Source of the DNA: Cupriavidus taiwanensis
GTDB taxonomy: Bacteria; Pseudomonadota; Gammaproteobacteria; Burkholderiales; Burkholderiaceae
Reading direction: 5' to 3'
Length of the DNA: 64,000 nt
NCBI RefSeq assembly: GCF_900250075.1
Contig: NZ_LT977071.1
Location: forward strand, 2,189,901-2,253,900
Position 1 is the stretch's first letter. Each line of letters begins with the position of its first letter. The notes under the pieces are model-generated. The model worked only from the letters and a program-made list of their open reading frames with translations. It was not told where the DNA came from and did not search any database. Shown in pieces: positions 1 through 64,000 of the stretch. Position numbers and translations under genes: made by a program.

Positions 1-14
1 GCCGCCAACCTCGC

Positions 15-617
15 ATGGAAAACCACGCCGGTACGCTCAGCATGACCGATCCCATCCCGCCTATCGTTCCCGCGCAAACCGCCCTGGTAGTCATGCACTA
101 CCAGACCGACATCCTGGCGCTCTTTCCCTCCGTCGCCCCCACCTTGCTTGCCAACACGCGCAAGCTGTGCGATGCCGCGCGGTCCCAGGGCGTCAGCGTC
201 TATTTCGCCAAGATTCACTTCAGCCCGGGCTATCCGGAAGTCAGCCCGTTGAACCGCAATGGTCAGGGAATCAAGCGACTGGGCCTGTTCGTCGACGACC
301 AGGTCTCGCCCGAACTCGGGCGGCGGGACAGTGAGCCGCTGATCGTCGCGCATCGCGCCAGCGTGTTCTTTGGTACCGACCTGCAGGTAAGGCTGTCAGC
401 GCAGGGCATCGATACCCTGCTGATGGTCGGCATCGCCTCGACCGGCGTGGTGCTGTCTTCTGTGGCGTATGCGAGCGATGCAGACTTCCGCCTGTTCACG
501 GTCAAGGATTGCTGCTACGACCCGGACCAGGTCGTGCACGACCACCTGTTTGCCACGGCGTTCGATTCGCGCTCCACCGTGCTGTCGCTCGCCGACGCCT
601 TGGCTCTGCTGGCCTGA
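15..617 (+). CDS. Isochorismatase-fold protein lacking the catalytic triad
   Basis: 200 residues with the isochorismatase/cysteine-hydrolase fold: a first strand (ALVVMHYQTD, residues 23-32), the FFGTDL segment (118-123) and the GIASTGVVLSSVAYASD segment (139-155). Active members carry Asp at the end of strand 1, Lys about eight residues before the FxGTDL motif, and a nucleophilic Cys. Here these positions read His28, Ala112/His113 and Val145. By family knowledge it should therefore not hydrolyse amides the usual way. It may be a binding protein, use other chemistry, or belong to a Cys-less subfamily. An in-frame ATG at position 42 is an alternative start; neither start has a clear ribosome site. 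A VOC gene follows 56 bases downstream on the same strand, probably co-transcribed. Confidence 0.8.
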   Translation: MENHAGTLSMTDPIPPIVPAQTALVVMHYQTDILALFPSVAPTLLANTRKLCDAARSQGVSVYFAKIHFSPGYPEVSPLNRNGQGIKRLGLFVDDQVSPELGRRDSEPLIVAHRASVFFGTDLQVRLSAQGIDTLLMVGIASTGVVLSSVAYASDADFRLFTVKDCCYDPDQVVHDHLFATAFDSRSTVLSLADALALLA

Positions 618-673
618 GCGCGACGTCGGCACACGGTCTGGCGACGCGACCCACCAACCACAGAGGAGAAGCC

Positions 674-1048
674 ATGTTCGACCACGTTAAATTCGGCGTC
701 ACCGACTATGCCGCGAGCAAGGCGTTTTTCCTGAAGGCCCTGGCACCGCTCGGCGTAGCGGTGGCGTCGGAGGGGCCGCCGACATACGGTGTCGAACTCT
801 GCGCGAGAGGCAAGGCTTCGCTGTGCCTGTTCCAGACCGGCGAGAAGCCGGCACACCTGCATCTGGCGTTTACCGCCGAGACCCGGCAGCAGGTCGACGC
901 CTTCTATCGCGCAGCGCTAGCCGCGGGTGCCACAGACAACGGTGGGCCGGGACTGCGGCCGCACTACCACGCGAACTACTATGCGGCGTTCGTCATTGGA
1001 CCTGACGGGCACAATCTCGAGGTGGTTTGCCACGTGCCCGATGCGTGA
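674..1048 (+). CDS. VOC (glyoxalase/bleomycin-resistance fold) protein
   Basis: 124 residues, start chosen at the ATG preceded by AGAGGAG (661-668). It begins MFDHVKFGVTDYAASKAFF, the usual opening of the vicinal-oxygen-chelate superfamily, with a second half containing HLHLAF and ending GHNLEVVCH. Candidate metal ligands are His4, a His in HLHLAF and the Glu of NLEVV. Single-domain VOC proteins act as dimers in metal-dependent isomerisation, ring cleavage or drug binding; the substrate cannot be read from sequence. It follows the isochorismatase-fold gene and is probably its operon partner. Confidence 0.85.
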   Translation: MFDHVKFGVTDYAASKAFFLKALAPLGVAVASEGPPTYGVELCARGKASLCLFQTGEKPAHLHLAFTAETRQQVDAFYRAALAAGATDNGGPGLRPHYHANYYAAFVIGPDGHNLEVVCHVPDA

Positions 1049-1136
1049 TCGTTCCAACGAGAGAAGGTCCGGAAGGGTCCGCGCATGGCGCATGCCGTCC
1101 ATCACGCGCCGCTACCCATACCGGCGGCGTACACGC

Positions 1137-1979
1137 CTAATGCGACATGAACACCGGCAAACCTGACTGCCGCAGCAACAAACGGGTGGTGCCGCCCAGC
1201 ACCAGTTCCCGCAGCCGGGAGCGGCCATAGCCGCCGGCGACCAGAAGGTCGGCCTGTATCTCGCTGGCAAGTCCGGGCAGAACTCGGTCGGGGTCGCCCT
1301 CGCGGGCCAGCACATTCGCGTGGATGCCATGATCGTGCAGCCAGGCTGCGAGTCGGTCCGCGCTGGCCAGGAAGGCCTCTTTCTCGACCTCGGCGCCGGA
1401 CTTGCCGGCGCTGACGATCACGACTGAGACGGCACTGGCGTGCGCCAGCCAGGGCAGTGCGTCGGCTACCGCCCGCGCGGCCTCGCGGCCGCCGTTCCAT
1501 GCGATGGCAACATGGCCGCCAATGGGCGGGGCGGAGCCGCCTGGCACCAGCAGGATGGGCCGGCCGGCGTTGAGCATCGCATACTCGGCAACCGCGGCCA
1601 GCAGGCCCGGCACATCGGCCTGCGCCGAGGGCGGTGCCGGCAAGATAAGATCGGCGAAACGTCCTTCGTTGGCCAGCGCCCAGCCGGATTCCGCGGTGAC
1701 AACGACGTGCCGCGCGGGAATGCCGGGCGCCACTTGCCTGACCAGCGTGTCGAGTGCCTGCCTGTGATCGTCTGCCAGATTCCGCACATGGCTGGCGGCG
1801 GACGCGGCGTATTGCCCGGCGTCCTCTCCGGCCCCGCGGAAGGGTTCCAGCTGCGTGCCCGTTGCCGTCAGGCCGATTACGCTGCCATGGGACTTCGCTG
1901 CAAGGCGTGCGGCCGTTTCAATGCGCGCCGACCGTGCCGCATCTTCGCTGAGGTCGACCAGGATGGTCCTGAAGTCCAT
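1137..1979 (-). CDS. Tandem universal stress protein (two UspA domains)
   Basis: 280 residues made of two Usp domains, about 1-150 and 150-280. The second has a near-canonical ATP-binding motif (GGYGRSRLRELVLGGTTR, pattern G-2x-G-9x-G-G/T), while the first lacks an obvious one. Such asymmetric tandem Usps are cytoplasmic stress or low-oxygen proteins. The start ATG is supported by GGAG about 10 bases upstream. The gene diverges from a single-domain Usp gene at 2286 across a 306-bp spacer holding a perfect FNR/ANR box, so both may be induced by oxygen limitation. Confidence 0.9.
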   Translation of the reverse strand: MDFRTILVDLSEDAARSARIETAARLAAKSHGSVIGLTATGTQLEPFRGAGEDAGQYAASAASHVRNLADDHRQALDTLVRQVAPGIPARHVVVTAESGWALANEGRFADLILPAPPSAQADVPGLLAAVAEYAMLNAGRPILLVPGGSAPPIGGHVAIAWNGGREAARAVADALPWLAHASAVSVVIVSAGKSGAEVEKEAFLASADRLAAWLHDHGIHANVLAREGDPDRVLPGLASEIQADLLVAGGYGRSRLRELVLGGTTRLLLRQSGLPVFMSH

Positions 1980-2188
1980 GATGAGGCTCCGAGCTTTGGT
2001 TTGTCATTCCAGCGGAAAACCGGTGTCGCCGCCATGGTCGACATCCCCTCCCCTACAGGACAGTCTAGGTAGTGGGACCAGGCGGCGTTCGACGCAGATC
2101 AACGGGCCGCTTCACCAAACCAAAGTCTTGTCGGCATCACCCCGCTCCTGGTTGCGATCAAGGAGGCCGCCAGCCCTGCCGCTTCAGA

Positions 2189-2202
2189 TTGATGCTGATC
2201 AA
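2189..2202. promoter_or_regulatory. FNR/ANR box in the 306-bp divergent spacer 1980-2285
   Basis: TTGATGCTGATCAA is a perfect match to the FNR/ANR consensus TTGAT-N4-ATCAA. Its centre (2195.5) placed at -41.5 would put a start site near 2237, with TACGCT at 2224-2229 as a possible -10; this is the usual class II arrangement. It would drive the Usp/alcohol dehydrogenase/phosphoribosyltransferase genes to the right and might also serve the tandem Usp gene to the left. The rest of the spacer shows no gene. Confidence 0.75.
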
Positions 2203-2285
2203 ACGCGGATCCCCGCCGGCATCTACGCTGAAAGGCAACGCCCCGCGGCCTCGATTCCGCACCTCCCTTTGTCAGGAGACTCATC

Positions 2286-2741
2286 ATGTACCAGCGCATC
2301 CTACTCGCCGTCGACGGCAGCCGTTCTTCGGACCTGGCAATGAGCCAGGCCATCATCATCGCCAGGGGGACCGGCGCCGAGGTCAAGGCCTTGTTCGTGG
2401 CGGACGACACCGATGTCTTCTTCGAAGCCAGCTACTTCAATCCGAAAGAACTGGTCGACAGCATCCTTGCGCATGGCCGCAAGGCGCTGGATGCGGCATC
2501 CGTCAGGCTCAGCGAGGCCGGTGTGCGCCATGTGATGCAGCTTGACGAAAAGCCGGTGGCGCCGGGCAGGATCTCGGCGACCATTGTCGCCGAAGCCGAT
2601 GCCTGGAATGCCGACCTGATCGTGCTTGGCACGCACGGCCGCCGCGGGGTACGGCGCCTGCTGATGGGCAGCGTATCGGAAGGCGTGCTGGCCAAGACGA
2701 GCAAGCCCGTGCTGCTGGTCCGTAGCGAAATCGAAGGCTAG
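2286..2741 (+). CDS. Universal stress protein UspA family
   Basis: 151 residues, a single full-length Usp domain: N-terminal ILLAVDGS (residues 5-12) and C-terminal ATP-binding loop GTHGRRGVRRLLMGSVSEG followed by PVLLVRS. It is the ATP-binding class and probably a cytoplasmic dimer. AGGAG lies 11 bases before the ATG. The gene sits 84 bases downstream of a perfect FNR/ANR box and only 21 bases before the alcohol dehydrogenase gene, so it probably leads a low-oxygen operon. Confidence 0.93.
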   Translation: MYQRILLAVDGSRSSDLAMSQAIIIARGTGAEVKALFVADDTDVFFEASYFNPKELVDSILAHGRKALDAASVRLSEAGVRHVMQLDEKPVAPGRISATIVAEADAWNADLIVLGTHGRRGVRRLLMGSVSEGVLAKTSKPVLLVRSEIEG

Positions 2742-2762
2742 CCGTACCCGGCGCAATACCTT

Positions 2763-3776
2763 ATGTCCCGCCCGACCATGCGCGCGATGGTGTTCGAGGG
2801 CGCAGGCTTGCCGCTGCACCTTCGTCGCTTGCCGGTTCCAGAGCCCGGTCCCGGCGAACTTCGCATCGCCGTGGCGGCCTGCGGCGTGTGCCGTACCGAC
2901 CTGCACATCGTCGACGGCGACCTGCGCCATCCCAAACCGGCCCTCATACCAGGACACGAGATCGTCGGACGGGTGGATGCATGCGGCGCCGGCGTCACCG
3001 CCTTCACTCCCGGCGAGCGCGTCGGCGTGCCATGGCTCGGGCATGCATGCGGCGCTTGCCGCTACTGCCTGCGTCATCGCGAGAATCTTTGCAGCGCGCC
3101 GCTGTTCACCGGCTATACCCGCGACGGCGGCTATGCCGAGTACGCGGTTGCCGACAGCGCATTTTGCTTCCGGCTTCCCCCCGCCTACGATGACGAACAC
3201 GCCGCGCCACTGCTCTGCGCCGGCCTGATCGGCTATCGCACGCTACGCATGGCGGGCGCAGCCAACCATGCGCGCCGCATCGGCATCTACGGCTTCGGCG
3301 CCGCGGCCCACCTCGTCACGCAGATCGCCGTAGCGCAGGGCCGCGAGGTCTACGCTTTCACCCGCGCGGGCGATACAAGGGCCCAGCAACTCGCCTATCA
3401 GACGGGCGCCTGCTGGGCCGGTTCGAGCGAGCTTCAGTCGCCTGTGCCGCTGGACGCTGCGCTGATTTTTGCTCCGGTGGGTGCATTGATACCCAAAGCG
3501 CTACGCGACGTGGACAAGGGCGGCATCGTTGTCTGCGGCGGAATTCACATGAGCGATGTGCCAAGCATGCCTTACCAGGTGCTCTGGGAAGAGCGGCGCC
3601 TGTGTTCCGTCGCCAACCTTACGCGCACCGACGGCCTTGCGTTAATGGATATTGCCGAGCGCACGCCGCTGGTGACGCACACCATCGCCTATCCGCTGGA
3701 ACAGGCCAATGCGGCATTGGCCGACCTGCGCGAAAGCCGCCTTGCCGGTGCCGCCGTACTGAAAATTTCTCCATAG
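2763..3776 (+). CDS. Zinc-dependent alcohol dehydrogenase (MDR superfamily)
   Basis: 337 residues. Catalytic-zinc ligands are visible as Cys42 (GVCRTD), His64 (GHE) and Cys151 (LLCAGLIGYRTL). The structural zinc is bound by Cys95, Cys98, Cys101 and Cys109 (C-x2-C-x2-C-x7-C). The nucleotide-binding turn is GFGAAAH rather than the common GxGxxG. This is the class I/III-like bacterial ADH type that oxidises primary alcohols or reduces aldehydes with NAD(H). Its position between Usp and phosphoribosyltransferase genes behind an FNR box suggests redox balancing under oxygen limitation. The next gene starts 15 bases after its stop. Confidence 0.92.
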   Translation: MSRPTMRAMVFEGAGLPLHLRRLPVPEPGPGELRIAVAACGVCRTDLHIVDGDLRHPKPALIPGHEIVGRVDACGAGVTAFTPGERVGVPWLGHACGACRYCLRHRENLCSAPLFTGYTRDGGYAEYAVADSAFCFRLPPAYDDEHAAPLLCAGLIGYRTLRMAGAANHARRIGIYGFGAAAHLVTQIAVAQGREVYAFTRAGDTRAQQLAYQTGACWAGSSELQSPVPLDAALIFAPVGALIPKALRDVDKGGIVVCGGIHMSDVPSMPYQVLWEERRLCSVANLTRTDGLALMDIAERTPLVTHTIAYPLEQANAALADLRESRLAGAAVLKISP

Positions 3777-3791
3777 CTCCCAGGCATTGCA

Positions 3792-5117
3792 ATGAGCCGA
3801 TACCAAACCCGATTCCTGACGCGCGAGCTTGCTGGCTCGGAACTGGCCTCGGCGTTGCGCGCCTATCGGGGAACTGGCGTGCTGGTGCTGGCGATACCGC
3901 GCGGCGGCGTCCCGGTCGGGCGCGTCGTAGCCGACGCCTTGTGCGCCGATTTCGACCTGGTGATGGCGCGCAAGATCGACGCGGGCGTGGCGCTGGACGA
4001 CACGGGCAAGACCTGGCGTACCAACGGCGCGGACGCGAACAGCGGCGCCGGCAGCCTGCGCGGCATCCACTTCGACCAGCTCTGCCGGCAGCGCGCGGTC
4101 TATACGCCGGTTCGCAAGCCGGCCGATCCCTGCGGCCGCGTGGTGATCGTCGTGGACGACGGCCTGGTGAGCGGCGCGAGCATGCATGCCGCGCTTGCAA
4201 GCCTGCGCAAGCGCGGCCCCGCGCGGCTGATATGCGCCTTGCCGATCGCCAGCAAGGCAGGCCTGGACCAGGTCCGCGCGCTGGCCGATGAAATCGTCTG
4301 CCTCGACACGCCGGATCACATCGACAGCCTTGCGCACTTCTATCACGAGTTCCAACTGGTCAGCGATGACCGGGTCCGGCAATTGACAGGGATGGCATCA
4401 ACTCGCCCTCCCCTCCGCGCCCGGGCAAGTGCGGTGGCAGGCGTGCCCTCACTGGCCAAGGCCATGCGGATTCCCTACCGCACGACCTGCATGCGCGCCA
4501 TGCTCGAATCCGCGCCCAACCCCATCGGCGTCGTGGTGATGGTGCACGCCGGTGGCGCACAGCGACGCGCTGCCCGAAGCCACTACCTGGCACGCAAGCT
4601 GCGTGGAAAGGGATTTGCCACGATGCTGGTCGACCTGCAGCCCGACAGCCGCGACGACGCGCCGGATGCGGATGTCGATGACCTGGCGAGAAGGCTGGAC
4701 CAGGTCCTGAGCGTCCTGCGTGCCGGCACGCCGTTCGCAAGACTGCCCGTTGGCTTGCTCAGTGCCGGCACCGCCGCCGCGGCAGCCGTGCGCTTGGCCG
4801 CGGACGGCGCGCCACAGCCTGGCGCTGTCGCCTGCGTGGCAGGGCGAATCGACCTGGCCGGCAGCGCCGCCCTGCAACGGCTGGAGGCACCGACCTTGCT
4901 GATATGTGCAAGCGGCAATCCGGAGAGCATCCGGATCCATGGTCTTGCCTTCGAGCAGATGCGTTGTCCGCGACAACTCAGGCTGGTCCGGGCGAGCGGG
5001 TGCGGCTTCGACGACCGCAAGGCACTGGAGGAGATCGCGACGCTCACAGCGAATTGGTTTGAGCAGCACCTTGCGCAGGCATCGCGTCCATGCCTGAGTT
5101 ACAGCGGACGCCAATAG
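3792..5117 (+). CDS. Phosphoribosyltransferase fused to an alpha/beta-hydrolase-like domain
   Basis: 441 residues. Residues 1-215 are a type I phosphoribosyltransferase-like domain with the PRPP loop VVIVVDDGLVSGAS (117-130), in which the usual TGxT is SGAS. Residues about 240-425 look like a dienelactone-hydrolase/alpha-beta hydrolase domain: a first strand (GVVVMVHAGG), a nucleophile-elbow-like LLSAGTAA that departs from canonical GxSxG, and a late strand (APTLLICASGNPE). Such fusions recur in low-oxygen/Usp clusters of proteobacteria; the substrate is unknown. It is the third gene of the putative FNR-controlled operon, 15 bases behind the dehydrogenase. Confidence 0.8.
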   Translation: MSRYQTRFLTRELAGSELASALRAYRGTGVLVLAIPRGGVPVGRVVADALCADFDLVMARKIDAGVALDDTGKTWRTNGADANSGAGSLRGIHFDQLCRQRAVYTPVRKPADPCGRVVIVVDDGLVSGASMHAALASLRKRGPARLICALPIASKAGLDQVRALADEIVCLDTPDHIDSLAHFYHEFQLVSDDRVRQLTGMASTRPPLRARASAVAGVPSLAKAMRIPYRTTCMRAMLESAPNPIGVVVMVHAGGAQRRAARSHYLARKLRGKGFATMLVDLQPDSRDDAPDADVDDLARRLDQVLSVLRAGTPFARLPVGLLSAGTAAAAAVRLAADGAPQPGAVACVAGRIDLAGSAALQRLEAPTLLICASGNPESIRIHGLAFEQMRCPRQLRLVRASGCGFDDRKALEEIATLTANWFEQHLAQASRPCLSYSGRQ

Positions 5118-5181
5118 CTGACCAGCGGGTACGAAACCTGCAAACGCATGCTGGCATCCGCACTCACACCGCATTCATGCC

Positions 5182-6102
5182 ATGAAACCTGTCACGCTGA
5201 TTGGAGCCCCCACCGACGTCGGGGCCGGCACGCGCGGCTCGTCGATGGGCCCGGAGGCGCTGCGCGTCGCCGGCCTGGCGCAGGCGCTGTCGCGCAACAA
5301 ACTGCAGGTCGAGGACGCCGGCAACCTCGACGGCCCCGCCAATCCGTGGGAGCCACCCCGGGATGGCCTGCGTCACCTCGACGAAGTGCTGGCGTGGAAC
5401 CGTGCGGTCTATGACGCCTGCCTCGGCACCCTGCAAACGGGCCGGTTGCCGCTGCTGATGGGCGGCGACCATTGCCTGGCGATCGGCTCGATCAGCGCCG
5501 CGGCGCGCCATTGCCGTGACACCGGCAAGACCCTGATGGTGCTGTGGCTCGACGCGCACGCCGACGCCAATATCGGCACCACAACGCCTACCGGCAACAT
5601 GCATGGCATGCCCGTCGCCTGCCTTTGCGGAGACGGCCCGGCACCGCTGACCACGCTGGCCGGCGCGGCGCCGGCGGTGCAGCGCAGCGCGATCCGGCAG
5701 ATCGGCATCCGCAGCGTCGATGCGGAGGAAAAGCGCCGCCTGCACGAATTACATCTGGCGGTGTACGACATGCGCTACATCGACGAGAACGGCATGCGCC
5801 ACACCATGCAGCAGGCGCTGGCGGGCATCGACGCGCAGACGCACTTGCACGTCAGCTTCGACGTGGATTTCCTCGATTGCGTGATCGCGCCGGGCGTGGG
5901 CACGACCGTGCCGGGCGGGCCGACCTACCGCGAGACTCAGCTGTGCATGGAAATGATCGCCGATACCGGCCGGCTGGCCTCGCTCGACGTAATGGAACTG
6001 AACCCGGCCTGCGACGTGCGCAACCAGACCGCGCAGCTGGCCGTGGACCTGGTGGAAAGCCTGTTCGGCAAATCTACGCTGTGGCGTCCGCCGCCGGGTT
6101 AA
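5182..6102 (+). CDS. rocF: Arginase (ureohydrolase family)
   Basis: 306 residues, usual arginase length. The binuclear manganese ligands are present: His97 (GGDHCLAIG), Asp124-His126-Asp128 (WLDAHADAN) and Asp227/Asp229 (SFDVDF). Near the start, GAPTDVGAGTRGSSMGPEALR is the typical arginase N-terminus, favouring arginase over agmatinase or guanidinopropionase. It would hydrolyse L-arginine to ornithine and urea in the cytoplasm. No transporter or ornithine-catabolism gene is adjacent. The ribosome site is weak. Confidence 0.9.
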   Translation: MKPVTLIGAPTDVGAGTRGSSMGPEALRVAGLAQALSRNKLQVEDAGNLDGPANPWEPPRDGLRHLDEVLAWNRAVYDACLGTLQTGRLPLLMGGDHCLAIGSISAAARHCRDTGKTLMVLWLDAHADANIGTTTPTGNMHGMPVACLCGDGPAPLTTLAGAAPAVQRSAIRQIGIRSVDAEEKRRLHELHLAVYDMRYIDENGMRHTMQQALAGIDAQTHLHVSFDVDFLDCVIAPGVGTTVPGGPTYRETQLCMEMIADTGRLASLDVMELNPACDVRNQTAQLAVDLVESLFGKSTLWRPPPG

Positions 6103-6219
6103 AAAGTTGCACGGCGTGCCTGTCGATACTTCAATGCCGTACAGGGACGCCGCCATGACGAAGCGCCGATGAGGTGCTATATTGGGAGCCATCGTTTTCT
6201 AATTTGCCGATCTGGCAGC

Positions 6220-6843
6220 ATGACAGCCACCCACCCCCAGGTTCCCACACGCACACGCAGCCGCGGCCGCCCGCGCGAGTTCAACGTCGACCAGGCGCTG
6301 GACCGGGCCGTGCGCGTTTTCAGCGAACGCGGTTACCACGGCGCTTCGATCTCCGACCTGACCCGCGCCATGCATCTCGCCCAGGGCAGCCTCTACAAGG
6401 CGTTCAAGGACAAGCAGTCGCTGTTCCTGGCGGCGTTCGATCGCTACCGCGCCCAGCGGGCGGAGAAGCTGCACCAGGCCATCGACAACGCCGGCACCGG
6501 GCTGGAACGCCTGCGCGCCACGCTGGACTTCTATGCCGACTCCGCGCAGGGCGCCGCCGGCCGGCAAGGTTGCCTTGTCGTTGGCAGCGCGGTCGAACTG
6601 TCGGCATTCGACAAGCCAATGGCCGGCCACATCGCCGCCGCGATGTCGCGCAACGAGGCGTTACTGGCCGACCTGATCCGCCAGGGCCAGCAAGACGGCT
6701 CGATCCCGGCCCATGTGGACGTCGAAGCGACTGCGCGGATGCTGTTATGCCTGACGCAAGGCATGCGGGTCGTCGGCAAGACCGGACGCAGCCGCGAACA
6801 GATGCAAGCCGTGGCAACGGCCGCACTCCAGGTATTAGCCTGA
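6220..6843 (+). CDS. TetR family transcriptional regulator
   Basis: 207 residues from the ATG at 6220; longer forms upstream have no support. The basic tail TRSRGRPREFNVDQALDRA leads into the TetR helix-turn-helix (about residues 18-66; GYHGASISDLTRAMHLAQGSLYKAFKDKQSLF). The C-terminal ligand domain resembles the YxaF/LmrA-type TetR group. A 16-bp inverted repeat lies just after its stop, upstream of the oxidoreductase gene at 6899, which is its likely target. Confidence 0.92.
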   Translation: MTATHPQVPTRTRSRGRPREFNVDQALDRAVRVFSERGYHGASISDLTRAMHLAQGSLYKAFKDKQSLFLAAFDRYRAQRAEKLHQAIDNAGTGLERLRATLDFYADSAQGAAGRQGCLVVGSAVELSAFDKPMAGHIAAAMSRNEALLADLIRQGQQDGSIPAHVDVEATARMLLCLTQGMRVVGKTGRSREQMQAVATAALQVLA

Positions 6844-6849
6844 AATTTT

Positions 6850-6865
6850 TTTCCTATTTAGGAAA
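6850..6865. promoter_or_regulatory. Candidate TetR operator
   Basis: TTTCCTATTTAGGAAA has 7-base arms (TTTCCTA/TAGGAAA) around a 2-base centre, 34 bases before the start codon at 6899 and in the only gap between the TetR gene and the downstream dehydrogenase. It overlaps a second GGAA...TTCC symmetry at 6861-6876. The AT-rich setting contrasts with the surrounding GC-rich coding DNA. Assignment to this TetR protein is inferred from position. Confidence 0.5.
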
Positions 6866-6898
6866 CAATCGATTCCATTTTGACCGAGGAGAACACCG

Positions 6899-7777
6899 AT
6901 GAAGATCGCTTTTCTTGGCCTGGGCACCATGGGCCTGCCAATGGCTGCAAACTTGCTCAAGGCCGGCCATGCAGTGCGCGGCTGGAATCGCTCGCCCACG
7001 CCGGTGGCGAAACTGGCAGCGCTCGGCGCGCAAGGCGCGGCCACGCCTGTCGAGGCGGTCACCGATGCGGACGTGCTGATCTCGATGCTGGCCGACGATG
7101 CGGCCACCCGTGCCGCGATACTGGACGCACGGACACTGTCCGCGCTGAAGCGCGGAGCCATCCATGTCAACATGGCCACGATCTCGGTGGCCCTGGCAGC
7201 CGAACTGGCTGCGTTACACCAGGCGCAAGGCGTGGGCTATGTCGCCGCACCGGTGCTGGGCCGGGTAAACGTTGCTGAAGCGGGCCAGCTCAACATCCTG
7301 GCAGCGGGCAATTCCGACGCCATTGCAACCGTGCAGCCGCTGCTGGATGCAATCGGCCAGAAGACCTGGCGCCTGGGCGCACGGCCAGAACAGGCCAATG
7401 CCGCCAAGCTGGCCGTGAACTTCATGATCGCCAGCGCCATCGGTACGATGGGCGAAGCAGTGGCACTGGCGCACGGCCATGGGGTGGACAAGGCCGGTTT
7501 TCTGGAACTGGTCATGTCCACGGCCTTCGCTGCTCCTGTCTACAAGGGCTATGGGCAGGCCATCGCCGAAGAGCGCTTCGAGCCAGCGGGATTCAAGCTG
7601 GCGCTAGGCCTCAAGGACGTGCGCCTGGCGTTGGAAGCGGCGGAACAGGCCAACGTTCCCCTTCCCCTGGCCAGCACCCTGCGCGATACACATATCGAAA
7701 GCCTGGCCCATGGCGAAGGCCACCTGGACTGGGGGGCACTGTCGCGCACGTCCGCACGCCGTGCCGGGCAGGCCTGA
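6899..7777 (+). CDS. NAD(P)-dependent beta-hydroxyacid dehydrogenase (3-hydroxyisobutyrate dehydrogenase family)
   Basis: 292 residues. The Rossmann motif GLGTMGLPMAANL spans residues 7-19. The substrate segment AAPVLGRVNVAEAGQL (116-131) replaces the classical DAPVSGG pattern. The catalytic Lys170 sits in NAAKLAVNFMIAS. These substitutions resemble the glyoxylate/succinic-semialdehyde reductase and imine-reductase-like branches, so the exact substrate is open. GAGGAG lies 9-14 bases before the start, and a TetR-type palindrome lies just upstream. Confidence 0.88.
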   Translation: MKIAFLGLGTMGLPMAANLLKAGHAVRGWNRSPTPVAKLAALGAQGAATPVEAVTDADVLISMLADDAATRAAILDARTLSALKRGAIHVNMATISVALAAELAALHQAQGVGYVAAPVLGRVNVAEAGQLNILAAGNSDAIATVQPLLDAIGQKTWRLGARPEQANAAKLAVNFMIASAIGTMGEAVALAHGHGVDKAGFLELVMSTAFAAPVYKGYGQAIAEERFEPAGFKLALGLKDVRLALEAAEQANVPLPLASTLRDTHIESLAHGEGHLDWGALSRTSARRAGQA

Positions 7778-7821
7778 ACGGCCACCGCACGGTGACTGCA
7801 TCGCAGAGGCTGGCACGAACC

Positions 7822-7848
7822 AAGGCCCGGCGCATGGCCGGCGCCTTT
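7822..7848. terminator. Possible bidirectional terminator hairpin
   Basis: AAGGCCCGGC, GCAT loop, then GCCGGCGCCTT form a 10-11 bp stem with one bulged G, flanked by TTTG on the right. It lies between the stops of two convergent genes (7777 plus, 7850 minus), the expected place for a shared terminator. The T-run is short, so strength is uncertain. Confidence 0.45.
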
Positions 7849-7849
7849 G

Positions 7850-8260
7850 TCATTTGAGTTGCTGGATCCGGATCATGTTGCCGGCCGGATCGCGCACCGC
7901 GAAATCGCGCACCCCGTAAGGCTGGTCTGTCGGCTCCTGGACGATCTCGGCGTCGCGGTCCTGCAGGCGCTGGAAGACGGCGTCCAGGTCCTTCGCGCCA
8001 AGCAGCAGCATGGCGAAAGTACCCTTGGCCATCATCTCGCCGATGGTGCGCTTCTCGTCGTCGGTAACGCCCGGGGTCGCGTTTGGCGGGTACAGGACGA
8101 TGGAGGTGTCGGGCTTGCCCTTCGGGCCAATGGTGATCCAGCGGTGGCCGCCAAAGGCGACATCCTTGCGGATCTCGAAATCCAGGGCGTCCCGGTAGAA
8201 CGCCAGCGAGACCTCCGGATCGGAGTGCGGCAGAAAAGTCGAATGAATGGTGAGGTCCAT
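7850..8260 (-). CDS. VOC family glyoxalase-like protein
   Basis: 136 residues from the ATG at 8260 (AGACTGATC precedes it). It begins MDLTIHSTFLPHSDPEVSLAFYRDALDFEI, a standard VOC domain, and ends DPAGNMIRIQQL. The length is that of single-domain dioxygenase-like or antibiotic-resistance-like VOC proteins. It lies 44 bases downstream of a short AraC-type regulator gene on the same strand, probably in one operon with its regulator. Substrate unknown. Confidence 0.9.
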   Translation of the reverse strand: MDLTIHSTFLPHSDPEVSLAFYRDALDFEIRKDVAFGGHRWITIGPKGKPDTSIVLYPPNATPGVTDDEKRTIGEMMAKGTFAMLLLGAKDLDAVFQRLQDRDAEIVQEPTDQPYGVRDFAVRDPAGNMIRIQQLK

Positions 8261-8304
8261 GATCAGTCTCCGTAAGTGGTGAGGGGTGATGCATGGACGC
8301 CAGT

Positions 8305-8745
8305 CTAGTCGGACGACGGTTCCGGCGCTTCTCGATTCCTGACCGGACGCGTCACCTGCCTGGCGATGCAGGACGGGATGCCCTCGGCCTCGCGCGCGCA
8401 ATCGCGCCGGTAAATGCTGGGCGAAACGCCGACCAGTTCGGTGAACCTTGAACTGAAGGACCCCAGGGACGAGCAGCCGACCTCGAAGCAGACCTCGGTG
8501 ACACTCAGGTCGCCACGCCGCAGCAACGCCATGGCGCGCTCGATGCGCCGGGTCATCAGGTAGGCGTAGACCGACTCGCCATAGGCCAGCCGGAACTGCC
8601 GGCTGAGATGACCCGCGGACATATGCACGCCCCGCGCAAGCGCCTCGACGTCCAGCGGCTGGGCGTAGTCGCGGTCAATGCGGTCGCGGACCCGGCGCAG
8701 GCGCGCCAGGTCACGCAGGACGGTATCGGGGGTGGCGGCGGGCAT
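8305..8745 (-). CDS. Short AraC-type transcriptional regulator (DNA-binding domain only)
   Basis: 146 residues, essentially only the two helix-turn-helix AraC domain (about residues 18-118: MSAGHLSRQFRLAYGES, then SLGSFSSRFTELVGVSPSIYRR). There is no sensory cupin domain, so ligand control, if any, is unusual, as in SoxS/MarA-sized regulators. AGGA lies 7-10 bases before the start. The VOC gene follows and is its probable target. Confidence 0.9.
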   Translation of the reverse strand: MPAATPDTVLRDLARLRRVRDRIDRDYAQPLDVEALARGVHMSAGHLSRQFRLAYGESVYAYLMTRRIERAMALLRRGDLSVTEVCFEVGCSSLGSFSSRFTELVGVSPSIYRRDCAREAEGIPSCIARQVTRPVRNREAPEPSSD

Positions 8746-8814
8746 CGGCGTATCCTGCCATGCCCGTCGGGCAGGCTCAAGCCGCTCAAGAGAATGCGGG
8801 CCTATCCGCGTAAG

Positions 8815-9411
8815 CTAGAGCCGGCCAGACGGCGGCCCGTGGTTCGCCAGCGCGGCACCGCCCGGCCCCGGAAACCGGCCCGCCAGTATCGCTTGCACCC
8901 GCTCGCGGTTCGCGGCGTCACCGGTCACGACGAGCAGTCCGGCGTCCAGTGCCTGCTCCCAGCCGATCCGGCCTTCCAGCAGGCCGCGCAGCACTTGCTC
9001 TCCGGTCACCACGACAACATCGTCGGCGGCGGGGCCGGCCTCGTGGCCGGCATGGTGGTCGGCCAGGCGTTGGCCCGCCGGGGCATAGCGTGTCCAGAGC
9101 CGCGACTCGACCAGCAGCAGCGACGTGGGCGGCAAGGTCGACCTGACTGGCGCCAGCCGCTGCTCCAGCATGTGCGCGGTGTCATCGGCACGCAAGCGCG
9201 CTTGCGCGCCAGTCAGGCTGCGGGCCGGTGCCAGCGTGCCTGTGCCCAGCGCGTCGTGCATGGCGAAGGCTACGCCGATCGAGGCCGGGTGGGCCGCCCC
9301 GACTTCGTCGCCGAGCACAAAGGCGGAGCCGCAGGCGGCGGCCGGCTGCGACGCCAGGGCCAGCCAGCCGGCGGCCAGGACGGTGACCAGTGCGGTAGCC
9401 TTCGTCTTCAT
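8815..9411 (-). CDS. Exported protein of unknown function, coupled to the alkyl sulfatase
   Basis: 198 residues from the ATG that overlaps the sulfatase stop by ATGA. A Sec signal peptide (residues 1-26, cleavage after ASQPAAA) precedes a mature part starting CGSAFVLGD. I recognise no enzyme motif. There is a His-rich stretch (LADHHAGHEAG) and a repeated alternation of short helices and strands. Translational coupling to the periplasmic alkyl sulfatase suggests a partner: a chaperone, metal donor or accessory subunit. That role is inferred from position only. Confidence 0.75.
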   Translation of the reverse strand: MKTKATALVTVLAAGWLALASQPAAACGSAFVLGDEVGAAHPASIGVAFAMHDALGTGTLAPARSLTGAQARLRADDTAHMLEQRLAPVRSTLPPTSLLLVESRLWTRYAPAGQRLADHHAGHEAGPAADDVVVVTGEQVLRGLLEGRIGWEQALDAGLLVVTGDAANRERVQAILAGRFPGPGGAALANHGPPSGRL

Positions 9412-11381
9412 GGCGTCACGATGTTGAACCAGAAGGGGAAGGCGTCCAGCAGGCCAAGGAATTCGCCCAGCGCCTCGCGTCGGCCCTCCACTTTCATGTC
9501 TCCTTTCGCGATGGCGTTCTCGATGGTCGTTTCCTTGAGCTGGATGGCATCGAGCGTCGCCTTTGACATCGTGATGTTCGCGTCCGCATGGGGCAACGGC
9601 TTGCCGTAGTTGAGCACGGCATTCTCCACCGCCAGGCCGTATTGCTTGTTCAGGTCGGTGAAGTCGAGATTGAGCGCCAGCTTCTTGCCCGCCGCCTTCG
9701 GACCGTTCAGGCGCACGGACAGGTAGTCGAACAGCATTTCCGGCGGCATGGCCTTGATGGTGTCCGGGCTGGCCACGTCGGTGCCGCCCGCCTTTGGCAC
9801 GCCATTGCGCAACTCGTAGGCCCCCATCAGATAGACGGAGCGCCACGGACCGCTTTCCGCCTGATAGCCCAGCTGTTCGAGCGAATCCGCGAGCAGGTCC
9901 TTGCCGGCCTTGCTGTCCGGGTTGGCGAAGACCACATGCTTCAGCGCTTCGGCGGTCCAGCGGTAATCGCCCTTGTCGAAATCGGCCTTGGCGCGGCGCA
10001 GGATCGCGGCCTCGCCGCCCATGTACTCCACGTATTTCCTTGCGGCCATTTCCGGCGGCAGGTTGTTCAGGTCAGACGGATTGCCGTCATACCACCCCAT
10101 GTACCGTTGATAGACCGCCCGCGAGTTGTGGCGCAGCGTGCCGTAATATCCGCGATTCGGCCAGAACTTGTCGAGCTCGGGCGGCAGCTTGATCAGTTCC
10201 GAGATCTCCGCCGCCGTATAGCCCTTGTTCATCAGGTTCACCGACTGGTCATGCGTGTACTTGTAGAGGTCGCGCTGCTTCTTCCAGTAATCGATGATCT
10301 TGGCATTGCCCCACATCGGCCAATGGTGGGCCTGGAACTTGAACTCCACGTCCTTGCCGTAGGTGTCGATGGTCTCGTTCAGGTAGCTCGACCACTTCAG
10401 CGCATCGCGCACCTGGGCACCGCGCAGCGTCAGGATGTTGTGCATGGTGTTGGTGGTGTTTTCCGCCATCCACATGCCCTTGAACTGAGGAAAGAAGGTG
10501 TTCATCTCCGCCGGAGCCTCGGTCCCCGGCGTCATCTGGAACACCATCCTGATGCCATCCACGGCAACTTCGGTCCCGGTCTTGCTGATGATGTCGGACG
10601 GCACGATCAACCCCGCGGTGCCGGTCGAGACGGTCTGCCCCAGTCCGCCGTTCACGCCGCCGCGGTCATTGCGTGGCAACAGCGCACCATACATGTAGAC
10701 GGCCCGACGGCCCATCGCATTGCCGGCAATGACGTTTTCGCTGACGGCATGCTCGGTAAAGCCTTGCGGCGCGAAGATCTTGACCTTGCCCGATTTCACG
10801 TCGGCCTCGTTGACCACGCCGCGCACGCCGCCGTAGTGATCGATGTGCGAATGGCTGTACACCACGGCCACCACGGGGCGGGGCCCCAGGTGCTTCGTCA
10901 CGAATTCATACGCTGCCTTGGCGGTTTCCTCCGAGATCAGCGGGTCGAGCACGATCCACCCGCTATTCCCCTGGACGAAGGTCACATTGGAGAGATCGAA
11001 GCCGCGGACCTGGTAGATGCGGTCCGAGACCTTGAACAGGCCATGCTGCATGGTCAGCTGGGCGTTGCGCCACAAGCTGGGGTTGACGGTATCCGGCGCG
11101 GGCTTGTCGATCCCGATGTATTGCTTGTAGGCCTCGAGATCCCAGACCACGTCGCCCTTGGCGTTGCGTATCGTCAGCGTGTCTGGCCTGGCGACCAGGC
11201 CGCGCTGCGCATCATCGAAATCGGCCTTGTCATGGAAGGGCAACTCCTTCAGCACCGCGGCGTTCGCCGCCTTCGTCGCCGCCGTGGCAGGCTTGCCACC
11301 CACCGGCTGGGCCTGTTGGGCCCACCCGGAGGATGACCATGTCAGGAACAGCACGGTAGTCATGACGGAAGCCGCCTTCAT
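9408..11381 (-). CDS. Alkyl/aryl sulfatase, metallo-beta-lactamase fold (SdsA1/BDS1 type)
   Basis: 657 residues, the usual length for class III alkyl sulfatases. The signal peptide is about residues 1-21 (ends WAQQAQ). The MBL metal motif SHSHIDHYGGVRGV supplies the HxHxDH ligands, and NSGWIVLDPLISEETAKAAYEF is the typical preceding strand. A dimerisation region and a C-terminal SCP2-like domain (VRLNGPKAAGKKLALNLDFTD) follow. It hydrolyses sulfate esters such as long-chain alkyl sulfates in the periplasm. GGAGAG precedes the start. It is translationally coupled to an exported protein of unknown function. Confidence 0.93.
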   Translation of the reverse strand: MKAASVMTTVLFLTWSSSGWAQQAQPVGGKPATAATKAANAAVLKELPFHDKADFDDAQRGLVARPDTLTIRNAKGDVVWDLEAYKQYIGIDKPAPDTVNPSLWRNAQLTMQHGLFKVSDRIYQVRGFDLSNVTFVQGNSGWIVLDPLISEETAKAAYEFVTKHLGPRPVVAVVYSHSHIDHYGGVRGVVNEADVKSGKVKIFAPQGFTEHAVSENVIAGNAMGRRAVYMYGALLPRNDRGGVNGGLGQTVSTGTAGLIVPSDIISKTGTEVAVDGIRMVFQMTPGTEAPAEMNTFFPQFKGMWMAENTTNTMHNILTLRGAQVRDALKWSSYLNETIDTYGKDVEFKFQAHHWPMWGNAKIIDYWKKQRDLYKYTHDQSVNLMNKGYTAAEISELIKLPPELDKFWPNRGYYGTLRHNSRAVYQRYMGWYDGNPSDLNNLPPEMAARKYVEYMGGEAAILRRAKADFDKGDYRWTAEALKHVVFANPDSKAGKDLLADSLEQLGYQAESGPWRSVYLMGAYELRNGVPKAGGTDVASPDTIKAMPPEMLFDYLSVRLNGPKAAGKKLALNLDFTDLNKQYGLAVENAVLNYGKPLPHADANITMSKATLDAIQLKETTIENAIAKGDMKVEGRREALGEFLGLLDAFPFWFNIVTP

Positions 11382-11419
11382 TGTTCTCTCCAGGGAATGT
11401 CACGTAGCGCGGATCGATC

Positions 11420-11435
11420 GGGCGCCCGGGCGCCC
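11420..11435. promoter_or_regulatory. 16-bp GC palindrome in the gene-free stretch 11382-11820
   Basis: GGGCGCCCGGGCGCCC is a perfect palindrome 39 bases upstream of the alkyl sulfatase start, in its leader or promoter. It could be an operator or a leader hairpin, but a GC-rich palindrome of this composition can arise by chance. The rest of the 439-bp gap holds no gene I can support. Confidence 0.3.
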
Positions 11436-11820
11436 CGCCGAGGAGAATCGATAGTCCTTCATCAAGGATCACGACGGAAGTGAATGTTTTTTCGCGCGTA
11501 TGAAATATCGTTGCGACCCCTGAACGGGTGAGACCGACTGTTCCTGACATGCCGGACCGCAGGCCGGGTGCCGGGCAGCCGCCAATCCATCCCTGGCGGA
11601 AGCCGTGCGTACGCGGTGGCGCGTTATCGGCGCGTGATCGTGCCTGTCGCAAAAATCCAGTGCGTGCGTCAACGTCTCAGGGCGTCTCGACACCCGTTTA
11701 CGTGGCTCGATGGCCGTGCGGCAAGCTCAAGTCGGCGCTCTAGGCAGCCGATATCCGCATGGAGCCGGCAGCTTCCGAGCACGAATTGCCCATCGCCGGC
11801 GAACCAGGAGAAGTACCACC

Positions 11821-12306
11821 GTGACCATGATCGAACCGATTGCAGCCAAGGCAGCGGCTGCCGTGTCGATGGATACGACTGCGGCACCGCCCGCCGCCGC
11901 CAGCGAAAGCGCCAGCGACGCGCCGGGGATTCGTGCCCGGCCCGCGGCCAGTGCCGAGATCCATATTTCGGCCCCTGGCCACGCGCTGGCCGGCGGCAAC
12001 CAGGCTGCTTCAGTGCGCGACAACAGCGATGTCGACGACAGCGGCCTGCCCGATCAGGCCAGGGATGCGATCAAGCGCCTGCGCGAACTGCGCGCGCAGC
12101 TGGCGCGCAAGCTGCAGGAGCTGGAGGCGGCGAAGAACGCCACCACCGGCACGCCCGACCAGAAGCGCATCCGCATCGCGGTGCTGCAGCAGGAAATCGC
12201 CAGCCTGGGCGCCGCCATCACCACCACCACCGCGACGCTGAACCAGGCCATGCGCGAACTCCCGACAGAGCAGCAAATGCTCGCCGCCAGCCTGGCAATG
12301 CGCTAG
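11821..12306 (+). CDS. Hypothetical protein with C-terminal coiled coil
   Basis: 161 residues if read from the GTG at 11821, which has AGGAG 11 bases upstream; an ATG two codons later is the alternative. Residues 1-75 are Ala/Ser/Pro-rich and probably disordered. From about 80 (DQARDAIKRLRELRAQLARKLQELEAAKN) and again near 115 (RIRIAVLQQEIASLGAAITTTTATLNQA) there are strong heptad patterns predicting a coiled coil. There is no signal peptide. I do not recognise the family. It converges with a lipoprotein gene that ends 19 bases away. Confidence 0.6.
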   Translation: MTMIEPIAAKAAAAVSMDTTAAPPAAASESASDAPGIRARPAASAEIHISAPGHALAGGNQAASVRDNSDVDDSGLPDQARDAIKRLRELRAQLARKLQELEAAKNATTGTPDQKRIRIAVLQQEIASLGAAITTTTATLNQAMRELPTEQQMLAASLAMR

Positions 12307-12324
12307 CACGCCAGGCGGCATCGC

Positions 12325-12978
12325 TCAGTCGCGATACGCCCACAGGTCCACCACGCGGCCGCCATCGTCCGCGATCAGGCGGAATGCGGCCGGCTGGTAG
12401 TCCGTATCGATGGCGAGCACACCGCTGGCACTGGCAGGCAGCGTGCCGCAGGCCGACGTCGACAGCTTCAGGCTCAGCGTATTCGGCATGGCCTGCGCCG
12501 CCAGTGTTCCCGACAGCTGGCATGCCGAAGCGCCGGGCGCGATCTTGCCTTCCGCGGTGACGGTGAAGATGGCGCTGGCGCCCGTAGGCAGCACCGTGGT
12601 GTAGGTGCCGGCCACGCTGGCAAGCTCTACGCTCGCGGCGGGCACCGCGGCCTGGCTCAGCAGCTTGACGCTGGCGGACGCGCCCGCGCCAGGCGCTGCG
12701 ACCCAGCTGCCGCCCTTGTCGCGGCGGTAGATGGCCGTGGCCTTGTCTTCGGCATCGGCCAGGACCAGGTAGCGGCTGCCGTCCGTGCCGGCGTAGTACT
12801 TGCCGACGGTCGGGTTGTCGGCATCGCCCACGCTGACGACGTAGGCGCCGGGATCCAGATCGGTGACGGACAAGGTCGCGGTCGCGGGCGGTGCGCCGTT
12901 GTCGGGCGCGTCGTTGCCGCCGCAGGCGGCCAGCCCCAGCACGGCTGCCAGGGGAAACAGGGAAATGAGGCGTTTCAT
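12325..12978 (-). CDS. Lipoprotein of unknown function
   Basis: 217 residues. The N-terminus MKRLISLFPLAAVLGLAAC is a type II signal peptide with lipobox LAAC and acylated Cys19, followed by GGND, suggesting outer-membrane sorting. The mature part is rich in small residues with repeated beta-strand patterns; no domain recognised. The start at 12978 lies 11 bases after the stop of the SurE-like gene, so the two form an operon. Confidence 0.8.
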   Translation of the reverse strand: MKRLISLFPLAAVLGLAACGGNDAPDNGAPPATATLSVTDLDPGAYVVSVGDADNPTVGKYYAGTDGSRYLVLADAEDKATAIYRRDKGGSWVAAPGAGASASVKLLSQAAVPAASVELASVAGTYTTVLPTGASAIFTVTAEGKIAPGASACQLSGTLAAQAMPNTLSLKLSTSACGTLPASASGVLAIDTDYQPAAFRLIADDGGRVVDLWAYRD

Positions 12979-12989
12979 CGGGACCTGCC

Positions 12990-13943
12990 TCACTGGCCGA
13001 ACAGTTCACCCAGGCGCAGGCGCAGCCATTGCTGGCCGGCGGGACGCTGGTCGAAGCCGATCTGCATGGCGGTCACGGCCGTTTTGGTCTTGTAGACCAC
13101 CGACTCGTCCTCGGCCTGCGCGGCCGTCGGCGTGCCGCCGCCGGCGCCGATGCCGAGCCCGTACGGCGCCGTACCGTTGAACTTCAGCGCATAGGCGTCG
13201 AAAGTGCCATGCCGCGAGAACGCAAACGGCGTGGCCGCCGTCGGCGCGTTCGGGAAGTTGACGTTCAGCGCCAGGCCCGCCGGCAGCAGCGGGCCGCCGT
13301 TGGCCTTGGCCTGCAGCGTGCCGAGCAGCTTGATGGTCAGCTGCGCCACCACGCCGGATACCGGGCTCGCCAGGCCGGCATTGTCGACCGAGTCCGTGCC
13401 CGCGCTCAGCGCGATGGACGGAATGCCGCGCGCCGCGCCGAACTGCGCATTGCTGACGGTGCCCGAGCTGTTGACGATGCGGCCGACGTTCTGGCCTTCG
13501 TTGGGGCCGGACAGCACCAGGTCCGGGGCCTTGCCCCAGCGCGCCGGCGCCAGCACGTCCAGGCCGTACATGGTCGCCATCACCGGCGTGCCGTGGGCGT
13601 AGTGGTAGTCGCCATTGGTGTAGCCCGCCTTGGTGAAGGGGCCGACCGCCGGCTCGCCGGTCTTGGCCGCGCCGTTGTGGCAGCCGCCTTCGGCCTCGAC
13701 CTGGGTCTTGTCGTTGTCCGGCACGATGACCGTGGTGCTGTACATCACGATGCCGGCGCCGCGGCCGCTCTGGCCGGTGCAGGGTACGCTGACGATGACG
13801 TTGTGGCCAGCGCCCTTGAGCGCGTCGTACAGCGCCTTCAGGTTGCTGGTCAGGCCGTCGTCGTTGGTCAGCAGGATGTTCAGGGCGAAGGCAGGACTCG
13901 CCGTGGCGGCCAGCAAGGCCGCGGCGATCAGGCGGGATTTCAT
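12990..13943 (-). CDS. surE: SurE-family nucleotidase/acid phosphatase with a signal peptide
   Basis: 317 residues. The SurE signature LNILLTNDDG (residues 21-30, metal ligands Asp28 and Asp29) comes directly after a Sec signal peptide, MKSRLIAAALLAATASPAFA. The conserved SGPNEGQNVG loop is also present. Classical SurE is cytoplasmic and about 250 residues; the export signal and extra length place this one with secreted or periplasmic acid phosphatases. It probably dephosphorylates nucleotides or other phosphoesters for phosphate scavenging. A lipoprotein gene follows immediately. Confidence 0.85.
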   Translation of the reverse strand: MKSRLIAAALLAATASPAFALNILLTNDDGLTSNLKALYDALKGAGHNVIVSVPCTGQSGRGAGIVMYSTTVIVPDNDKTQVEAEGGCHNGAAKTGEPAVGPFTKAGYTNGDYHYAHGTPVMATMYGLDVLAPARWGKAPDLVLSGPNEGQNVGRIVNSSGTVSNAQFGAARGIPSIALSAGTDSVDNAGLASPVSGVVAQLTIKLLGTLQAKANGGPLLPAGLALNVNFPNAPTAATPFAFSRHGTFDAYALKFNGTAPYGLGIGAGGGTPTAAQAEDESVVYKTKTAVTAMQIGFDQRPAGQQWLRLRLGELFGQ

Positions 13944-14381
13944 GTCGGTGGCAGGTCTGAGTAGTTCAGGAATGCGGGCGAAGCGTGCCCGCGCGGCAGG
14001 CAAGTTACTGCGGGCAGCCCGGTGAGGCTGGCGGCGCGCATGCGCCGGCAGCGCCGATGTAGGTGGCGCGGGCCGGGCGCAGCGCCCTGGGTCATCCGTG
14101 GTGGACGAACGCTACCTTAACCGCGCTTGATGGCAGTTGCGTGAACAACAAAGGGCGCGATGCGCGCTGCCGGGTTGTCTTGCGGGCGGCTGGCCGGACG
14201 TCGCGGCGCGGTAACGCAGCTTGAAACGGGGTCACCGCCAGCAAACGCAGCCGGGCCAGCGGGTGGAATTTCAGCAGACCGGCCCAGGCTGACTTAGGTC
14301 GCGCCAGCCGGGCCCGCGACGAGGAGATCGCCGCGCGCGTTGAACGTTGAACGTAGAAGGTTCTGCGCTGAAGCTGCCAGG
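13944..14381. other. Gene-free stretch
   Basis: 438 bases upstream of the SurE-like gene and downstream of the CsgG-like gene. It is very GC-rich with small hairpins, such as CGGCGC-GCAT-GCGCCG near 14030. I see no coding frame with a plausible protein. It presumably holds the SurE promoter. Confidence 0.5.
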
Positions 14382-15206
14382 CTACGAGCCAACCTTGAGT
14401 TGGCCGCCGCGGCCCAGCCCGCCCTTCACTTCCTGAGCCTTGTAGTTGCGCAGCGAGACCACCATGTTGTTGTAGGCGTCCATGAATGCCGCCACGGTAG
14501 CCTTGCCTTCAGGCGTGCGCGAGAAACCGGCGAGCCCGCCGGCCGCACCGCCGCCCAGGGCGCCGAAGGCGGCACCGATATTGGTTGCCGTGGAGTTGCC
14601 TTCCGAGATGGACAGCTGCACGCCGGACCGGATGTCGAACATGGTCAAGGTCACGACCGATGCCTTGCTTTGCATGGCGCCGCCGACGAGTGCGCCGACC
14701 GCGCCGAACAGACCGCCCACACCGGCGGCCAACTGGCCCGTGGAGTCGTTGTCGATGATGATTGCAGGCTCCATGTAGTAGTCGGCCGCGACGCGCTGTC
14801 CCTTCTGCTGGCGCGAACCGGCCCGGAATTCGCCGGAATTGCGCTGCTTGTCGGTAATGCTCGAAAGCTTGCTTTCGGTGCGGTTGTTGCCGATCGAGGT
14901 GATCACGAAGCAGTTCGACTGCTGCACCGCCAGGCGGATCAGTGGCTCGATGGTAGTGACTTTGGTGGCTGCGCCGAAGCTTGCATACCATTCCTTGCCC
15001 CGGCCATCATCCACGGCCAGCGTGCCCAGCGGCTTGTCGCAGCGCTCCAGCGCCGGATTGGCATTCACGCTGGTCGCCCCGCCCGCTGCGCCGGTGGCAG
15101 CCGTCGGTGCCGTGCCGGTGCTGATGATGCCGCCCCCGCTGGCGCAGCCAGCCAGGATCAGGGATGTGGCCAGGCCGGCCACGCGCAGAGAAGTGTTGTT
15201 CAGCAT
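14382..15206 (-). CDS. CsgG/HfaB-like lipoprotein
   Basis: 274 residues. The lipoprotein signal MLNNTSLRVAGLATSLILAGC (acylated Cys21) is followed by a domain resembling CsgG/HfaB outer-membrane proteins: TIEPLIRLAVQQSNCFVI, then ADYYMEPAIII, then ASVVTLTMFDIRSGVQLSISEG. It contains a glycine-rich membrane-prone stretch and ends YNNMVVSLRNYKAQEVKGG. True CsgG forms the curli export pore, but no curli subunit gene is near. A general envelope-stress or secretion role with the Sel1 lipoprotein encoded 53 bases upstream is likelier. Confidence 0.7.
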   Translation of the reverse strand: MLNNTSLRVAGLATSLILAGCASGGGIISTGTAPTAATGAAGGATSVNANPALERCDKPLGTLAVDDGRGKEWYASFGAATKVTTIEPLIRLAVQQSNCFVITSIGNNRTESKLSSITDKQRNSGEFRAGSRQQKGQRVAADYYMEPAIIIDNDSTGQLAAGVGGLFGAVGALVGGAMQSKASVVTLTMFDIRSGVQLSISEGNSTATNIGAAFGALGGGAAGGLAGFSRTPEGKATVAAFMDAYNNMVVSLRNYKAQEVKGGLGRGGQLKVGS

Positions 15207-15259
15207 GAAAACGCGTTCCTGTTGACGGAAGTAATAAGAAAAATCGTGGATGGCGGGGC

Positions 15260-15856
15260 CTAGCGTGGGCGCCAGCCGGCGCGGTCCCATACCCAGTAGT
15301 ACGGATAGCTGCTGTACCAGCCCAGCCAGGATTTGCGGTAGGCTTCGCGCACCTGGTACAGGCTCTGTTCGTCCTTCTTGGCTGCTTGCGCTTGCGGCAG
15401 CAGGTCTCGTGCCTCCTTGCTGCCTTTCGCTGCAGCGCGCGTCAGCCACGCCTCGGCTTCAGCTGGGTCCGACCCCATTTCCTCAAAGCCCATAAGGTAG
15501 ATTCGCCCAAGCGCCAGTTGGGCCTGCATATGGCCGTTGTCGCCGGCCTTGCGCAACCATTGGAGGGCCTGATAGCTATTGCGCTCTACGCCATCGCCAC
15601 GCAGCAGGCGCAAGCCTAAGTCGTAGGCCGCGTTTGCATCGCGCTCAGCAACCGCTGCCAGCGCCTGCATACGATGATCGGCATCTTCTGGCGCAGCCTG
15701 CCCTGTGGCGACACGGCGATCCTGGTCGGTACAGGTGTTGCCGTTGCACAGGCGTACTGTTGGCGACTGGGGGGACAACTGGTCGGCTGGCGATTGCGCG
15801 GCGCATGCTGCAAGGCCAACAACCATCGAAAGCATTAGAAGCGTGATATTTCTCAT
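15260..15856 (-). CDS. Sel1-repeat lipoprotein
   Basis: 198 residues from the ATG at 15856. The lipoprotein signal MRNITLLMLSMVVGLAAC has acylated Cys18. At least two Sel1/TPR-like repeats follow (AAYDLGLRLLRGDGVERNSYQALQWLRKAGDNGH and AQLALGRIYLMGFEEMGSDPAEAEAWLTRAAAKG). The tail is Trp/Tyr-rich (SWLGWYSSYPYYWVWDRAGW). Sel1 proteins scaffold envelope complexes. It is the first gene of a pair with the CsgG-like lipoprotein. Confidence 0.82.
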   Translation of the reverse strand: MRNITLLMLSMVVGLAACAAQSPADQLSPQSPTVRLCNGNTCTDQDRRVATGQAAPEDADHRMQALAAVAERDANAAYDLGLRLLRGDGVERNSYQALQWLRKAGDNGHMQAQLALGRIYLMGFEEMGSDPAEAEAWLTRAAAKGSKEARDLLPQAQAAKKDEQSLYQVREAYRKSWLGWYSSYPYYWVWDRAGWRPR

Positions 15857-16029
15857 AAACGGAATGCCCTGATACATTTACATTTTCTGTAACAGACAAC
15901 ATTCTATTGTAACAAAATGTACGTAGTCTAGCCGCGCCGCGCTAATGCCGCACCCCTGAAGAGCCTTGTCGGCCGAAAAAGGGAAAACAGCTTCCACGGC
16001 CTCGCAGCGGCAACGAGACAAGCCGGTTT

Positions 16030-16191
16030 TCAACGAAAATCCCGGCTCCCCACCATCAACCGCCCCAGCATCGGGCTCAGGTCCACCAGTTCCTGGGCCA
16101 CAAGGTGGCGCACGTCGCCCTGGCGCTGCCAGGTGCCGACCACGCCCAGCAACGCCGGAGCAAGCGTCTCCCGGATCGTTTGCTCTGTCAT
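16030..16191 (-). pseudogene. Duplicated 3' end of dnaE2 forming a 53-codon mini-ORF
   Basis: From 16030 to about 16155 the sequence matches the 3' end of dnaE2 (23049 to about 23174) at all but five positions, including the stop codon. It encodes the last 40-odd residues (ALLGVVGTWQRQGDVRHLV onward to GSRDFR). Upstream of the match the nucleotides diverge sharply, but the frame stays open and starts MTEQTIRETLAPALLG with GGAGG 7 bases before the ATG. It is either a relic of a second dnaE2 copy or a recombination product. Expression cannot be judged. Confidence 0.75.
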
Positions 16192-16487
16192 CGCCGAACC
16201 TCCATTGGCAGTTGCCGATCGCGTCATTGGGGCATCTCCATCGACTCCTTTCGGTTAGCAACTGCACACACGTTCGCAGGGTGATCTTGGGCAGCGTCTG
16301 TGTTCCCCGGACATCAATGCGGCCAGTGGATACGCTGCGATGCATGATGGCCTGTCGACCGACGCATGACCTGAATTTCCGGCCAGTACGGGATTCGCAG
16401 GAACTTGCTACATTGCTGACTGCTGGCAAAAACAGCCCCAGGCAGCTGCCCCGCTCACCGCAAACCGACAGGCCAAGGAGACATCGA

Positions 16488-17624
16488 ATGCACACCGCGC
16501 TTCAACTTCGTTCGCAAATCAAGAGCAGCGGTGAACTCGAGCTATCGCTAGACAGCATCGACACGCCGCATCCTGGCCCGGATGAAGTGCTCATCCGCAT
16601 TGAAGCCTCTCCTCTCAACCCGTCCGATCTCGGCCTGCTGTTCGGTGCGGCCGACATGAGCACGGCCAAGGCCAGCGGCACGGCCGAGCGCCCCATAGTC
16701 ACCGCGCGCGTTCCGGAAGGCGCGATGCGCAGCATGGCGGGCCGCCTGGATGTGTCCATGCCGGTGGGCAATGAGGGCGCGGGCGTGGTCGTCGATGCAG
16801 GCTCGTCCCCTGCGGCGCAAGCCTTGATGGGAAAGACCGTCGCTGCCATCGGCGGCGCGATGTACTCGCAGTACCGCTGCATGTCCGCGGACCAGTGCCT
16901 GGTCTTGCCCGACGGCGCCACGCCTGCTGACGGCGCGTCGTCATTCGTCAACCCCCTCACCGCACTGGGCATGGTCGAGACCATGCGGCTCGAAGGACAT
17001 AGCGCCCTGGTGCACACCGCCGCGGCCTCCAACCTGGGCCAGATGCTCAATCAGATCTGTCTCAAGGATGGCATCAAGCTAGTGAACATCGTGCGCAAGC
17101 AGGAGCAGGCGGACCTGCTCAAGGCACAAGGCGCGGTCCACGTCTGCAACGCCGCGTCGCCCACGTTCATGCAGGAGCTCACCGAGGCACTCGTCGCCAC
17201 TGGCGCAACGATCGCGTTCGACGCCACGGGCGGCGGCAAGCTCGCCGGCCAGATCCTCACCTGCATGGAAGCGGCCTTGAACAAAACGGCCCGCGAATAC
17301 AGCCGCTATGGCTCGACCACCCACAAGCAGGTCTACCTCTACGGCGGCCTGGACACAAGCCCGACCGAGTTCAACCGCAACTTCGGCATGGCGTGGGGCA
17401 TGGGCGGCTGGCTGCTGTTCCCGTTCCTGCAGAAGATCGGGCGCGAGCGGGCCAACGCGCTGAAGCAACGCGTGATGGCGGAGCTGAAGACCACCTTTGC
17501 CAGCCACTACTCGAAAGAGATCTCGCTGGCCGAGGTGCTCGACCTGGAGGTGATCGCCGTCTACAACAAGCGCGCGACGGGGGCGAAGTACCTGATCAAC
17601 CCGAACAAGGGCCTGGCCGGATAA
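16488..17624 (+). CDS. Zinc-binding-dehydrogenase family quinone/enone oxidoreductase (MDR)
   Basis: 378 residues from the ATG preceded by AAGGAG (16475-16480). The N-terminal GroES-like domain contains EVLIRIEASPLNPSDLGLLFG. A Rossmann-like domain lacks the usual Gly-rich loop but has LVHTAAASNLGQML. No zinc-ligand Cys/His set is seen, so it is probably a zinc-independent NADPH:quinone or enoyl reductase of the type often near stress genes. It stands alone between a dnaE2 remnant and an isochorismatase remnant. Confidence 0.85.
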   Translation: MHTALQLRSQIKSSGELELSLDSIDTPHPGPDEVLIRIEASPLNPSDLGLLFGAADMSTAKASGTAERPIVTARVPEGAMRSMAGRLDVSMPVGNEGAGVVVDAGSSPAAQALMGKTVAAIGGAMYSQYRCMSADQCLVLPDGATPADGASSFVNPLTALGMVETMRLEGHSALVHTAAASNLGQMLNQICLKDGIKLVNIVRKQEQADLLKAQGAVHVCNAASPTFMQELTEALVATGATIAFDATGGGKLAGQILTCMEAALNKTAREYSRYGSTTHKQVYLYGGLDTSPTEFNRNFGMAWGMGGWLLFPFLQKIGRERANALKQRVMAELKTTFASHYSKEISLAEVLDLEVIAVYNKRATGAKYLINPNKGLAG

Positions 17625-18390
17625 ATCACCGTGGGGCGCCTTGCGCGCCCACCCGTGTCAAGAATCAGCCGCTGCGCCACAGCCGGCGGCGCGGCGGTGT
17701 GGCAGCTCATCCAGGTGCTGCCCTGGGAGTCATCGCGAGATCGTCATGCACTTGTACAATTGGTCGATCACGGCTGGCTGCTGCCAGTGATGCCGTGGCC
17801 GTCTCTGACCGACCCATTGCGGCCCCTCATCGCGTACCCACAAGTGTCCGTTGAACGTTTCGAATGAGCTGCTCTCGTTGCCGTGGCAAATGCAGCTGGT
17901 GCGCGGCTATGACGCAATTTTGGTCGGCGATGCACATACGACAGAAGACAGGACGCAAAGGGGCGCGCCACCGCCGGATGCTGTGATCAGGCACACCAAT
18001 CTGTACTGGAGCAATCAACGGGCGCCGGGCCGATCCGGCGGAGTCATCGGGAGTGTAGACATTGATTTCGCGCTCCGTGGTTCCTGAAGAATGCGAACAA
18101 CCAGTGGAGCCGCTGGATGGCCGGCATTCGGCGCAAGTCGGACATTGTTTTCGCTGCTCTGGGTGACCGTTCCTGGCCGGTCTCGGCCCTCTCTGGTCTT
18201 GACCCTGCAACCTCCCAACCCAGCATCGGGAAATGAGCTCGCTTTCTACTCACTGCGTATCACCGTGGGCCTTCGGCCAATGGTGGTTCCATCCATATTG
18301 TCTAGCTCGCGTAATTCTTCCTCGACCGTTCTGCTGCAGTTCGCCGCATTGCCAGGCTATTACCGAACCCGAACCCGTTCCGGGATCGGC
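17625..18390. other. Degenerate stretch without intact genes
   Basis: About 770 bases between the MDR gene and the UvrA-like gene. Apart from the isochorismatase C-terminal remnant at 17881-18087 there is no supported gene. A weak 6-bp hairpin (GGGCGC/GCGCCC) follows the MDR stop. Confidence 0.55.
17881..18087 (+). pseudogene. C-terminal remnant of an isochorismatase-family hydrolase
   Basis: In frame through the stop at 18087 this encodes LVRGYDAILVGDAHTTEDRT, PPPDAVIRHTNLYWSNQ and APGRSGGVIGSVDIDF. That is the characteristic C-terminal third of an isochorismatase-like cysteine hydrolase (the DAHTTED...HTNLYW...APGR pattern). The fold's N-terminal strand, the Lys segment and the catalytic Cys segment are absent in all frames upstream. 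It is therefore a 5'-truncated relic. Its junctions show no recognisable mobile element. Confidence 0.65.
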
Positions 18391-21069
18391 TCAGCCGAAC
18401 TCCTTCGCGAGGTAGGCCGCCGTCACGCTTGCGATGGAGACCGCGATGACGGCCGGACGGCCGCTTGCCACGATGCGCCCCCCTTCGTCGCCGGCGCCGG
18501 GTCCGATGTCGATAACCCAATCCGCCTGCGCCACCACGCGCATGTCGTGTTCGACCACGACCACGGTGTTGCCGGCGTCCACCAGCGCCTGCAACTGCGC
18601 CAGCAGGCGATCCACATCGGCGGGATGCAGGCCGTTGGTGGGCTCGTCGAGCACGTACAGCGAGTCGCCGCGCTGCGCGCGCTGCAATTCGGTGGCCAGC
18701 TTGATGCGCTGCGCCTCGCCGCCCGACAGTTCCGTGGCCGGCTGCCCGAGCCGCAGATAGCCGAGCCCGATATCGCGCAACGCCGTCAGGGCTCGCATCG
18801 CCGGCGCCTCGTCGGCGAAGACCTCGCAGGCCGCGTCGACGGTCAGGTCCAGCACCTCGGCGATGTTCCGGCCCTTCCAGGTGATTTCCAGCGTCTGCGG
18901 CCGGTAGCGCGTGCCGTTGCACGCCGAACAGGGCGCGTAGACGCTCGGCAGGAACAGCAGCTCCACGCTGACGAAGCCCTCGCCTTCGCACGTCGGGCAG
19001 CGTCCCTGCGCCACGTTGAACGAGAAACGGCCGGCCGTGTAGCGCCGCTTGCGCGCGGCGGGCGTCGCGGCGAACAGCTTGCGTACATGGTCGAAGAACC
19101 CGGTATAGGTCGCCAGGTTCGAACGGGGCGTGCGGCCAATCGGCTTCTGGTCCACGCGCACCAGCCGGCGCACTGACTCCATGCCACCAGCGATGCGGCC
19201 CTCGGTCGGGGCATCGGTCACCGCGAACAGCGGGTCGCGCTCGTCTTCGGAATCGCCGTCGTCGGCGCGGCCTAGGTGCCGGTTCACGAGTTCGGGCAGC
19301 GCCTGGCTTATCAGGCTCGACTTACCCGAACCCGAAACCCCGGTTACCGCGGTGAAGCAGCCAAGCGGGATATCCGCATCCACGCGATGCAGGTTGTTGC
19401 GCGAGACATGGGCCAGCCTGAGCCACCCGGCCGGCTCTCGCGGCGCGCGCTGCTGCGTCTCCGGCGGCCCGAACAGGTAGGCCGCGGTGCGCGAGGCCGC
19501 GATCTCGGCGAGGCCGTCGGGCGGGCCGCTGTAGAGCACGCGCCCGCCGTGCTCGCCGGCTGCGGGCCCCACGTCGACGATCCAGTCCGCCTGGCGCATG
19601 GTCTGCGTGTCGTGCTCCACGACGAACAGCGAATTGCCGGCCGCGTTCAGGCGGCGCAATGCCACGAGCAGCGCCTCACCATCGGCGGGATGCAGCCCGG
19701 CCGAGGGTTCGTCGAGGACGTAGACCACACCGAACAGTTGCGACGAGATCTGCGTGGCCAGCCGCAGCCGTTGCAGCTCGCCCGAGGACAGCGTTGGCGT
19801 GCTGCGATCGAGCGACAGATAGCCGAGGCCCAGGTCGATCAGCGTGGACAACCGCTCCATCAGTTCCTCGGCGATGCGTTGCGAGGCGAGCCGCTTTTCG
19901 TCGGAGAGGTTGGGTGTGCGCCGCACGTCGGGGGCGGCCTTGTGCGCCGAGCCGCCGGCCGCCACGCGCCGCGTCGTGTCCGCACGCGCCGCCTTGCGGC
20001 TTAGCACGGCGCCGGCGGCACCGGCCGGGCCGGGCGATTTGCCTTGCGCGATGGGCAGCATGATCTCGGCCACGCGGGCCAACGGCAGGTGCGTGAATTC
20101 GCCGATGTCGAGCCCGGCGAACGTCACGGACAGCGCCGCCTTCTTGAGCCGCTTGCCGTGGCACGCCGGACATTCGCGCCCGATCATGTATTGCGCCACG
20201 CGCTTCTTCATCAGCGCGCTCTGCGTGGTGGCGAAGGTCTGCAGCACGTAGCGCCGTGCCCCCGTAAAGGTGCCCTGGTAGCTCGGCTCCAGCTTGCGCT
20301 TGAGCGCGGCGCGCACCTCGCGCGGCGTGAAGCCAGCGTAAACCGGCACGGTGGGCTGCTCCTCGGTGAAGAGGATCCAGTCGCGATCCTCCTTCGGCAG
20401 GTCGCGCCACGGCGAATCGACGTCATAGCCGAGGGTGACGAGGATGTCGCGCAGGTTCTGCCCGTGCCAGGCCGGCGGCCACGCGGCCACGGCGCGTTCG
20501 CGGATGGTGAGCGAATCGTCGGGCACCATCGACTGCTCGGTGACATCGTAGATACGCCCGAGACCATGGCATTCCGGGCAGGCGCCCTCCACGGTGTTGG
20601 GCGAGAAATCCTCGGCGTAAAGCATCGGCTGCCGCGCGGGATAGGTGCCAGCGCGCGAGTACAGCATGCGCACCAGGCTCGACAGCGTGGTGACGCTGCC
20701 CACCGTCGACCGCGCGTTCGGCGTGCCGCGCTGCTGCTGCAGCGCCACGGCGGGCGGCAGGCCCTCGATGCTGTCGACCTCGGGCACGCCCACCTGATCG
20801 ATCAGCCGCCTTGCATAGGGCGCGACGGATTCGAAATAGCGTCGCTGCGCTTCCGCGTAGAGCGTGCCGAACGCGAGCGACGACTTGCCCGAGCCCGACA
20901 CGCCGGTGAACACCACCAGCGCATTGCGCGGGATATCGACATCGACATCCTTGAGGTTGTGCTCGCGCGCGCCGCGCACCCTGACGAAGTTGTCCGAGTC
21001 CGTGGGGACCTGGTCCGCCTCCCGACCCGCGCGGGCCTTGCGCCGGGGTGGCCGGATATCGGCGCTCAT
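18391..21069 (-). CDS. UvrA-like excinuclease ATPase (UvrA2 type)
   Basis: 892 residues, shorter than housekeeping UvrA (about 940). It has two ABC ATPase modules: Walker A GVSGSGKSSLAFGT and GVSGSGKSSLISQA, signatures LSSGELQRLRLA and LSGGEAQRIKLA, Walker B VVYVLDEPSAGLH and SLYVLDEPTNGLH. Zinc-module cysteines are present (CPECHGLGR, CPACHGKR, CPTCEGEGF and CSACNGTRY). GAAGG supports the start at 21069. Class II UvrA proteins lack part of the UvrB-binding region and are linked to drug or DNA-adduct tolerance. No uvrB/uvrC is nearby. A 73-codon basic protein gene lies just upstream. Confidence 0.88.
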   Translation of the reverse strand: MSADIRPPRRKARAGREADQVPTDSDNFVRVRGAREHNLKDVDVDIPRNALVVFTGVSGSGKSSLAFGTLYAEAQRRYFESVAPYARRLIDQVGVPEVDSIEGLPPAVALQQQRGTPNARSTVGSVTTLSSLVRMLYSRAGTYPARQPMLYAEDFSPNTVEGACPECHGLGRIYDVTEQSMVPDDSLTIRERAVAAWPPAWHGQNLRDILVTLGYDVDSPWRDLPKEDRDWILFTEEQPTVPVYAGFTPREVRAALKRKLEPSYQGTFTGARRYVLQTFATTQSALMKKRVAQYMIGRECPACHGKRLKKAALSVTFAGLDIGEFTHLPLARVAEIMLPIAQGKSPGPAGAAGAVLSRKAARADTTRRVAAGGSAHKAAPDVRRTPNLSDEKRLASQRIAEELMERLSTLIDLGLGYLSLDRSTPTLSSGELQRLRLATQISSQLFGVVYVLDEPSAGLHPADGEALLVALRRLNAAGNSLFVVEHDTQTMRQADWIVDVGPAAGEHGGRVLYSGPPDGLAEIAASRTAAYLFGPPETQQRAPREPAGWLRLAHVSRNNLHRVDADIPLGCFTAVTGVSGSGKSSLISQALPELVNRHLGRADDGDSEDERDPLFAVTDAPTEGRIAGGMESVRRLVRVDQKPIGRTPRSNLATYTGFFDHVRKLFAATPAARKRRYTAGRFSFNVAQGRCPTCEGEGFVSVELLFLPSVYAPCSACNGTRYRPQTLEITWKGRNIAEVLDLTVDAACEVFADEAPAMRALTALRDIGLGYLRLGQPATELSGGEAQRIKLATELQRAQRGDSLYVLDEPTNGLHPADVDRLLAQLQALVDAGNTVVVVEHDMRVVAQADWVIDIGPGAGDEGGRIVASGRPAVIAVSIASVTAAYLAKEFG

Positions 21070-21117
21070 GCGCGCCTTCGCTTGCACAAATTGCCGGCCG
21101 CGACCATGTACATCCGG

Positions 21118-21339
21118 CTACTTGCTGCGGCGCCTGGCCGCGCGCTTGCGGGCGGGCTTGGGCGGCGTCAGCGCCGCAATCCACGCGTCCGTTGCGGCCT
21201 TGGTCATCGCCGCGGCGGCCGTGGCTGTCTGGCGCCTGCCCTCGGCCACCGCGCGCCCACGAGCCGCGCCGGCCGCCGCATTCGCGCCGCTGAGCCACGT
21301 GCTCAGCATCGGGTTCTTTTTGAGCCAGGGGTTCTTCAT
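21118..21339 (-). CDS. Small basic protein with Lys/Arg-rich tail
   Basis: 73 residues starting MKNPWLKKNPMLSTWLSGANAAAG at an ATG with AAGGAG 8 bases upstream. An amphipathic Ala-rich middle (TATAAAAMTKAATDAWIAAL) is followed by PPKPARKRAARRRSK. The layout, a helix plus an Ala/Lys/Pro/Arg tail, resembles small DNA-binding or polyhydroxyalkanoate-granule-associated proteins of Burkholderiaceae. No function is assigned. It precedes the UvrA2-like gene on the same strand by 48 bases. Confidence 0.65.
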   Translation of the reverse strand: MKNPWLKKNPMLSTWLSGANAAAGAARGRAVAEGRRQTATAAAAMTKAATDAWIAALTPPKPARKRAARRRSK

Positions 21340-21794
21340 CGCATGCTCCTTGGGACACAGCCGGCGTGCCGATGCTGCTAGGCAGCAGGAAGCATGCCAG
21401 TGGCCTACCGATCGCGGTCTACGGAAGTTCATGCACTGCCACGGGCACAACAACTTATCGAACAGTTTTGGCAGAGGTCGAGATACTGCTCATACTGGCG
21501 AGCAGATGCCGGTCAACCAGCTCTTTCCGCGCGGGCAAGAACTGGAAATCCCTGCTTCTGAAGGAAGCCCGTGAGGCGCTCAAGCAGAATGCTTCTTGCG
21601 GCGCTTTTCTCATCGGCTGCCCCGCTGTTGCCGAGATGCCAATTGATTGAATGGCGAGGCTTTTGACGAACTGGAGAGCATAGACCAATCTTCCATCAAC
21701 CACGATTGATGCGGCCTGCGCGGGCATCGATCGCCGATGTCCCAGACCGACCCTGAACCGCCTTTCGGACGCGAGACGGCGCAACGACCGCTTC

Positions 21795-22061
21795 CTATGT
21801 ACAACCGCCGCCGGTCGCTGAATTAAATGGCACCCAGTGCTGATCAAGTTGAGGGCGCCGGGCGAACCCCAAGGATCTCCACAGATCGACAACTGAATCG
21901 AACATCAAGCCGGCGAGGGGCCTCATATCAAAGCTAAGCCGACCATTGTCTCGCCTCGATATAACGATCTCGTCCAGCCCTGCACCGCCAGACAGTTCAT
22001 TAAGATTGATGCCAATCTCCGATATGTCTCGGCATAGGAATTCAACGATCCGATCTTCCAT
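21795..22061 (-). CDS. Weak candidate for a small foreign protein
   Basis: A possible 88-codon gene starting MEDRIVEFLCRDISEIGINL. The sequence alternates acidic and hydrophobic segments (DEIVISRRDNGRLSFDMRPL; FDSVVDLWRSLGFARR) as a real protein would. However, third-codon positions are not GC-biased like neighbouring genes and the ribosome site is poor. It may be foreign, decayed or spurious. No family recognised. Confidence 0.25.
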   Translation of the reverse strand: MEDRIVEFLCRDISEIGINLNELSGGAGLDEIVISRRDNGRLSFDMRPLAGLMFDSVVDLWRSLGFARRPQLDQHWVPFNSATGGGCT

Positions 22062-22423
22062 TGGACCCGTCCACTTTGAATTGTCCTGGCCCCTCCGGTG
22101 CTCGGCGGCGGCTATGCCCGATATATTCGGCAATTGAAGCATAACGAGGGCTGGCCGGCTTGCGCGTGCGTTGCATAACACAGGAACCAAGCGATGCTGT
22201 TGCCCGCAGGATGCCGAAGGGGCGTGGCATAGGAGGCGACGACGTGCACATGGCTTCAGCAACGTTCCAGACGACATTGCGATCGCGCCCTGGCCGGCAT
22301 ACCTGACCAGTATGTCAAAATTCGTTTCTGAATGATCTGATCCATTGCCGCTCCGGCGTGGGTGTTCGAGAATGGTTTGTCGCCAATCCAATGGCGATCA
22401 GGTTTAGCAGCCTGCGTACCACA

Positions 22424-22459
22424 CGACGGACAGAGCCGCGCGAGCGGCTCTGTCCGTCG
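22424..22459. repeat. Perfect 16-bp inverted repeat with a GCGA tetraloop
   Basis: The left arm CGACGGACAGAGCCGC (22424-22439), loop GCGA (22440-22443) and right arm (22444-22459) form an uninterrupted 16-bp stem closed by a GNRA loop on the plus strand, an exceptionally stable RNA hairpin. No T-run follows, so it is not a classical intrinsic terminator. It could be a REP/BIME-type repeat, an RNA-stability element or a protein-binding palindrome. It lies 153 bases upstream of the small gene at 22613. Confidence 0.85.
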
Positions 22460-22612
22460 CGCCATCGAACGTCCACACCTGCGGGCGGGCCTTGGCAGGG
22501 GAGCCTCAGGGCTCGCCGGTCTGGTGGTGCCGGTCTGCTAACCCTGCCCTGTGCTCGCCCACCCGATTAGCAGCGGACGACGGGCCTCCATCCCTTTAGT
22601 TCGGAGGTCACC

Positions 22613-22939
22613 ATGCAAAGCAACACCCCGGCTCCCCAAGAGCCCACCCTCGCCCCAAAAGATCAACTGGCCGAGAACGTGGCCCAAGTGGACCGCGCCC
22701 AGGCCCGCCCCCACGCCAAAGCCGCTCCGCCCCCACCCAGCAAAGCCGTCACCCTGGAGGAGCAAATCCTCGAGGCCACTGACGACCTCCTGCGCGTCAG
22801 CGCCGGCCTTCAGTCCTTCCTGACCTTGCTGGACCTGCAGAGCGACACCATCCCCCAAGGCATCGGCCTCCACGCCATGCTTTTGCCGCTCAAGCAACAG
22901 CTGGACGAGAGCGCAGATCGCCTGCAGGCGCTGGTCTGA
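22613..22939 (+). CDS. DUF1484-like small protein
   Basis: 108 residues with GGAGG 8 bases before the ATG. Residues 1-42 are Pro/Ala-rich and probably disordered. Residues 43-108 are helical with a strong hydrophobic repeat (VTLEEQILEATDDLLRVSAG, then LHAMLLPLKQQLDESADRLQ). This layout resembles the DUF1484 family described from Ralstonia/Cupriavidus-type genomes; I make this assignment from memory of the family pattern. Function unknown. A strong bidirectional hairpin follows. Confidence 0.7.
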   Translation: MQSNTPAPQEPTLAPKDQLAENVAQVDRAQARPHAKAAPPPPSKAVTLEEQILEATDDLLRVSAGLQSFLTLLDLQSDTIPQGIGLHAMLLPLKQQLDESADRLQALV

Positions 22940-22989
22940 CCGGGCAGAGCCTGCTTATCCGCCCGACGGATGAGCAGCGCTGAAAAGCG

Positions 22990-23020
22990 AACGGCGCGAG
23001 CCAACTGGTCTCGCGCCGTT
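22990..23020. terminator. Bidirectional terminator hairpin
   Basis: AACGGCGCGAG (22990-23000) pairs perfectly with CTCGCGCCGTT (23010-23020) around a 9-base loop. T-rich sequence follows on both strands (TTTG on plus; GCTTTTC on minus). It lies between the convergent stops of the DUF1484-like gene and dnaE2. Confidence 0.7.
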
Positions 23021-23048
23021 TGCATCTCCCTCATTGGCGCCGTGCGTC

Positions 23049-26000
23049 TCAATGAAAATCCCGGCTCCCCACCATCAACCGCCCCAGCATCGGGCTCAGG
23101 TCCACCAGTTCCTTGGCCACCAGGTGGCGCACGTCGCCCTGGCGCTGCCAGGTGCCGACCACGCCCAGCAGCGTGGCGCCCAGCACCTCCTTGCGCTGGC
23201 GCTCGACCAGGTCGGGCCACAGGATCAGGTTGATGCTGCCGGTCTCGTCCTCGATGGTGGCGAAGATGGTGCCGCTGGCGGTGGACGGGCGCTGGCGCAC
23301 GGTGACGATCCCGCAGGCGCGCACGCGGCGGCCGTTGGCGCAGCGTTCGAGCTGGCTGGCAGTGACGAAGCGCATCGCCGCCAGCTTGTGCCGCAGCAGC
23401 GCCAGCGGGTGCGACTTGAGCGACAACCCCAGGCTGGCATAGTCCGCGGTCACATCTTCGCCGAGGCGCGGCGCGGGCAGCGTCAGCGCGGCTTCGGCGG
23501 GCGGCGCTTCATACAGCAGGTCGCGGTGTGCGGCATGCGCGGCCGCGGCGCGCGCCTGCCAGCGGGCCTGGCGGCGGTTGCCGGCGAGCGGCGCGAGCGC
23601 GTCGGCGGCGGCCAGCACGTCGATGTCGTGGCGGTCCAGGCCGGCGCGCAGCGCCAGGTCTTCGACACTGTCGAAGGCACGCTGCGCGCGCGCGGCCTCG
23701 ATGCGCAGCGCCGCGGCCTCGCGCATGCCCTTGACCCGGCCCAGGCCCAGGCGCACGCGCGGATGCGGCGGCCGCTCCTGCCGAATGATGGCCGCATCGG
23801 ACTCCGCCACCGGCTCCAGCGTGCTGTCCCAGCGGCTGATGGTGACATCCACCGGCAGTACCTCCACATCATGGCGGCGCGCGTCCTGCACCAGCTGCGA
23901 GGGCGAATAGAAGCCCATCGGCTGGCTGTTCAGCAGCGCGCACAGGAAGGCCGCCGGATGGTGGCACTTGAGCCACGAACTCACGTACACCAGCTTGGCG
24001 AAGCTGGCCGCATGGCTTTCGGGAAAGCCGTATTCGCCAAACCCCTCGATCTGCTTGCAGATCGCCAGCGCGAAGGATTCCGGATAGCCCTTGCCAGTCA
24101 GCGCCCGCACCAGCGCGTCTTGGTGCTTGCGCAGGTCGCCGCGCCGCCGCCATGCCGCCATCGAGCGGCGCAGCTGGTCCGCCTGCCCCGGCGAAAAACC
24201 CGCCGCGTCGATGGCCAGCTGCATCACCTGCTCCTGGAAGATCGGCACGCCCAGGGTGCGGCCCAGCACTTTCTCGATTACCTGGTTGAAGTAGACCGGC
24301 GGCTTCTGCGTGCGGCGAAAGGCCTCGCGCCGCTTCAGGTACGGATGGACCATGCCCCCCTGGATCGGGCCCGGCCGCACGATCGCCACCTCCACCACCA
24401 GGTCGTAGTACTCGCGCGGCTGCAGCCGCGGCAGCATCGATTGCTGCGCGCGCGACTCGATCTGGAACACGCCGATGGTGTCGGCCCTGCAGATCATGTC
24501 GTAGGTCGGCTTGTCCTCCTTCGGGATGTCCTCCATGCGCGCCGGCAGACCCGCGCGCGCCGGATCGCGGCTGGGGTTGGGGATCATCTCCAGCGCGCGC
24601 CGGATCGCCGACAGCATGCCCAGCGCCAGCACGTCGACCTTGAGCAGGCCCAGCGACTCCAGGTCGTCCTTGTCCCACTGGATCACGCTGCGGTCGGCCA
24701 TGGCCGCGTTCTCGATCGGCACCAGCCGCGACAGCTTGTGCCGCGCGATCACGAAGCCGCCCACGTGCTGCGACAGGTGGCGCGGAAAGCCACGCAGCTG
24801 CGCCGTCAGGCTGGCCCACTGCTGCACTGCCGGGGACTCGGGATCGAGCCCGTAGCGGGCGATCTTGTCGACAAAGCCCGGGCCGCCGTCCCACCATGCC
24901 TGGCCCTTGACTACCTGCTCGACCACGCTGGCGTCGATGCCGAGCGCGCGACCCACGTCGCGCAGGGCGCTGCGCGAACGGTAGGTGATCAGCGACGCCG
25001 CCAGCGCGGCGCGATGGCGGCCGTATTTGTCGTAGATGTACTGGATCACCTCTTCGCGCCGCTGGTGCTCGAAATCCACGTCGATATCGGGCGGCTCGTC
25101 GCGCTCGCGCGACAGGAAGCGGCCGAACAGCAGGTTGGCCTGCTCGGGGCTGACCTCGGTCACATACAGGCAGAAGCACACCAGCGAATTGGCGGCAGAG
25201 CCGCGCCCCTGGCACAGGATGCCGCGCGAGCGCGCAAAGCGCACGATGTCGTGCACCGTGAGGAAGAACGGCTCGTAGTGCTTTTCCTCGATCAGCTCCA
25301 GCTCTTCCTTCAGCTGCGCTTCCCACTCCGGCTTCAGGCCGTTGGGAAAGCGCTCGCGCTTGCCACGCTCGACTTCCTTGCGCAGATAGGAGATCGGGGT
25401 TTCGCCGGGCGGCACCAGTTCCTCGGGATACTCGTAACGCAGCGTGCCCAGCGAGAAATCGCAGGTCTCGGCAATCTTCAGCGTCTGCGCCAGCGCCTCG
25501 CGCGGGTACAGGCGCGACAGCACCTGGCGCATGCGCAGGTGCTGCTCGGCATTGGGCGCCAGCGCCATGCCGCATTCGGCCAGCGGCTGGCCCAGCCGGA
25601 TCGCGGTCAGCACGTCGGACAGCGGCTTGCGCGAGCGCACATGCATGGTGACCGCGCCGGCCGCGGCCAGCGGCACGCCGGTCTGCGCCGATACCGCTTC
25701 GAGGCGCGCGCGGTGCAAGGCATCGGCATGGCCCTGCAACTGTTCCAGCGCGATCCAGGCGCGCTCGCCGAACACTGCGCGGCACCACTCGGCCTGCTCC
25801 AGCAGCCGTTCCGGCTCGGCGCAATAGTCGGGCAGCAGCAGCGCCACGCAGCCGGGCATGCCGCGCAGGTGGGCGATGTCGCCGGCCGGCGCGGCGAGGT
25901 CTTCGGGATGCAGCCGGTAGCTGCCCTTCTGCGCGCGCCGGCGGCCCAGCGTGATCAGCTCGCTCAGGTTGCCGAAGCCCTCGCGATGCTGCGCGATCAG

Positions 26001-26513
26001 CACCAGCCGCAGCGGCGCCTGTTCCGGTCCATTGGCCGGGATCAGGCTGAAGCGGCTGCCGATCAGCAGCGAGAACGCATCGGCGGCGCGGGCCAGCGCC
26101 TGCAGCCGCTGGTGGCGGCTGGCGTGGAAGCCGGGATCGTCGTCGCCGCTGCCGAAGGCATCGGCGTCGTCGAGCAGCGGTTCATCGATGCCGTCATCGG
26201 CGCCGTCATCGACACCTTCATCCACGCCCTCGGCGACCCGTGCCGCGCTGCGCGCTACCGCGTCGTGCAGGCGCTTGCGCAGGGTCTCGATGGCATCGTG
26301 CGCGCGCGCGGTGCCGGCCACCGAGCATTCATCGGTCAGGGCCAGCCCGCGGTAGCCCAGGCCGAAGGCGCGCTCGATCAGTTCGCCCGGGTGCGAGGCG
26401 CCGCTCAGGAAGGTGAAGTTGGAGATGCAGTGCAGCTCCACGTAATCCGGCAGCGCCGGCAGCAAACCCGGCAAGGACGCAGGCAACGATGGGGGCAAGG
26501 GCGGCGCGCTCAT
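23049..26513 (-). CDS. dnaE2: Error-prone DNA polymerase DnaE2 (ImuC)
   Basis: 1154 residues from the ATG that overlaps the imuB stop by ATGA. The N-terminal PHP domain (YVELHCISNFTFLSGASHPGEL, TDECSVAGTARAHDA) leads into the polymerase core with PDIDVDFEHQRREEV, which carries the catalytic aspartates. The C-terminal OB-fold reads GIVTVRQRPSTASGTIFATI, then LILWPDL. Established knowledge: DnaE2 is the catalytic subunit of the ImuA-ImuB-DnaE2 mutasome that copies past DNA damage under SOS control. Its last 126 bases are duplicated at 16030. Confidence 0.97.
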   Translation of the reverse strand: MSAPPLPPSLPASLPGLLPALPDYVELHCISNFTFLSGASHPGELIERAFGLGYRGLALTDECSVAGTARAHDAIETLRKRLHDAVARSAARVAEGVDEGVDDGADDGIDEPLLDDADAFGSGDDDPGFHASRHQRLQALARAADAFSLLIGSRFSLIPANGPEQAPLRLVLIAQHREGFGNLSELITLGRRRAQKGSYRLHPEDLAAPAGDIAHLRGMPGCVALLLPDYCAEPERLLEQAEWCRAVFGERAWIALEQLQGHADALHRARLEAVSAQTGVPLAAAGAVTMHVRSRKPLSDVLTAIRLGQPLAECGMALAPNAEQHLRMRQVLSRLYPREALAQTLKIAETCDFSLGTLRYEYPEELVPPGETPISYLRKEVERGKRERFPNGLKPEWEAQLKEELELIEEKHYEPFFLTVHDIVRFARSRGILCQGRGSAANSLVCFCLYVTEVSPEQANLLFGRFLSRERDEPPDIDVDFEHQRREEVIQYIYDKYGRHRAALAASLITYRSRSALRDVGRALGIDASVVEQVVKGQAWWDGGPGFVDKIARYGLDPESPAVQQWASLTAQLRGFPRHLSQHVGGFVIARHKLSRLVPIENAAMADRSVIQWDKDDLESLGLLKVDVLALGMLSAIRRALEMIPNPSRDPARAGLPARMEDIPKEDKPTYDMICRADTIGVFQIESRAQQSMLPRLQPREYYDLVVEVAIVRPGPIQGGMVHPYLKRREAFRRTQKPPVYFNQVIEKVLGRTLGVPIFQEQVMQLAIDAAGFSPGQADQLRRSMAAWRRRGDLRKHQDALVRALTGKGYPESFALAICKQIEGFGEYGFPESHAASFAKLVYVSSWLKCHHPAAFLCALLNSQPMGFYSPSQLVQDARRHDVEVLPVDVTISRWDSTLEPVAESDAAIIRQERPPHPRVRLGLGRVKGMREAAALRIEAARAQRAFDSVEDLALRAGLDRHDIDVLAAADALAPLAGNRRQARWQARAAAAHAAHRDLLYEAPPAEAALTLPAPRLGEDVTADYASLGLSLKSHPLALLRHKLAAMRFVTASQLERCANGRRVRACGIVTVRQRPSTASGTIFATIEDETGSINLILWPDLVERQRKEVLGATLLGVVGTWQRQGDVRHLVAKELVDLSPMLGRLMVGSRDFH

Positions 26514-28078
26514 GCGAACAACCCATGCAGGAACCAGCGATACTCGCCGCCATCGTCGTGCGCGGCATGGCCCGGACGCTCGCGGAAGATCCAGCAGCGC
26601 AGGCCGTCGGCGCGCTCGGCGATAAAGTAGTCGCGCGTGGCCAGGGCCCCGTCCCACCAGCCGGCCTCGATGCGCTCGGGCCGGCTCAGCAGCGCCAGCG
26701 GGCCGCCGTGGCAGGGGCGGTGGCGCTGCACCGGCAGCGGCAGCGGTTGCGGCAGCAGCCACAGCGGGCGCTCCGGCTGCGGCTCGGGCAGGCTGGCGGG
26801 CTTGCCAGCGGGCTCGTCGACCGGGCACCAGCGGTTGGCGCGCTCGGGCCGGTGGTCGGCCAGCGGGCGCGGCTGCAGCACGTTGTCGCGGCCCAGCCGC
26901 GCCATCAGCGTATCGAGCAGGCGGCCCAGGTCTTCCGGCGTGCCGCCGGGCTCGGGGAACAGCGCATCGCTTTGCGGCACGCACGCGGCCATGGCTTCCA
27001 CGCGCAGCGCCAGGCCGGTCACGGGGGCATGGAAGCTGAGCTGGTCGAGCTTTTCGCGCAGCAGCCGCGACAGGTGCGCGGGATCGCGGCTGGGCTGGGC
27101 CAGGCCCAGTGGCACCGGGGTGCCTTCGGTGGCCGCGCCGCGCCGGTAGCGCTCATGCTCCAGCACCAGCACGCAGCGCGTGACGCCGGCCTGCTGCACC
27201 GCCAGCCAGCCCGCCAGCGCCAGCAGCAGCCGCTGCGCGCCGGCCAGCACGGCTTCGGCGGATTCGATCCGGCCCGGCAGGTCCATGCGCTGCGCAAACG
27301 CGGGCGGCGCCACGAACCAGACAAAGCGCGCCGGCGCCTCGCCATAGGCCTGGTCCAGCCGCGCCAGCAGCGCCGGACCCAGCCGGCGCGTCAGGCCCGC
27401 GCGCGGCAGGCGCCGCACCTCGCCCAGCGTGCGGCAGCCGATGCCATCCAGCCAGGCCGGATCGGCCAGCGTGTGCAGCGCCTCCACCGGCAGGCGGTCG
27501 AGCAGCCGGTGCAGGCGCGCCATGCCCACCGCCCGGCGGCCGGGCCGCACCACGCCACGCCGCGTGCGCCGCAGCGGCTGGCGTGCCAGCCATGCGGCGC
27601 CGTGCGCGGTCGGCCCGCACCCCACCTGGGCCACGGTGCCCAGCTGGCGCACGCAGGCCCGCACCGCGCGGCACAGCGCGCGATGGCCGCCGAACAGGCG
27701 CAGGCTGGCGCCGGCATCGAGCATCAGCGTGGCCGACTCCGGCTCCTCGTCGACGGTCACGCCCGGCGTGAAACGCAGCAGCGCCAGCGCCACCGCTTCC
27801 ATCAGCGCGGCTTCGGCGGCCGGGTCGCGCTCCAGCTGCACGATATCGGCCGACAGGGCCTGCACGCCACCGCGGCGCATGCCATAGCGCACGCCCAGCT
27901 GCATCGCCGGACCATTGGCCAGCACCACCTGCTCGCGCGCCATCACCGCCACCGGCAGCGCATGGTGCAGGGTGGCGGCAGCGGCAGGCGGGCTCGCGGC
28001 GGGCGCCAGCTCAGGCCAGTTGGGCTGCAGCGCGTCCAGGGGCAGGCGCGGCAGGTGCACCGCGATCCAGTACGGCAT
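26510..28078 (-). CDS. imuB: ImuB, Y-family polymerase-like mutasome subunit
   Basis: 522 residues starting MPYWIAVHLPRLPLDALQ. It keeps the Y-family scaffold (MQLGVRYGMRRGGVQALSADIV; helix-hairpin-helix region WLDGIGCRTLGEVRRLPRAGL) but lacks the first acidic DxD catalytic residue, as known for ImuB, which is an adaptor to the beta clamp and DnaE2. The C-terminus reads RDYFIAERADGLRCWIFRER. The start overlaps the imuA 3' end by 68 bases, and the stop overlaps the dnaE2 start by ATGA, giving tight translational coupling. Confidence 0.95.
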   Translation of the reverse strand: MPYWIAVHLPRLPLDALQPNWPELAPAASPPAAAATLHHALPVAVMAREQVVLANGPAMQLGVRYGMRRGGVQALSADIVQLERDPAAEAALMEAVALALLRFTPGVTVDEEPESATLMLDAGASLRLFGGHRALCRAVRACVRQLGTVAQVGCGPTAHGAAWLARQPLRRTRRGVVRPGRRAVGMARLHRLLDRLPVEALHTLADPAWLDGIGCRTLGEVRRLPRAGLTRRLGPALLARLDQAYGEAPARFVWFVAPPAFAQRMDLPGRIESAEAVLAGAQRLLLALAGWLAVQQAGVTRCVLVLEHERYRRGAATEGTPVPLGLAQPSRDPAHLSRLLREKLDQLSFHAPVTGLALRVEAMAACVPQSDALFPEPGGTPEDLGRLLDTLMARLGRDNVLQPRPLADHRPERANRWCPVDEPAGKPASLPEPQPERPLWLLPQPLPLPVQRHRPCHGGPLALLSRPERIEAGWWDGALATRDYFIAERADGLRCWIFRERPGHAAHDDGGEYRWFLHGLFA

Positions 28079-28931
28079 CGGATGAAAGCTGAGAAGACTG
28101 CGCCAGCGGTTCGGGCCCGGCGGGCGCCCCCGCAGTTGCCCCTGCCGGGACCGGCCAGGCGGCCGCGCGCGTGGCCGCCGCCATGCCGTCCAGGCGCAGC
28201 AGCAGCGGCGTGTCCCGCACCGGCCCGCGGCGCTTGTGGAAGGTGATCGACAGCATGTTGCCGGGCAGCGGCGCCAGCAGCAGCCGCAGCACCGCGGGCG
28301 ACGACTCGCGCAGCGCCGTGGCCGGGCGCAATGCCCAGGCCACCGCGTCGCCGGCCTGCGCCAGCACCTGCAGCCGCCGCAGCGCCTCGGGGCGCGCCGC
28401 CGGCAGCCACACCAGCACGCCGCCAAAGGCCTGGCTGCGCAGCACCTGTTCGGCGGCCCACAGCATGTCGGCCTGCTGCGCGGCCCTGGCCGCTTCGGCC
28501 GGAGCACGCACCCAGTAGCACTGCCGCGCCGACAGCCCGGCCGCGGCCAGCCCCATCGCATTGGGCAGGTAAGGCGGCGCCACCAGCGCAATGCGCCGCC
28601 CCGCCCCGGCCAGCGTGCGCAGGGCTGGCAGCAGCAGGCGCATTTCCCCCGCGCCGCCCTGCGTGGTCAGAAGTTCGGTCAGGCCGCCGGCCGGCCAGCC
28701 GCCGCCGGGCAGTTCCGCCGACAGCGCGTCATACCCGGTCGGGCACACCGCGGCCCCGCCGGCGCGGCCCAGCTGGCCGGCCCGCCACAGCCCGGGATAG
28801 CGCTGCTCGAGCGCCGACAACGCCTGCTGGCGCTCGGCCGCGGCAGGCCACGCAGGCCCTGAGGCCGCCGGCGCAGGGAAAGGCAGACCCTCCGCCGCCC
28901 TTGGCGGGGCTGCATGCAATGGCGCAGTCAT
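28011..28931 (-). CDS. imuA: ImuA, RecA/SulA-like mutasome protein
   Basis: 306 residues. The central part, LPGGGWPAGGLTELLTTQGGAGEMRLLLPAL followed by GRRIALVAPPYLPNAMGLAAAG, is the RecA-like core of ImuA with its Walker-A-like glycine segment degenerate. LRRLQVLAQAGDAVAWALRPA and LSITFHKRRGP are typical later motifs. The Pro/Ala-rich C-terminus overlaps imuB. It is the first gene of imuA-imuB-dnaE2, with a perfect LexA box 54-69 bases upstream of the start. Cytoplasmic, SOS-induced. Confidence 0.93.
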   Translation of the reverse strand: MTAPLHAAPPRAAEGLPFPAPAASGPAWPAAAERQQALSALEQRYPGLWRAGQLGRAGGAAVCPTGYDALSAELPGGGWPAGGLTELLTTQGGAGEMRLLLPALRTLAGAGRRIALVAPPYLPNAMGLAAAGLSARQCYWVRAPAEAARAAQQADMLWAAEQVLRSQAFGGVLVWLPAARPEALRRLQVLAQAGDAVAWALRPATALRESSPAVLRLLLAPLPGNMLSITFHKRRGPVRDTPLLLRLDGMAAATRAAAWPVPAGATAGAPAGPEPLAQSSQLSSDAVLDRGAPAAPAPGRAAAQLA

Positions 28932-28984
28932 GTGAAGTTAGCATCACTCGTCGGCAGGGCGAGGATTTAGGATATTTACGATGA

Positions 28985-29000
28985 CTGTATATTTATACAG
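28985..29000. promoter_or_regulatory. LexA (SOS) box of imuA-imuB-dnaE2
   Basis: CTGTATATTTATACAG is a perfect CTGT-N8-ACAG LexA site with an AT-rich core, the most favoured form. It lies 54-69 bases upstream of the imuA ATG. Binding here would repress the cassette until RecA-promoted LexA cleavage after DNA damage. Confidence 0.93.
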
Positions 29001-29121
29001 TATCGGTGGCAAGGCAAGGGGTAACGGAAGGAGGTGGAGACAGCGGCACTGCCGAGCGTCTCGACGAGGCGCCAGCCCTCTCGCGCACGCAGGTCTTTGG
29101 CCACTGAAGTTGCCATGCACT

Positions 29122-29139
29122 ATCATTCCATGGAATGAT
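29122..29139. promoter_or_regulatory. hipBA operator 1
   Basis: ATCATTCCATGGAATGAT is a perfect 18-bp palindrome about 110 bases before hipB. It shares its ATCATTC-N4-GAATGAT arms with operator 2, whose start lies 73 bases further on, about seven helical turns, so both would face the same side of the DNA. HipB-type antitoxins bind such repeated palindromes cooperatively; assignment is by position. Confidence 0.75.
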
Positions 29140-29194
29140 CCTTTTATAAAAAAGCTTCTATCGAATGATATGCACGAGGTCCATCAAGGCAGGT

Positions 29195-29212
29195 ATCATT
29201 CCAAAGAATGAT
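29195..29212. promoter_or_regulatory. hipBA operator 2
   Basis: ATCATTCCAAAGAATGAT carries the same 7-base arms (ATCATTC/GAATGAT) as operator 1 with a different centre. It ends 20 bases before the hipB ATG, so it probably overlaps the promoter or leader and gives autorepression. Confidence 0.75.
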
Positions 29213-29232
29213 TTTTCTCATTGACTAATGCT

Positions 29233-29520
29233 ATGTCATTAATCTCCCAATGCCGCCAGCTGCGCGAAGCCAGGGGCAAGAGCCTGGGCGAACTCGGCCG
29301 GATCCTCGGCATGGCGGCGCAAAACCTGTCGGCCATCCTGCTCGGCAAGAAGGACAGCCGCGCTTCCACGCTCGAAGCGCTGGCCGCCGCGCTCGACGCG
29401 CAGTGGGTGCTGGTGCCCAACGAACGCCTTGCCGAAGTCCGCCAGGTGCTGGAAGGCAAGGGCGGCGGCCCCGACCGCGGCGCCCGCGCCGCGCTCGACA
29501 TCTTCCTGGACCAGGAATGA
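29233..29520 (+). CDS. hipB: HipB-like antitoxin, XRE helix-turn-helix protein
   Basis: 95 residues from the ATG at 29233; a TTG four codons earlier is possible. The helix-turn-helix is at about residues 8-58 (QLREARGKSLGELGRILGMAAQNLSAILLGKKD), followed by a short tail. By family knowledge it neutralises HipA and represses its own operon. No good ribosome site is seen, so it may be leaderless or weakly translated. The stop overlaps the hipA start by ATGA. Confidence 0.9.
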   Translation: MSLISQCRQLREARGKSLGELGRILGMAAQNLSAILLGKKDSRASTLEALAAALDAQWVLVPNERLAEVRQVLEGKGGGPDRGARAALDIFLDQE

Positions 29521-30836
29521 GCTACGACCTGCATCCCCGCTTTCTGGAGGTTCGGCTATATGACCGGCTCTGCGGCTACCTGTGCGAGGCCGGCGGCAAT
29601 GTCCGCTTCGTGCCCGCCGATGAATTCCGCGGCGACACCGACCGCCCCACGCTGAGCCTGTCGATCACGGTGCCGACCGAAGCCGGCCGCCGCGCCACCG
29701 CCGAGGTGCTGGACAACCCCTTCCATCCCGCGGTCTACAACACCGGCCATGAGTTGCCGCCCTACTTTGCCGGGCTGCTGCCCGAAGGCGAGCTGCGCAA
29801 GCGGCTGGAAGCCACCCGCAGCCACCCCGAAGACAAGGACGACTTCGGCATCCTGGCCTCGGCCGGCAACGACCTGCCCGGAGCCGTGGTGGTACGGCCG
29901 GCGGACATCGGCGCCCTGCCCGCCTACGCCCGCGCCTATGGCGTGACCGGCGGCGCCGACAACCTGGAGATCGCCGTGGTCGAGGGCGCCACGCAAGGCG
30001 CCGCATCGGTGTCCGGCGTGCAGAACAAGCTGGCGCTGTCGACGGTGCAGGATGGCAAGCGCTACACGCTGCCGAGCCACGGCAAGCTGTCCGACATCAT
30101 CGCCAAGCTGCCGGCCCGGAACGACGACGCGCAGGTGTTCAACGAATCGGTCTCGATGCAGCTCGCGGCCGCCGCCGGCGTGCATGTCGCGGCCACGCGC
30201 GTGCTGCCCATGTCGACCATCGCGGTGGAGGGACTGGCCGAGGCCCTGGGCGAGGACCTGCACTACCTTGCCGTCGACCGCTTCGACCGTACCCCGTCCG
30301 GGCGCGTCCATGCCGAGGACGGCTGCCAGATGCTGGGCCGCATGCCGGCCCGCAAGTACGCCAGCATCGACGGCTACGTGCAGCTGGTGGCCACGCTGTA
30401 CCGGCTAAGCCCGAGCGGGGTCGAGCATGTGCGGCAGTTCTTCCTGCGCCAGGCGGTCAATACGCTGATCGGCAACAGCGACGCGCACCTGAAGAACTTC
30501 TCGGTGATCTACCCCAACGGCGTGCTGCCGGTGCTGTCGCCGGCGTACGACATCGTCTGCGTGGCCGCGCTGCCCGGCTTTGCCTCGTACGGCCAGAACG
30601 TCGCCATCGACCGGCTGCAGCGCGAGGAAACCCTGGCCATGTACGAGGCGATCGCCGAGAAAGCCGGCGTGCCGCGCCGCATCGCCACCGCCGCGGTCAG
30701 GGAAGCGGTGGCGCTGGCGCATGCCCGCTGGCCGCGCCTGCTGGACGAGCTCGACGCCCCGCCGGCCATCCGCGAGGTCGTCACCGCGCGCCTGGCGACG
30801 CTGCCGCTGGCGCGCATCGCGCGCCCGCGCCGGTGA
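29517..30836 (+). CDS. hipA: HipA-like serine/threonine kinase toxin
   Basis: 439 residues, full-length HipA. The N-terminal subdomain (EVRLYDRLCGYL) is followed by LLPEGELRKRL. The Ser-rich ejectable loop reads ASVSGVQNKLAL (163-174), next to the site autophosphorylated in E. coli HipA. Catalytic GNSDAHLKNFS is at 319-329 (Asp322) and Mg-binding YDIV at 344-347 (Asp345). All catalytic elements are intact. Family members phosphorylate aminoacyl-tRNA synthetases such as GltX and cause growth arrest and persistence; the target here is unknown. It overlaps hipB by ATGA. Confidence 0.93.
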   Translation: MSYDLHPRFLEVRLYDRLCGYLCEAGGNVRFVPADEFRGDTDRPTLSLSITVPTEAGRRATAEVLDNPFHPAVYNTGHELPPYFAGLLPEGELRKRLEATRSHPEDKDDFGILASAGNDLPGAVVVRPADIGALPAYARAYGVTGGADNLEIAVVEGATQGAASVSGVQNKLALSTVQDGKRYTLPSHGKLSDIIAKLPARNDDAQVFNESVSMQLAAAAGVHVAATRVLPMSTIAVEGLAEALGEDLHYLAVDRFDRTPSGRVHAEDGCQMLGRMPARKYASIDGYVQLVATLYRLSPSGVEHVRQFFLRQAVNTLIGNSDAHLKNFSVIYPNGVLPVLSPAYDIVCVAALPGFASYGQNVAIDRLQREETLAMYEAIAEKAGVPRRIATAAVREAVALAHARWPRLLDELDAPPAIREVVTARLATLPLARIARPRR

Positions 30837-30911
30837 GTGCCCGCGCCCCGTAGCGGCACCTAAAGCATCGCCATCGCGGATAATGCGCCATCCACCCATC
30901 GACCTCGCCTC

Positions 30912-31820
30912 ATGTCCGCCAGCAGCCCCAGCCCCCGACGCATCGACTGGACCACCCTGTTCCTGCTGACCTTTCCTCCGCTGAGCTGGGCCGGCAATGC
31001 CATCGTGGGCCGGCTTGCCGCCGGCACGGTGCCGCCGGTCGCGCTGAACTGGGCGCGCTGGGTGCTGGCCGGCATGCTGCTGGCACCGTTTGCCTGGCGC
31101 GGCGTGGTCGAGCACCGCGCGGTGCTGCGCCGGCACGCGGGCGTGATCACCGCCATGGGCATCCTGTCGATCGCCAGCTATAACGCGCTGCAGTACCTGG
31201 CGCTGACCAGCTCGACGCCGATCAACGTGACCCTGATCGGCGCCTCCACGCCGCTGTTTCTGATCGTGATCGGCGCGCTGTGCTTCGGCGAACGGGTCCG
31301 GCCCTGGCATGTCGCCGGCGCGCTGCTGTGCATGGTCGGCGTGACCTTCGTGCTGGTGCGCGGCGAACTGGCGCGGCTGACGCAGCTGGACCTGGTGCCC
31401 GGCGACCTGTTCATGCTGGCGGCCACCATCGCCTGGAGCGCCTACACCTGGCTGCTGCGCAAGCAGCGTCCCGCGCTGCCCCTGCCGGTGCTGCTGTTCG
31501 CGCAGATCGTCACCGGCGTGCTGGCCAGCGCGCCGGTGACGGCGTGGGAACTGCTGACGCTGGATCAGCCGCTGCAATGGAACGGCAAGGTCGCGGGCAT
31601 CCTGCTCTATGTCGCGACCATCCCGTCGCTGCTGGCCTACTTTGCCTGGGACCGCGCCATCGCGCGCGCGGGCGCGCAGCTGCCGGTGTTCTTCATCACG
31701 CTGACGCCGGTCTTCGCCGCGCTGCTGTCGACGGTGCTGCTGGGCGACTGGCCGCGCTGGTACCACGGCGTCGGGCTGGCCGCGATCGCGGCGGGCATCT
31801 GGCTGGCGCAGCGGCGCTGA
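30912..31820 (+). CDS. EamA-family (DMT) membrane transporter
   Basis: 302 residues with ten hydrophobic segments arranged as two EamA repeats. The first begins LFLLTFPPLSWAGNAIVGRL and holds SIASYNALQYLALTSSTPINVTLI. The second begins FMLAATIAWSAYTWLLRK and contains PSLLAYFAWDRAIARAG and FFITLTPVFAALLSTVLLGD. Inner-membrane exporter of metabolites or amino acids; substrate not predictable. It converges with the molybdenum hydroxylase operon, which ends 17 bases away. Confidence 0.9.
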   Translation: MSASSPSPRRIDWTTLFLLTFPPLSWAGNAIVGRLAAGTVPPVALNWARWVLAGMLLAPFAWRGVVEHRAVLRRHAGVITAMGILSIASYNALQYLALTSSTPINVTLIGASTPLFLIVIGALCFGERVRPWHVAGALLCMVGVTFVLVRGELARLTQLDLVPGDLFMLAATIAWSAYTWLLRKQRPALPLPVLLFAQIVTGVLASAPVTAWELLTLDQPLQWNGKVAGILLYVATIPSLLAYFAWDRAIARAGAQLPVFFITLTPVFAALLSTVLLGDWPRWYHGVGLAAIAAGIWLAQRR

Positions 31821-31836
31821 CGGCGGCCAGCCCCGT

Positions 31837-34116
31837 TCAGCGCGCCATGACCTTGTCCGGCGTCATCGGCGTGCTGCGCAAGCGCCTGCCGGTGGCGTGA
31901 TAGATCGCATTGCTGATCGCGGCGGCAACGCCGACCAGCCCGATTTCGCCCACGCCCTTGGCGCCCAGGCTGCTGACCACGCGGTCGTCCTCATCGACGA
32001 AGATCACGTCCAGGTCCTGGATATCGGCGTGCGAGGCGATGTGGTACTCGGCGATATTGCGGTTCATGAAGCGGCCGAGCGCATGGTCGCTGTGCGTTTC
32101 CTCGTGCAGCGCCTGGCCGATGCCCCACACCATGCCGCCCAGGATCTGGCTGCGCGCGGTCTTCGGGTTGATGATGCGCCCGGCCGCCACCGCGCTGACC
32201 ACGCGCGTCACGCGCACGGTGCCCAGCGCCTCGTCGACGCGCACCTCGCAGAACACGGCCGAGTGCGCGGCGCGCGTGTACTGCTTCTGCTTGAACAAAT
32301 TGGGCAATTGCAGGAATGATGCCTCGATCTGTTCGCGCCGGGCCGCTGCCAGGATGCCGGTCAGCGGCAACGACACGCCGGCGCCGCCGCGCAGGCTGAC
32401 CTGGCCGTGCTCGAATACCAGGTCCTCGTAGCGCGCGCGCTCGAAGCCGGAGCCCTGCATGCGCCGCGCCATGTGCCACAGCATCCGGCGCAGCTTGTCG
32501 CACACGCCGTCGACCGCCGTGCCCACCGTGGCCACATGCGACGAGCCGCCTTCCACGGGCGCCACCGGCAGCTCCGAATCGCCCAGCACGAACGTCACCT
32601 GCTCCAGCGGCAGGCCCAGCGACGCGGCGGCGATCTGGCTCATCACCGTCAGCGTGCCGGTGCCGATGTCGGTGGCGGCGCTGGCTACCTCGAGCCGGCC
32701 GTCGGCGCGGAACACCGCGCGGGCGCGGCTGAACATCTGCAGCGCGTCCCAGGTGCCGCTGGCCATGCCCCAGCCGACCAGCTCGTGGCCAGCGCGCATC
32801 GAACGCGGCTGCGGTGGCCGTCCGGCCCAGCCGAACCGTTGCGCGCCCTGCGCGTAGCATTCCCGCAGTGCCTTGCTCGAGAACGGCAGGCCGCTGGCGC
32901 CGTCGCGCTCGGCGTAGTTCTTGAGCCGCAGCGCCAGCGGGTCCATCCCCACCGCATAGGACAGCTCGTCCATCGCCACCTCGATCGCATGCACGCCGTG
33001 CGCGGCGCCCGGCGCACGCATGTCGGCCGGGGTGGGCTGGTCCAGGTCGACCAGTCGATAGTCCTGCCGGCTGTTCTCGGAGGCATAGAGCTGCGTGGAC
33101 CAGTTGACCACCACCTCGACGTAGTGCTCCATGCGCGAGGTCTCGGCCACGGCTTCATGGATCAGGCTCACCAGCCCCCCATCGGCGTCGGCACCCAGCC
33201 GGACGCGCTGCCAGGTCTCGGGCCGGTGGCAGAAGGTGAACATCTGCGGCCGTGTCAGCACCACGCGCACCGAGCGCTCCAGCGCCAGCGCCGCCATCAC
33301 CGCCAGGATCAGCTGGTACTGCGGCCGCAGCCCCGAGCCGAACGCCCCGCCCACGTATTCATTGCGCACCGTGACCTTGCGCTTGGGCAGCCCGAACACC
33401 CGCGACACCATCCAGCGCGAATTCTGCGAGCCCTGGGTCTTGTCGTAGATGGTCAGGTGGCCGTCGCCGCCGCGGATCACCGTGGTGGCGTGCATCTCCA
33501 TCGGATTGTGGTGCTCGACGCCGCTGTAGAACTCCGCGTCGACCTGGAAAGGCGCGCGCGCGAAGGCGGCGTCGGCATCGCCGCGCGCCTTGGGCGGGCC
33601 GGAATAGCCCGCCTTGAAGCGCATCGGCTTGCCGGCGCGGCCCAGGTGCTCCAGCAGGCTGGTCTCGTGCGGCCACGCCTGGTAGCGCACGCGCACCAGC
33701 GTCGCGGCATGGCGTGCCGCCTCGAAGGTCTCGGCCACCACCAGCGCGACCGGCTGGCCGCTGTACCAGATGCGCGCGTCGTGCAGCGGCTTGAACGGCG
33801 AACCGGCGGGCGCGACCATGTCCTTGTAGAACAGGTCGAGCGAACGCACGCGCGGGCGGCGCTCATGGGTCAGCACCTCGAGCACGCCCGGCACCGCCAG
33901 CGCCGCGCTGCAATCGATCGACACGATGCGTCCGCGCGCAATGGTGCTGTTCACCACCACCCCGTGCGCAAGGTCGAAGGCCGGATGCTCGGCGGCATAG
34001 CGCGCCGTGCCGGTGACCTTGGCCACGCCATCGAGGCGCGGGACCGGCGTGCCGATGCCGACCGGGCCCGTGCCGGGGCGTGCGCGCGGCGTGCATTGCG
34101 GGATCGGATCGTTCAT
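31837..34116 (-). CDS. Molybdopterin-binding subunit of a xanthine-dehydrogenase-family hydroxylase
   Basis: 759 residues from the ATG overlapping the FAD-subunit stop by ATGA. Molybdenum-cofactor segments include GGAFGSGLRPQYQL, DIGTGTLTVMSQIAA and SSHVATVGTA. The C-terminal GAKGVGEIGLVG carries the catalytic Glu. No Tat signal is present, so a cytoplasmic enzyme is expected. The family hydroxylates aldehydes or N-heterocycles. Layout and length match the YagTSR/PaoABC-type aldehyde oxidoreductases, but the substrate is not determined by sequence. Confidence 0.93.
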   Translation of the reverse strand: MNDPIPQCTPRARPGTGPVGIGTPVPRLDGVAKVTGTARYAAEHPAFDLAHGVVVNSTIARGRIVSIDCSAALAVPGVLEVLTHERRPRVRSLDLFYKDMVAPAGSPFKPLHDARIWYSGQPVALVVAETFEAARHAATLVRVRYQAWPHETSLLEHLGRAGKPMRFKAGYSGPPKARGDADAAFARAPFQVDAEFYSGVEHHNPMEMHATTVIRGGDGHLTIYDKTQGSQNSRWMVSRVFGLPKRKVTVRNEYVGGAFGSGLRPQYQLILAVMAALALERSVRVVLTRPQMFTFCHRPETWQRVRLGADADGGLVSLIHEAVAETSRMEHYVEVVVNWSTQLYASENSRQDYRLVDLDQPTPADMRAPGAAHGVHAIEVAMDELSYAVGMDPLALRLKNYAERDGASGLPFSSKALRECYAQGAQRFGWAGRPPQPRSMRAGHELVGWGMASGTWDALQMFSRARAVFRADGRLEVASAATDIGTGTLTVMSQIAAASLGLPLEQVTFVLGDSELPVAPVEGGSSHVATVGTAVDGVCDKLRRMLWHMARRMQGSGFERARYEDLVFEHGQVSLRGGAGVSLPLTGILAAARREQIEASFLQLPNLFKQKQYTRAAHSAVFCEVRVDEALGTVRVTRVVSAVAAGRIINPKTARSQILGGMVWGIGQALHEETHSDHALGRFMNRNIAEYHIASHADIQDLDVIFVDEDDRVVSSLGAKGVGEIGLVGVAAAISNAIYHATGRRLRSTPMTPDKVMAR

Positions 34117-35213
34117 GGCTGCTCCTCCTCGCTGAAGGCGTCTTCGCCGGTATTGCTCAGCACGCCGGCGACCGCCATTTCCAGCGCGCGCACGATCGCG
34201 CGCTCGGCCAGCGCGATCTTGAAGCTGTTGCCGGGCAGGCTCTCGGGCACGGCCGGGCCGCCCCAGGCGCGCGCATCGCGCAGCAGGAAGCGGGCCGCGG
34301 CGGCAAAGTGTTCGACCGTGGCGGGCCGGCCCTGCAGGTGCGCCTCGGCCTCGGGATCGCGCCACGGCTTGTGGGCCACGCCGCCCAGTGCCAGCCGCGC
34401 GGCACGCACGGTGCCATCGTCGGCAAGGTCCAGCGCGGCAGCCACCGACACCAGTGCGAACGCAAACGACGCGCGCTCGCGGATCTTCAGGTAACAGGCA
34501 CGGTGCGCAAACTCGGCGGCGGGAGGCAGCACGATGTGGGTGATCAGTTCGTCGGGGCGCAGCGTGGTGTCGATGTGCGGGCGGTCCTCCGGCAGCCGAT
34601 GGAATTCATGGAACGGAATCTCGCGGCGGCCGCTGGCCGAGGCCACGTGCACCACCGCGCCCAGCGCCGCCAGTGCCACGCACATGTCGGACGGATGGGT
34701 GGCGACGCAATGCTCGCTCGCGCCCAGGATGGCATGCTGGCGCGCCAGCCCGGTCGCCGCCGGGCAGCCGCTGCCGGGATCGCGCTTGTTGCAGGGCACG
34801 CCCGGATCGTAGAAGTAATAGCAGCGCGTGCGCTGCAGCAGGTTGCCGCCATTGGTCGCCATATTGCGGATCTGCGCCGAGGCCCCGGCCAGGATCGCCG
34901 CGCGCAGCAGCGGATACTGCGCGCGCACCAGCGGGTGCTGCGCGGTATCGGCGTTGCTGGCCAGCGCACCGAGCCTGAGCCCGCCCTCCGCCGTGGCCTC
35001 GATCATCCGCAGCGGCAGTTGCCTGACATCGACCAGCGCGGCCGGATGCATCATGCCGCCCTTCACCAGGTCGATCAGGTTGGTGCCGGAAGCCAGGAAG
35101 TGCGGCGCGTGGTCGTCGCCAAGGCTTTGCACGCCGGCGTCCCGCTGCGCGGCGGCGATCGACTGCAGCGCCGCTTCCACCGTGGCCGCGCGCTCATAGC
35201 GGAACGGGTTCAT
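34113..35213 (-). CDS. FAD-binding subunit of the molybdenum hydroxylase
   Basis: 366 residues. The FAD-binding pattern of the CoxM/PaoB group is visible: FLASGTNLIDLVKGGMMHP near residue 50, and ATNGGNLLQRTRCYYFYDPGVPCNKR with Cys residues that in PaoB-like proteins bind an extra [4Fe-4S] cluster. HCVATHPSDMCVALAALGAVV follows. It transfers electrons from the Fe-S subunit to an acceptor. Both ends overlap neighbours by ATGA, so three subunits are made from one message. Confidence 0.93.
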   Translation of the reverse strand: MNPFRYERAATVEAALQSIAAAQRDAGVQSLGDDHAPHFLASGTNLIDLVKGGMMHPAALVDVRQLPLRMIEATAEGGLRLGALASNADTAQHPLVRAQYPLLRAAILAGASAQIRNMATNGGNLLQRTRCYYFYDPGVPCNKRDPGSGCPAATGLARQHAILGASEHCVATHPSDMCVALAALGAVVHVASASGRREIPFHEFHRLPEDRPHIDTTLRPDELITHIVLPPAAEFAHRACYLKIRERASFAFALVSVAAALDLADDGTVRAARLALGGVAHKPWRDPEAEAHLQGRPATVEHFAAAARFLLRDARAWGGPAVPESLPGNSFKIALAERAIVRALEMAVAGVLSNTGEDAFSEEEQP

Positions 35214-35752
35214 GATGGCTCCTGGTCGTGGTCAGTCAGCCCGGCGACCTCGGCGATCGCCTCGACGATCTGCGCATACGCGCCGCAGCGGCACAGGTTA
35301 CCGCTCATGCGCTCGCGGATCTCCTGTCGGCTTGCCGGCGGATGCTCGTTCAGCAGTCCCACGGCGGAGCACAGCTGTCCCGGCGTGCAATAGCCGCACT
35401 GGAACGCGTCGTGGTCGATAAAGGCCTGCTGCAGCGGATGCAGCGCGCCGGTGTTGCGATCGGCCAGCCCCTCCACGGTGGTAATGTCGGCGCCGTCATA
35501 GGACACGGCCAGGCACAGGCACGACTTGATGCGCCTGCCGCCAACCAGCACCGTGCAGGCGCCGCATTGGCCGTGGTCGCAGCCCTTCTTGGTGCCGGTG
35601 AGCTGCAGTTGCTCGCGCAGCAGGTCCAGCAGGATCACCCACGGGGCCAGCAGCAGCTCGTGGGTGATGCCGTTGATGTGCAGCGTGGTGGGGATCTGTT
35701 GCAGTGCGCCGGCCTGGGATGCCGGGGGAGCAAGCGGGTCTTCCAGTGCCAT
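35210..35752 (-). CDS. 2Fe-2S subunit of the molybdenum hydroxylase
   Basis: 180 residues. The plant-ferredoxin-type cluster motif KKGCDHGQCGACTVLVGG, with a further Cys in RRIKSCLCLAV, is followed by the second cluster motif CGYCTPGQ and LCRCGAYAQIVEAI. There is no Tat signal (PaoA of E. coli has one), supporting a cytoplasmic location. First gene of the operon; its promoter must lie in the 176-bp gap before 35929. Confidence 0.94.
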   Translation of the reverse strand: MALEDPLAPPASQAGALQQIPTTLHINGITHELLLAPWVILLDLLREQLQLTGTKKGCDHGQCGACTVLVGGRRIKSCLCLAVSYDGADITTVEGLADRNTGALHPLQQAFIDHDAFQCGYCTPGQLCSAVGLLNEHPPASRQEIRERMSGNLCRCGAYAQIVEAIAEVAGLTDHDQEPS

Positions 35753-35928
35753 GGGCGCCTCCGCTGGATCATGTTCGTGGGGAATGGAACGAAGGCAGCA
35801 AGCGTCATGCCATCAGGCTTCGCCGGCTTTACCACGTCGCATCCGACGAGCGGCGCGTGCCGCCGTGCCGGCCGGTTTTGCATATATTGCCGCCGGCGCC
35901 GTGCACGAATTACCGCACAGTCGTGGGC

Positions 35929-36942
35929 TTACCCTGTGGCCTTGCCCTGGCTGGCGCGCCTGAACTGCGTGGGCGCGTGCCCGGTCCAGCGCTGGAAGGC
36001 GCGGCGAAAGGCTTCCTCGCTGGCAAAGCCAAGCTGCTCGGCGATCCTGCCCATGCTCCAGCGGGTGGTCCGCAGGCATTGCTCGGCGTATTCCTGCAAG
36101 CTGTGCTCGCGCAATTGCCGGTAGCTGCTGCCGTCCGCCGCGAGCCGGCGGCGCAGCGTCGGTTCGCTGACATCGAAGCGCACTGCCAGCTCGGCCAGCG
36201 TCGGCAGCCGCGCGCCATGCACCAGCGCCGCGTGCAGCGTGCCGCGCACTTGCTGGCTCAGCGACACTACTTCGACCGGCGCCCCGACCAGCCGGTAAGG
36301 CAGGTCCTTCAGGAATGCCTGAAGCTCCGCTGCCCGGCGCACCACCGGACGGTCGAGCAAGGCCTGGTCGAAGTCGAAGCCGTAGGCCGGGTTGCCGGAC
36401 GTCACCGGCGCATGGAACAGGCCGAGGAACGGCAAGGCGTCCTCGCGCCGCGGATGCGCCAGGCTGACCCGGGTCGGTCGTATCGGCTGGCCCACCAGCC
36501 AGCCGAACAGCAGCAGATAAAAGAAGAGTCCCGTCAGGTCCACCAGGCAGGCGGCCGAAGATCTGACCCGCCGCAGCGAATCCATCTGAAAGACCGCCTG
36601 GCCCGCGCGCTCGCCCAGGCTAAGCGCGCCGGCGCGCGGATACAGCATCGCGCAGAAATCGGCCGCGCAGTGGATCGCCTCGCGCAGCGTCTGGCAACTC
36701 AACACGCAGCGGCACAGCAGATCCACTTCCTGCCTGCACATCGGCGGGTGGCCGTCGCCCTTGGCCACCAGCGCTTCCAGCCGCTCGATCGCTGCGCGAT
36801 AGAGCGCGGTGAACTGTGCCGGCCGCGGCGGTTCTGTGCCGGCATCCGGCACCTCGACGCCCTGCCGTTTCAGCTCATCCAGCAAGCGCTGCACCATGCC
36901 GTGCGGAACAGGGACGGGACTCCCCGGGATGTGGGCATTCAT
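35929..36942 (-). CDS. AraC-family regulator (OruR/ArgR-like layout)
   Basis: 337 residues from the ATG at 36942; an ATG at 37017 would add 25 residues. A long N-terminal ligand-binding domain (about 30-230, AraC_binding_2 type with LREAIHCAADFCAMLYPRAG) precedes the HTH domain (YAEQCLRTTRWSMGRIAEQLGFASEEAFRRAFQRWTGHAPTQFRR). It diverges from a four-gene operon starting near 37101 and lies upstream of the molybdenum hydroxylase genes on its own strand. Either could be its target. Confidence 0.9.
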   Translation of the reverse strand: MNAHIPGSPVPVPHGMVQRLLDELKRQGVEVPDAGTEPPRPAQFTALYRAAIERLEALVAKGDGHPPMCRQEVDLLCRCVLSCQTLREAIHCAADFCAMLYPRAGALSLGERAGQAVFQMDSLRRVRSSAACLVDLTGLFFYLLLFGWLVGQPIRPTRVSLAHPRREDALPFLGLFHAPVTSGNPAYGFDFDQALLDRPVVRRAAELQAFLKDLPYRLVGAPVEVVSLSQQVRGTLHAALVHGARLPTLAELAVRFDVSEPTLRRRLAADGSSYRQLREHSLQEYAEQCLRTTRWSMGRIAEQLGFASEEAFRRAFQRWTGHAPTQFRRASQGKATG

Positions 36943-37100
36943 GGGCGCTGGTCGTGATTGCTTCGGTAACGGTGATTGATCGTCCGGGTAGGGGTGCGTG
37001 GCCAACGGGGCTTCCATAATCGTCCCGGCGGCCATGGAGGTTGCCATGCGCGCAACGCCATGCCTATACGGGACAACCCATGAGAGGACGCCACACAGCC

Positions 37101-37445
37101 ATGATCCACGTACTCGATGAAATCGTGCTCGCGCCCGGCCAGCTGCCCGCGGTGCTTGACCTGCTGGAATCCCGCTACCTGCCCGGCAGCGCCGCCAGGG
37201 GCCTGACGCTGCAGCATTGCTGGGTGTCGCCACCCGTGGCGCTGCAAGATGCGCCCAATACGTTGTGGCTGCTGTGGCAAGTGCCGGATGCGCCGGCCTA
37301 TTACGCCATGCGCGCCGGCATTGACGGTCCCGCCCTCGCCTTCTGGTCGACAGTCGGCTCCCTGTGCCAATCCCGCCGCCGCCATGTGATGGCCGCCGCG
37401 ACACCCGTGCTGCCGCAGCCGAAGGAGCATTGCGATGCGCCTTGA
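37101..37445 (+). CDS. Small ferredoxin-like-fold (NIPSNAP/ABM-like) protein
   Basis: 114 residues starting MIHVLDEIVLAPGQLPAVLDLLESRYLPG; an ATG at 37080 is possible. The alternating strand-helix-strand pattern (TLWLLWQVPDAPAYYAMRAG) suggests a dimeric alpha-beta barrel, as in NIPSNAP or antibiotic-monooxygenase domains. It is the first gene of an operon whose second gene also encodes a Dabb-type barrel. The stop overlaps the next start by 11 bases. Confidence 0.65.
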   Translation: MIHVLDEIVLAPGQLPAVLDLLESRYLPGSAARGLTLQHCWVSPPVALQDAPNTLWLLWQVPDAPAYYAMRAGIDGPALAFWSTVGSLCQSRRRHVMAAATPVLPQPKEHCDAP

Positions 37446-38106
37446 GACCGCGCAACTGCGCCTGCACAACGGCATTTGCGACGGGATGCCGGACCCCGGG
37501 CCAGCCCTGCTCGACCGCGTTGAAAGGCTGCCTGGCCTGCACCGGGTGGCGCTCGGCCGCAACCTGACCGGAAGCTGGGGCGCCGGCGACTACACCCTCG
37601 ACCTGCAATTCAAAACCGGCTCGTCCGGCGCGCAGGCCGATGGCGCCGGTCTCGCCGCGGCGCTGGACGGCATCGCAACGGTTGATCACGTCGCCTATCG
37701 GGCGATCGCGGACGGCATGCGTGCGCCGCAACTGCGTGACGGCACCTGGCGCACGCTGATGTTCCGGGTCCGCCCTGAAGCGCCGCCCTGGCAGGTCCAC
37801 GCACTGGAGCACGATCTGCTGCGGATGCCGACGTACATGCCCGCGATCCGCAACTGGCGGCTGGCCCGCGTGTTGTCGCCGGCCACATGGACCCATGTCT
37901 GGCAGCAGGAATTCGCCAGCGCGGACGACCTGCTGGGCGAATACCTGATGCACCCGTTCCATTGGGGACGGGTCGACCGCTGGTTCGACCCGGAGTTTCC
38001 GGAATGGACGGTCGAGGCGATCTCCCATGCCTTCTGCCCGCTCGCGACCAGCCTGATTGTCAGCCAGATTGCCAGCCACAACCATAAGGAGGAAAGCGCA
38101 TCATGA
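37435..38106 (+). CDS. Dabb (stress-responsive A/B barrel) family protein
   Basis: 223 residues that appear to be a two-repeat dimeric alpha-beta barrel. The second half carries the Dabb-like block WTHVWQQEFASADDLLGEYL then MHPFHWGRVDRWFDPEFPEW. Dabb proteins include polyketide or olivetolate cyclases and small-molecule-binding proteins. The large Trp/His content suggests a hydrophobic pocket. Overlaps with both neighbours (11 bases and ATGA) show co-translation with the SDR enzyme, so it may bind or cyclise that enzyme's substrate. Confidence 0.75.
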   Translation: MRLETAQLRLHNGICDGMPDPGPALLDRVERLPGLHRVALGRNLTGSWGAGDYTLDLQFKTGSSGAQADGAGLAAALDGIATVDHVAYRAIADGMRAPQLRDGTWRTLMFRVRPEAPPWQVHALEHDLLRMPTYMPAIRNWRLARVLSPATWTHVWQQEFASADDLLGEYLMHPFHWGRVDRWFDPEFPEWTVEAISHAFCPLATSLIVSQIASHNHKEESAS

Positions 38107-38981
38107 CCGCACACGGAACACTGACAGGAAAGATCGCACTGGTGACAGGCGCCAGCCGCGGCATCGGCCGTGCCATCGCGCAGCGCTTCGCGGCGGAAGG
38201 CGCACTGGTGGTGGTCAGCGCACGGCGCATCGGCAACTCGGGAGAAGATCCTGGCACGCTGGCCGAGACCGTGGCGCTGATCACGCGGCAAGGCGGCCGC
38301 GCCATGGCGCTGGCGGCGGATCTCGAGGATGCCGCGCAGCGCGACCAGCTTGTGCTGCGGGCCGCCGAGGCCGCGGGTGGCCTGGACATCCTGGTCAACA
38401 ATGCCGGCCTGGCCGAATACAGACCCATCGACGCAATGCCGCTGGACATCTTCGACCGTACCGTGGATCACTACCTGCGCATCCCGTTCGTGCTGAGCCG
38501 CGCCGCGATACCGCTGATGCGTGCGCGCGGCGCGGGCTGGATCCTGAACCTGGGCTCGGTCACGGCGCTGTCGCCGGCGCGTCCCTACCAGGACTTTGAC
38601 CGCGCCGGCGGCGTCACGGCCTACGCGGCCGTCAAGGCCGCCGTCAACCGGTTCACCGAGGGCCTGGCCGCGGAACTGGAGGGCGACGGCATCGCCGTCA
38701 ATTCGGTGGCGCCAAGCACCGCGATCCTCACACCGGGCAGCGAGCGCTATATCCCCGACGGCTATCCCACTGAGCCCGTGGAATACCTGGTGGAAACCGC
38801 GCTGGCGCTATGCAGCGTGCCGGCGCGACTGCACACCGGCCAGATCGCCCATAGCCTGCACTTCCCGCTTGCGCACGGACTGCAGGTTCGCACGCTCGAC
38901 GGCAAGGGCTTGCTGCCGCCGCCCGTCATCCCGGCCTGGGCTCATCCGGCGCTGGGCCAGCCCGAACTGTCGGCGAGGTAA
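38103..38981 (+). CDS. SDR-family oxidoreductase
   Basis: 292 residues. The cofactor motif TGASRGIGRAIAQRF is at 15-29, with R/K residues after strand 2 (VVSARRIG) hinting at NADP. NNAGLAEY, the catalytic Ser in LNLGSVTALS, and YAAVK (Tyr and Lys) complete the active site. The ATGA overlap with the Dabb gene and a 5-bp gap to the next oxidoreductase place it inside a catabolic operon controlled by the divergent AraC regulator. Substrate unknown; probably a hydroxyl or keto group. Confidence 0.93.
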   Translation: MTAHGTLTGKIALVTGASRGIGRAIAQRFAAEGALVVVSARRIGNSGEDPGTLAETVALITRQGGRAMALAADLEDAAQRDQLVLRAAEAAGGLDILVNNAGLAEYRPIDAMPLDIFDRTVDHYLRIPFVLSRAAIPLMRARGAGWILNLGSVTALSPARPYQDFDRAGGVTAYAAVKAAVNRFTEGLAAELEGDGIAVNSVAPSTAILTPGSERYIPDGYPTEPVEYLVETALALCSVPARLHTGQIAHSLHFPLAHGLQVRTLDGKGLLPPPVIPAWAHPALGQPELSAR

Positions 38982-38986
38982 GCCTC

Positions 38987-39985
38987 ATGCAAGAAAACAT
39001 GCGCGCGGTCCTGATCGACCGTCACGGCGGCCCCGAGGTCATCCGGCTTGGCGAGGTCGCAACGCCCGCGCCGGCAGCCGGCGAAGTGCTGATCCGCGTC
39101 GCCTGCGCCGGCGTGAATCCCGCCGACTGGAAATGCCGCGAGGGTTATCTGAGCGACTTCATGCAGGCCGGCTTTCCCTTCGTGCTTGGCTTCGATGCCA
39201 GCGGCGTGGTGGCCGCGGTCGGCGCCGGCGTCACGGGCTTCGTGCGCGGACAGCGGGTGTTTGCGCAAACCGGGGTCGGCGCCGGGCAGTGGGGATCGTA
39301 TGCGGAATACGTTGCTGTCAGCCAGGATTGCGTGGTGCCGATTCCCGACAACGTCGGATTCGCCGAAGCCGCGGCGGTGCCGACCCCGGCGCTGGCCGCC
39401 TGGACCGGACTGTTCGACGATGGCGGACTGCGCCCGGGCCAGACCGTGCTGGTGCACGGCGGCGCGGGCGCGGTCGGCACGTTCGCCGTGCAGCTGGCAA
39501 GAACCGCCGGCGCCGCCGTCGCCGCCACCTGCAGCGCGGCCCGCCGCGACGCGCTGCTGGCGCTGGGCTGCGACCTGGCCATCGACTACCGCGCAAGCGA
39601 TATCGGTGGCGCCGTGCGGGCCTGGGCGCCGGACGGCGTCGACCTGGTGCTCGACGCGGTGGGATGCGGCACCTTGCCGATGGGGCTGGACCTGCTCCGG
39701 CCCGGCGGCATCCTGGTGGCTATCCTGACGCTGGTCAGCGGCGACCACGGCCCCGATCCCGCCGAAGCCGCGCGGCGCGGCATGCGCACCGCCGTCGCGT
39801 TCAGCAGGATGCCAAGCGGCGCACGGCTCGCGGAAATCGCCGCGCTGATGAACGACGGCCGTTTGCGGCCACCTCGCATCGAATGCCTGCCGCTGGAACA
39901 AGCCGGGCACGCGCTCGAGCTGGTGCGGTCAGGCCAGGCGGCGAGCAAACTGGTGCTATGCGTCGCCGCGCCGGGTAACGCGTGA
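38987..39985 (+). CDS. NADP-dependent quinone/enoyl oxidoreductase (zeta-crystallin-like MDR)
   Basis: 332 residues. The GroES-like domain (EVLIRVACAGVNPADWKCREGYLSDFMQAGFPFVLGFDASG) precedes AAVPTPALAAWTGLFDDGGL and the Rossmann motif VLVHGGAGAVGTFAVQLAR, followed by DLVLDAVG. No zinc ligands, so an NADPH-dependent reductase of quinones or enones. It is the last gene of the operon and converges with an MFS gene 17 bases away. Confidence 0.93.
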   Translation: MQENMRAVLIDRHGGPEVIRLGEVATPAPAAGEVLIRVACAGVNPADWKCREGYLSDFMQAGFPFVLGFDASGVVAAVGAGVTGFVRGQRVFAQTGVGAGQWGSYAEYVAVSQDCVVPIPDNVGFAEAAAVPTPALAAWTGLFDDGGLRPGQTVLVHGGAGAVGTFAVQLARTAGAAVAATCSAARRDALLALGCDLAIDYRASDIGGAVRAWAPDGVDLVLDAVGCGTLPMGLDLLRPGGILVAILTLVSGDHGPDPAEAARRGMRTAVAFSRMPSGARLAEIAALMNDGRLRPPRIECLPLEQAGHALELVRSGQAASKLVLCVAAPGNA

Positions 39986-40002
39986 AGGACAGGCACCGGC
40001 GC

Positions 40003-41328
40003 TCATACCCGCTCCCCCTTTGCCAGCGGGACCGCGTGCCTGGCCCGGTTCACATCGCGCATCAGTGCCGTACTGACAAAGGCGATCACGCTGAGCGCAC
40101 CCAGGTACCAGACGATGTACGCGGGGTCGCCGCCGCCATGATTCAGCAGCGACGTGGCCACGATGGGCGCCAGGCCCCCGCCGATCGCGCCGGACACCTG
40201 CACCGCGATCGAGATGCCGCTATAGCGGACCTCGGGCGGAAACTGGGCGGAGAACAGGCTGCCTTCGGGGCCGTACAGGCAGGCGTAGACGAGGCCGATC
40301 GCAATCGCCATAGCGATGGTGACGTTGCCCGCATCGAGCGTTTGCAGCAGCGCGAAGAACTGCGGCGCAAAGACCAGGATCCCCACGGTACCGGCCATGA
40401 ATACCCACTTGAAGCTAAAGCGGTCACCCAGGATGCCGAACAGCGGCATGGTGAACATCGCGACCGCGGCGCCCCACACCGTGGCATCGAGCATCACGGT
40501 CTTGGCTATGCCGAGCGTGCCGGTGGCGTAGGCCAGGGCAAAGGTCACCACGGTGTAGAACCACGTGACTTCCGCCAGGCGGCCGCCGACCACGGTCAGG
40601 ACCTGGCGCGGATAGCGGCGCAGCACCACCAGCGCCGGCATCTCGACCTTGTCGCCGGACTTTTTCATTTGCTCGAAGTCCGGGGATTCGCTCACTTTCG
40701 CCCGGATGAACCAGCCTACCGCCAGCAGCACCACGCTCGCCAGGAACGGCACGCGCCATCCCCACGTCAGCATGTCCTGCTCCGGCAGCGTCGCGACCAT
40801 GCCCATCGCCAGCGAGGACAGGATCAGGCCCGGTGCCACCCCGGCCTGCGGCAGGCTGCCAAAGAAACCCTTCTTGCCTTCGGGCGCGTGCTCGACCGCC
40901 ATCAGCACCGCACCGCCCCACTCGCCCCCGACCGCGACGCCCTGCAGGAAGCGCAGCAGCACGAGCGCGACCGCGGCCCAGTAGCCGATGCTGTCATAGG
41001 ACGGGATCAGGCCGATCAGGATGGTCGGGATGCCCATCATGAACAGCGTGATCAGCAGCATGGACTTGCGTCCGACCCGGTCGCCGAAATGGCCGAAGAC
41101 GATGCCACCCAGCGGGCGCGCGAAGAAGCCGACCGAGTAGGTGGCGAACGCCGCCAGGGTCCCGGTCAGCGGATCGAAAGAGGGAAAGAAAATCTTGTTG
41201 AAAATCAGGGCTGCGGCGGTGCCGTAGAGGAAGAAGTCATACCATTCGATGGTCGTGCCCATCATGCTGGCGAGGCCCGCCGTGATGTAGTGGCGGCGCG
41301 AGCGCATGCCTTGATTTTGCGTGGTCAT
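40003..41328 (-). CDS. MFS transporter, metabolite:H+ symporter (MHS) family
   Basis: 441 residues, twelve hydrophobic segments. The MHS hallmark GTTIEWYDFFLYGTAAALIF is at about 24-43, the first-loop motif GHFGDRVGRKSML between TM2 and TM3, and RFLQGVAVGGEWGGAVLMAVE in TM4-5. Relatives import shikimate, alpha-ketoglutarate, proline/betaine or citrate. AAGGAG supports the start. The class II aldolase gene lies 42 bases upstream on the same strand, so it may import the aldolase substrate or a precursor. Confidence 0.93.
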   Translation of the reverse strand: MTTQNQGMRSRRHYITAGLASMMGTTIEWYDFFLYGTAAALIFNKIFFPSFDPLTGTLAAFATYSVGFFARPLGGIVFGHFGDRVGRKSMLLITLFMMGIPTILIGLIPSYDSIGYWAAVALVLLRFLQGVAVGGEWGGAVLMAVEHAPEGKKGFFGSLPQAGVAPGLILSSLAMGMVATLPEQDMLTWGWRVPFLASVVLLAVGWFIRAKVSESPDFEQMKKSGDKVEMPALVVLRRYPRQVLTVVGGRLAEVTWFYTVVTFALAYATGTLGIAKTVMLDATVWGAAVAMFTMPLFGILGDRFSFKWVFMAGTVGILVFAPQFFALLQTLDAGNVTIAMAIAIGLVYACLYGPEGSLFSAQFPPEVRYSGISIAVQVSGAIGGGLAPIVATSLLNHGGGDPAYIVWYLGALSVIAFVSTALMRDVNRARHAVPLAKGERV

Positions 41329-41370
41329 CGTCTTGTCTCCTTGTCTGTTCTGATGCGTGCTGCCAGCGCG

Positions 41371-42150
41371 TCACGGCTTGACGTACGGCGCGATGCCGTG
41401 CGTCTGGCGCGCCCAGTACGCGAACGTGGAGTTGACGATGGACGGCTTCAGCAGGTAGTCATGAGCCTCCCTGGCCAGCTCGTCATCGACCGGCGTGAGC
41501 GGACCGAAAGCCTGCGCGCGGATCTGCATCCGGGCAGCGCGCTCGAGATAGACGGAGAGGTAGGTCGCCTCTTCGCAGGTCTTGCCTGCGGTCAGATAGC
41601 CGTGGTGCGAGAGGATGATCGCGCGCTTGTCACCCAGCGCTTCCGAGATGATCACGCCTTCCTGGTCTGCGATCGGAACCCCCGGCCAGTCGCCGAGGAA
41701 CGCGCAGTCGTTGTGCAGCGGGGTCATGTCCATCTGCGCGATGACCAGAGGCTGGCGTGCGGCAGCAAGGGCGCTGGCCCACGGCGAATGGGTATGGATG
41801 ATGGCGTTGACGTCCGGCCGGGCGTCGTACACCCATAGGTGGAAGCGCGTGGCCGGGTTGGCCATGCCGCCGCCGCTGAGCGTGTTGAGATCGCGATCGA
41901 CCTCGATAAAGTCCGCCGGCGTCGCTTCGTCGAAGCCGAGGCCGAAACGCAGGGTCCAGTAAGCGCCCGGACGTTCGGAACGGACACTGATCTGGCCCGC
42001 CAGGCCGGCTTCCTGCTCCGTCATGGCCAGGATCCGGCAGGCATAGGCCATGGTCTCCTGCGTGGTGCGCGACTGGCGCGGCAGGTGCTTCGCCATGTCG
42101 CTGGACGCGCGCTGGTCGAAGTACGACTTGTCTCTGAGGGGGGCGTTCAT
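41371..42150 (-). CDS. Class II aldolase/adducin family protein
   Basis: 259 residues, typical of the fuculose-aldolase/adducin fold. Zinc ligands His119 and His121 lie in AIIHTHSPWASAL, and a further His pair in LSHHGYLTAGKTCEEATYLSVYLERAARMQ, which is the strongly conserved segment. The bacterial adducin-like group includes decarboxylases and aldolases acting on small hydroxy acids. GGAG precedes the start. A LysR gene lies upstream on the same strand and an MFS gene downstream, forming a likely uptake-plus-catabolism unit. Confidence 0.9.
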   Translation of the reverse strand: MNAPLRDKSYFDQRASSDMAKHLPRQSRTTQETMAYACRILAMTEQEAGLAGQISVRSERPGAYWTLRFGLGFDEATPADFIEVDRDLNTLSGGGMANPATRFHLWVYDARPDVNAIIHTHSPWASALAAARQPLVIAQMDMTPLHNDCAFLGDWPGVPIADQEGVIISEALGDKRAIILSHHGYLTAGKTCEEATYLSVYLERAARMQIRAQAFGPLTPVDDELAREAHDYLLKPSIVNSTFAYWARQTHGIAPYVKP

Positions 42151-42265
42151 ACTGGTTTTCTCCGGGTTTTCCCTGCGACGAGAGGTCGAAAGGATCGGGA
42201 TCCAGTATGGGATTGGGGTTCCAGGCGAGCTACGGAGCCGGCTTCATAGCAGCTATGTCATGGCT

Positions 42266-43159
42266 TCACGTGTCCAGTGCCTTGGCAACCTGGAGCGCAC
42301 AGGAAAGCAGCGCGGCGGCCAGCGGCAAGGGCTGGCGTTCGGGATGCGCCACCGCCACCATGCGCCGCTTCAACAGCGGCGCATGGATCTTCACCTTGCA
42401 CAGGCCATACTCGGCCAGCAGCTTGTCGGGCAGGCGGCTCGGCAGGATGCAGGACCCTACCCCGGCGGAAACCAGCTTGAGCATGGCATCCACCGTTTCC
42501 GCCTCGGCGACATAAGCGCCCTTCAGGCCGGCGCTATCGAGCATCCGTCGCAGCGCATAGCCATGCGGGAAGGCAACCAGGCGCAGGTCGCGGCCGGCCA
42601 GGTCGACGCCGGGATCGTCCGCAGCCGGGGCCGTGCTGCCCCGTTCCACCAGGCACATGGTATCGTCGAAGAGCGGATAAACCGCCAGCGCGGCCGTGTC
42701 CACCGCGGTATCGTAGGCCACGCCCAGATCCGCCTTGCCGCTTTCCACCAGGGCCACGACCTCCGGCGAACTGCGCCCCATCATCGACAGGTTGACCCCG
42801 GGATGCGCACTGACGAAACTCGCCACCACATCGCCGATGAAGTAATAGCTGACCGTATGGACCAGGGCCAGCCTGACCGTCCCTTCGGTACTGCCATGCG
42901 CGTCGCGGATGGTGTCGACGGCATGATCGATGGCGCGATAGGGCCCTTCGATCGCTTCCTGCAGCTTTTGCCCGGCCTCCGTCAGGGCAACGCCACGCCC
43001 CGTTCGCGTAAACAACGCCTTGCCCAGGTGGGCTTCGAGCGCGGCCAGTTGCTTGCTGACGCCGGATTGCGTCTGGTTCAGGTCATCCGCGGCCTTCGAC
43101 AGCGACTTGAGCGAGGCGATACGCAAGAAGCTGCGCAGCAGGCGGTCTGGCGTTTCCAT
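42266..43159 (-). CDS. LysR-type transcriptional regulator
   Basis: 297 residues from the ATG at 43159 (one nine codons earlier, 43186, is also possible). The winged HTH is at about 5-62 (LKSLSKAADDLNQTQSGVSKQLAALEAHLGKALFTRTGRGVALTEAG), and the rest is a periplasmic-binding-protein-like effector domain. It precedes the class II aldolase/MFS pair on the same strand, their probable regulator. Confidence 0.92.
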   Translation of the reverse strand: METPDRLLRSFLRIASLKSLSKAADDLNQTQSGVSKQLAALEAHLGKALFTRTGRGVALTEAGQKLQEAIEGPYRAIDHAVDTIRDAHGSTEGTVRLALVHTVSYYFIGDVVASFVSAHPGVNLSMMGRSSPEVVALVESGKADLGVAYDTAVDTAALAVYPLFDDTMCLVERGSTAPAADDPGVDLAGRDLRLVAFPHGYALRRMLDSAGLKGAYVAEAETVDAMLKLVSAGVGSCILPSRLPDKLLAEYGLCKVKIHAPLLKRRMVAVAHPERQPLPLAAALLSCALQVAKALDT

Positions 43160-43292
43160 GTCGGGGGCAGGTAGTTTTGCTGCCATTCTGCATGGAGGCT
43201 GACCCCGGCCGCAACCGCGGCCGGCACTGCAGCGGGAACGGCCGTTGATCTGGCATCCTCGACCGGGTACAGGGCTGCGCCCGCAGCAGCCA

Positions 43293-43772
43293 TCAACGCT
43301 GGCTCACCGTGACCGGGACGATCTTTTCCAGCCGGTCCAGCAACAGCTCCTTTTGCTGCTCGGGCAGCCTGACCAGGCTGGGGTACATGTTGATCAACGC
43401 CATCCGTTGCGCGGGCGACCGGGTACGCAGCAGCATGAGCAATCCTGCCTTCTCACGGTCCGACAGCGATGACAGGTGCGGTAGCGCGCCAAGCTGCGCA
43501 AGTTCGGGGGAGTCTGCCGAAGGCACGGCAGTTTCGTCGCTCACGGCCGCAGGTGCCGGGATGTCCCGCGCGGGCGGCGTGCCTTGCGCAGCGAACGGAC
43601 TCTGTCCTGATGACGCTTGCTGCGCAGCTGTCATGGATACCGGAGCCGGATCTCCTCCTCCGCATCCGGCGAGCAGCAGGCTGAAGCCCAGCATCCACGG
43701 GACCTGCCGGTAGTGGTGCGGCGCAGGTGAGACGGCCCGCACGCAGTCATTGAGGTGAAGGTCTTGTCGCAT
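43293..43772 (-). CDS. DUF3106-like lipoprotein
   Basis: 159 residues as read. A lipoprotein signal core MLGFSLLLAGC is preceded by a 26-residue n-region, so the true start may be the ATG at 43694. A Pro/Ala-rich linker follows. The C-terminus LSSLSDREKAGLLMLLRTRSPAQRMALINMYPSLVRLPEQQKELLLDRLEKI resembles DUF3106-type repeats seen in small envelope proteins of beta-proteobacteria. Function unknown. An exported-protein gene lies upstream on the same strand. Confidence 0.65.
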   Translation of the reverse strand: MRQDLHLNDCVRAVSPAPHHYRQVPWMLGFSLLLAGCGGGDPAPVSMTAAQQASSGQSPFAAQGTPPARDIPAPAAVSDETAVPSADSPELAQLGALPHLSSLSDREKAGLLMLLRTRSPAQRMALINMYPSLVRLPEQQKELLLDRLEKIVPVTVSQR

Positions 43773-43953
43773 GGCGAATCATCCAATGATTCAGGAAAAG
43801 GCAGGCGTGGTACCGCAGGCAATGACGGTACCCGCCGTAGCCGATTGCGGCGTGCCCGCAGTGCTGGCACGCCTTCCCAATGGCTCAGGACGCTCTCGCC
43901 GGTGTCGGATGTTCCGGTATCAGTCGAATGTGCCGAAGCCTGTGCCAGGCCGA

Positions 43954-44460
43954 TCAGGGACCGACGATGCTGATATAAGGCTGGGTGAATCCTGCGAACG
44001 TGACCGTATACACGAAGCCCGTAAGGGTCGGGCTCCCCAGCAGCAGCTTGGTCCAGTTTCCGTTGGGGCAGACCGCCGCGCTCTGTAGTTCCGTGGCGGT
44101 CGGCGCCGACGTGCTGAGCGGCGGCACCACCAGTTGTCCGTTCCGGGATGGCCGCAGGGTTCCCGAGGAAGTCGCCTCGGTGACCTGGGTCTTCACTTCG
44201 ACGATCTGGCCGCCACGGTTCTGGCACTGCACCGTGCCGGAGTAAGTCGCCGACAGAATCGCTGTTGCATTGGTGTTGCCCACGCCTCCGATGGTGGTTC
44301 CGGTACAGCTCACATCGAGGGACGAATCCAACGCGCACACGGGCTCGGCAGAGCCGTTGGCATAGTGGGCCCCGTTTGGCCCATTGGCGGCGATGGTGTC
44401 GGCCCAGGCTGCGGGGGCGGCCAGCAACGCAGCCAATGAAACCAGGGCTAGATTCTTCAT
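43954..44460 (-). CDS. Secreted protein of unknown function
   Basis: 168 residues with a clear Sec signal (MKNLALVSLAALLAAPAAWA). The mature part is rich in Thr/Gly/Ser with regular short strands (ATAILSATYSGTVQCQNRGGQIVEVKTQV) and four Cys that could form two disulfides. CTGGAGAC precedes the start. The composition suggests a beta-sandwich extracellular or periplasmic protein. No family recognised. Confidence 0.75.
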   Translation of the reverse strand: MKNLALVSLAALLAAPAAWADTIAANGPNGAHYANGSAEPVCALDSSLDVSCTGTTIGGVGNTNATAILSATYSGTVQCQNRGGQIVEVKTQVTEATSSGTLRPSRNGQLVVPPLSTSAPTATELQSAAVCPNGNWTKLLLGSPTLTGFVYTVTFAGFTQPYISIVGP

Positions 44461-45007
44461 GTTCGTCTCCAGAGAATCTATTGAGCCCCCGGATGAGGAA
44501 TAACGGCTTGCTGTTTACGTTGCTCTTCTTTAATCGATCAAGGAGATGCTGGGTTTTTCGGATCCGCTCCAGTTCTGTAATTGCGTACTACCAAATACAG
44601 ATTGCTGAAAGGTATTCCTCATTCCCAGAGAGCAGGCGGGATTCGCCTGCTGATGCGCTGCGCGTACCCAAGGCCGGGCGCTGCGCTGCTGAGGCCCAAC
44701 ATGCATTCGCTGGCCAGCACAGACTGCTCGAGTACAAACCGCTTGCACCACGCCGCGTTATTCGATAAATCCCTGCGTCGTCTCTGGCGACGTCGAAAAG
44801 TATAGTTAACGCGGGGCCTGGAACCGGGAATTTTTTCTTCTCGTTGTGTGTAATTTCGCACCATATCCTTCCGCCCCGTGCTGCCAGACAACCTATGCTT
44901 GATGCTTTGGCCGCGCTGATCGCCAGCGCGCGTTGACGGCGAACCATCTGCTTCTGCGCGCGCCGTGCGTTGGGCACGGCGCGCCTGGCATCGCGCGGTC
45001 TGCCCCC
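44461..45007. other. 547-bp gene-free stretch
   Basis: It lies between the end of the fused oxidoreductase gene and the secreted-protein gene. It is A+T-richer around 44460-44880 and shows no supported gene. A strong hairpin at 44958-44984 sits just after the oxidoreductase stop. Confidence 0.6.
44958..44984 (-). terminator. Hairpin after the fused oxidoreductase gene
   Basis: GCGCGCCGTGC and GCACGGCGCGC form a perfect 11-bp stem around a 5-base loop, 24 bases beyond the stop codon at 45008. No T-run follows on the minus strand, so it may act with Rho or as an mRNA 3'-end stabiliser. Confidence 0.55.
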
Positions 45008-48000
45008 TCAGGCCGCATCCCGCCGCGCCGCCCCCCGATACTGCGCCAGCAGCGCCTCGCGCCGCACCGCCGCCGCGGCCATGCTGGCCTCCTTCACGTG
45101 ACCGTAGCCACGGATATCGTCCGGCAGCGTGGCCAGGGCCAGGGCGGTGTCGAAGTTGTCCGCGCTCAGCGAACCCGCGAACTCTTCGACCATGGCCAGG
45201 TAGTCGCTGACCAGCGCGCGCTCGGCGCGGCGCTCGGTGGTCTTGCCGAACACATCCAGCGCGGTGCCGCGCAGACCCTTCAGGCGCGCCAGCAGGCGGA
45301 ATGCCGTCATGGTGCGGGGACCGAAGCGACGCTTGACCAGATGGCCCTTGGCGTCAGCCTTGGCCAGCAGCGGCGGCGCCAGCCAGAAATTGAGCTGGTA
45401 GTCGCGGCCGGGCTCGCCTTCGAACTGCGCGCGCAGCTTGTCGAGGAAGGCGGGATCGGTGTACAGGCGCGCCACCTCGTACTCGTCCTTGTACGCCATC
45501 AGCTTGGCCAGGTTGCGGGCCACGGCCTCGGTCAGCGGCAGCTTGCGGTCGATGCCCAGCTGCTGCTCCGCGGCGCGGATGCGGGCCACGGCGTCGCGAT
45601 AGCGCGCGGCATAGGCGGCGTTCTGGTAACCGGTCAGCATCGCCTCGCGCTTGCGGATCAGCGCGTCGAGCGTCTGCGGCATCGCCACGACCTGCGCGCT
45701 GGCGGCGGCCGGCGCAGCCGGCAGCAGCGCCTTGACCGCGGCCTCGCCGTGGTGGGCCAGGTAACGGCCCCATTCGAAGGCGAGGCGGTTCTTGTCGACC
45801 GACACCCCATTGAGTTCGATCGCGCGCACCAGGCTGGCGTGCTGCAGCGGGATCCAGCCCTTCTGCCAGGCAAAGCCCAGCAGCAGCGGGTTGGAATAGA
45901 TCGCGTCGGCCAGCAGGGTCACGGCCCAGGCGCTGGCGTCGAAGAAGGCGCAGGCCTCGCCCACGCTGGCGCGCAGGTCCTGTTCGGCGCTGGCGCCGGG
46001 GAACTTCCATTTGGGGTTCTTGATGAACTCCGCGGTGGGGGTGTTGGCGCTGTTGACCACGGCGGCGGTCAGCCCGTGCCGGACCTTGGACAGCACTTCG
46101 GCCGAGGCCGAGACGATGGCGTCGCCGCCGATCACCAGGCGCGCCTCGCCGGTGGCGATGCGGGTCGCATGCAGGTGTTCCGGGGCCGGCGCGATCTGCA
46201 CGTGGCTGATCACCGCGCCGCCCTTCTGCGCCAGGCCCGCCATGTCGAGCACGGTCACGCCCTTGCGCTCCAGGTGCGAGGCCATGCCCAGCAGCCCGCC
46301 GATGGTGACCACGCCGGTGCCGCCGACGCCGGTCACCAGCACCCCGTACGGCCGCTCCAAACCCGGCAGCCGCGGCTGCGGCAGCGCCGCGAAGTCGGCG
46401 CCGCTGCCCTTGCCAGCCGCCGCCGCGGGCTTGCGCACCTGCGCGCCCTCGGCGGTGACGAAGCTCGGGCAGAAGCCGTTGACGCAGGAGAAGTCCTTGT
46501 TGCACGACGACTGGTTGATCCGCCGCTTGGTGCCGAGCTCGGTCTCGAGCGGCTCCACCGACAGGCAGTTGGACTTGGCCGAGCAGTCGCCGCAGCCTTC
46601 GCACACCGCATCGTTGATAAAGGCGCGCTTGGCCGGATCCGGATAGGTGCCGCGCTTGCGGCGGCGGCGCTTCTCGGTGGCGCAGGTCTGGTCGTAGATC
46701 AGGATGGTGACGCCTTCGGTGTCGCGCAGCTCAAGCTGCACGGCATCGAGCTGGTCGCGATGCAGCACCGCCACGCCGGACGGCAGCATCGCGCCATCGC
46801 CGTACTTGGCGGGCTCGTCGGTGACCACCACCAGCTTCTTCGCGCCCTCGGCCAGCACCTGGTGCGCGATCTGCGGCACCGTCAGCACGCCGTCGATGGG
46901 CTGCCCGCCGGTCATCGCCACCGCATCGTTGAACAGGATCTTGTAGGTGATGTTGGCCCGGGCCGCGATCGACGCGCGGATCGCCAGCAGCCCGGAATGG
47001 AAGTACGTGCCGTCGCCCAGGTTGGCGAACACGTGCTTGTCGTCGGTGAAATGCATCTGGCCCGTCCACGCCACGCCCTCGCCGCCCATCTGGCTGAAGG
47101 TCTCGGTATTGCGGTCCATCCACAAGGTCATGTAGTGGCAGCCGATGCCGGCCAGCGCGCGCGAGCCTTCCGGCACGCGCGTCGAGGTGTTGTGCGGGCA
47201 GCCCGAGCAGAACCACGGCTTGCGCTCCACCGCGATGCGCGGCTGCGCCGCTTCGCGCTCCTTGGCCTCGATCAGCGCCACGCGCGCGGCGATGCGTGCG
47301 CGCACCTCGGCCGGCAGGTCGAAGCGTTCCAGCCGGCGCGCGATGGCCTTGGCGATCAGCGCCGGCGACAGCTCGTAGTGCGCCGGCAGCAGCCAGTCGC
47401 CGCGCGGCACCGACCACTCGCCGCCGTCGTTGCCGCGCTGGTCGAACTTGCCGAACACCTTGGGCCGCACATCCTCGCGCCAGTTGTACAGCTCTTCCTT
47501 CAGCGCGTATTCGAGGATCTGGCGCTTTTCCTCGACCACCAGGATCTCTTCCAGGCCGGTGGCGAATTCGCGCGCGCCGTGGGCCTCCAGCGGCCACACG
47601 CAGCCGACCTTGTAGACGCGGATGCCGATGCGGGCGCAGGTGTCGTCATCCAGGCCCAGGTCCACCAGCGCCTGGCGCACGTCCAGGTACGCCTTGCCGG
47701 CGGTCATGATGCCGAAGCGCGCCTTGGGCGAATCGAGCACCACCCGGTTCAGGCGGTTGGCGCGCACGTAGGCCAGCGCCGCATACCACTTGTGGTCGAG
47801 CAGCCGCGCTTCCTGCTCCAGCGGGGAATCCGGCCAGCGGATATTGAGGCCGCCCGCCGGCATGGCAAAGTCCTGCGGCAGCGCGACCTGCACGCGGTTT
47901 GGGTCGATCTCCACCGAGGCGGTCGACTCGACCACGTCGGTGACGCACTTCATCGCCACCCACAGGCCGGAATAGCGGCTCATGGCCCAGCCATGCAGGC

Positions 48001-48577
48001 CGTAGTCCAGGTATTCCTGCACGTTGGCGGGATACAGCACCGGAATGCCGGCCGCCTGCAGCACGTGCTCGGACTGGTGGGCCACGGTCGAGGACTTGGC
48101 GGCATGGTCGTCGCCGGCCAGCAGCAGCACGCCGCCATGGCGCGACGATCCGGCCGAGTTGGCGTGCTTGAGCACGTCGATGGAGCGGTCCACGCCCGGG
48201 CCCTTGCCGTACCACATCGAAAACACGCCATCGCGCTTGGCGCCGGGGAACAGGTTGACCTGCTGGCTGCCCCAGACCGCGGTGGCGGCCAGGTCTTCGT
48301 TGACGCCCGGCTGGAACACCACGTCGCTGGCCGCGAGATGCTGCTTGGCCTTCCACAGCGCCTGGTCGACGCCGCCCAGCGGCGAGCCGCGGTAGCCCGA
48401 GATAAAGCCGGCGGTGTTGAGCCCGGCGGCGCGGTCACGCGCCTTCTGCAGCATCGGCAGGCGCACCAGCGCCTGCACGCCGCTCAGGTAGACACGGCCC
48501 TGGTCCAGGGTGTACTTGTCGTCCAGGCTGGCGCTGGCCAGGGCTTCGAGCAAGGCGGGATTGAGCGGGGCATTCAC
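45008..48577 (-). CDS. Fused indolepyruvate:ferredoxin oxidoreductase (2-oxoacid oxidoreductase)
   Basis: 1189 residues with a GTG start (GGAG 11 bases upstream). The order is an N-terminal pyrimidine-binding domain (FISGYRGSPLGGVDQALW), a TPP-binding part (CSGCPHNTSTRVPEG, GIGCHYMTLWMDR, ANLGDGTYFHSG...NDAVAMTGGQ), one Cys cluster (CEGCGDCSAKSNC, then SSCNKDFSCVNGFCPSF), and the gamma-type domain (VTGVGGTGVVTIGGLLGMASHLE). This is the single-chain aerobic proteobacterial form that oxidatively decarboxylates indolepyruvate or other aryl/branched 2-oxoacids. A LysR gene diverges from it. Confidence 0.95.
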   Translation of the reverse strand: MNAPLNPALLEALASASLDDKYTLDQGRVYLSGVQALVRLPMLQKARDRAAGLNTAGFISGYRGSPLGGVDQALWKAKQHLAASDVVFQPGVNEDLAATAVWGSQQVNLFPGAKRDGVFSMWYGKGPGVDRSIDVLKHANSAGSSRHGGVLLLAGDDHAAKSSTVAHQSEHVLQAAGIPVLYPANVQEYLDYGLHGWAMSRYSGLWVAMKCVTDVVESTASVEIDPNRVQVALPQDFAMPAGGLNIRWPDSPLEQEARLLDHKWYAALAYVRANRLNRVVLDSPKARFGIMTAGKAYLDVRQALVDLGLDDDTCARIGIRVYKVGCVWPLEAHGAREFATGLEEILVVEEKRQILEYALKEELYNWREDVRPKVFGKFDQRGNDGGEWSVPRGDWLLPAHYELSPALIAKAIARRLERFDLPAEVRARIAARVALIEAKEREAAQPRIAVERKPWFCSGCPHNTSTRVPEGSRALAGIGCHYMTLWMDRNTETFSQMGGEGVAWTGQMHFTDDKHVFANLGDGTYFHSGLLAIRASIAARANITYKILFNDAVAMTGGQPIDGVLTVPQIAHQVLAEGAKKLVVVTDEPAKYGDGAMLPSGVAVLHRDQLDAVQLELRDTEGVTILIYDQTCATEKRRRRKRGTYPDPAKRAFINDAVCEGCGDCSAKSNCLSVEPLETELGTKRRINQSSCNKDFSCVNGFCPSFVTAEGAQVRKPAAAAGKGSGADFAALPQPRLPGLERPYGVLVTGVGGTGVVTIGGLLGMASHLERKGVTVLDMAGLAQKGGAVISHVQIAPAPEHLHATRIATGEARLVIGGDAIVSASAEVLSKVRHGLTAAVVNSANTPTAEFIKNPKWKFPGASAEQDLRASVGEACAFFDASAWAVTLLADAIYSNPLLLGFAWQKGWIPLQHASLVRAIELNGVSVDKNRLAFEWGRYLAHHGEAAVKALLPAAPAAASAQVVAMPQTLDALIRKREAMLTGYQNAAYAARYRDAVARIRAAEQQLGIDRKLPLTEAVARNLAKLMAYKDEYEVARLYTDPAFLDKLRAQFEGEPGRDYQLNFWLAPPLLAKADAKGHLVKRRFGPRTMTAFRLLARLKGLRGTALDVFGKTTERRAERALVSDYLAMVEEFAGSLSADNFDTALALATLPDDIRGYGHVKEASMAAAAVRREALLAQYRGAARRDAA

Positions 48578-48707
48578 GATGTGGGTCTCCGGGCTTTGTT
48601 CTGGGTGCTTTATTTGCTGTCCGAAGGAGTGTAGAAACCGGCGCGGTCATCGTAAAATCATGAATTCCAACACCTGATATCTGCAAAACGGATACCTCGG
48701 AGACATC

Positions 48708-49643
48708 ATGTTCAAGGCGCGCGAAGGTTCGGAAAGACTGGCCAAGGAAGTCACGCTGCGGCAGTTCCGCTATTTCGTCGCGGCCGCGGAAACCGGGCAG
48801 TTCTCGATGGCGGCGACCGCCGAGCATGTGTCGCAGTCGGCCGTGACCAATGCCGTGCTGGCGCTGGAGCAGCGCCTGGGCGTGCGCCTGTTCGAGCGGC
48901 GGCCGCATGGCGTGACGCTGACGGCCGAAGGCCACCTGTTCTTCCAGCATGCGCGCCAGATCCTGGATTCGGTCGAAGACGCGCTGCGCGAGCCGCGTTT
49001 CCAGGTGCACGGGCTGCAGGGCAGCGTGCGGCTGGCGGCGTCCTACACCGTGCTGGGATACTTTTTGCCGGGATTGCTGGCGCGCTTCCGCACCAACTAT
49101 CCGGATATCGAACTGGACCTGCTCGACATGGACCGCCCCGACATCGAGCGCGCCGTGCTGGCGGGCGAGATCGAGTTCGGCATCGCGCTGCTGTCCAACC
49201 TGGAGAAGCCACAGCGCTTCCAGCGCCATACGCTGATGCGCTCGCGCCGCCAGCTGTGGACGTCGGCCAGCCATCCGCTGCTTGAGGTGGAGCGGCCCTC
49301 GCTGCGCGATATCGCGGCGTATCCGTACTTGCTCATCACCGTCGACGAGGCCGAGGACTCGACGCTGCGCTACTGGCGCAGCCACCGGCTCGCGCCCAAT
49401 ATCGCCTTCCGCACCGGCTCGATGGAAGCACTGCGCGGGCTGGTGGCGCATGGCTTCGGCGTCACCGTGCTGTCCGACATGGTGTATCGGCCGTGGTCGC
49501 TGGAAGGCAAGCAGATCGAGGCGCGGCCGATTGCCAATGCGGTGCCCGACATGGAGGTCGGCATGCTGTGGCAGCCCGGCCGCAAGCTGGGCAAGCCCGC
49601 CGATGCGCTGCGGGAATTCCTGATCCACGCTTGCGGCAGCTGA
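48708..49643 (+). CDS. LysR-type transcriptional regulator
   Basis: 311 residues with GGAG 5-8 bases before the start. The HTH is at about residues 13-70 (QFRYFVAAAETGQFSMAATAEHVSQSAVTNAVLALEQRLGVRLFERRPHGVTLTAEG). It diverges from the fused 2-oxoacid oxidoreductase gene across a 130-bp spacer, the usual arrangement for control of a divergent target, so aromatic amino-acid catabolism is a reasonable guess for its signal. Confidence 0.92.
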   Translation: MFKAREGSERLAKEVTLRQFRYFVAAAETGQFSMAATAEHVSQSAVTNAVLALEQRLGVRLFERRPHGVTLTAEGHLFFQHARQILDSVEDALREPRFQVHGLQGSVRLAASYTVLGYFLPGLLARFRTNYPDIELDLLDMDRPDIERAVLAGEIEFGIALLSNLEKPQRFQRHTLMRSRRQLWTSASHPLLEVERPSLRDIAAYPYLLITVDEAEDSTLRYWRSHRLAPNIAFRTGSMEALRGLVAHGFGVTVLSDMVYRPWSLEGKQIEARPIANAVPDMEVGMLWQPGRKLGKPADALREFLIHACGS

Positions 49644-49646
49644 AGC

Positions 49647-49675
49647 GGGCAAGCCTGTGGCGGGCCGGCTTGCCC
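49647..49675. terminator. Bidirectional terminator-like hairpin
   Basis: GGGCAAGCC (49647-49655) pairs perfectly with GGCTTGCCC (49667-49675); an alternative stem, GGGCCGG/CCGGCCC, overlaps it. It lies between the stops of the LysR gene (49643, plus) and the Bug receptor gene (49689, minus), with CCTTTAATT to the right. Confidence 0.6.
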
Positions 49676-49688
49676 CGGCCCGGAGCCT

Positions 49689-50675
49689 TTAATTCAGCGT
49701 GGCGCCAGCCTGCTTGACGATGCGCGCATGCTTGTCCAGTTCGCTCCTGAAGAACGGCACCGCCGCGTCGGCGCCGGTGCCCGTCACCACCAGCCCTTGC
49801 GCCGACAGCTGCTCCTGCACCTCGCGTTCGCGCAGCGTGGCCTGGATCTTCGCCTGGAGGTCCTGCACAGCCGACTTCGGCATGCCCGCGGGACCGACGA
49901 TCGCCAGCCACGCGTCGAAGCTGTAGCGCGGCACGCCCGACTCCGCCAGCGTTGGCACCTCGGGCAGCGCCGGCACCCGCTGCGCGGTGGACACGGCGAT
50001 CGCCCGCAGCTTGCCCGCCTTGATCAGCGGCAGCACCGCCTGCACCGTGAGGAAGCCCATCTGCACCTGGCCGCCGACCAGGTCCGTAGTGTAGTTGCCG
50101 GCGCCCTTGTACGGCACATGGCGGATATCCACATTGGCTTCGCTGGCCAGCAGCTGGCCGGCCAGGTGCAGCACCGTGCCGTTGCCCGACGAGCCGTAGT
50201 TCAGTTCGCCCGGCTTCGACTTCAGCAGCGCGAGCAGTTCCCTGGTGTTGTGCGCGCTCACCGCGGGATTGACCACCAGCACCAGCGGCAGCGTGCCGAT
50301 CACGGTGATCGGCGTGATGTCCTGCAGCGCGTCGTACGGGAGGTTCTTGTAGATAAACGGATTGATGACGTGGTTCGACGAGATCAGGCCCAGCGTCGAG
50401 CCGTCTTTCGGCGCGCGCACGATCTGCTGGGTGCCCGGCACGCCGCCGGCGCCGGCGATATTCTCGACCACCACCGACTGGGCCAGTTGCTTGCCCAGCG
50501 GCTGGCTCAGCGCGCGGGCCACGGCATCGGCCTGCGACCCCGGCTGGGTCGGCACGATCAGCCTGAGCGGCTTGCCATCCTGCGCATGGACTGGATCGGC
50601 CTGGACGGCCAGTGCCGCGAGCGTGATCAGGGCCGCAAGCGCCTTGCACGCCTGTCGAAACAGCGAGGTCTGCAT
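49689..50675 (-). CDS. Bug-family periplasmic solute receptor (TctC-like)
   Basis: 328 residues from the ATG at 50675 (CGGAGA upstream). The signal peptide is about 1-31 (ends QADPVHAQ). Bug hallmarks are RLIVPTQPGSQADAVARAL, VENIAGAGGVPGTQQIVRA and LNYGSSGNGTVLHLAGQLL, then DIRHVPYKGAGNYTTDLVGGQVQMGF. It captures carboxylates or related small molecules in the periplasm. No TctA/TctB membrane subunits are adjacent, as is common for the many orphan Bug proteins of Bordetella and Cupriavidus. A LysR gene lies upstream. Confidence 0.94.
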   Translation of the reverse strand: MQTSLFRQACKALAALITLAALAVQADPVHAQDGKPLRLIVPTQPGSQADAVARALSQPLGKQLAQSVVVENIAGAGGVPGTQQIVRAPKDGSTLGLISSNHVINPFIYKNLPYDALQDITPITVIGTLPLVLVVNPAVSAHNTRELLALLKSKPGELNYGSSGNGTVLHLAGQLLASEANVDIRHVPYKGAGNYTTDLVGGQVQMGFLTVQAVLPLIKAGKLRAIAVSTAQRVPALPEVPTLAESGVPRYSFDAWLAIVGPAGMPKSAVQDLQAKIQATLREREVQEQLSAQGLVVTGTGADAAVPFFRSELDKHARIVKQAGATLN

Positions 50676-50780
50676 GTGTTGTCTCCGTGGGTCGAATCGC
50701 ACCGTGGACGGTGGCTTTGGCACGGAGTGTAGGGTTGCGACGCCGCGGTGGCCGAGTGCTAATCCGCTGCACCGGGTATC

Positions 50781-51692
50781 TCAGCCCGGCATAGCGTCGG
50801 TACCAGCCTTTGGCTGCAGCGCCTCGATCATCGCGGCAATCGCACGCAGCCGCGGCTGCTTGTATGGCGCATAGACGCGCAACTGGCGCTGGCGCCACGG
50901 TTCATCCAGCGGCACGCGCACAAAGCGCCGCGTTCCGGCATAGGCCGCGCCGGCACTGGCCGGTAGCACGGCGATGCCCAGTCCCGCCTCCACCATGCGG
51001 CAGGCCGCCTCGAAACTGGACACCGCCACCGCCTGGTTGAACGGCAGCCGCAGGTTGGCCGCCTGCTCGCGCAGGTCCTGGTCGAGCGCGCCGCCCGGTT
51101 GCACCACCACCAGCGGATGTTCCAGCACCTCGGCATAGCGCATGCGCTTGCGCCGGGCCAATGCATGCGTCGACGGCACCACCACATTGAGCGGATCGCT
51201 GGCGAAGGCCCATGATTCCAGCCCGCCCGGCGTCTTGGCCGCGACGCCGATGCCGACGTCGGCGCGGTCATCGAGGCAGGCACGTAGCGTTTCCGCGGTG
51301 GAGCGCTCGTACAGCGCGATCTCGACCAGTGGATGCGCCGCCTTGAACGCATGCAGGCGCTCCGGCAGGAAACCGATGATCGCCGATGGGCTGGCCGACA
51401 CACGCACCACGCCGGCGACCCGGTCGCCCAGGTCCTGCACCTCGCGCGCAAAGCTGGCGATGTCCTGGTTCAGCTTGCGCCCCAGTTCCAGCGCGCGGGC
51501 GCCGGCATCGGTCAGCACCACGCCGGCGGGCGAGCGCACGAACAGCACCACGCCCAGGCTGCGTTCCAGCTCCGCGATGCGCCGGCTCAGCGCCGACTGG
51601 GCGATATGCTCGGTTTCAGCCGCGCGCTTGATCGAGCCCTCGCGGGCCGCGGCCAGGAACAGCTGGATGTTGACGGGATCGATGCGGTGCAT
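50781..51692 (-). CDS. LysR-type transcriptional regulator
   Basis: 303 residues. The HTH is at about 4-62 (NIQLFLAAAREGSIKRAAETEHIAQSALSRRIAELERSLGVVLFVRSPAGVVLTDAG), followed by an effector domain with VVQPGGALDQDLREQA. It lies between the Bug receptor gene downstream on the same strand and the divergent swivel-first aconitase-like gene; it probably controls both. Confidence 0.92.
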   Translation of the reverse strand: MHRIDPVNIQLFLAAAREGSIKRAAETEHIAQSALSRRIAELERSLGVVLFVRSPAGVVLTDAGARALELGRKLNQDIASFAREVQDLGDRVAGVVRVSASPSAIIGFLPERLHAFKAAHPLVEIALYERSTAETLRACLDDRADVGIGVAAKTPGGLESWAFASDPLNVVVPSTHALARRKRMRYAEVLEHPLVVVQPGGALDQDLREQAANLRLPFNQAVAVSSFEAACRMVEAGLGIAVLPASAGAAYAGTRRFVRVPLDEPWRQRQLRVYAPYKQPRLRAIAAMIEALQPKAGTDAMPG

Positions 51693-51877
51693 GGGTCAGT
51701 ACGCCCGGGTGGGCAGGCCGGAATGTCGCCCGATACTAACCTTGCGGCGAGCGTCACGCATGACCACCGCGTTTACCCTGATATGTCTGGCGCAGATAGC
51801 CGCGATGCCGCATCAGCGCTTCGTGCGCGCGCGCCAGGGCCGGTAGAGTTGCGCCGAAATGCCTTCGGAGATCCTGC

Positions 51878-53854
<1,977 letters not shown>

Positions 53855-53861
53855 GCTCAGC

Positions 53862-53891
53862 CTGATGCGCCGGCACCGCTGCCGGCATCAG
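53862..53891. terminator. Bidirectional terminator-like hairpin
   Basis: CTGATG-CG-CCGGCA pairs with TGCCGGCATCAG: twelve base pairs with a 2-base bulge. It sits in the 33-bp gap between convergent genes and overlaps the stop of the LysR gene at 53888. Confidence 0.55.
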
Positions 53892-55012
53892 CCCCCCGGA
53901 CCCGCTTTCGCATAGTCCATGCCGAAGTCCGCCAGGCAGTGCAGGTCTTGCGCCCGGATCGCCTCCGTCATGAAGTCGACGAACACGCGGATGCGTGACG
54001 GCAGGTGCTGCCGGCTCAGGTAGCAGAGATAGTGGCCGCGATCGTCCGGCGCATGGCGGCCCAGCGTGGTGACCAGCGCGCCGCGGGCGATCAGGTTGCA
54101 CACCTGGTAGCCCGCCATCTGCGCCAGGCCCAGCCCGTCCAGCACCGCCGCCAGCACCAGGTCGGGGTCGTTGAAGGTCAGCCTGCCGGCAGGCAGCAGC
54201 TTGCGCAGGTGGCCGTCGACCTTGAACTCCCATTCCAGCACGCGCGCGCCGCCGACCCGGGTATGGATGCATTGATGCCGGGCGAGATCTTCCAGCGTCA
54301 GCGGCAAGCCGTGCCGCGCGGCATACGCCGGCGACGCGCACACCGCCATCTGCATCGGGATCAGTTGCCTGGCGATAATGCTGGAATCCTCGATACGGCC
54401 GTTGCGGAACGCCACGTCGATCTTCTCCGTCGCGAAATCCAGCGGGCGGTCGTCCAGCAGCAGGTCGAGCGAGATCTCCGGATAGGCGGCCGAGAACCGC
54501 GTCAGCAGCGGCGCCACCACTTTGCGCCCGAAGCCCGTCGCCGCGCTAATGCGCAGCAGGCCGCTGGGCGGCCCCTGGCGCAGCGCGAGCATGTCGTTCA
54601 TGGCTTCGACGATTTGCGCCACGCCCTGGTGGCAGTTCTCGAAGAAGCGCTCGCCCTCGCGCGTCAGCCGGGTTGAACGCGTGGTGCGCAGGAACAGCCG
54701 CGTGCTCAGTTGCGCTTCCAGCTTCTGCACGTTGCGGCTGACCGCGGAGCGGCCGATGCCCAGCCGCTCGCCCGCCCTGGAGAAGCTGCCCTCGGTGGCG
54801 ACCGCCATGAAGGCGATGATGCCGGCGTAGCTGGCGGCGAAGCTGGCGGACAAGCCGTCGGCGCGGTCGGGGGCGCGGTCAGCGGCGCGATCGGGCGTAC
54901 CTACGCGCCGGCCGTGCTGCTGCCCCCGTTGCACCAGGCCGGGTGTGCCCGTGTCCGGGCCAGCGCGCCTGGCGGGGGACGCCGGACGGAGATCGGGTAC
55001 GACGATGTCCAT
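53888..55012 (-). CDS. LysR-type regulator with an unusual N-terminal extension
   Basis: 374 residues from the ATG at 55012. The HTH (FMAVATEGSFSRAGERLGIGRSAVSRNVQKLEAQLSTRLFLRTTRSTRLTREG) only begins near residue 66, whereas LysR proteins usually begin it within 10 residues. The leader is Arg/Asp/Pro-rich and repetitive (DRAADRAPDRADG), so it may not be translated; a TTG shortly before the HTH (LSASFAASYAG) is a possible real start. It diverges from a GlxA-type gene. Confidence 0.85.
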   Translation of the reverse strand: MDIVVPDLRPASPARRAGPDTGTPGLVQRGQQHGRRVGTPDRAADRAPDRADGLSASFAASYAGIIAFMAVATEGSFSRAGERLGIGRSAVSRNVQKLEAQLSTRLFLRTTRSTRLTREGERFFENCHQGVAQIVEAMNDMLALRQGPPSGLLRISAATGFGRKVVAPLLTRFSAAYPEISLDLLLDDRPLDFATEKIDVAFRNGRIEDSSIIARQLIPMQMAVCASPAYAARHGLPLTLEDLARHQCIHTRVGGARVLEWEFKVDGHLRKLLPAGRLTFNDPDLVLAAVLDGLGLAQMAGYQVCNLIARGALVTTLGRHAPDDRGHYLCYLSRQHLPSRIRVFVDFMTEAIRAQDLHCLADFGMDYAKAGPGG

Positions 55013-55296
55013 GTCTATGCCTTTCGGCGCAATGCCAGGGTTCAGGTCCACGCTGCGTGGCGCATGACCATGCCGGGATCTTAATGAGCCGCCGCGCGCC
55101 GGGTAAATGCCAGATGCCCCTCGATTTCTGCCAGCCGGCCGCTGCGGCACACAACAATGCAGACATGGCGATGCGCCAGACCCCGGCCGCAGCCGCTTGG
55201 TGGCGCAGGCGTCGCACGCCCGGCGACAGCGACCATCGCGCCTTGCCGCGCAGCGCGCGCCTGGCATAACATCGACCGACTTTCGCGATCCCTGCC

Positions 55297-56325
55297 ATGG
55301 CCCCTTCCGCATCTGCCCCCAGCGCAAACGACTCTGACCCGCCCTTCGGCCACCAGCCGCGCGGCCTGCTGTTCGTCGCCTTTCCCGGCATGAGCGTGCT
55401 GGACCTCACCGGCCCGCAGACCGCGTTCTGGGCGGCGTCGCGCTACGCGCGCGAACGCGGCCTGGCCGGCTACCAGATACATCTGGCCAGCGAGCATGGC
55501 GGCCTGACCGCCTCGGCCGAAGGCACGTCCATGGATACCCTGCCGCTGGCGGCCATCGACCTGCGGCGCATCGACACCATCGTCCTGCCCGGCGCGCCCG
55601 AGATGATCACGCTGCTGGACAGCGCCGCGTCCCTGGTCGCCTGGCTGCGGCAGGCCGCCGCCCAGGTGCCCCGCGTCGCCTCGGTCTGCAGCGGCGCCTT
55701 CCTGCTGGCGCAGGCGGGCCTGCTCGACGGCAAGCGCGCGGCCACGCATTGGGCCATGCATGCCGCGTTCCGCGCGCGCTTTCCCGCGGTCACGCTGGAC
55801 CACGACGCCATCTTCGTGCGCCAGGATCGGATCTGGACTTCCGCCGGTGTGACCACCGGCATCGACATGGCGCTGGCGCTGGTCGAAGCGGACTATGGCC
55901 ACGACATTTCGCTGAGCGCGGCGCGGGAACTGGCGGTGTTCATCAAGCGCCCCGGGGGCCAGCCCCAGCTCAGCGAAATGCTGCTGACGCAGAGCCGGCA
56001 GGTGCCGTTGTTCGAGGCCCTTCATCTCTGGATCGTCGAGAACCTGTCGCGGGAAACGCTGTCGGTGGAGCAGCTTGCCGAGCAGGCCGGCATGAGCCCG
56101 CGCAACTTTGCGCGGGTGTACAAGCAGCAGACCGGCCGCACGCCGGCCAAGGGGGTGGAGCATTTCAGGCTGGAAGCCGCGCGGCGGCTGCTGCAGGACC
56201 CGCACCGGCCGGTCGACCAGATCGCCCGGCAGTGCGGCTTCGGCAGCGAAGAACGGATGCGACTGACGTTCCAGCGCCACCTGGGCGTCTCGCCCAGCGC
56301 TTACCGCGCCGGGGTGGCCGGCTGA
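55297..56325 (+). CDS. GlxA-family regulator (DJ-1/PfpI domain plus AraC HTH)
   Basis: 342 residues. The N-terminal DJ-1/PfpI-like sensor (about 22-200) has a nucleophile-elbow Cys in RVASVCSGAFLLAQAGLLDGKRAATHW. The C-terminal AraC HTH (about 235-335) reads SVEQLAEQAGMSPRNFARVYKQQTGRTPAKGVEHFR, then VDQIARQCGFGSEERMRLTFQRHLGVSPSAYR. Relatives control quaternary-amine, arginine or aromatic catabolism. The following NmrA-like and OsmC-like genes on the same strand may be its targets. Confidence 0.93.
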   Translation: MAPSASAPSANDSDPPFGHQPRGLLFVAFPGMSVLDLTGPQTAFWAASRYARERGLAGYQIHLASEHGGLTASAEGTSMDTLPLAAIDLRRIDTIVLPGAPEMITLLDSAASLVAWLRQAAAQVPRVASVCSGAFLLAQAGLLDGKRAATHWAMHAAFRARFPAVTLDHDAIFVRQDRIWTSAGVTTGIDMALALVEADYGHDISLSAARELAVFIKRPGGQPQLSEMLLTQSRQVPLFEALHLWIVENLSRETLSVEQLAEQAGMSPRNFARVYKQQTGRTPAKGVEHFRLEAARRLLQDPHRPVDQIARQCGFGSEERMRLTFQRHLGVSPSAYRAGVAG

Positions 56326-56468
56326 AAGCCTCCATCCAGCAGCCTGGCAATTGGTGCCGGACGGGAAACAGCGTGCATCCGGCCCCGGCGCTACCGCGTC
56401 GATCCTCGTTCACCTAGCATGGGACATGGGTCGACGGCCCATCCCTTCCAACCGAACCGAGGTGCGTG

Positions 56469-57227
56469 ATGAAGATCGTTGTGATTGGCGGTACCGGACT
56501 GATCGGCAGCAAGGTCGTGGCCCGGCTTGCCGCGCAGGGCCATGAAGTGGTGGCGGCATCGCCCCAGACAGGCGTGAATGCGCTGACCGGCGAAGGCCTC
56601 GAGCAGGCGCTTGCCGGCGCAAAGGTGGTCGTGGACGTGGCCAATTCTCCGTCGTTCGCCGACGATGCCGTGCTGCATTTCTTCGAGACCTCGGGCCGCA
56701 ACCTGGCGGCGGCGGAGAAAGCCGCAGGGGTCACGCACCATGTGGCGCTGTCGGTGGTCGGCACCGACAAGCTTGCCCAGAGCGGCTATTTCCGCGGCAA
56801 GATCGCGCAGGAAGCGCTGATCCGCAACGCCGGCATCCCCTACACCATTGTCCGTTCCACGCAGTTCCTCGAATTCCTCGGCGGCATCGCCGAATCGGGC
56901 GCCGACGGCGACGCGATCCGCCTGTCGTCCGCATCGATCCAGCCGATCGCTTCTGACGACGTGGCCGAGGCCGTGGCCGACCAGGCCCTTGCCGATCCCG
57001 TCAACGGCATCGTCGATATCGCCGGGCCGCAGCGCTTTGCGCTGAGCGACCTGGTGCAACGCTATCTCGAAGCCACCGGTGATCCGCGCAAGGTGGTCGT
57101 CGACGCCAGGGCCCGCTATTTCGGCGCCGAGCTGGACGATGGCACGCTGGTTCCGGAGGGCCCCGCGCGGCTGGGCAAGACCAGCTTCGAGGCATGGCTG
57201 CGACAGCGCCAGCAAGCGCGCGCCTGA
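56469..57227 (+). CDS. NmrA-like atypical SDR oxidoreductase
   Basis: 252 residues from the ATG at 56469 (the preceding GTG is also in frame). The nucleotide-binding motif VIGGTGLIGSKVVARLA is at 5-21. NSPSFADDAVLHFFETSGRNL and HHVALSVVGTDKLAQSGYFRGKI are typical of NmrA/YtfG-like NAD(P)H sensors or quinone reductases; no Tyr-x3-Lys catalytic pair is seen. The OsmC/Ohr-like gene starts 15 bases after its stop. Confidence 0.9.
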   Translation: MKIVVIGGTGLIGSKVVARLAAQGHEVVAASPQTGVNALTGEGLEQALAGAKVVVDVANSPSFADDAVLHFFETSGRNLAAAEKAAGVTHHVALSVVGTDKLAQSGYFRGKIAQEALIRNAGIPYTIVRSTQFLEFLGGIAESGADGDAIRLSSASIQPIASDDVAEAVADQALADPVNGIVDIAGPQRFALSDLVQRYLEATGDPRKVVVDARARYFGAELDDGTLVPEGPARLGKTSFEAWLRQRQQARA

Positions 57228-57242
57228 CCCCAGGGCCGGCCC

Positions 57243-57743
57243 ATGGCGAACCGGAAGCTGCAAGCGCCGCCGTTGAGCCTGCTCGACAAATATCGCGGGC
57301 CCGGCTTCGATCCGCTCTACACCACCACCGTCACCGTCACGGGTGGCGAAACCGGACACGGGCGCGCCTCCGGCGTGGCCCGCTCCGATGACGGCAACCT
57401 CGTCATCGACCTGCGGCTGCCGGCCGCGCTGGGAGGTCCGGGCAACGGCACCAACCCGGAACAGCTGTTCGCCGCGGGCTATGCCGCGTGCTTCCATGGC
57501 GCCCTGCACCTGCTGGCCCGGCGCGCCCGCCTCCGTATCGACCACCTCGCCGTGGAAGTCGAAGTCGCCTTCGGCCGCGACCCCGTGGACGGCGCCTATG
57601 CGCTGTCCGCGGAAGTCCGCGTCAGGATGCCGGGCGTGGCCCGGGCGCTGGCCGAAGAACTGGTGCGCAATACCGAGCGCTTCTGCCCTTATGTGAAGAT
57701 GGCCCGGCAAGGCATTGCCAGCGTCGTGGCGGTGGTGGAATGA
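57243..57743 (+). CDS. OsmC/Ohr-family thiol peroxidase
   Basis: 166 residues, about 25 longer than typical Ohr because of an N-terminal extension. The peroxidatic Cys83 in GYAACFHGAL and the resolving Cys148 in RFCPYVKMARQG are both present. It reduces organic hydroperoxides with thiols in the cytoplasm. It is co-transcribed with the NmrA-like gene and converges with an MFS gene 45 bases away. Confidence 0.92.
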   Translation: MANRKLQAPPLSLLDKYRGPGFDPLYTTTVTVTGGETGHGRASGVARSDDGNLVIDLRLPAALGGPGNGTNPEQLFAAGYAACFHGALHLLARRARLRIDHLAVEVEVAFGRDPVDGAYALSAEVRVRMPGVARALAEELVRNTERFCPYVKMARQGIASVVAVVE

Positions 57744-57787
57744 CGCAGCTTGTCCAATACCTGCCGCCACGACGCGCCGGCAATACC

Positions 57788-59161
57788 TTAGTCGGCAATG
57801 GCTTCCAGCGCCCTGCCGCGGGTTTCGATGCCGAACCGGAGCACGATTGCCGCCGCGGCAAGGAAACACAGCGCGCCCAGGCAGAACACGCCAGCTTGCC
57901 CCGCGACGGGCAGCACCAGGCCCACCAGCGTCGGCCCCAGCAGCGAGCCGATGCGCCCCACCGTCGAAGCCATGCCACAGCCAGAAGCGCGAGCGCGCGT
58001 GGGATAGAGCTCCGGGGTATAGGTATAGAGCACCGCCCACATGCCGAACATGAAGAACTGCATCATGCCGCCGGAGAGGAATAGCGCCAGCGGCTCCGAC
58101 GCCGAGCCAGCGACCCGGCCATAGATAAAGACCATGCACGCCCCGCCGACCAGCGTCGCCACGCAGGCGGGCTTGCGTCCCCAGCGCTCCACCACCCACG
58201 CCGCCCAAAGGAAGCCCGGAATCCCGCCGATCGAGATATACACCGTGTACAACACGGACTTGGTCACATCCAGTCCCGATTGCTGCAGCAGCGCGCCGAT
58301 CCACGTATTGAGGCCGTAGAACCCCAGCAGGGCAAAGAACCACAGCCCCCAGACAGTCAGGGTCCGGCTGCGGTACGCGCGCGACCACAGCACGCGCAAT
58401 CCCGTTGCCTCCGGCTCCGCCGCCGCAGCCGCCGGAGTGACTTCCGGCAATGCATCAAGCTTCATCCGCCGCATCACCGACTGCTCGATGCGTTCGACGA
58501 TCGCTGCGGCTTCGGCATGGCGCCCCTGCGATTCCAGCCAGCGCGGAGACTCGGGGACGAAGCGCCGAACCACGATCAGGAAGAGCGCCGGCACCGCGCC
58601 AAGCAGGAACATCGTGCGCCAGGTATAGGCGCTCAGCACGTAGTACGACATCAGGCCAGCGCAGATGAACGCGATCGGCCAGTTGCCGTCCATCAATGCC
58701 AGGTACTTGCCGCGCTGCCGCGCCGGGATGAACTCCGACATCAGCGTCTGTGCCAGTGGCAGTTCCATGCCCATGCCGATGCCGAGCAAGAGCCGGTATG
58801 CGCCCAGTTCCATGGGGTTGCTCGCGGTCGAACAGAGATAGCTGCCCACGCCCCAGATGATCATGCTGACCTGGAACACGGGCTTGCGTCCGAACCTGTC
58901 GGCAAGCATTCCCGAACTGAGCGCGCCGACGGCCATGCCGACAAAGCTGGCGCTTCCGAGCATGCCCGCTTGCGCAGCGGTCAAGCCAAACTCCGTGCGT
59001 ATCGAACCCAGCAAATACGTCATCATGGCCAGGTCGAGATTGTCGAAGAAGAAGGCCAGCGCAATGATTGCAAACAGAAGGCGGTGATACCCGCATACGG
59101 GCAGCCGTTCCAGGCGGTCGCCGGTGCGCACGCGCATCAGCTCGAGAGGGGTGTGCTTCAT
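57788..59161 (-). CDS. MFS transporter (sugar/aromatic-acid symporter type)
   Basis: 457 residues, twelve hydrophobic segments. The first helix carries FFFDNLDLAMMTYLLGSI with the paired Asp of aromatic-acid:H+ symporters. GMLADRFGRKPVF lies between TM2-3 and RRFVPESPRWLESQGRHAEA between TM6-7, and WGRKPACVATLVGG repeats the loop motif. GGAG supports the start. It lies downstream of the RidA-PurA-like-PPOX operon on the same strand but beyond a strong terminator, so it probably has its own promoter. Confidence 0.92.
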   Translation of the reverse strand: MKHTPLELMRVRTGDRLERLPVCGYHRLLFAIIALAFFFDNLDLAMMTYLLGSIRTEFGLTAAQAGMLGSASFVGMAVGALSSGMLADRFGRKPVFQVSMIIWGVGSYLCSTASNPMELGAYRLLLGIGMGMELPLAQTLMSEFIPARQRGKYLALMDGNWPIAFICAGLMSYYVLSAYTWRTMFLLGAVPALFLIVVRRFVPESPRWLESQGRHAEAAAIVERIEQSVMRRMKLDALPEVTPAAAAAEPEATGLRVLWSRAYRSRTLTVWGLWFFALLGFYGLNTWIGALLQQSGLDVTKSVLYTVYISIGGIPGFLWAAWVVERWGRKPACVATLVGGACMVFIYGRVAGSASEPLALFLSGGMMQFFMFGMWAVLYTYTPELYPTRARASGCGMASTVGRIGSLLGPTLVGLVLPVAGQAGVFCLGALCFLAAAAIVLRFGIETRGRALEAIAD

Positions 59162-59339
59162 CTTGTCTCCAGTCGTTCTAGTGCCAGTGCTCTATGGCAC
59201 TGGCGCAAGCGATAACGCGTGGTTGCGCTATCGCTCGCTACTGTCGCTTGCGGCCAAGTGCGCGACGCGCGCCGGAACGCCAAGGTCTGTCTCGCAGGCG
59301 CCAATGCATCGGAGGAGCTTGTGCCGAGCCACCGAGCAC

Positions 59340-59366
59340 AAAAAAAGAGGTGCCGAAGCACCTCTT
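59340..59366 (-). terminator. Intrinsic terminator of the PurA-like operon
   Basis: On the minus strand AAGAGGTGC, TTCG loop and GCACCTCTT form a perfect 9-bp stem with a stable UUCG tetraloop, followed by a run of seven T. It lies 22 bases after the PPOX stop and separates that operon from the MFS gene. Confidence 0.95.
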
Positions 59367-59387
59367 CATGTCATGCGATCGCGAGCC

Positions 59388-60014
59388 CTACTTCCCCCCA
59401 AACCGACGGGGATCGAACGCTTCCGGCGGCAGACCGGACAGCGTCGCACCGGACTGGAACGGATAGCGCAGGTACGGCGCGCGCGGCTGCCCTGGCGGCG
59501 AATACTGTCCGTCAGCGAGGATGCGCTTCTTCGCGCTCAACTCGCGGATCTCGCAGCGATAGGCCACGATCTGGCTGGCCGCGCCGTCCTCGATCGGCGA
59601 GTAGTCCTTCTCGGGCCGGAACTTGTCCAGCGCCTGGTACTGATGCGCGCGCACCTCTTCGGTACTGTCACGCAGCCGGACTTCACAGCGCGCGATGACG
59701 CTGAAATACTCGAGGCTGGTGTTCTGGCCCTTCGGCGCTTTCAGCAAGGCCACGGGCCGATCGATTTCGATCGTGACCAGCGGGTTCGCCCGGATCGCGG
59801 CGGCAAGCTTGCCGAACCTGGAACTGTGGATCAGGAACGCGTCGCCGGTGAAGGTAAAACTCTGCGCCGTGACATAGGGGTACGGTTCGTCATGCACCGC
59901 CACGCGGCAGATCAGCTCATCCTTCAGAAAGGCTTCGATGGCCGGCCAGTCGGTCCAGGCCAGGTCGGTCCTGCGCATCTCGCCGCGCAGGTAGGCGGGG
60001 GTTGAACTTGTCAT
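59388..60014 (-). CDS. Pyridoxamine 5'-phosphate oxidase-like flavin-binding protein
   Basis: 208 residues with the split-barrel FMN-binding fold: CRVAVHDEPYPYVTAQSFTF, then FLIHSSRFGKLAAAIRANPLVTIEID, then SLEYFSVIARCEVRL. The group acts as FMN or heme-linked oxidoreductases on diverse small molecules; PLP synthesis is unlikely because its typical binding residues are absent. The start overlaps the stop of the PurA-like gene by ATGA, so the two are made together. Confidence 0.88.
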   Translation of the reverse strand: MTSSTPAYLRGEMRRTDLAWTDWPAIEAFLKDELICRVAVHDEPYPYVTAQSFTFTGDAFLIHSSRFGKLAAAIRANPLVTIEIDRPVALLKAPKGQNTSLEYFSVIARCEVRLRDSTEEVRAHQYQALDKFRPEKDYSPIEDGAASQIVAYRCEIRELSAKKRILADGQYSPPGQPRAPYLRYPFQSGATLSGLPPEAFDPRRFGGK

Positions 60015-61390
60015 GGTGTGGTCTGCTGGTTGGGTTCAAGAAGCCGCATTTGCGCGCGTTCCGGTCCTAGTCCGATGCCGCGCAGGGGCCGGCCGATGGC
60101 CTGCGCCAGCCATGCGAGCAGCGCTTCAAGCTGCGGGGGCAGCGGCGAGGCGGCATCCGTCGGTATGGCGCCCTGCGCGAACGCGGGAAATTGCAGCACG
60201 CGCTGGCTTGCGCTACCGGCCTCGCCAGCGACGACTACTGGAATGCAACCCTCGGGCGTATGGGAAAAGGCGGCCAGGCTGTCGCATTTGTTGAGATACA
60301 CCTCGTCGACGCCGGCCTGCTGTATCGCGAGCTGCAGTTGCGCAACGTCAAGCAGGCCCACGCGCCGTGGCCGGCCGGTGCCGGTGCCGTACTCGTTCGC
60401 CAGCATCCGGATCGCCACGCCGGTCGAGAATGCATCCGCTTCGGCGAGCAACTTCAGCGGATCGTGGCTTGCCGCTTCGTCGGCGCGGCCGCGGCCCGCA
60501 TGGGCCGCCGCGGCGCAATAGGCTTCGGAACGCTGCCCGCCCAGTTCGGTCGGCAGCGGGCCGTTGCCGACCCGGGAGACGATGGCCTTGGCCACGCCGA
60601 TGGTCTTGCGGTGATAGCGGCACGGCAGGTCTCCGCCTACGTAGGCATAGGCGGGGAGCGTGTGGCTGGACGTGACCCACGGCTGGACGCCATGCACCAC
60701 ATCCAGCATCACCGACTGTGCGCCCTCGAACAGTACCCTTGCCCCGGCCTCGACCCGCCGCAACAGCGCGACAGCATCATTCGTCACGAACGGCCGAACC
60801 ACCCTCCACGCGTGGCGCATGCCGTCCACCATCGCCGCTATGGCCTCGTCATCGTCGTCGGCCTGCGATGCCAGCCGGGTCATCAGTTCGAACACGCGGC
60901 CCTCGTCACACCACAAGTCGCGCAACTGGAACGCAACACGCTCGGCGCCCCGCATCCGGGCCGCCAGATCGGCGTAGCACGGACCGATGCCGTTGCCGGT
61001 GGTGCCGATCCGTGCGCCATCGCGGCGGTCCGCCAGCACATGCCGCGGCTGAACCAGCGGACACCTGTCGCTGATTGTCAGCCGTCCCTCCAGGCTGATA
61101 CCTTGAGCCGCCAGCATCGCAATCTCGGATGCCAGCTGCGGCAACCCGACCACGCAGCCCGAGCCGATGTAGAGCGCAACGCCAGGGTGCAGCACGCCAG
61201 AAGGCACTTGCCGCAGCCGCAGCGCACCGGCGGGCGTGGCGATGGTATGTCCGGCGTTGGCCCCGCCATTGAAACGCGCAATCACGTCATACCCGGCAGC
61301 GAGGTGATCAACGATTCGCGCCTTGCCCTCGTCGCCAAATTGCAGGCCCACCAGGACGTCGGCATAGCCGGCCTTTGTCGCGGCGCCCAT
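60011..61390 (-). CDS. Adenylosuccinate synthetase paralogue (PurA-like ligase)
   Basis: 459 residues versus about 430 for PurA. GTPase/catalytic elements are kept: GDEGKARIVD (Asp20, Lys23), NAGHTI (His48), GTP-base NKCD near residue 366, and Arg in the aspartate loop (TGTGRPRRVG). Substitutions fall at the IMP site: IGTTGNGIGP has Asn133 where E. coli PurA has Arg131, and FEGAQS replaces FEGAQG. It probably couples GTP-driven ligation of aspartate (or an amine) to a non-IMP acceptor. RidA-like and PPOX-like partners in a 3-bp-gap/ATGA operon, not purine genes, support this. Confidence 0.88.
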   Translation of the reverse strand: MGAATKAGYADVLVGLQFGDEGKARIVDHLAAGYDVIARFNGGANAGHTIATPAGALRLRQVPSGVLHPGVALYIGSGCVVGLPQLASEIAMLAAQGISLEGRLTISDRCPLVQPRHVLADRRDGARIGTTGNGIGPCYADLAARMRGAERVAFQLRDLWCDEGRVFELMTRLASQADDDDEAIAAMVDGMRHAWRVVRPFVTNDAVALLRRVEAGARVLFEGAQSVMLDVVHGVQPWVTSSHTLPAYAYVGGDLPCRYHRKTIGVAKAIVSRVGNGPLPTELGGQRSEAYCAAAAHAGRGRADEAASHDPLKLLAEADAFSTGVAIRMLANEYGTGTGRPRRVGLLDVAQLQLAIQQAGVDEVYLNKCDSLAAFSHTPEGCIPVVVAGEAGSASQRVLQFPAFAQGAIPTDAASPLPPQLEALLAWLAQAIGRPLRGIGLGPERAQMRLLEPNQQTTP

Positions 61391-61393
61391 CGC

Positions 61394-61858
61394 CTAGGCG
61401 TCCAGTGCGAAGGTTGCCTCGATCTCAACCGGGGCACCGAACGGAAGGCTCGCCACGCCGAGCGCAAGGCGGGCGTGGCGCCCGCGCTCGGCAAAAATCC
61501 GGTTGAGAAGATCCGACGCGGCGTTGATCACCAGCGGCGCATCGTCGAAACCAGGATCCGCTGCAACGTAGCCGCCTACCCGCACGATGCCCCGGATCCG
61601 TTCGAAATCGCCATCGACCGCGGCGGCCACCCAGCCCAGCAGGTTGGCCAGGCAAAGCCGGGCCGCCGCCTGCGCTGCCTCGACGCTGACCGCGCCGGGA
61701 ACCTTGCCGACGAATACGGGCTTGCTGTCCTGCAGCGGCAGCTGTCCCGATATCGTCAGCAAGCCCCGGTGCAGCGTGTACGGGACATAAAGCGCCTTGG
61801 GCATTGCGGCGGCAGGCAGGACGATGCCCGCTGCCTGGATACGATCCATCACTGACAT
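61394..61858 (-). CDS. RidA-family (YjgF/UK114) protein
   Basis: 154 residues from the ATG at 61858 with GAGGAG upstream. It starts MSVMDRIQAAGIVLPAAAMP and has LLTISGQLPLQDSK and the C-terminal strand LGVASLPFGAPVEIEATFAL typical of the longer RidA subgroup. RidA hydrolyses reactive enamine/imine intermediates such as 2-aminoacrylate. It is the first gene of the operon with the PurA-like ligase (3-bp gap), suggesting that pathway yields an imine or enamine. Confidence 0.9.
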   Translation of the reverse strand: MSVMDRIQAAGIVLPAAAMPKALYVPYTLHRGLLTISGQLPLQDSKPVFVGKVPGAVSVEAAQAAARLCLANLLGWVAAAVDGDFERIRGIVRVGGYVAADPGFDDAPLVINAASDLLNRIFAERGRHARLALGVASLPFGAPVEIEATFALDA

Positions 61859-62005
61859 ACTCACTCCTCGACTTGGACAAATGCCGACGGAGCAAGCACG
61901 GTGCTGGCCATCCGGCGGCACCTAGACTGTGCCGCAGGGCCCAGGCCTCGATTCGCGCCTTGACGCCAGTTGATGTCGCGCAGATGCCAACCGGCAGCGT
62001 GACGC

Positions 62006-62791
62006 CTAGTCGCCGCTGCGGTCGCGGAAATACTCGGTGGGGGTCATGCCAAGCGCTCGTCTGAACATGGCGCTGAATGCGCTTGGACTCTCGTATCCAA
62101 GCTGAAGCGCGATGTCCGTGACATGGCAACCCTCGGCAAGCAGGCGAACCGCGGCCATCAGCCGCGCCTGCTGCTTCCAGCGGCTGTATGTCATCCCCGT
62201 TTCTTCCGGAAACAGACGGATGATGGTCCGTTCGCTGGCGCCAACCGAGCGGCTCCACGTCTGGACCGAGGTCTCGTCCGAGGGATCGTCGAGGATCTTC
62301 GCGCAGATCTTGCCCAGGCGTGGGTCCCTTGGCATTGGCAGATGCAGCGGGACCACCGAAAGCGGACGCAACTCCTGCAGCAGAAGCTGCACCACCAAGC
62401 CGTCGCGGCTGCCTTCGTCATAGGCCAGCGGCATGCGCACGGCGGCCGAGATCAGCTCGCGCAGCAGCGGCGGCACCGCGACCACGCAACAGCCGTGCAA
62501 CTCGCCCGGTACGGCATCTTCGCGAACGTAGACGGTTCGCATCTCCACATCGCCGCACGCCTGCATGGCGTGCTTGACGTTGCAAGGCACCCAGACGGCG
62601 CGCTGGGGCGGCACCACCCACGAACCGAAGTCCGTTGTGACCAGGATGGCCCCCACATAGGCATAGATCAGCTGCGCGCGCGGATGCGAATGCGGGGCGA
62701 TATAGAAGCCATCCTTCAGCTTGCGCGCCATGCCGCCGACCGGCTGCGCTATCGCCTGGTAGTCATCGCGGTTTTCGCTTTTTCCGAACAT
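62006..62791 (-). CDS. AraC-family regulator with cupin sensor
   Basis: 261 residues. The N-terminal cupin (about 20-110) reads FYIAPHSHPRAQLIYAYVGAI, then WVVPPQRAVWVPCNVKHAMQAC with metal-type His residues. The C-terminal HTH (about 160-258) reads SRWKQQARLMAAVRLLAEGCHVTDIALQLGYESPSAFSAMFRRALGMTPTEYFR. It lies 147 bases upstream of the RidA-PurA-like-PPOX operon on the same strand and diverges from the arylformamidase-like gene, the expected place for their regulator. Confidence 0.92.
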   Translation of the reverse strand: MFGKSENRDDYQAIAQPVGGMARKLKDGFYIAPHSHPRAQLIYAYVGAILVTTDFGSWVVPPQRAVWVPCNVKHAMQACGDVEMRTVYVREDAVPGELHGCCVVAVPPLLRELISAAVRMPLAYDEGSRDGLVVQLLLQELRPLSVVPLHLPMPRDPRLGKICAKILDDPSDETSVQTWSRSVGASERTIIRLFPEETGMTYSRWKQQARLMAAVRLLAEGCHVTDIALQLGYESPSAFSAMFRRALGMTPTEYFRDRSGD

Positions 62792-62928
62792 GGCGTCTTT
62801 GCGATAGTGGTTGTCATCCCGCGGCGCGCGCTGCTAAACGCGGATACGTATCTTTGGCCGGACGCGACAAGCGTCGCAACGACCCAATGGAATCGACGCA
62901 TCGATCCCAACGTCTGGAGCCAAATTTA

Positions 62929-63786
62929 ATGTCAGTGTATCGAAACTTCAACCAGGAAGAACTGGACCAGCAGTACAACGTCAGGGCTGGAATCCCCGGC
63001 TTCCAGGACATCTTCAAGCGATGGGCCGACACCAGCGCCACGTTCCGTCGGAACCATCTGGTCAAGCCGGATCTTGCGTATGGCGCACACGCCTTGCAGG
63101 CGCTCGACTTCTTCCCGGCGGCCACCCCAAAGCGCCCTCTGCTGGTCTTCATTCATGGCGGTTATTGGCAATCGCTGGACAAGTCCGACTTCAGCTCCAT
63201 TGCCGCGCCCTACCTGCAGCGCGACATCAACGTCGCGGTGGTGAACTACCGCCTGGCTCCGGATGTGGGCATGGCCGAGATTGTCCGCGACAATCAGGAA
63301 GCAGTGGCATGGCTCTACCGGCATGCCAACGAACTGGGATTCGATCCGGATCGCATCTTCTTGTCCGGCCACTCAGCCGGCGGCCATCTCACCGCCACAC
63401 TGGCGGCAACGGACTGGCTTGCCTTCGGCGTACCGGCGGATATCCTCAAGGGAGGTTGCGCGATCAGCGGCTTGTATGACCTGGAGCCGATCCGGCTGTG
63501 CTACCTCAACCAGGTGGTTGGGCTGACTGAAGCGGACGTTGCCCGCTACAGTCCGATCCATCATGTCCCGAAAATCAAACTGCCCATGATCCTGACCGTC
63601 GGCGGCGATGAATCGCCGGAGTACCACCGGCTGCAGCGCGAATACCAGGCGCTGCTGGGCGAATGCGGGTTCGACGTGCAGGTGGTGGTGCAGGAGCGCG
63701 GCCACCATTTCGATGCGGTCGACCTGCTGGGCAACGCCGAGGGCGCCCTGGCCGCCGCGGTGTTGCGCATGATCGGTCGGGCCTGA
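62929..63786 (+). CDS. Alpha/beta hydrolase resembling kynurenine formamidase (arylformamidase)
   Basis: 285 residues from the ATG with GGAG about 10 bases upstream. The oxyanion motif is HGGYWQSLDKSDF, the nucleophile elbow SGHSAGGHLTA, and the catalytic His is in GHHFDAVD. HGGYW is characteristic of AFMID-type formamidases, which hydrolyse N-formylkynurenine and similar aryl amides. It diverges from the AraC regulator gene next to the PurA-like operon and may act in the same pathway. Confidence 0.88.
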   Translation: MSVYRNFNQEELDQQYNVRAGIPGFQDIFKRWADTSATFRRNHLVKPDLAYGAHALQALDFFPAATPKRPLLVFIHGGYWQSLDKSDFSSIAAPYLQRDINVAVVNYRLAPDVGMAEIVRDNQEAVAWLYRHANELGFDPDRIFLSGHSAGGHLTATLAATDWLAFGVPADILKGGCAISGLYDLEPIRLCYLNQVVGLTEADVARYSPIHHVPKIKLPMILTVGGDESPEYHRLQREYQALLGECGFDVQVVVQERGHHFDAVDLLGNAEGALAAAVLRMIGRA

Positions 63787-63804
63787 GGCAGCGGGCGAAG
63801 CGAG

Positions 63805-63828
63805 TCGCAGCCCCTTTCACGGCTGCGA
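63805..63828. terminator. Bidirectional terminator-like hairpin
   Basis: TCGCAGCC and GGCTGCGA form a perfect 8-bp stem around an 8-base loop between convergent genes, overlapping the stop of the truncated GntR gene. Confidence 0.6.
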
Positions 63829-64000
63829 CAGCGCGAACTCGTAATCCGATGTATCCAGCCTGGAGACGCGGTACTCGACGCGCTCGTTCTGGTACGACGA
63901 AGCCACCCGCAGGATCTTCAGCATCGCGGTGCCGACGGGGACGCCCAGCAGTTCGTGGTCTTCCTCGTCGGCCAGCGCGGCGCGCAGGCGCTCTTCGGTG
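63817..64000 (-). CDS. C-terminal part of a GntR-family regulator (UTRA domain), cut by the window edge
   Basis: The last 60 codons, ending LDTSDYEFALSQP. The segment ELLGVPVGTAMLKILRVASS, then YQNERVEYRVSR, is the C-terminal UTRA effector domain of HutC-type GntR regulators. The N-terminal DNA-binding part lies outside the window. Its closeness to the PurA-like cluster suggests catabolic control, but its target cannot be judged. Confidence 0.75.
   Translation of the reverse strand, partial: TEERLRAALADEEDHELLGVPVGTAMLKILRVASSYQNERVEYRVSRLDTSDYEFALSQP

Follow-up and report, generated by a model that had tools for sequence, protein, structure and literature searches.

A spare, divergent PurA in a conserved Cupriavidus cassette suggests protection against an adenylosuccinate synthetase-directed poison

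A spare, unusual PurA in a soil bacterium suggests protection against a poison directed at adenylosuccinate synthetase (AdSS), rather than a new pathway. The protein, herein referred to as PurA', is encoded in the analyzed window, the whole stretch of 64,000 nucleotides from Cupriavidus taiwanensis. Two observations lead to this reading: the six-gene cassette containing purA' is conserved and jointly switched, and relatives of PurA' are found in an undescribed antibiotic-like gene cluster. As the best explanation, held tentatively, PurA' may be an inhibitor-insensitive AdSS isozyme (using IMP, Asp, and GTP) in an inducible detoxification or resistance cassette; as part of this reading, the six genes would form one AraC-type regulon answering a toxic compound aimed at AdSS. 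The features of the locus are as follows.

57788-59161, minus strand: MFS transporter, aromatic-acid/H+ symporter-like, beyond the hairpin
59267..59304, minus strand: tandem operator, likewise with a 21-bp period, TTGGCGCCTGCGAGACA-N4-TTGGCGT..., upstream of the MFS gene
59344..59367, minus strand: intrinsic-terminator-like hairpin GAAGAGGTGC-TTCG-GCACCTCTTT with a T tail
59388-60014, minus strand: PPOX gene, encoding an FMN split-barrel protein (Pyridox_ox_2 / PPOX-like)
60011-61390, minus strand: PurA', the second AdSS-family protein, 459 aa; 4-bp ATGA overlap with PPOX
60390..60540 (approximate), minus strand: extra segment of PurA' directly before the Asp-binding loop, from alignment with E. 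coli
61394-61858, minus strand: RidA-family gene; 3-bp gap before PurA'
61953..61990, minus strand: tandem operator with a 21-bp period, TTGGCATCTGCGCGACA-N4-CTGGCGT..., upstream of RidA
62006-62791, minus strand: AraC-family regulator, HTH_18 and AraC_binding above cut-off
62790..62827, plus strand: degenerate tandem operator facing the hydrolase gene and overlapping the AraC start codon
62887-63786, plus strand: alpha/beta hydrolase (ABH), divergent; alternative start 62929

An earlier note on this DNA had described the tight packing of the RidA, PurA-like, and PPOX genes and their closure by a perfect TTCG-loop hairpin; the gap and the overlap were recovered, and the stem and T tail were found at 59367-59344. 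The AraC gene, the divergent hydrolase gene, and the MFS gene past the terminator were likewise recovered as flanks of this operon by gene calls and Pfam.

A search of 398 genomes from the family of the source organism gave 53 PurA' matches. All 53 are located in two fixed neighborhoods, this cassette (type I, 25 loci) and another cluster (type II, 28 loci), which excludes a chance neighborhood. Gene order is identical in all 25 type I loci, so the unconserved order that the earlier note would have held against its own proposal was not observed. AraC is the first or second cassette gene in each of them, and the position of MFS is conserved among the 25 loci compared, one of whose contigs (L234) ends before PPOX and MFS. 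PurA' itself is intact in 22 of the 25 loci, being deleted in L226, partial in G366, and interrupted by an in-frame stop in G388. The other five cassette genes in these three loci are at least 94% covered and contain no stops; a truncated RidA in G388 and G366 was considered and rejected (tblastn coverage of 99%, no stops). Inspection by eye showed that the PurA'-less cassette of L226 is followed by an amine-oxidase-like gene and another RidA. After the cassette come a malic enzyme gene in L182 and a malic-enzyme-like frame in L151. No ring-cleavage or further catabolic gene was found in the 25 cassettes. Wider searches gave 1 match among 299 genomes in the phylum of the window (the window itself), 1 among 245 in the phylum of the archaeal genome, and 1 among 99 in the order of G713; in the phylum of G813, none of 386 matched, an empty answer that shows nothing. 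No published description of the cassette, the clade, or the cluster was found in the literature searched at listing level.

The strict 27-base operator pattern has only two matches in the whole source genome, both in the cassette (reversed control: 1). The degenerate operator has four mismatches to this pattern by hand count, and hence lies outside these matches. It agrees with the consensus at 18 of 28 positions (shuffle p about 0.01) and occurs at this position in all 17 loci compared, with scores of 16-21. Of the 17 MFS promoters, 2 fail to reach p 0.05, and the highest-scoring position in L140 is a different one. All these p values are optimistic, since the consensus was drawn from the same sequences and the shuffles were single-base. 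Taken by itself, the half-site pattern matches the window about as often as expected by chance (4 vs. 3.06 matches). A pattern search in 15 genomes gave further, scattered two-mismatch sites, about as expected (estimated at under one per genome or more), and no site in G366. Terminator-like hits in the region (5 vs. a shuffle mean of 4.3) are not significant by count, and this hairpin is favored by its perfect stem only. By eye, several Cupriavidus loci show similar hairpins, and none was noticed in the more distant loci. The MFS gene, with its own operator, probably forms its own transcript within the same regulon. Together with the tree, synteny and operators bear out that the operon is syntenic and co-regulated and that it encodes a second PurA of divergent type.

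In the phylogenetic tree proposed by the earlier note, PurA' forms a clade separate from housekeeping PurA (support 97/97, branch 1.35), whereas the position of PurZ, which has a very long branch, is unsure. The clade also has actinobacterial members, in Kitasatospora, Micromonospora, and Catellatospora. Another PurA (593 bits) is encoded in the source genome; thus, PurA' is not its sole housekeeping PurA, and the lack of any other purA, which would have spoken against the earlier proposal, was not seen. A housekeeping purA was also present in all 12 PurA' carriers checked, from 47 carriers. The bacterial genome G1508 (1.30 Mb, read whole in 68 pieces) has a single PurA-like match, which is a member of the PurA' clade, along with matches for PurF, PurN, PurD, PurB, and GuaA. 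This protein belongs to a distant branch and is about 47% identical to a type I protein. Similarly, the clade member in L039 adjoins purF-, purN-, and purD-like genes. That a genome can have purine-synthesis genes and, as its sole PurA, a protein of this clade points to ordinary AdSS chemistry rather than a repurposed ligase. Within Cupriavidus, dN/dS values were 0.13-0.22 for PurA', 0.10-0.26 for RidA, 0.08-0.19 for ABH, 0.05-0.13 for PPOX, 0.01-0.11 for MFS, and 0.05-0.11 for AraC, dS being saturated beyond the genus. The values for PurA' contradict a recently degenerating gene.

PurA' belongs to Pfam family PF00709 (310 bits, cut-off 27). Its scores are below the NCBIfam PurA equivalog cut-offs (NF002223, 279 vs. 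402 bits; TIGR00184, 249 vs. 396 bits) and below that of the PurZ model NF038379 (98 vs. 300 bits). Alignment confirmed the presence of Asp20, Lys23, His48, NKCD (367-370), and the aspartate-loop residues Arg340 and Arg342, as well as the altered GAQG loop, which reads GAQS in PurA' and in 132 of 132 family proteins. The supposed replacement of an IMP-contact Arg by Asn133 proved to be a misalignment: the true IMP Arg, contributed by the partner subunit, is retained as Arg145 (E. coli Arg143). Asn133 aligns with E. coli Arg131, which we take to be on the aspartate side, and Asn occupies this position in 128 of 132 family proteins. Gln224 is presumably an IMP contact of E. coli PurA. With this residue, nine IMP contacts are identical in PurA', namely Asp13, Asn38, Gly127, Thr129, Arg143, Gln224, Thr239, Val273, and Arg303 (E. 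coli numbers, all but Gln224 transferred by residue type and spacing, unaligned, from the H. pylori enzyme as described in an excerpt of PMC11571797, where the partner-subunit Arg is Arg135). Gaps aside, IMP contacts are kept in 126-132 and GTP/catalytic residues in 129-131 of the 132 family proteins. These retained contacts, in the window protein and the family, rule out an altered IMP site. On the aspartate side, Thr338, Arg340, and Arg342 (E. coli Thr301, Arg303, and Arg305) are kept, the two Arg equivalents in 131 of 132 family proteins, and Arg131 is lost. Additionally, the TEL-to-NEYG spacing is 48 residues vs. 12 in E. coli (+36; about residues 284-331), Asp231 is lost, and the guanine site is changed (TKLD to NKCD, Ser414 to Gly). 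Near-invariant IMP contacts in 132 proteins and the sole PurA of G1508 indicate that PurA' is probably still an AdSS. The replacement of Arg131 and the 36-residue longer segment could as well reflect another amine donor.

With its longer frame, the RidA-family protein passes PF14588 (58 bits, cut-off 35) and PF01042, and it falls below the TIGR00004 cut-off (20 vs. 106 bits). It matches the structures 3d01 (4e-38) and PA0814 (9bk9, 8e-26). Arg130, in an HAR...LP context, and Glu147 are invariant in 23 rows; judged by motif, Arg130 presumably corresponds to the catalytic Arg105 of RidA. The Pfam score and the invariant Arg130 place the protein in the Rid family. PPOX scores 90 bits against PF12900 (cut-off 27), and 99 of its 208 residues do not vary among 23 rows; it matches the structure 2hti (2e-7), and the 5-nitroimidazole resistance protein 2fg9 is matched at E 0.04 only. 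AraC has an HTH_18 domain (83 bits, cut-off 34). The hydrolase, of the HGGYWQ/GHSAGG, kynurenine-formamidase/HSL-like type, passes BD-FAE (81 bits, cut-off 27) and Abhydrolase_3. Its nearest solved chains are Lipase 1 9n8r (1e-46), 2pbl (1e-27), and kynurenine formamidase 4e11 (7e-19), and HGGYWQ, Ser163, Asp241, and His273/274 are invariant in 23 rows. The MFS protein passes Sugar_tr (167 bits, cut-off 22) and MFS_1; TIGR00895 (aromatic acid/H+ symporter) was the best of 57 models, below its cut-off (287 vs. 419). Members of this family usually import aromatic acids. The only pointers to an aromatic substrate are this sub-threshold family match and the kynurenine-formamidase-like hydrolase.

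The type II cluster was found in 28 genomes of one genus (Pandoraea-like), with PurA' adjoining SbnA/SbnB in 28 of 28 loci (tblastn). In L147, this diaminopropionate synthase pair exceeds its model cut-offs (TIGR03945, 379.5 over 350; TIGR03944, 370 over 327). The cluster also contains genes for an AurF-like N-oxygenase and for carbamoyltransferase-, threonine-synthase-, and ThiO-like proteins. L-alanosine, according to excerpts of the respective papers, inhibits AdSS (PMC9025092) and derives from N-hydroxylated L-diaminopropionate, its N-hydroxylase being the acyl-CoA-dehydrogenase-like AlaD/AlnG, not AurF (PMC11705231). Neither AlaD/AlnG nor a cupin-AraC AlnA was found among the L147 genes scanned, which cover part of the surroundings; an AurF-like gene is present instead. 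This gene set is what one would expect of a cluster that makes an alanosine-like AdSS inhibitor and carries a resistant version of its target, and the PurA' clade presumably provides self-resistance in this diaminopropionate/N-oxygenase cluster.

According to the best explanation, an aspartate-like inhibitor would block the housekeeping enzyme, and PurA', which differs on the amino-acid side, would sustain AMP synthesis. The MFS protein would move the toxic compound or its products, and the hydrolase, the FMN protein, and RidA would degrade it, by amide or ester hydrolysis, flavin chemistry on nitrogen, and hydrolysis of the resulting imine. Counted in its favor are the kept IMP and GTP residues, G1508, L039, the housekeeping purA of all 12 carriers checked, the location of all 53 genes in two fixed neighborhoods, the operators, the loss of PurA' in three loci, SbnA/SbnB with the AurF-like gene, and the alanosine papers. 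Counted against it are Asn in place of Arg131, the longer segment before the Asp loop, the missed NCBIfam cut-offs, the distant branching of G1508, the difference between AurF and the alanosine N-hydroxylase, and the usual aromatic-acid import by the MFS family. A more specific version is considered improbable: the cassette would serve inducible resistance to and breakdown of aspartate-site AdSS inhibitors like hadacidin, with insensitive PurA' as a spare target, and the sister cluster would make an undescribed diaminopropionate-derived AdSS inhibitor, its maker being protected by the same clade. Hadacidin is N-formyl-N-hydroxyglycine. The formamidase-like hydrolase would take off the formyl group, the FMN protein would convert the N-hydroxy amine to an imine, and RidA would hydrolyze this to glyoxylate and ammonia, while MFS moves the compound.

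The earlier note had proposed a repurposed, non-purine ligase within an uptake-hydrolysis-ligation-oxidation route. The ligase is weakened by the kept IMP contacts, the misaligned Arg, and the role of a clade member as sole PurA in G1508, and the route by cassettes in which PurA' is missing or broken and the other five genes are intact; PurA' is thus not an obligatory middle step. In a narrowed form, which we regard as less likely than an inhibitor-insensitive isozyme, PurA' would use GTP to activate IMP or a similar nucleotide and join it to a non-aspartate amine, e.g., diaminopropionate, with RidA, PPOX, and the hydrolase tailoring the product of a small-molecule pathway. The loss of Arg131 and Asp231, GAQS, the longer segment before the Asp loop, the constant SbnA/SbnB neighbors in type II, and the second-copy status of PurA' in all Burkholderiaceae-family genomes checked agree with this form; the nearly invariant Asp-loop Arg residues, G1508, the persistence of cassettes without PurA', and the absence of a lyase gene from the cassette argue against it.

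A nutritional catabolic operon is also rather unlikely. Here AraC would sense and MFS would import an amide- or amine-bearing aromatic, the hydrolase, PPOX, and RidA would degrade it, and PurA' would be an accessory isozyme only adjusting nucleotide or aspartate/fumarate flow. The affinities of MFS and the hydrolase, as well as the genes following the cassette in L226, L182, and L151, would fit such an operon, but catabolic genes are absent from the 25 cassettes, the strict operator is found nowhere else in the source genome, and no reason is given for an intact PurA' in 22 loci. Very improbable is a role of PurA' as a stress isozyme that evades the usual control (e.g., by guanine nucleotides or ppGpp), with only a regulatory link to RidA, PPOX, and MFS: the guanine-site changes would fit this role, but the hydrolase, MFS, and the SbnA/SbnB/AurF neighborhood would not be explained.

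Public databases label PurA'-type proteins plainly as adenylosuccinate synthetase, a label that is too simple. If protection by an insensitive isozyme is correct, this uncharacterized AdSS clade would be a movable spare target within a conserved regulon against purine-synthesis poisons, and resistant-target mining would give a handle on an apparently undescribed biosynthetic cluster; if PurA' is a ligase, it would represent a new GTP-dependent amine ligase.

Among known systems, PurA (PF00709; E. coli b4177) shares with PurA' the fold family, P-loop, catalytic Asp/His, IMP contacts, NKxD, and Asp-loop Arg residues, but PurA' differs by its separate clade, sub-threshold NCBIfam scores, Asn for Arg131, GAQS, the 36 extra residues, and its occurrence as a second copy. 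Phage PurZ is likewise a PurA paralogue, with altered specificity, but PurA' scores lower with its model than with the PurA models. The RidA protein resembles Rid members such as PA0814 and the Atu1372-like PF14588 proteins in Arg130 and Glu147, and differs in its TIGR00004 score. Target-duplication self-resistance, an idea outlined in an excerpt of PMC12616698, resembles type II, where a second target copy lies beside biosynthetic genes; no AdSS example was found in the literature searched at listing level. The L-alanosine aln/ala clusters of Streptomyces, as far as excerpts of PMC11705231 and PMC9025092 describe them, share with type II the diaminopropionate origin and N-oxygenation, their product inhibiting AdSS, whereas type II has AurF-like, carbamoyltransferase-, threonine-synthase-, and ThiO-like genes.

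PurA', the second PurA-family protein of the window, is tentatively best seen as a predicted spare adenylosuccinate synthetase (AdSS) with an altered amino-acid side, because of the combined evidence of a second purA, two fixed neighborhoods including the type II cluster, shared operators, the tree, the active site, genomes with a sole PurA, and dispensability. The genome comprises 14 contigs (6.77 Mb), with the window on contig C2, and the closest named loci are from Cupriavidus (L033-L037). The tight RidA/PurA'/PPOX packing, the hairpin, and the flanking genes described in the earlier note are all present, each gene with family support:

62887-63786, plus strand: hydrolase, divergent from AraC
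62006-62791, minus strand: AraC, upstream of RidA
61394-61858, minus strand: RidA
60011-61390, minus strand: PurA', after a 3-bp gap from RidA
59388-60014, minus strand: PPOX, overlapping PurA' by 4 bp
59367-59344, minus strand: TTCG-loop hairpin with a perfect stem, between PPOX and MFS
57788-59161, minus strand: MFS, beyond the hairpin

Elsewhere in the window, a DnaE2/ImuB-like pair and a xanthine-dehydrogenase-like trio were recognized by eye (23049-28078 and 31837-35752).

In the same family, 53 PurA' matches (E <=1e-65) were found in 47 of 398 genomes: 15 of the window's genus, the rest from four other genera, mostly the Pandoraea-like g34; G101 is Trinickia-like. Among 60 relatives searched, orthologues above 600 bits were found in 5 of the 36 same-genus genomes, including the window's own. 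Across the phylum, the only match in 299 genomes was the window itself, and two other phyla gave matches in 1 of 245 and 3 of 239 genomes. The named actinobacterial members belong to Kitasatospora, Micromonospora, Actinoplanes, Catellatospora, and Acrocarpospora.

Stretches around all 53 family matches were compared by tblastn. The type I cassette, hydrolase / AraC-RidA-PurA'-PPOX-MFS, surrounds 25 of them, with the gene order described earlier conserved, and an equally constant type II cluster the remaining 28; no PurA' match in these genomes lay outside the two neighborhoods, and six genomes have both. One type I contig stops after PurA' (L234), and another locus carries a ~4-kb insertion between PPOX and MFS (L149). 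A complete cassette was also found on the 666-kb plasmid p3 of Caballeronia zhejiangensis (L182, NZ_CP084287), typed as mobilizable; of the 73 matching plasmid records 30 were listed, and this one was examined. There, a malic enzyme gene and a second RidA gene follow the cassette.

Upstream of both RidA and MFS lies a tandem element, TTGGC(A/G)(C/T)CTGCG(A/C)GACA-N4-(C/T)TGGCGT, with repeats 21 bp apart. The strict 27-base pattern, allowing up to 3 mismatches, matched the genome at exactly these two sites, with 0 mismatches each; its reversed control gave 1 match. A degenerate copy is oriented toward the hydrolase, overlapping the start of AraC. The shuffle limit was reached for the RidA site in 17/17 loci; p was <=0.02 for the hydrolase site in 16/17 (0.05 in L153) and <=0.03 for the MFS site in 15/17, in one of which (L140) the site is at another place. 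These p values are optimistic, the consensus being drawn from the same sequences and the shuffles being single-base. Given the shared operator, MFS probably belongs to the same regulon despite the terminator. A similar operator precedes an unrelated MFS gene, Fsr-like by eye, in four Pandoraea-like genomes (L222-L225); in one of these, G191, the family search gave a type II match only.

The earlier suggestion that PurA' is distinct from housekeeping PurA is borne out by a maximum-likelihood tree of 72 rows (41 PurA', 26 housekeeping PurA, the Cupriavidus paralogue par2, and PurZ). A single branch (97/97, length 1.35, present in 96% of bootstrap trees) separates all PurA' rows from housekeeping PurA, par2, and PurZ, the last being on a long branch and unsurely placed. 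Within PurA', one clade (18 rows, 100/93) holds the type I rows and two proteins of unseen neighborhood, and a second (13 rows, 99/99) holds those of type II and of actinobacteria. Some same-genus genomes have par2 as a third kind of PurA (L154-L157, from G005, G002, G027, and G026), in some of them with genes for LysR, aldehyde dehydrogenase, Fe-ADH, and MFS alongside; it retains Arg131 and Asp231 and clusters near proteobacterial housekeeping PurA. PurA' is not the only purA of the window's genome, which also has a housekeeping gene (593 bits to PF00709 vs. 309 for PurA'), as do all 12 carriers checked, out of 47 (G000, G016, G019, G025, G031, G101, G204, G259, G366, G370, G388, and G396).

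Active-site residues were counted in 132 listed family proteins, with E. coli PurA numbering. Asp13, Asn38, Gly127, Thr129, Arg143, Gln224, Thr239, Val273, and Arg303 are all retained in the window's PurA' and in 126-132 of the family proteins; except for Gln224, their H. pylori counterparts are IMP contacts according to a section of PMC11571797. The P-loop, Asp13, Lys16, His41, Lys331, and Asp333 are also retained (129-131/132). The earlier note's altered GAQG loop stood (GAQS, 132/132); its altered IMP-contact Arg did not, as Arg143 is kept and it is Arg131 that Asn replaces (128/132). Asp231 is mostly Val or Thr, and TKLD has become NKxD. The spacing from TEL to NE(F/Y)G is 48 residues vs. 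12, directly before the loop named Asp-binding in PMC11276676, whose Arg303 and Arg305 are unchanged in 131/132. The change at Thr300 says little, since this position varies among housekeeping enzymes too.

Some members of the PurA' clade appear to be the sole PurA. In one MAG (L039) the gene adjoins purF-, purN-, and purD-like genes, and no other PurA was found in this possibly incomplete assembly. G1508, which shares its phylum with a Levyibacteriota MAG, was searched whole (1.30 Mb, six contigs, 68 pieces): E. coli PurA matched one place only, the clade member (E 1e-54), and relatives of PurB (51%), GuaA (40%), PurF (43%), PurN (33%), and PurD (31%) are present, with frames resembling PurE and PurC by eye beside PurB. 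An IMP-making organism with PurB needs AdSS; hence this branch is most likely AdSS. We infer the same function for the window's branch, with which it shares about 47% identity. In an archaeal locus (L038, Candidatus Norongarragalina), whose genome also has housekeeping PurA, the clade member directly precedes a thiamine-pyrophosphate enzyme, a 479-aa protein, and an APH-like kinase.

The cassette can lose PurA'. At L226, found via the operator, it is complete except for PurA', whose beginning is resembled, by eye, by a ~13-codon frame that follows RidA; downstream are an FAD-amine-oxidase-like and another RidA-like frame, also by eye (L226:4900-13500). Only 43% of PurA' was matched in G366 (tblastn), and in-frame stops occur in G388 and G410, the latter possibly an error since the assembly is 86% complete and RidA and MFS are split too. 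A TGA within the G025 match in the family search was absent from the tblastn comparison. The remaining five genes of L226, G366, and G388 have no stops and a coverage of at least 94% (tblastn). This speaks against ligation as an obligatory middle step, as proposed earlier: a linear pathway with PurA' in mid-route should not survive such loss, and a spare target accompanying a breakdown route could. On this favored reading, the cassette unites the predicted spare AdSS with a sensor and a transporter as well as a formamidase/esterase-like hydrolase, an FMN protein, and an imine hydrolase, a combination that looks like inducible detoxification. Hadacidin-type compounds are, boldly, candidate targets that would fit each chemical step. 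A rival reading of PurA', with its changed residues and retained IMP-side positions, as a ligase for another amine is somewhat less likely. A nutritional catabolic operon with PurA' as accessory isozyme is improbable; a stress isozyme escaping normal control is very improbable.

The type II cluster was found in 28 Pandoraea-like genomes (L147, L150, L152, L235-L241, L243-L247, L249, and L251-L262), and no description of it was found in the literature searched. At L147 it contains a methyltransferase, SbnA (379.5 bits, cut-off 350), SbnB (370 bits, cut-off 327), PurA', an AurF-family protein, and ornithine/acetylornithine-carbamoyltransferase-like, threonine-synthase-like PLP, ThiO-like FAD, and flavin-reductase-domain proteins, with a LuxR-type regulator nearby. 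The first eight genes were matched in 28/28 loci (tblastn), with single in-frame stops or splits in L245, L255, L258, and L260. Nearly all of the 30 AurF relatives listed (E <=1e-30) are from Pandoraea where named; two have contigs whose lengths, 9,879 and 21,060 bases, equal those of the contigs that carry two PurA' proteins, so the pairing probably exists outside Pandoraea. L-alanosine is a diaminopropionate-derived, N-hydroxylated inhibitor of AdSS, according to parts of PMC11705231 and PMC9025092. The type II genes resemble this system in combining diaminopropionate synthesis with an N-oxygenase, and a resistant AdSS would therefore be expected among them.
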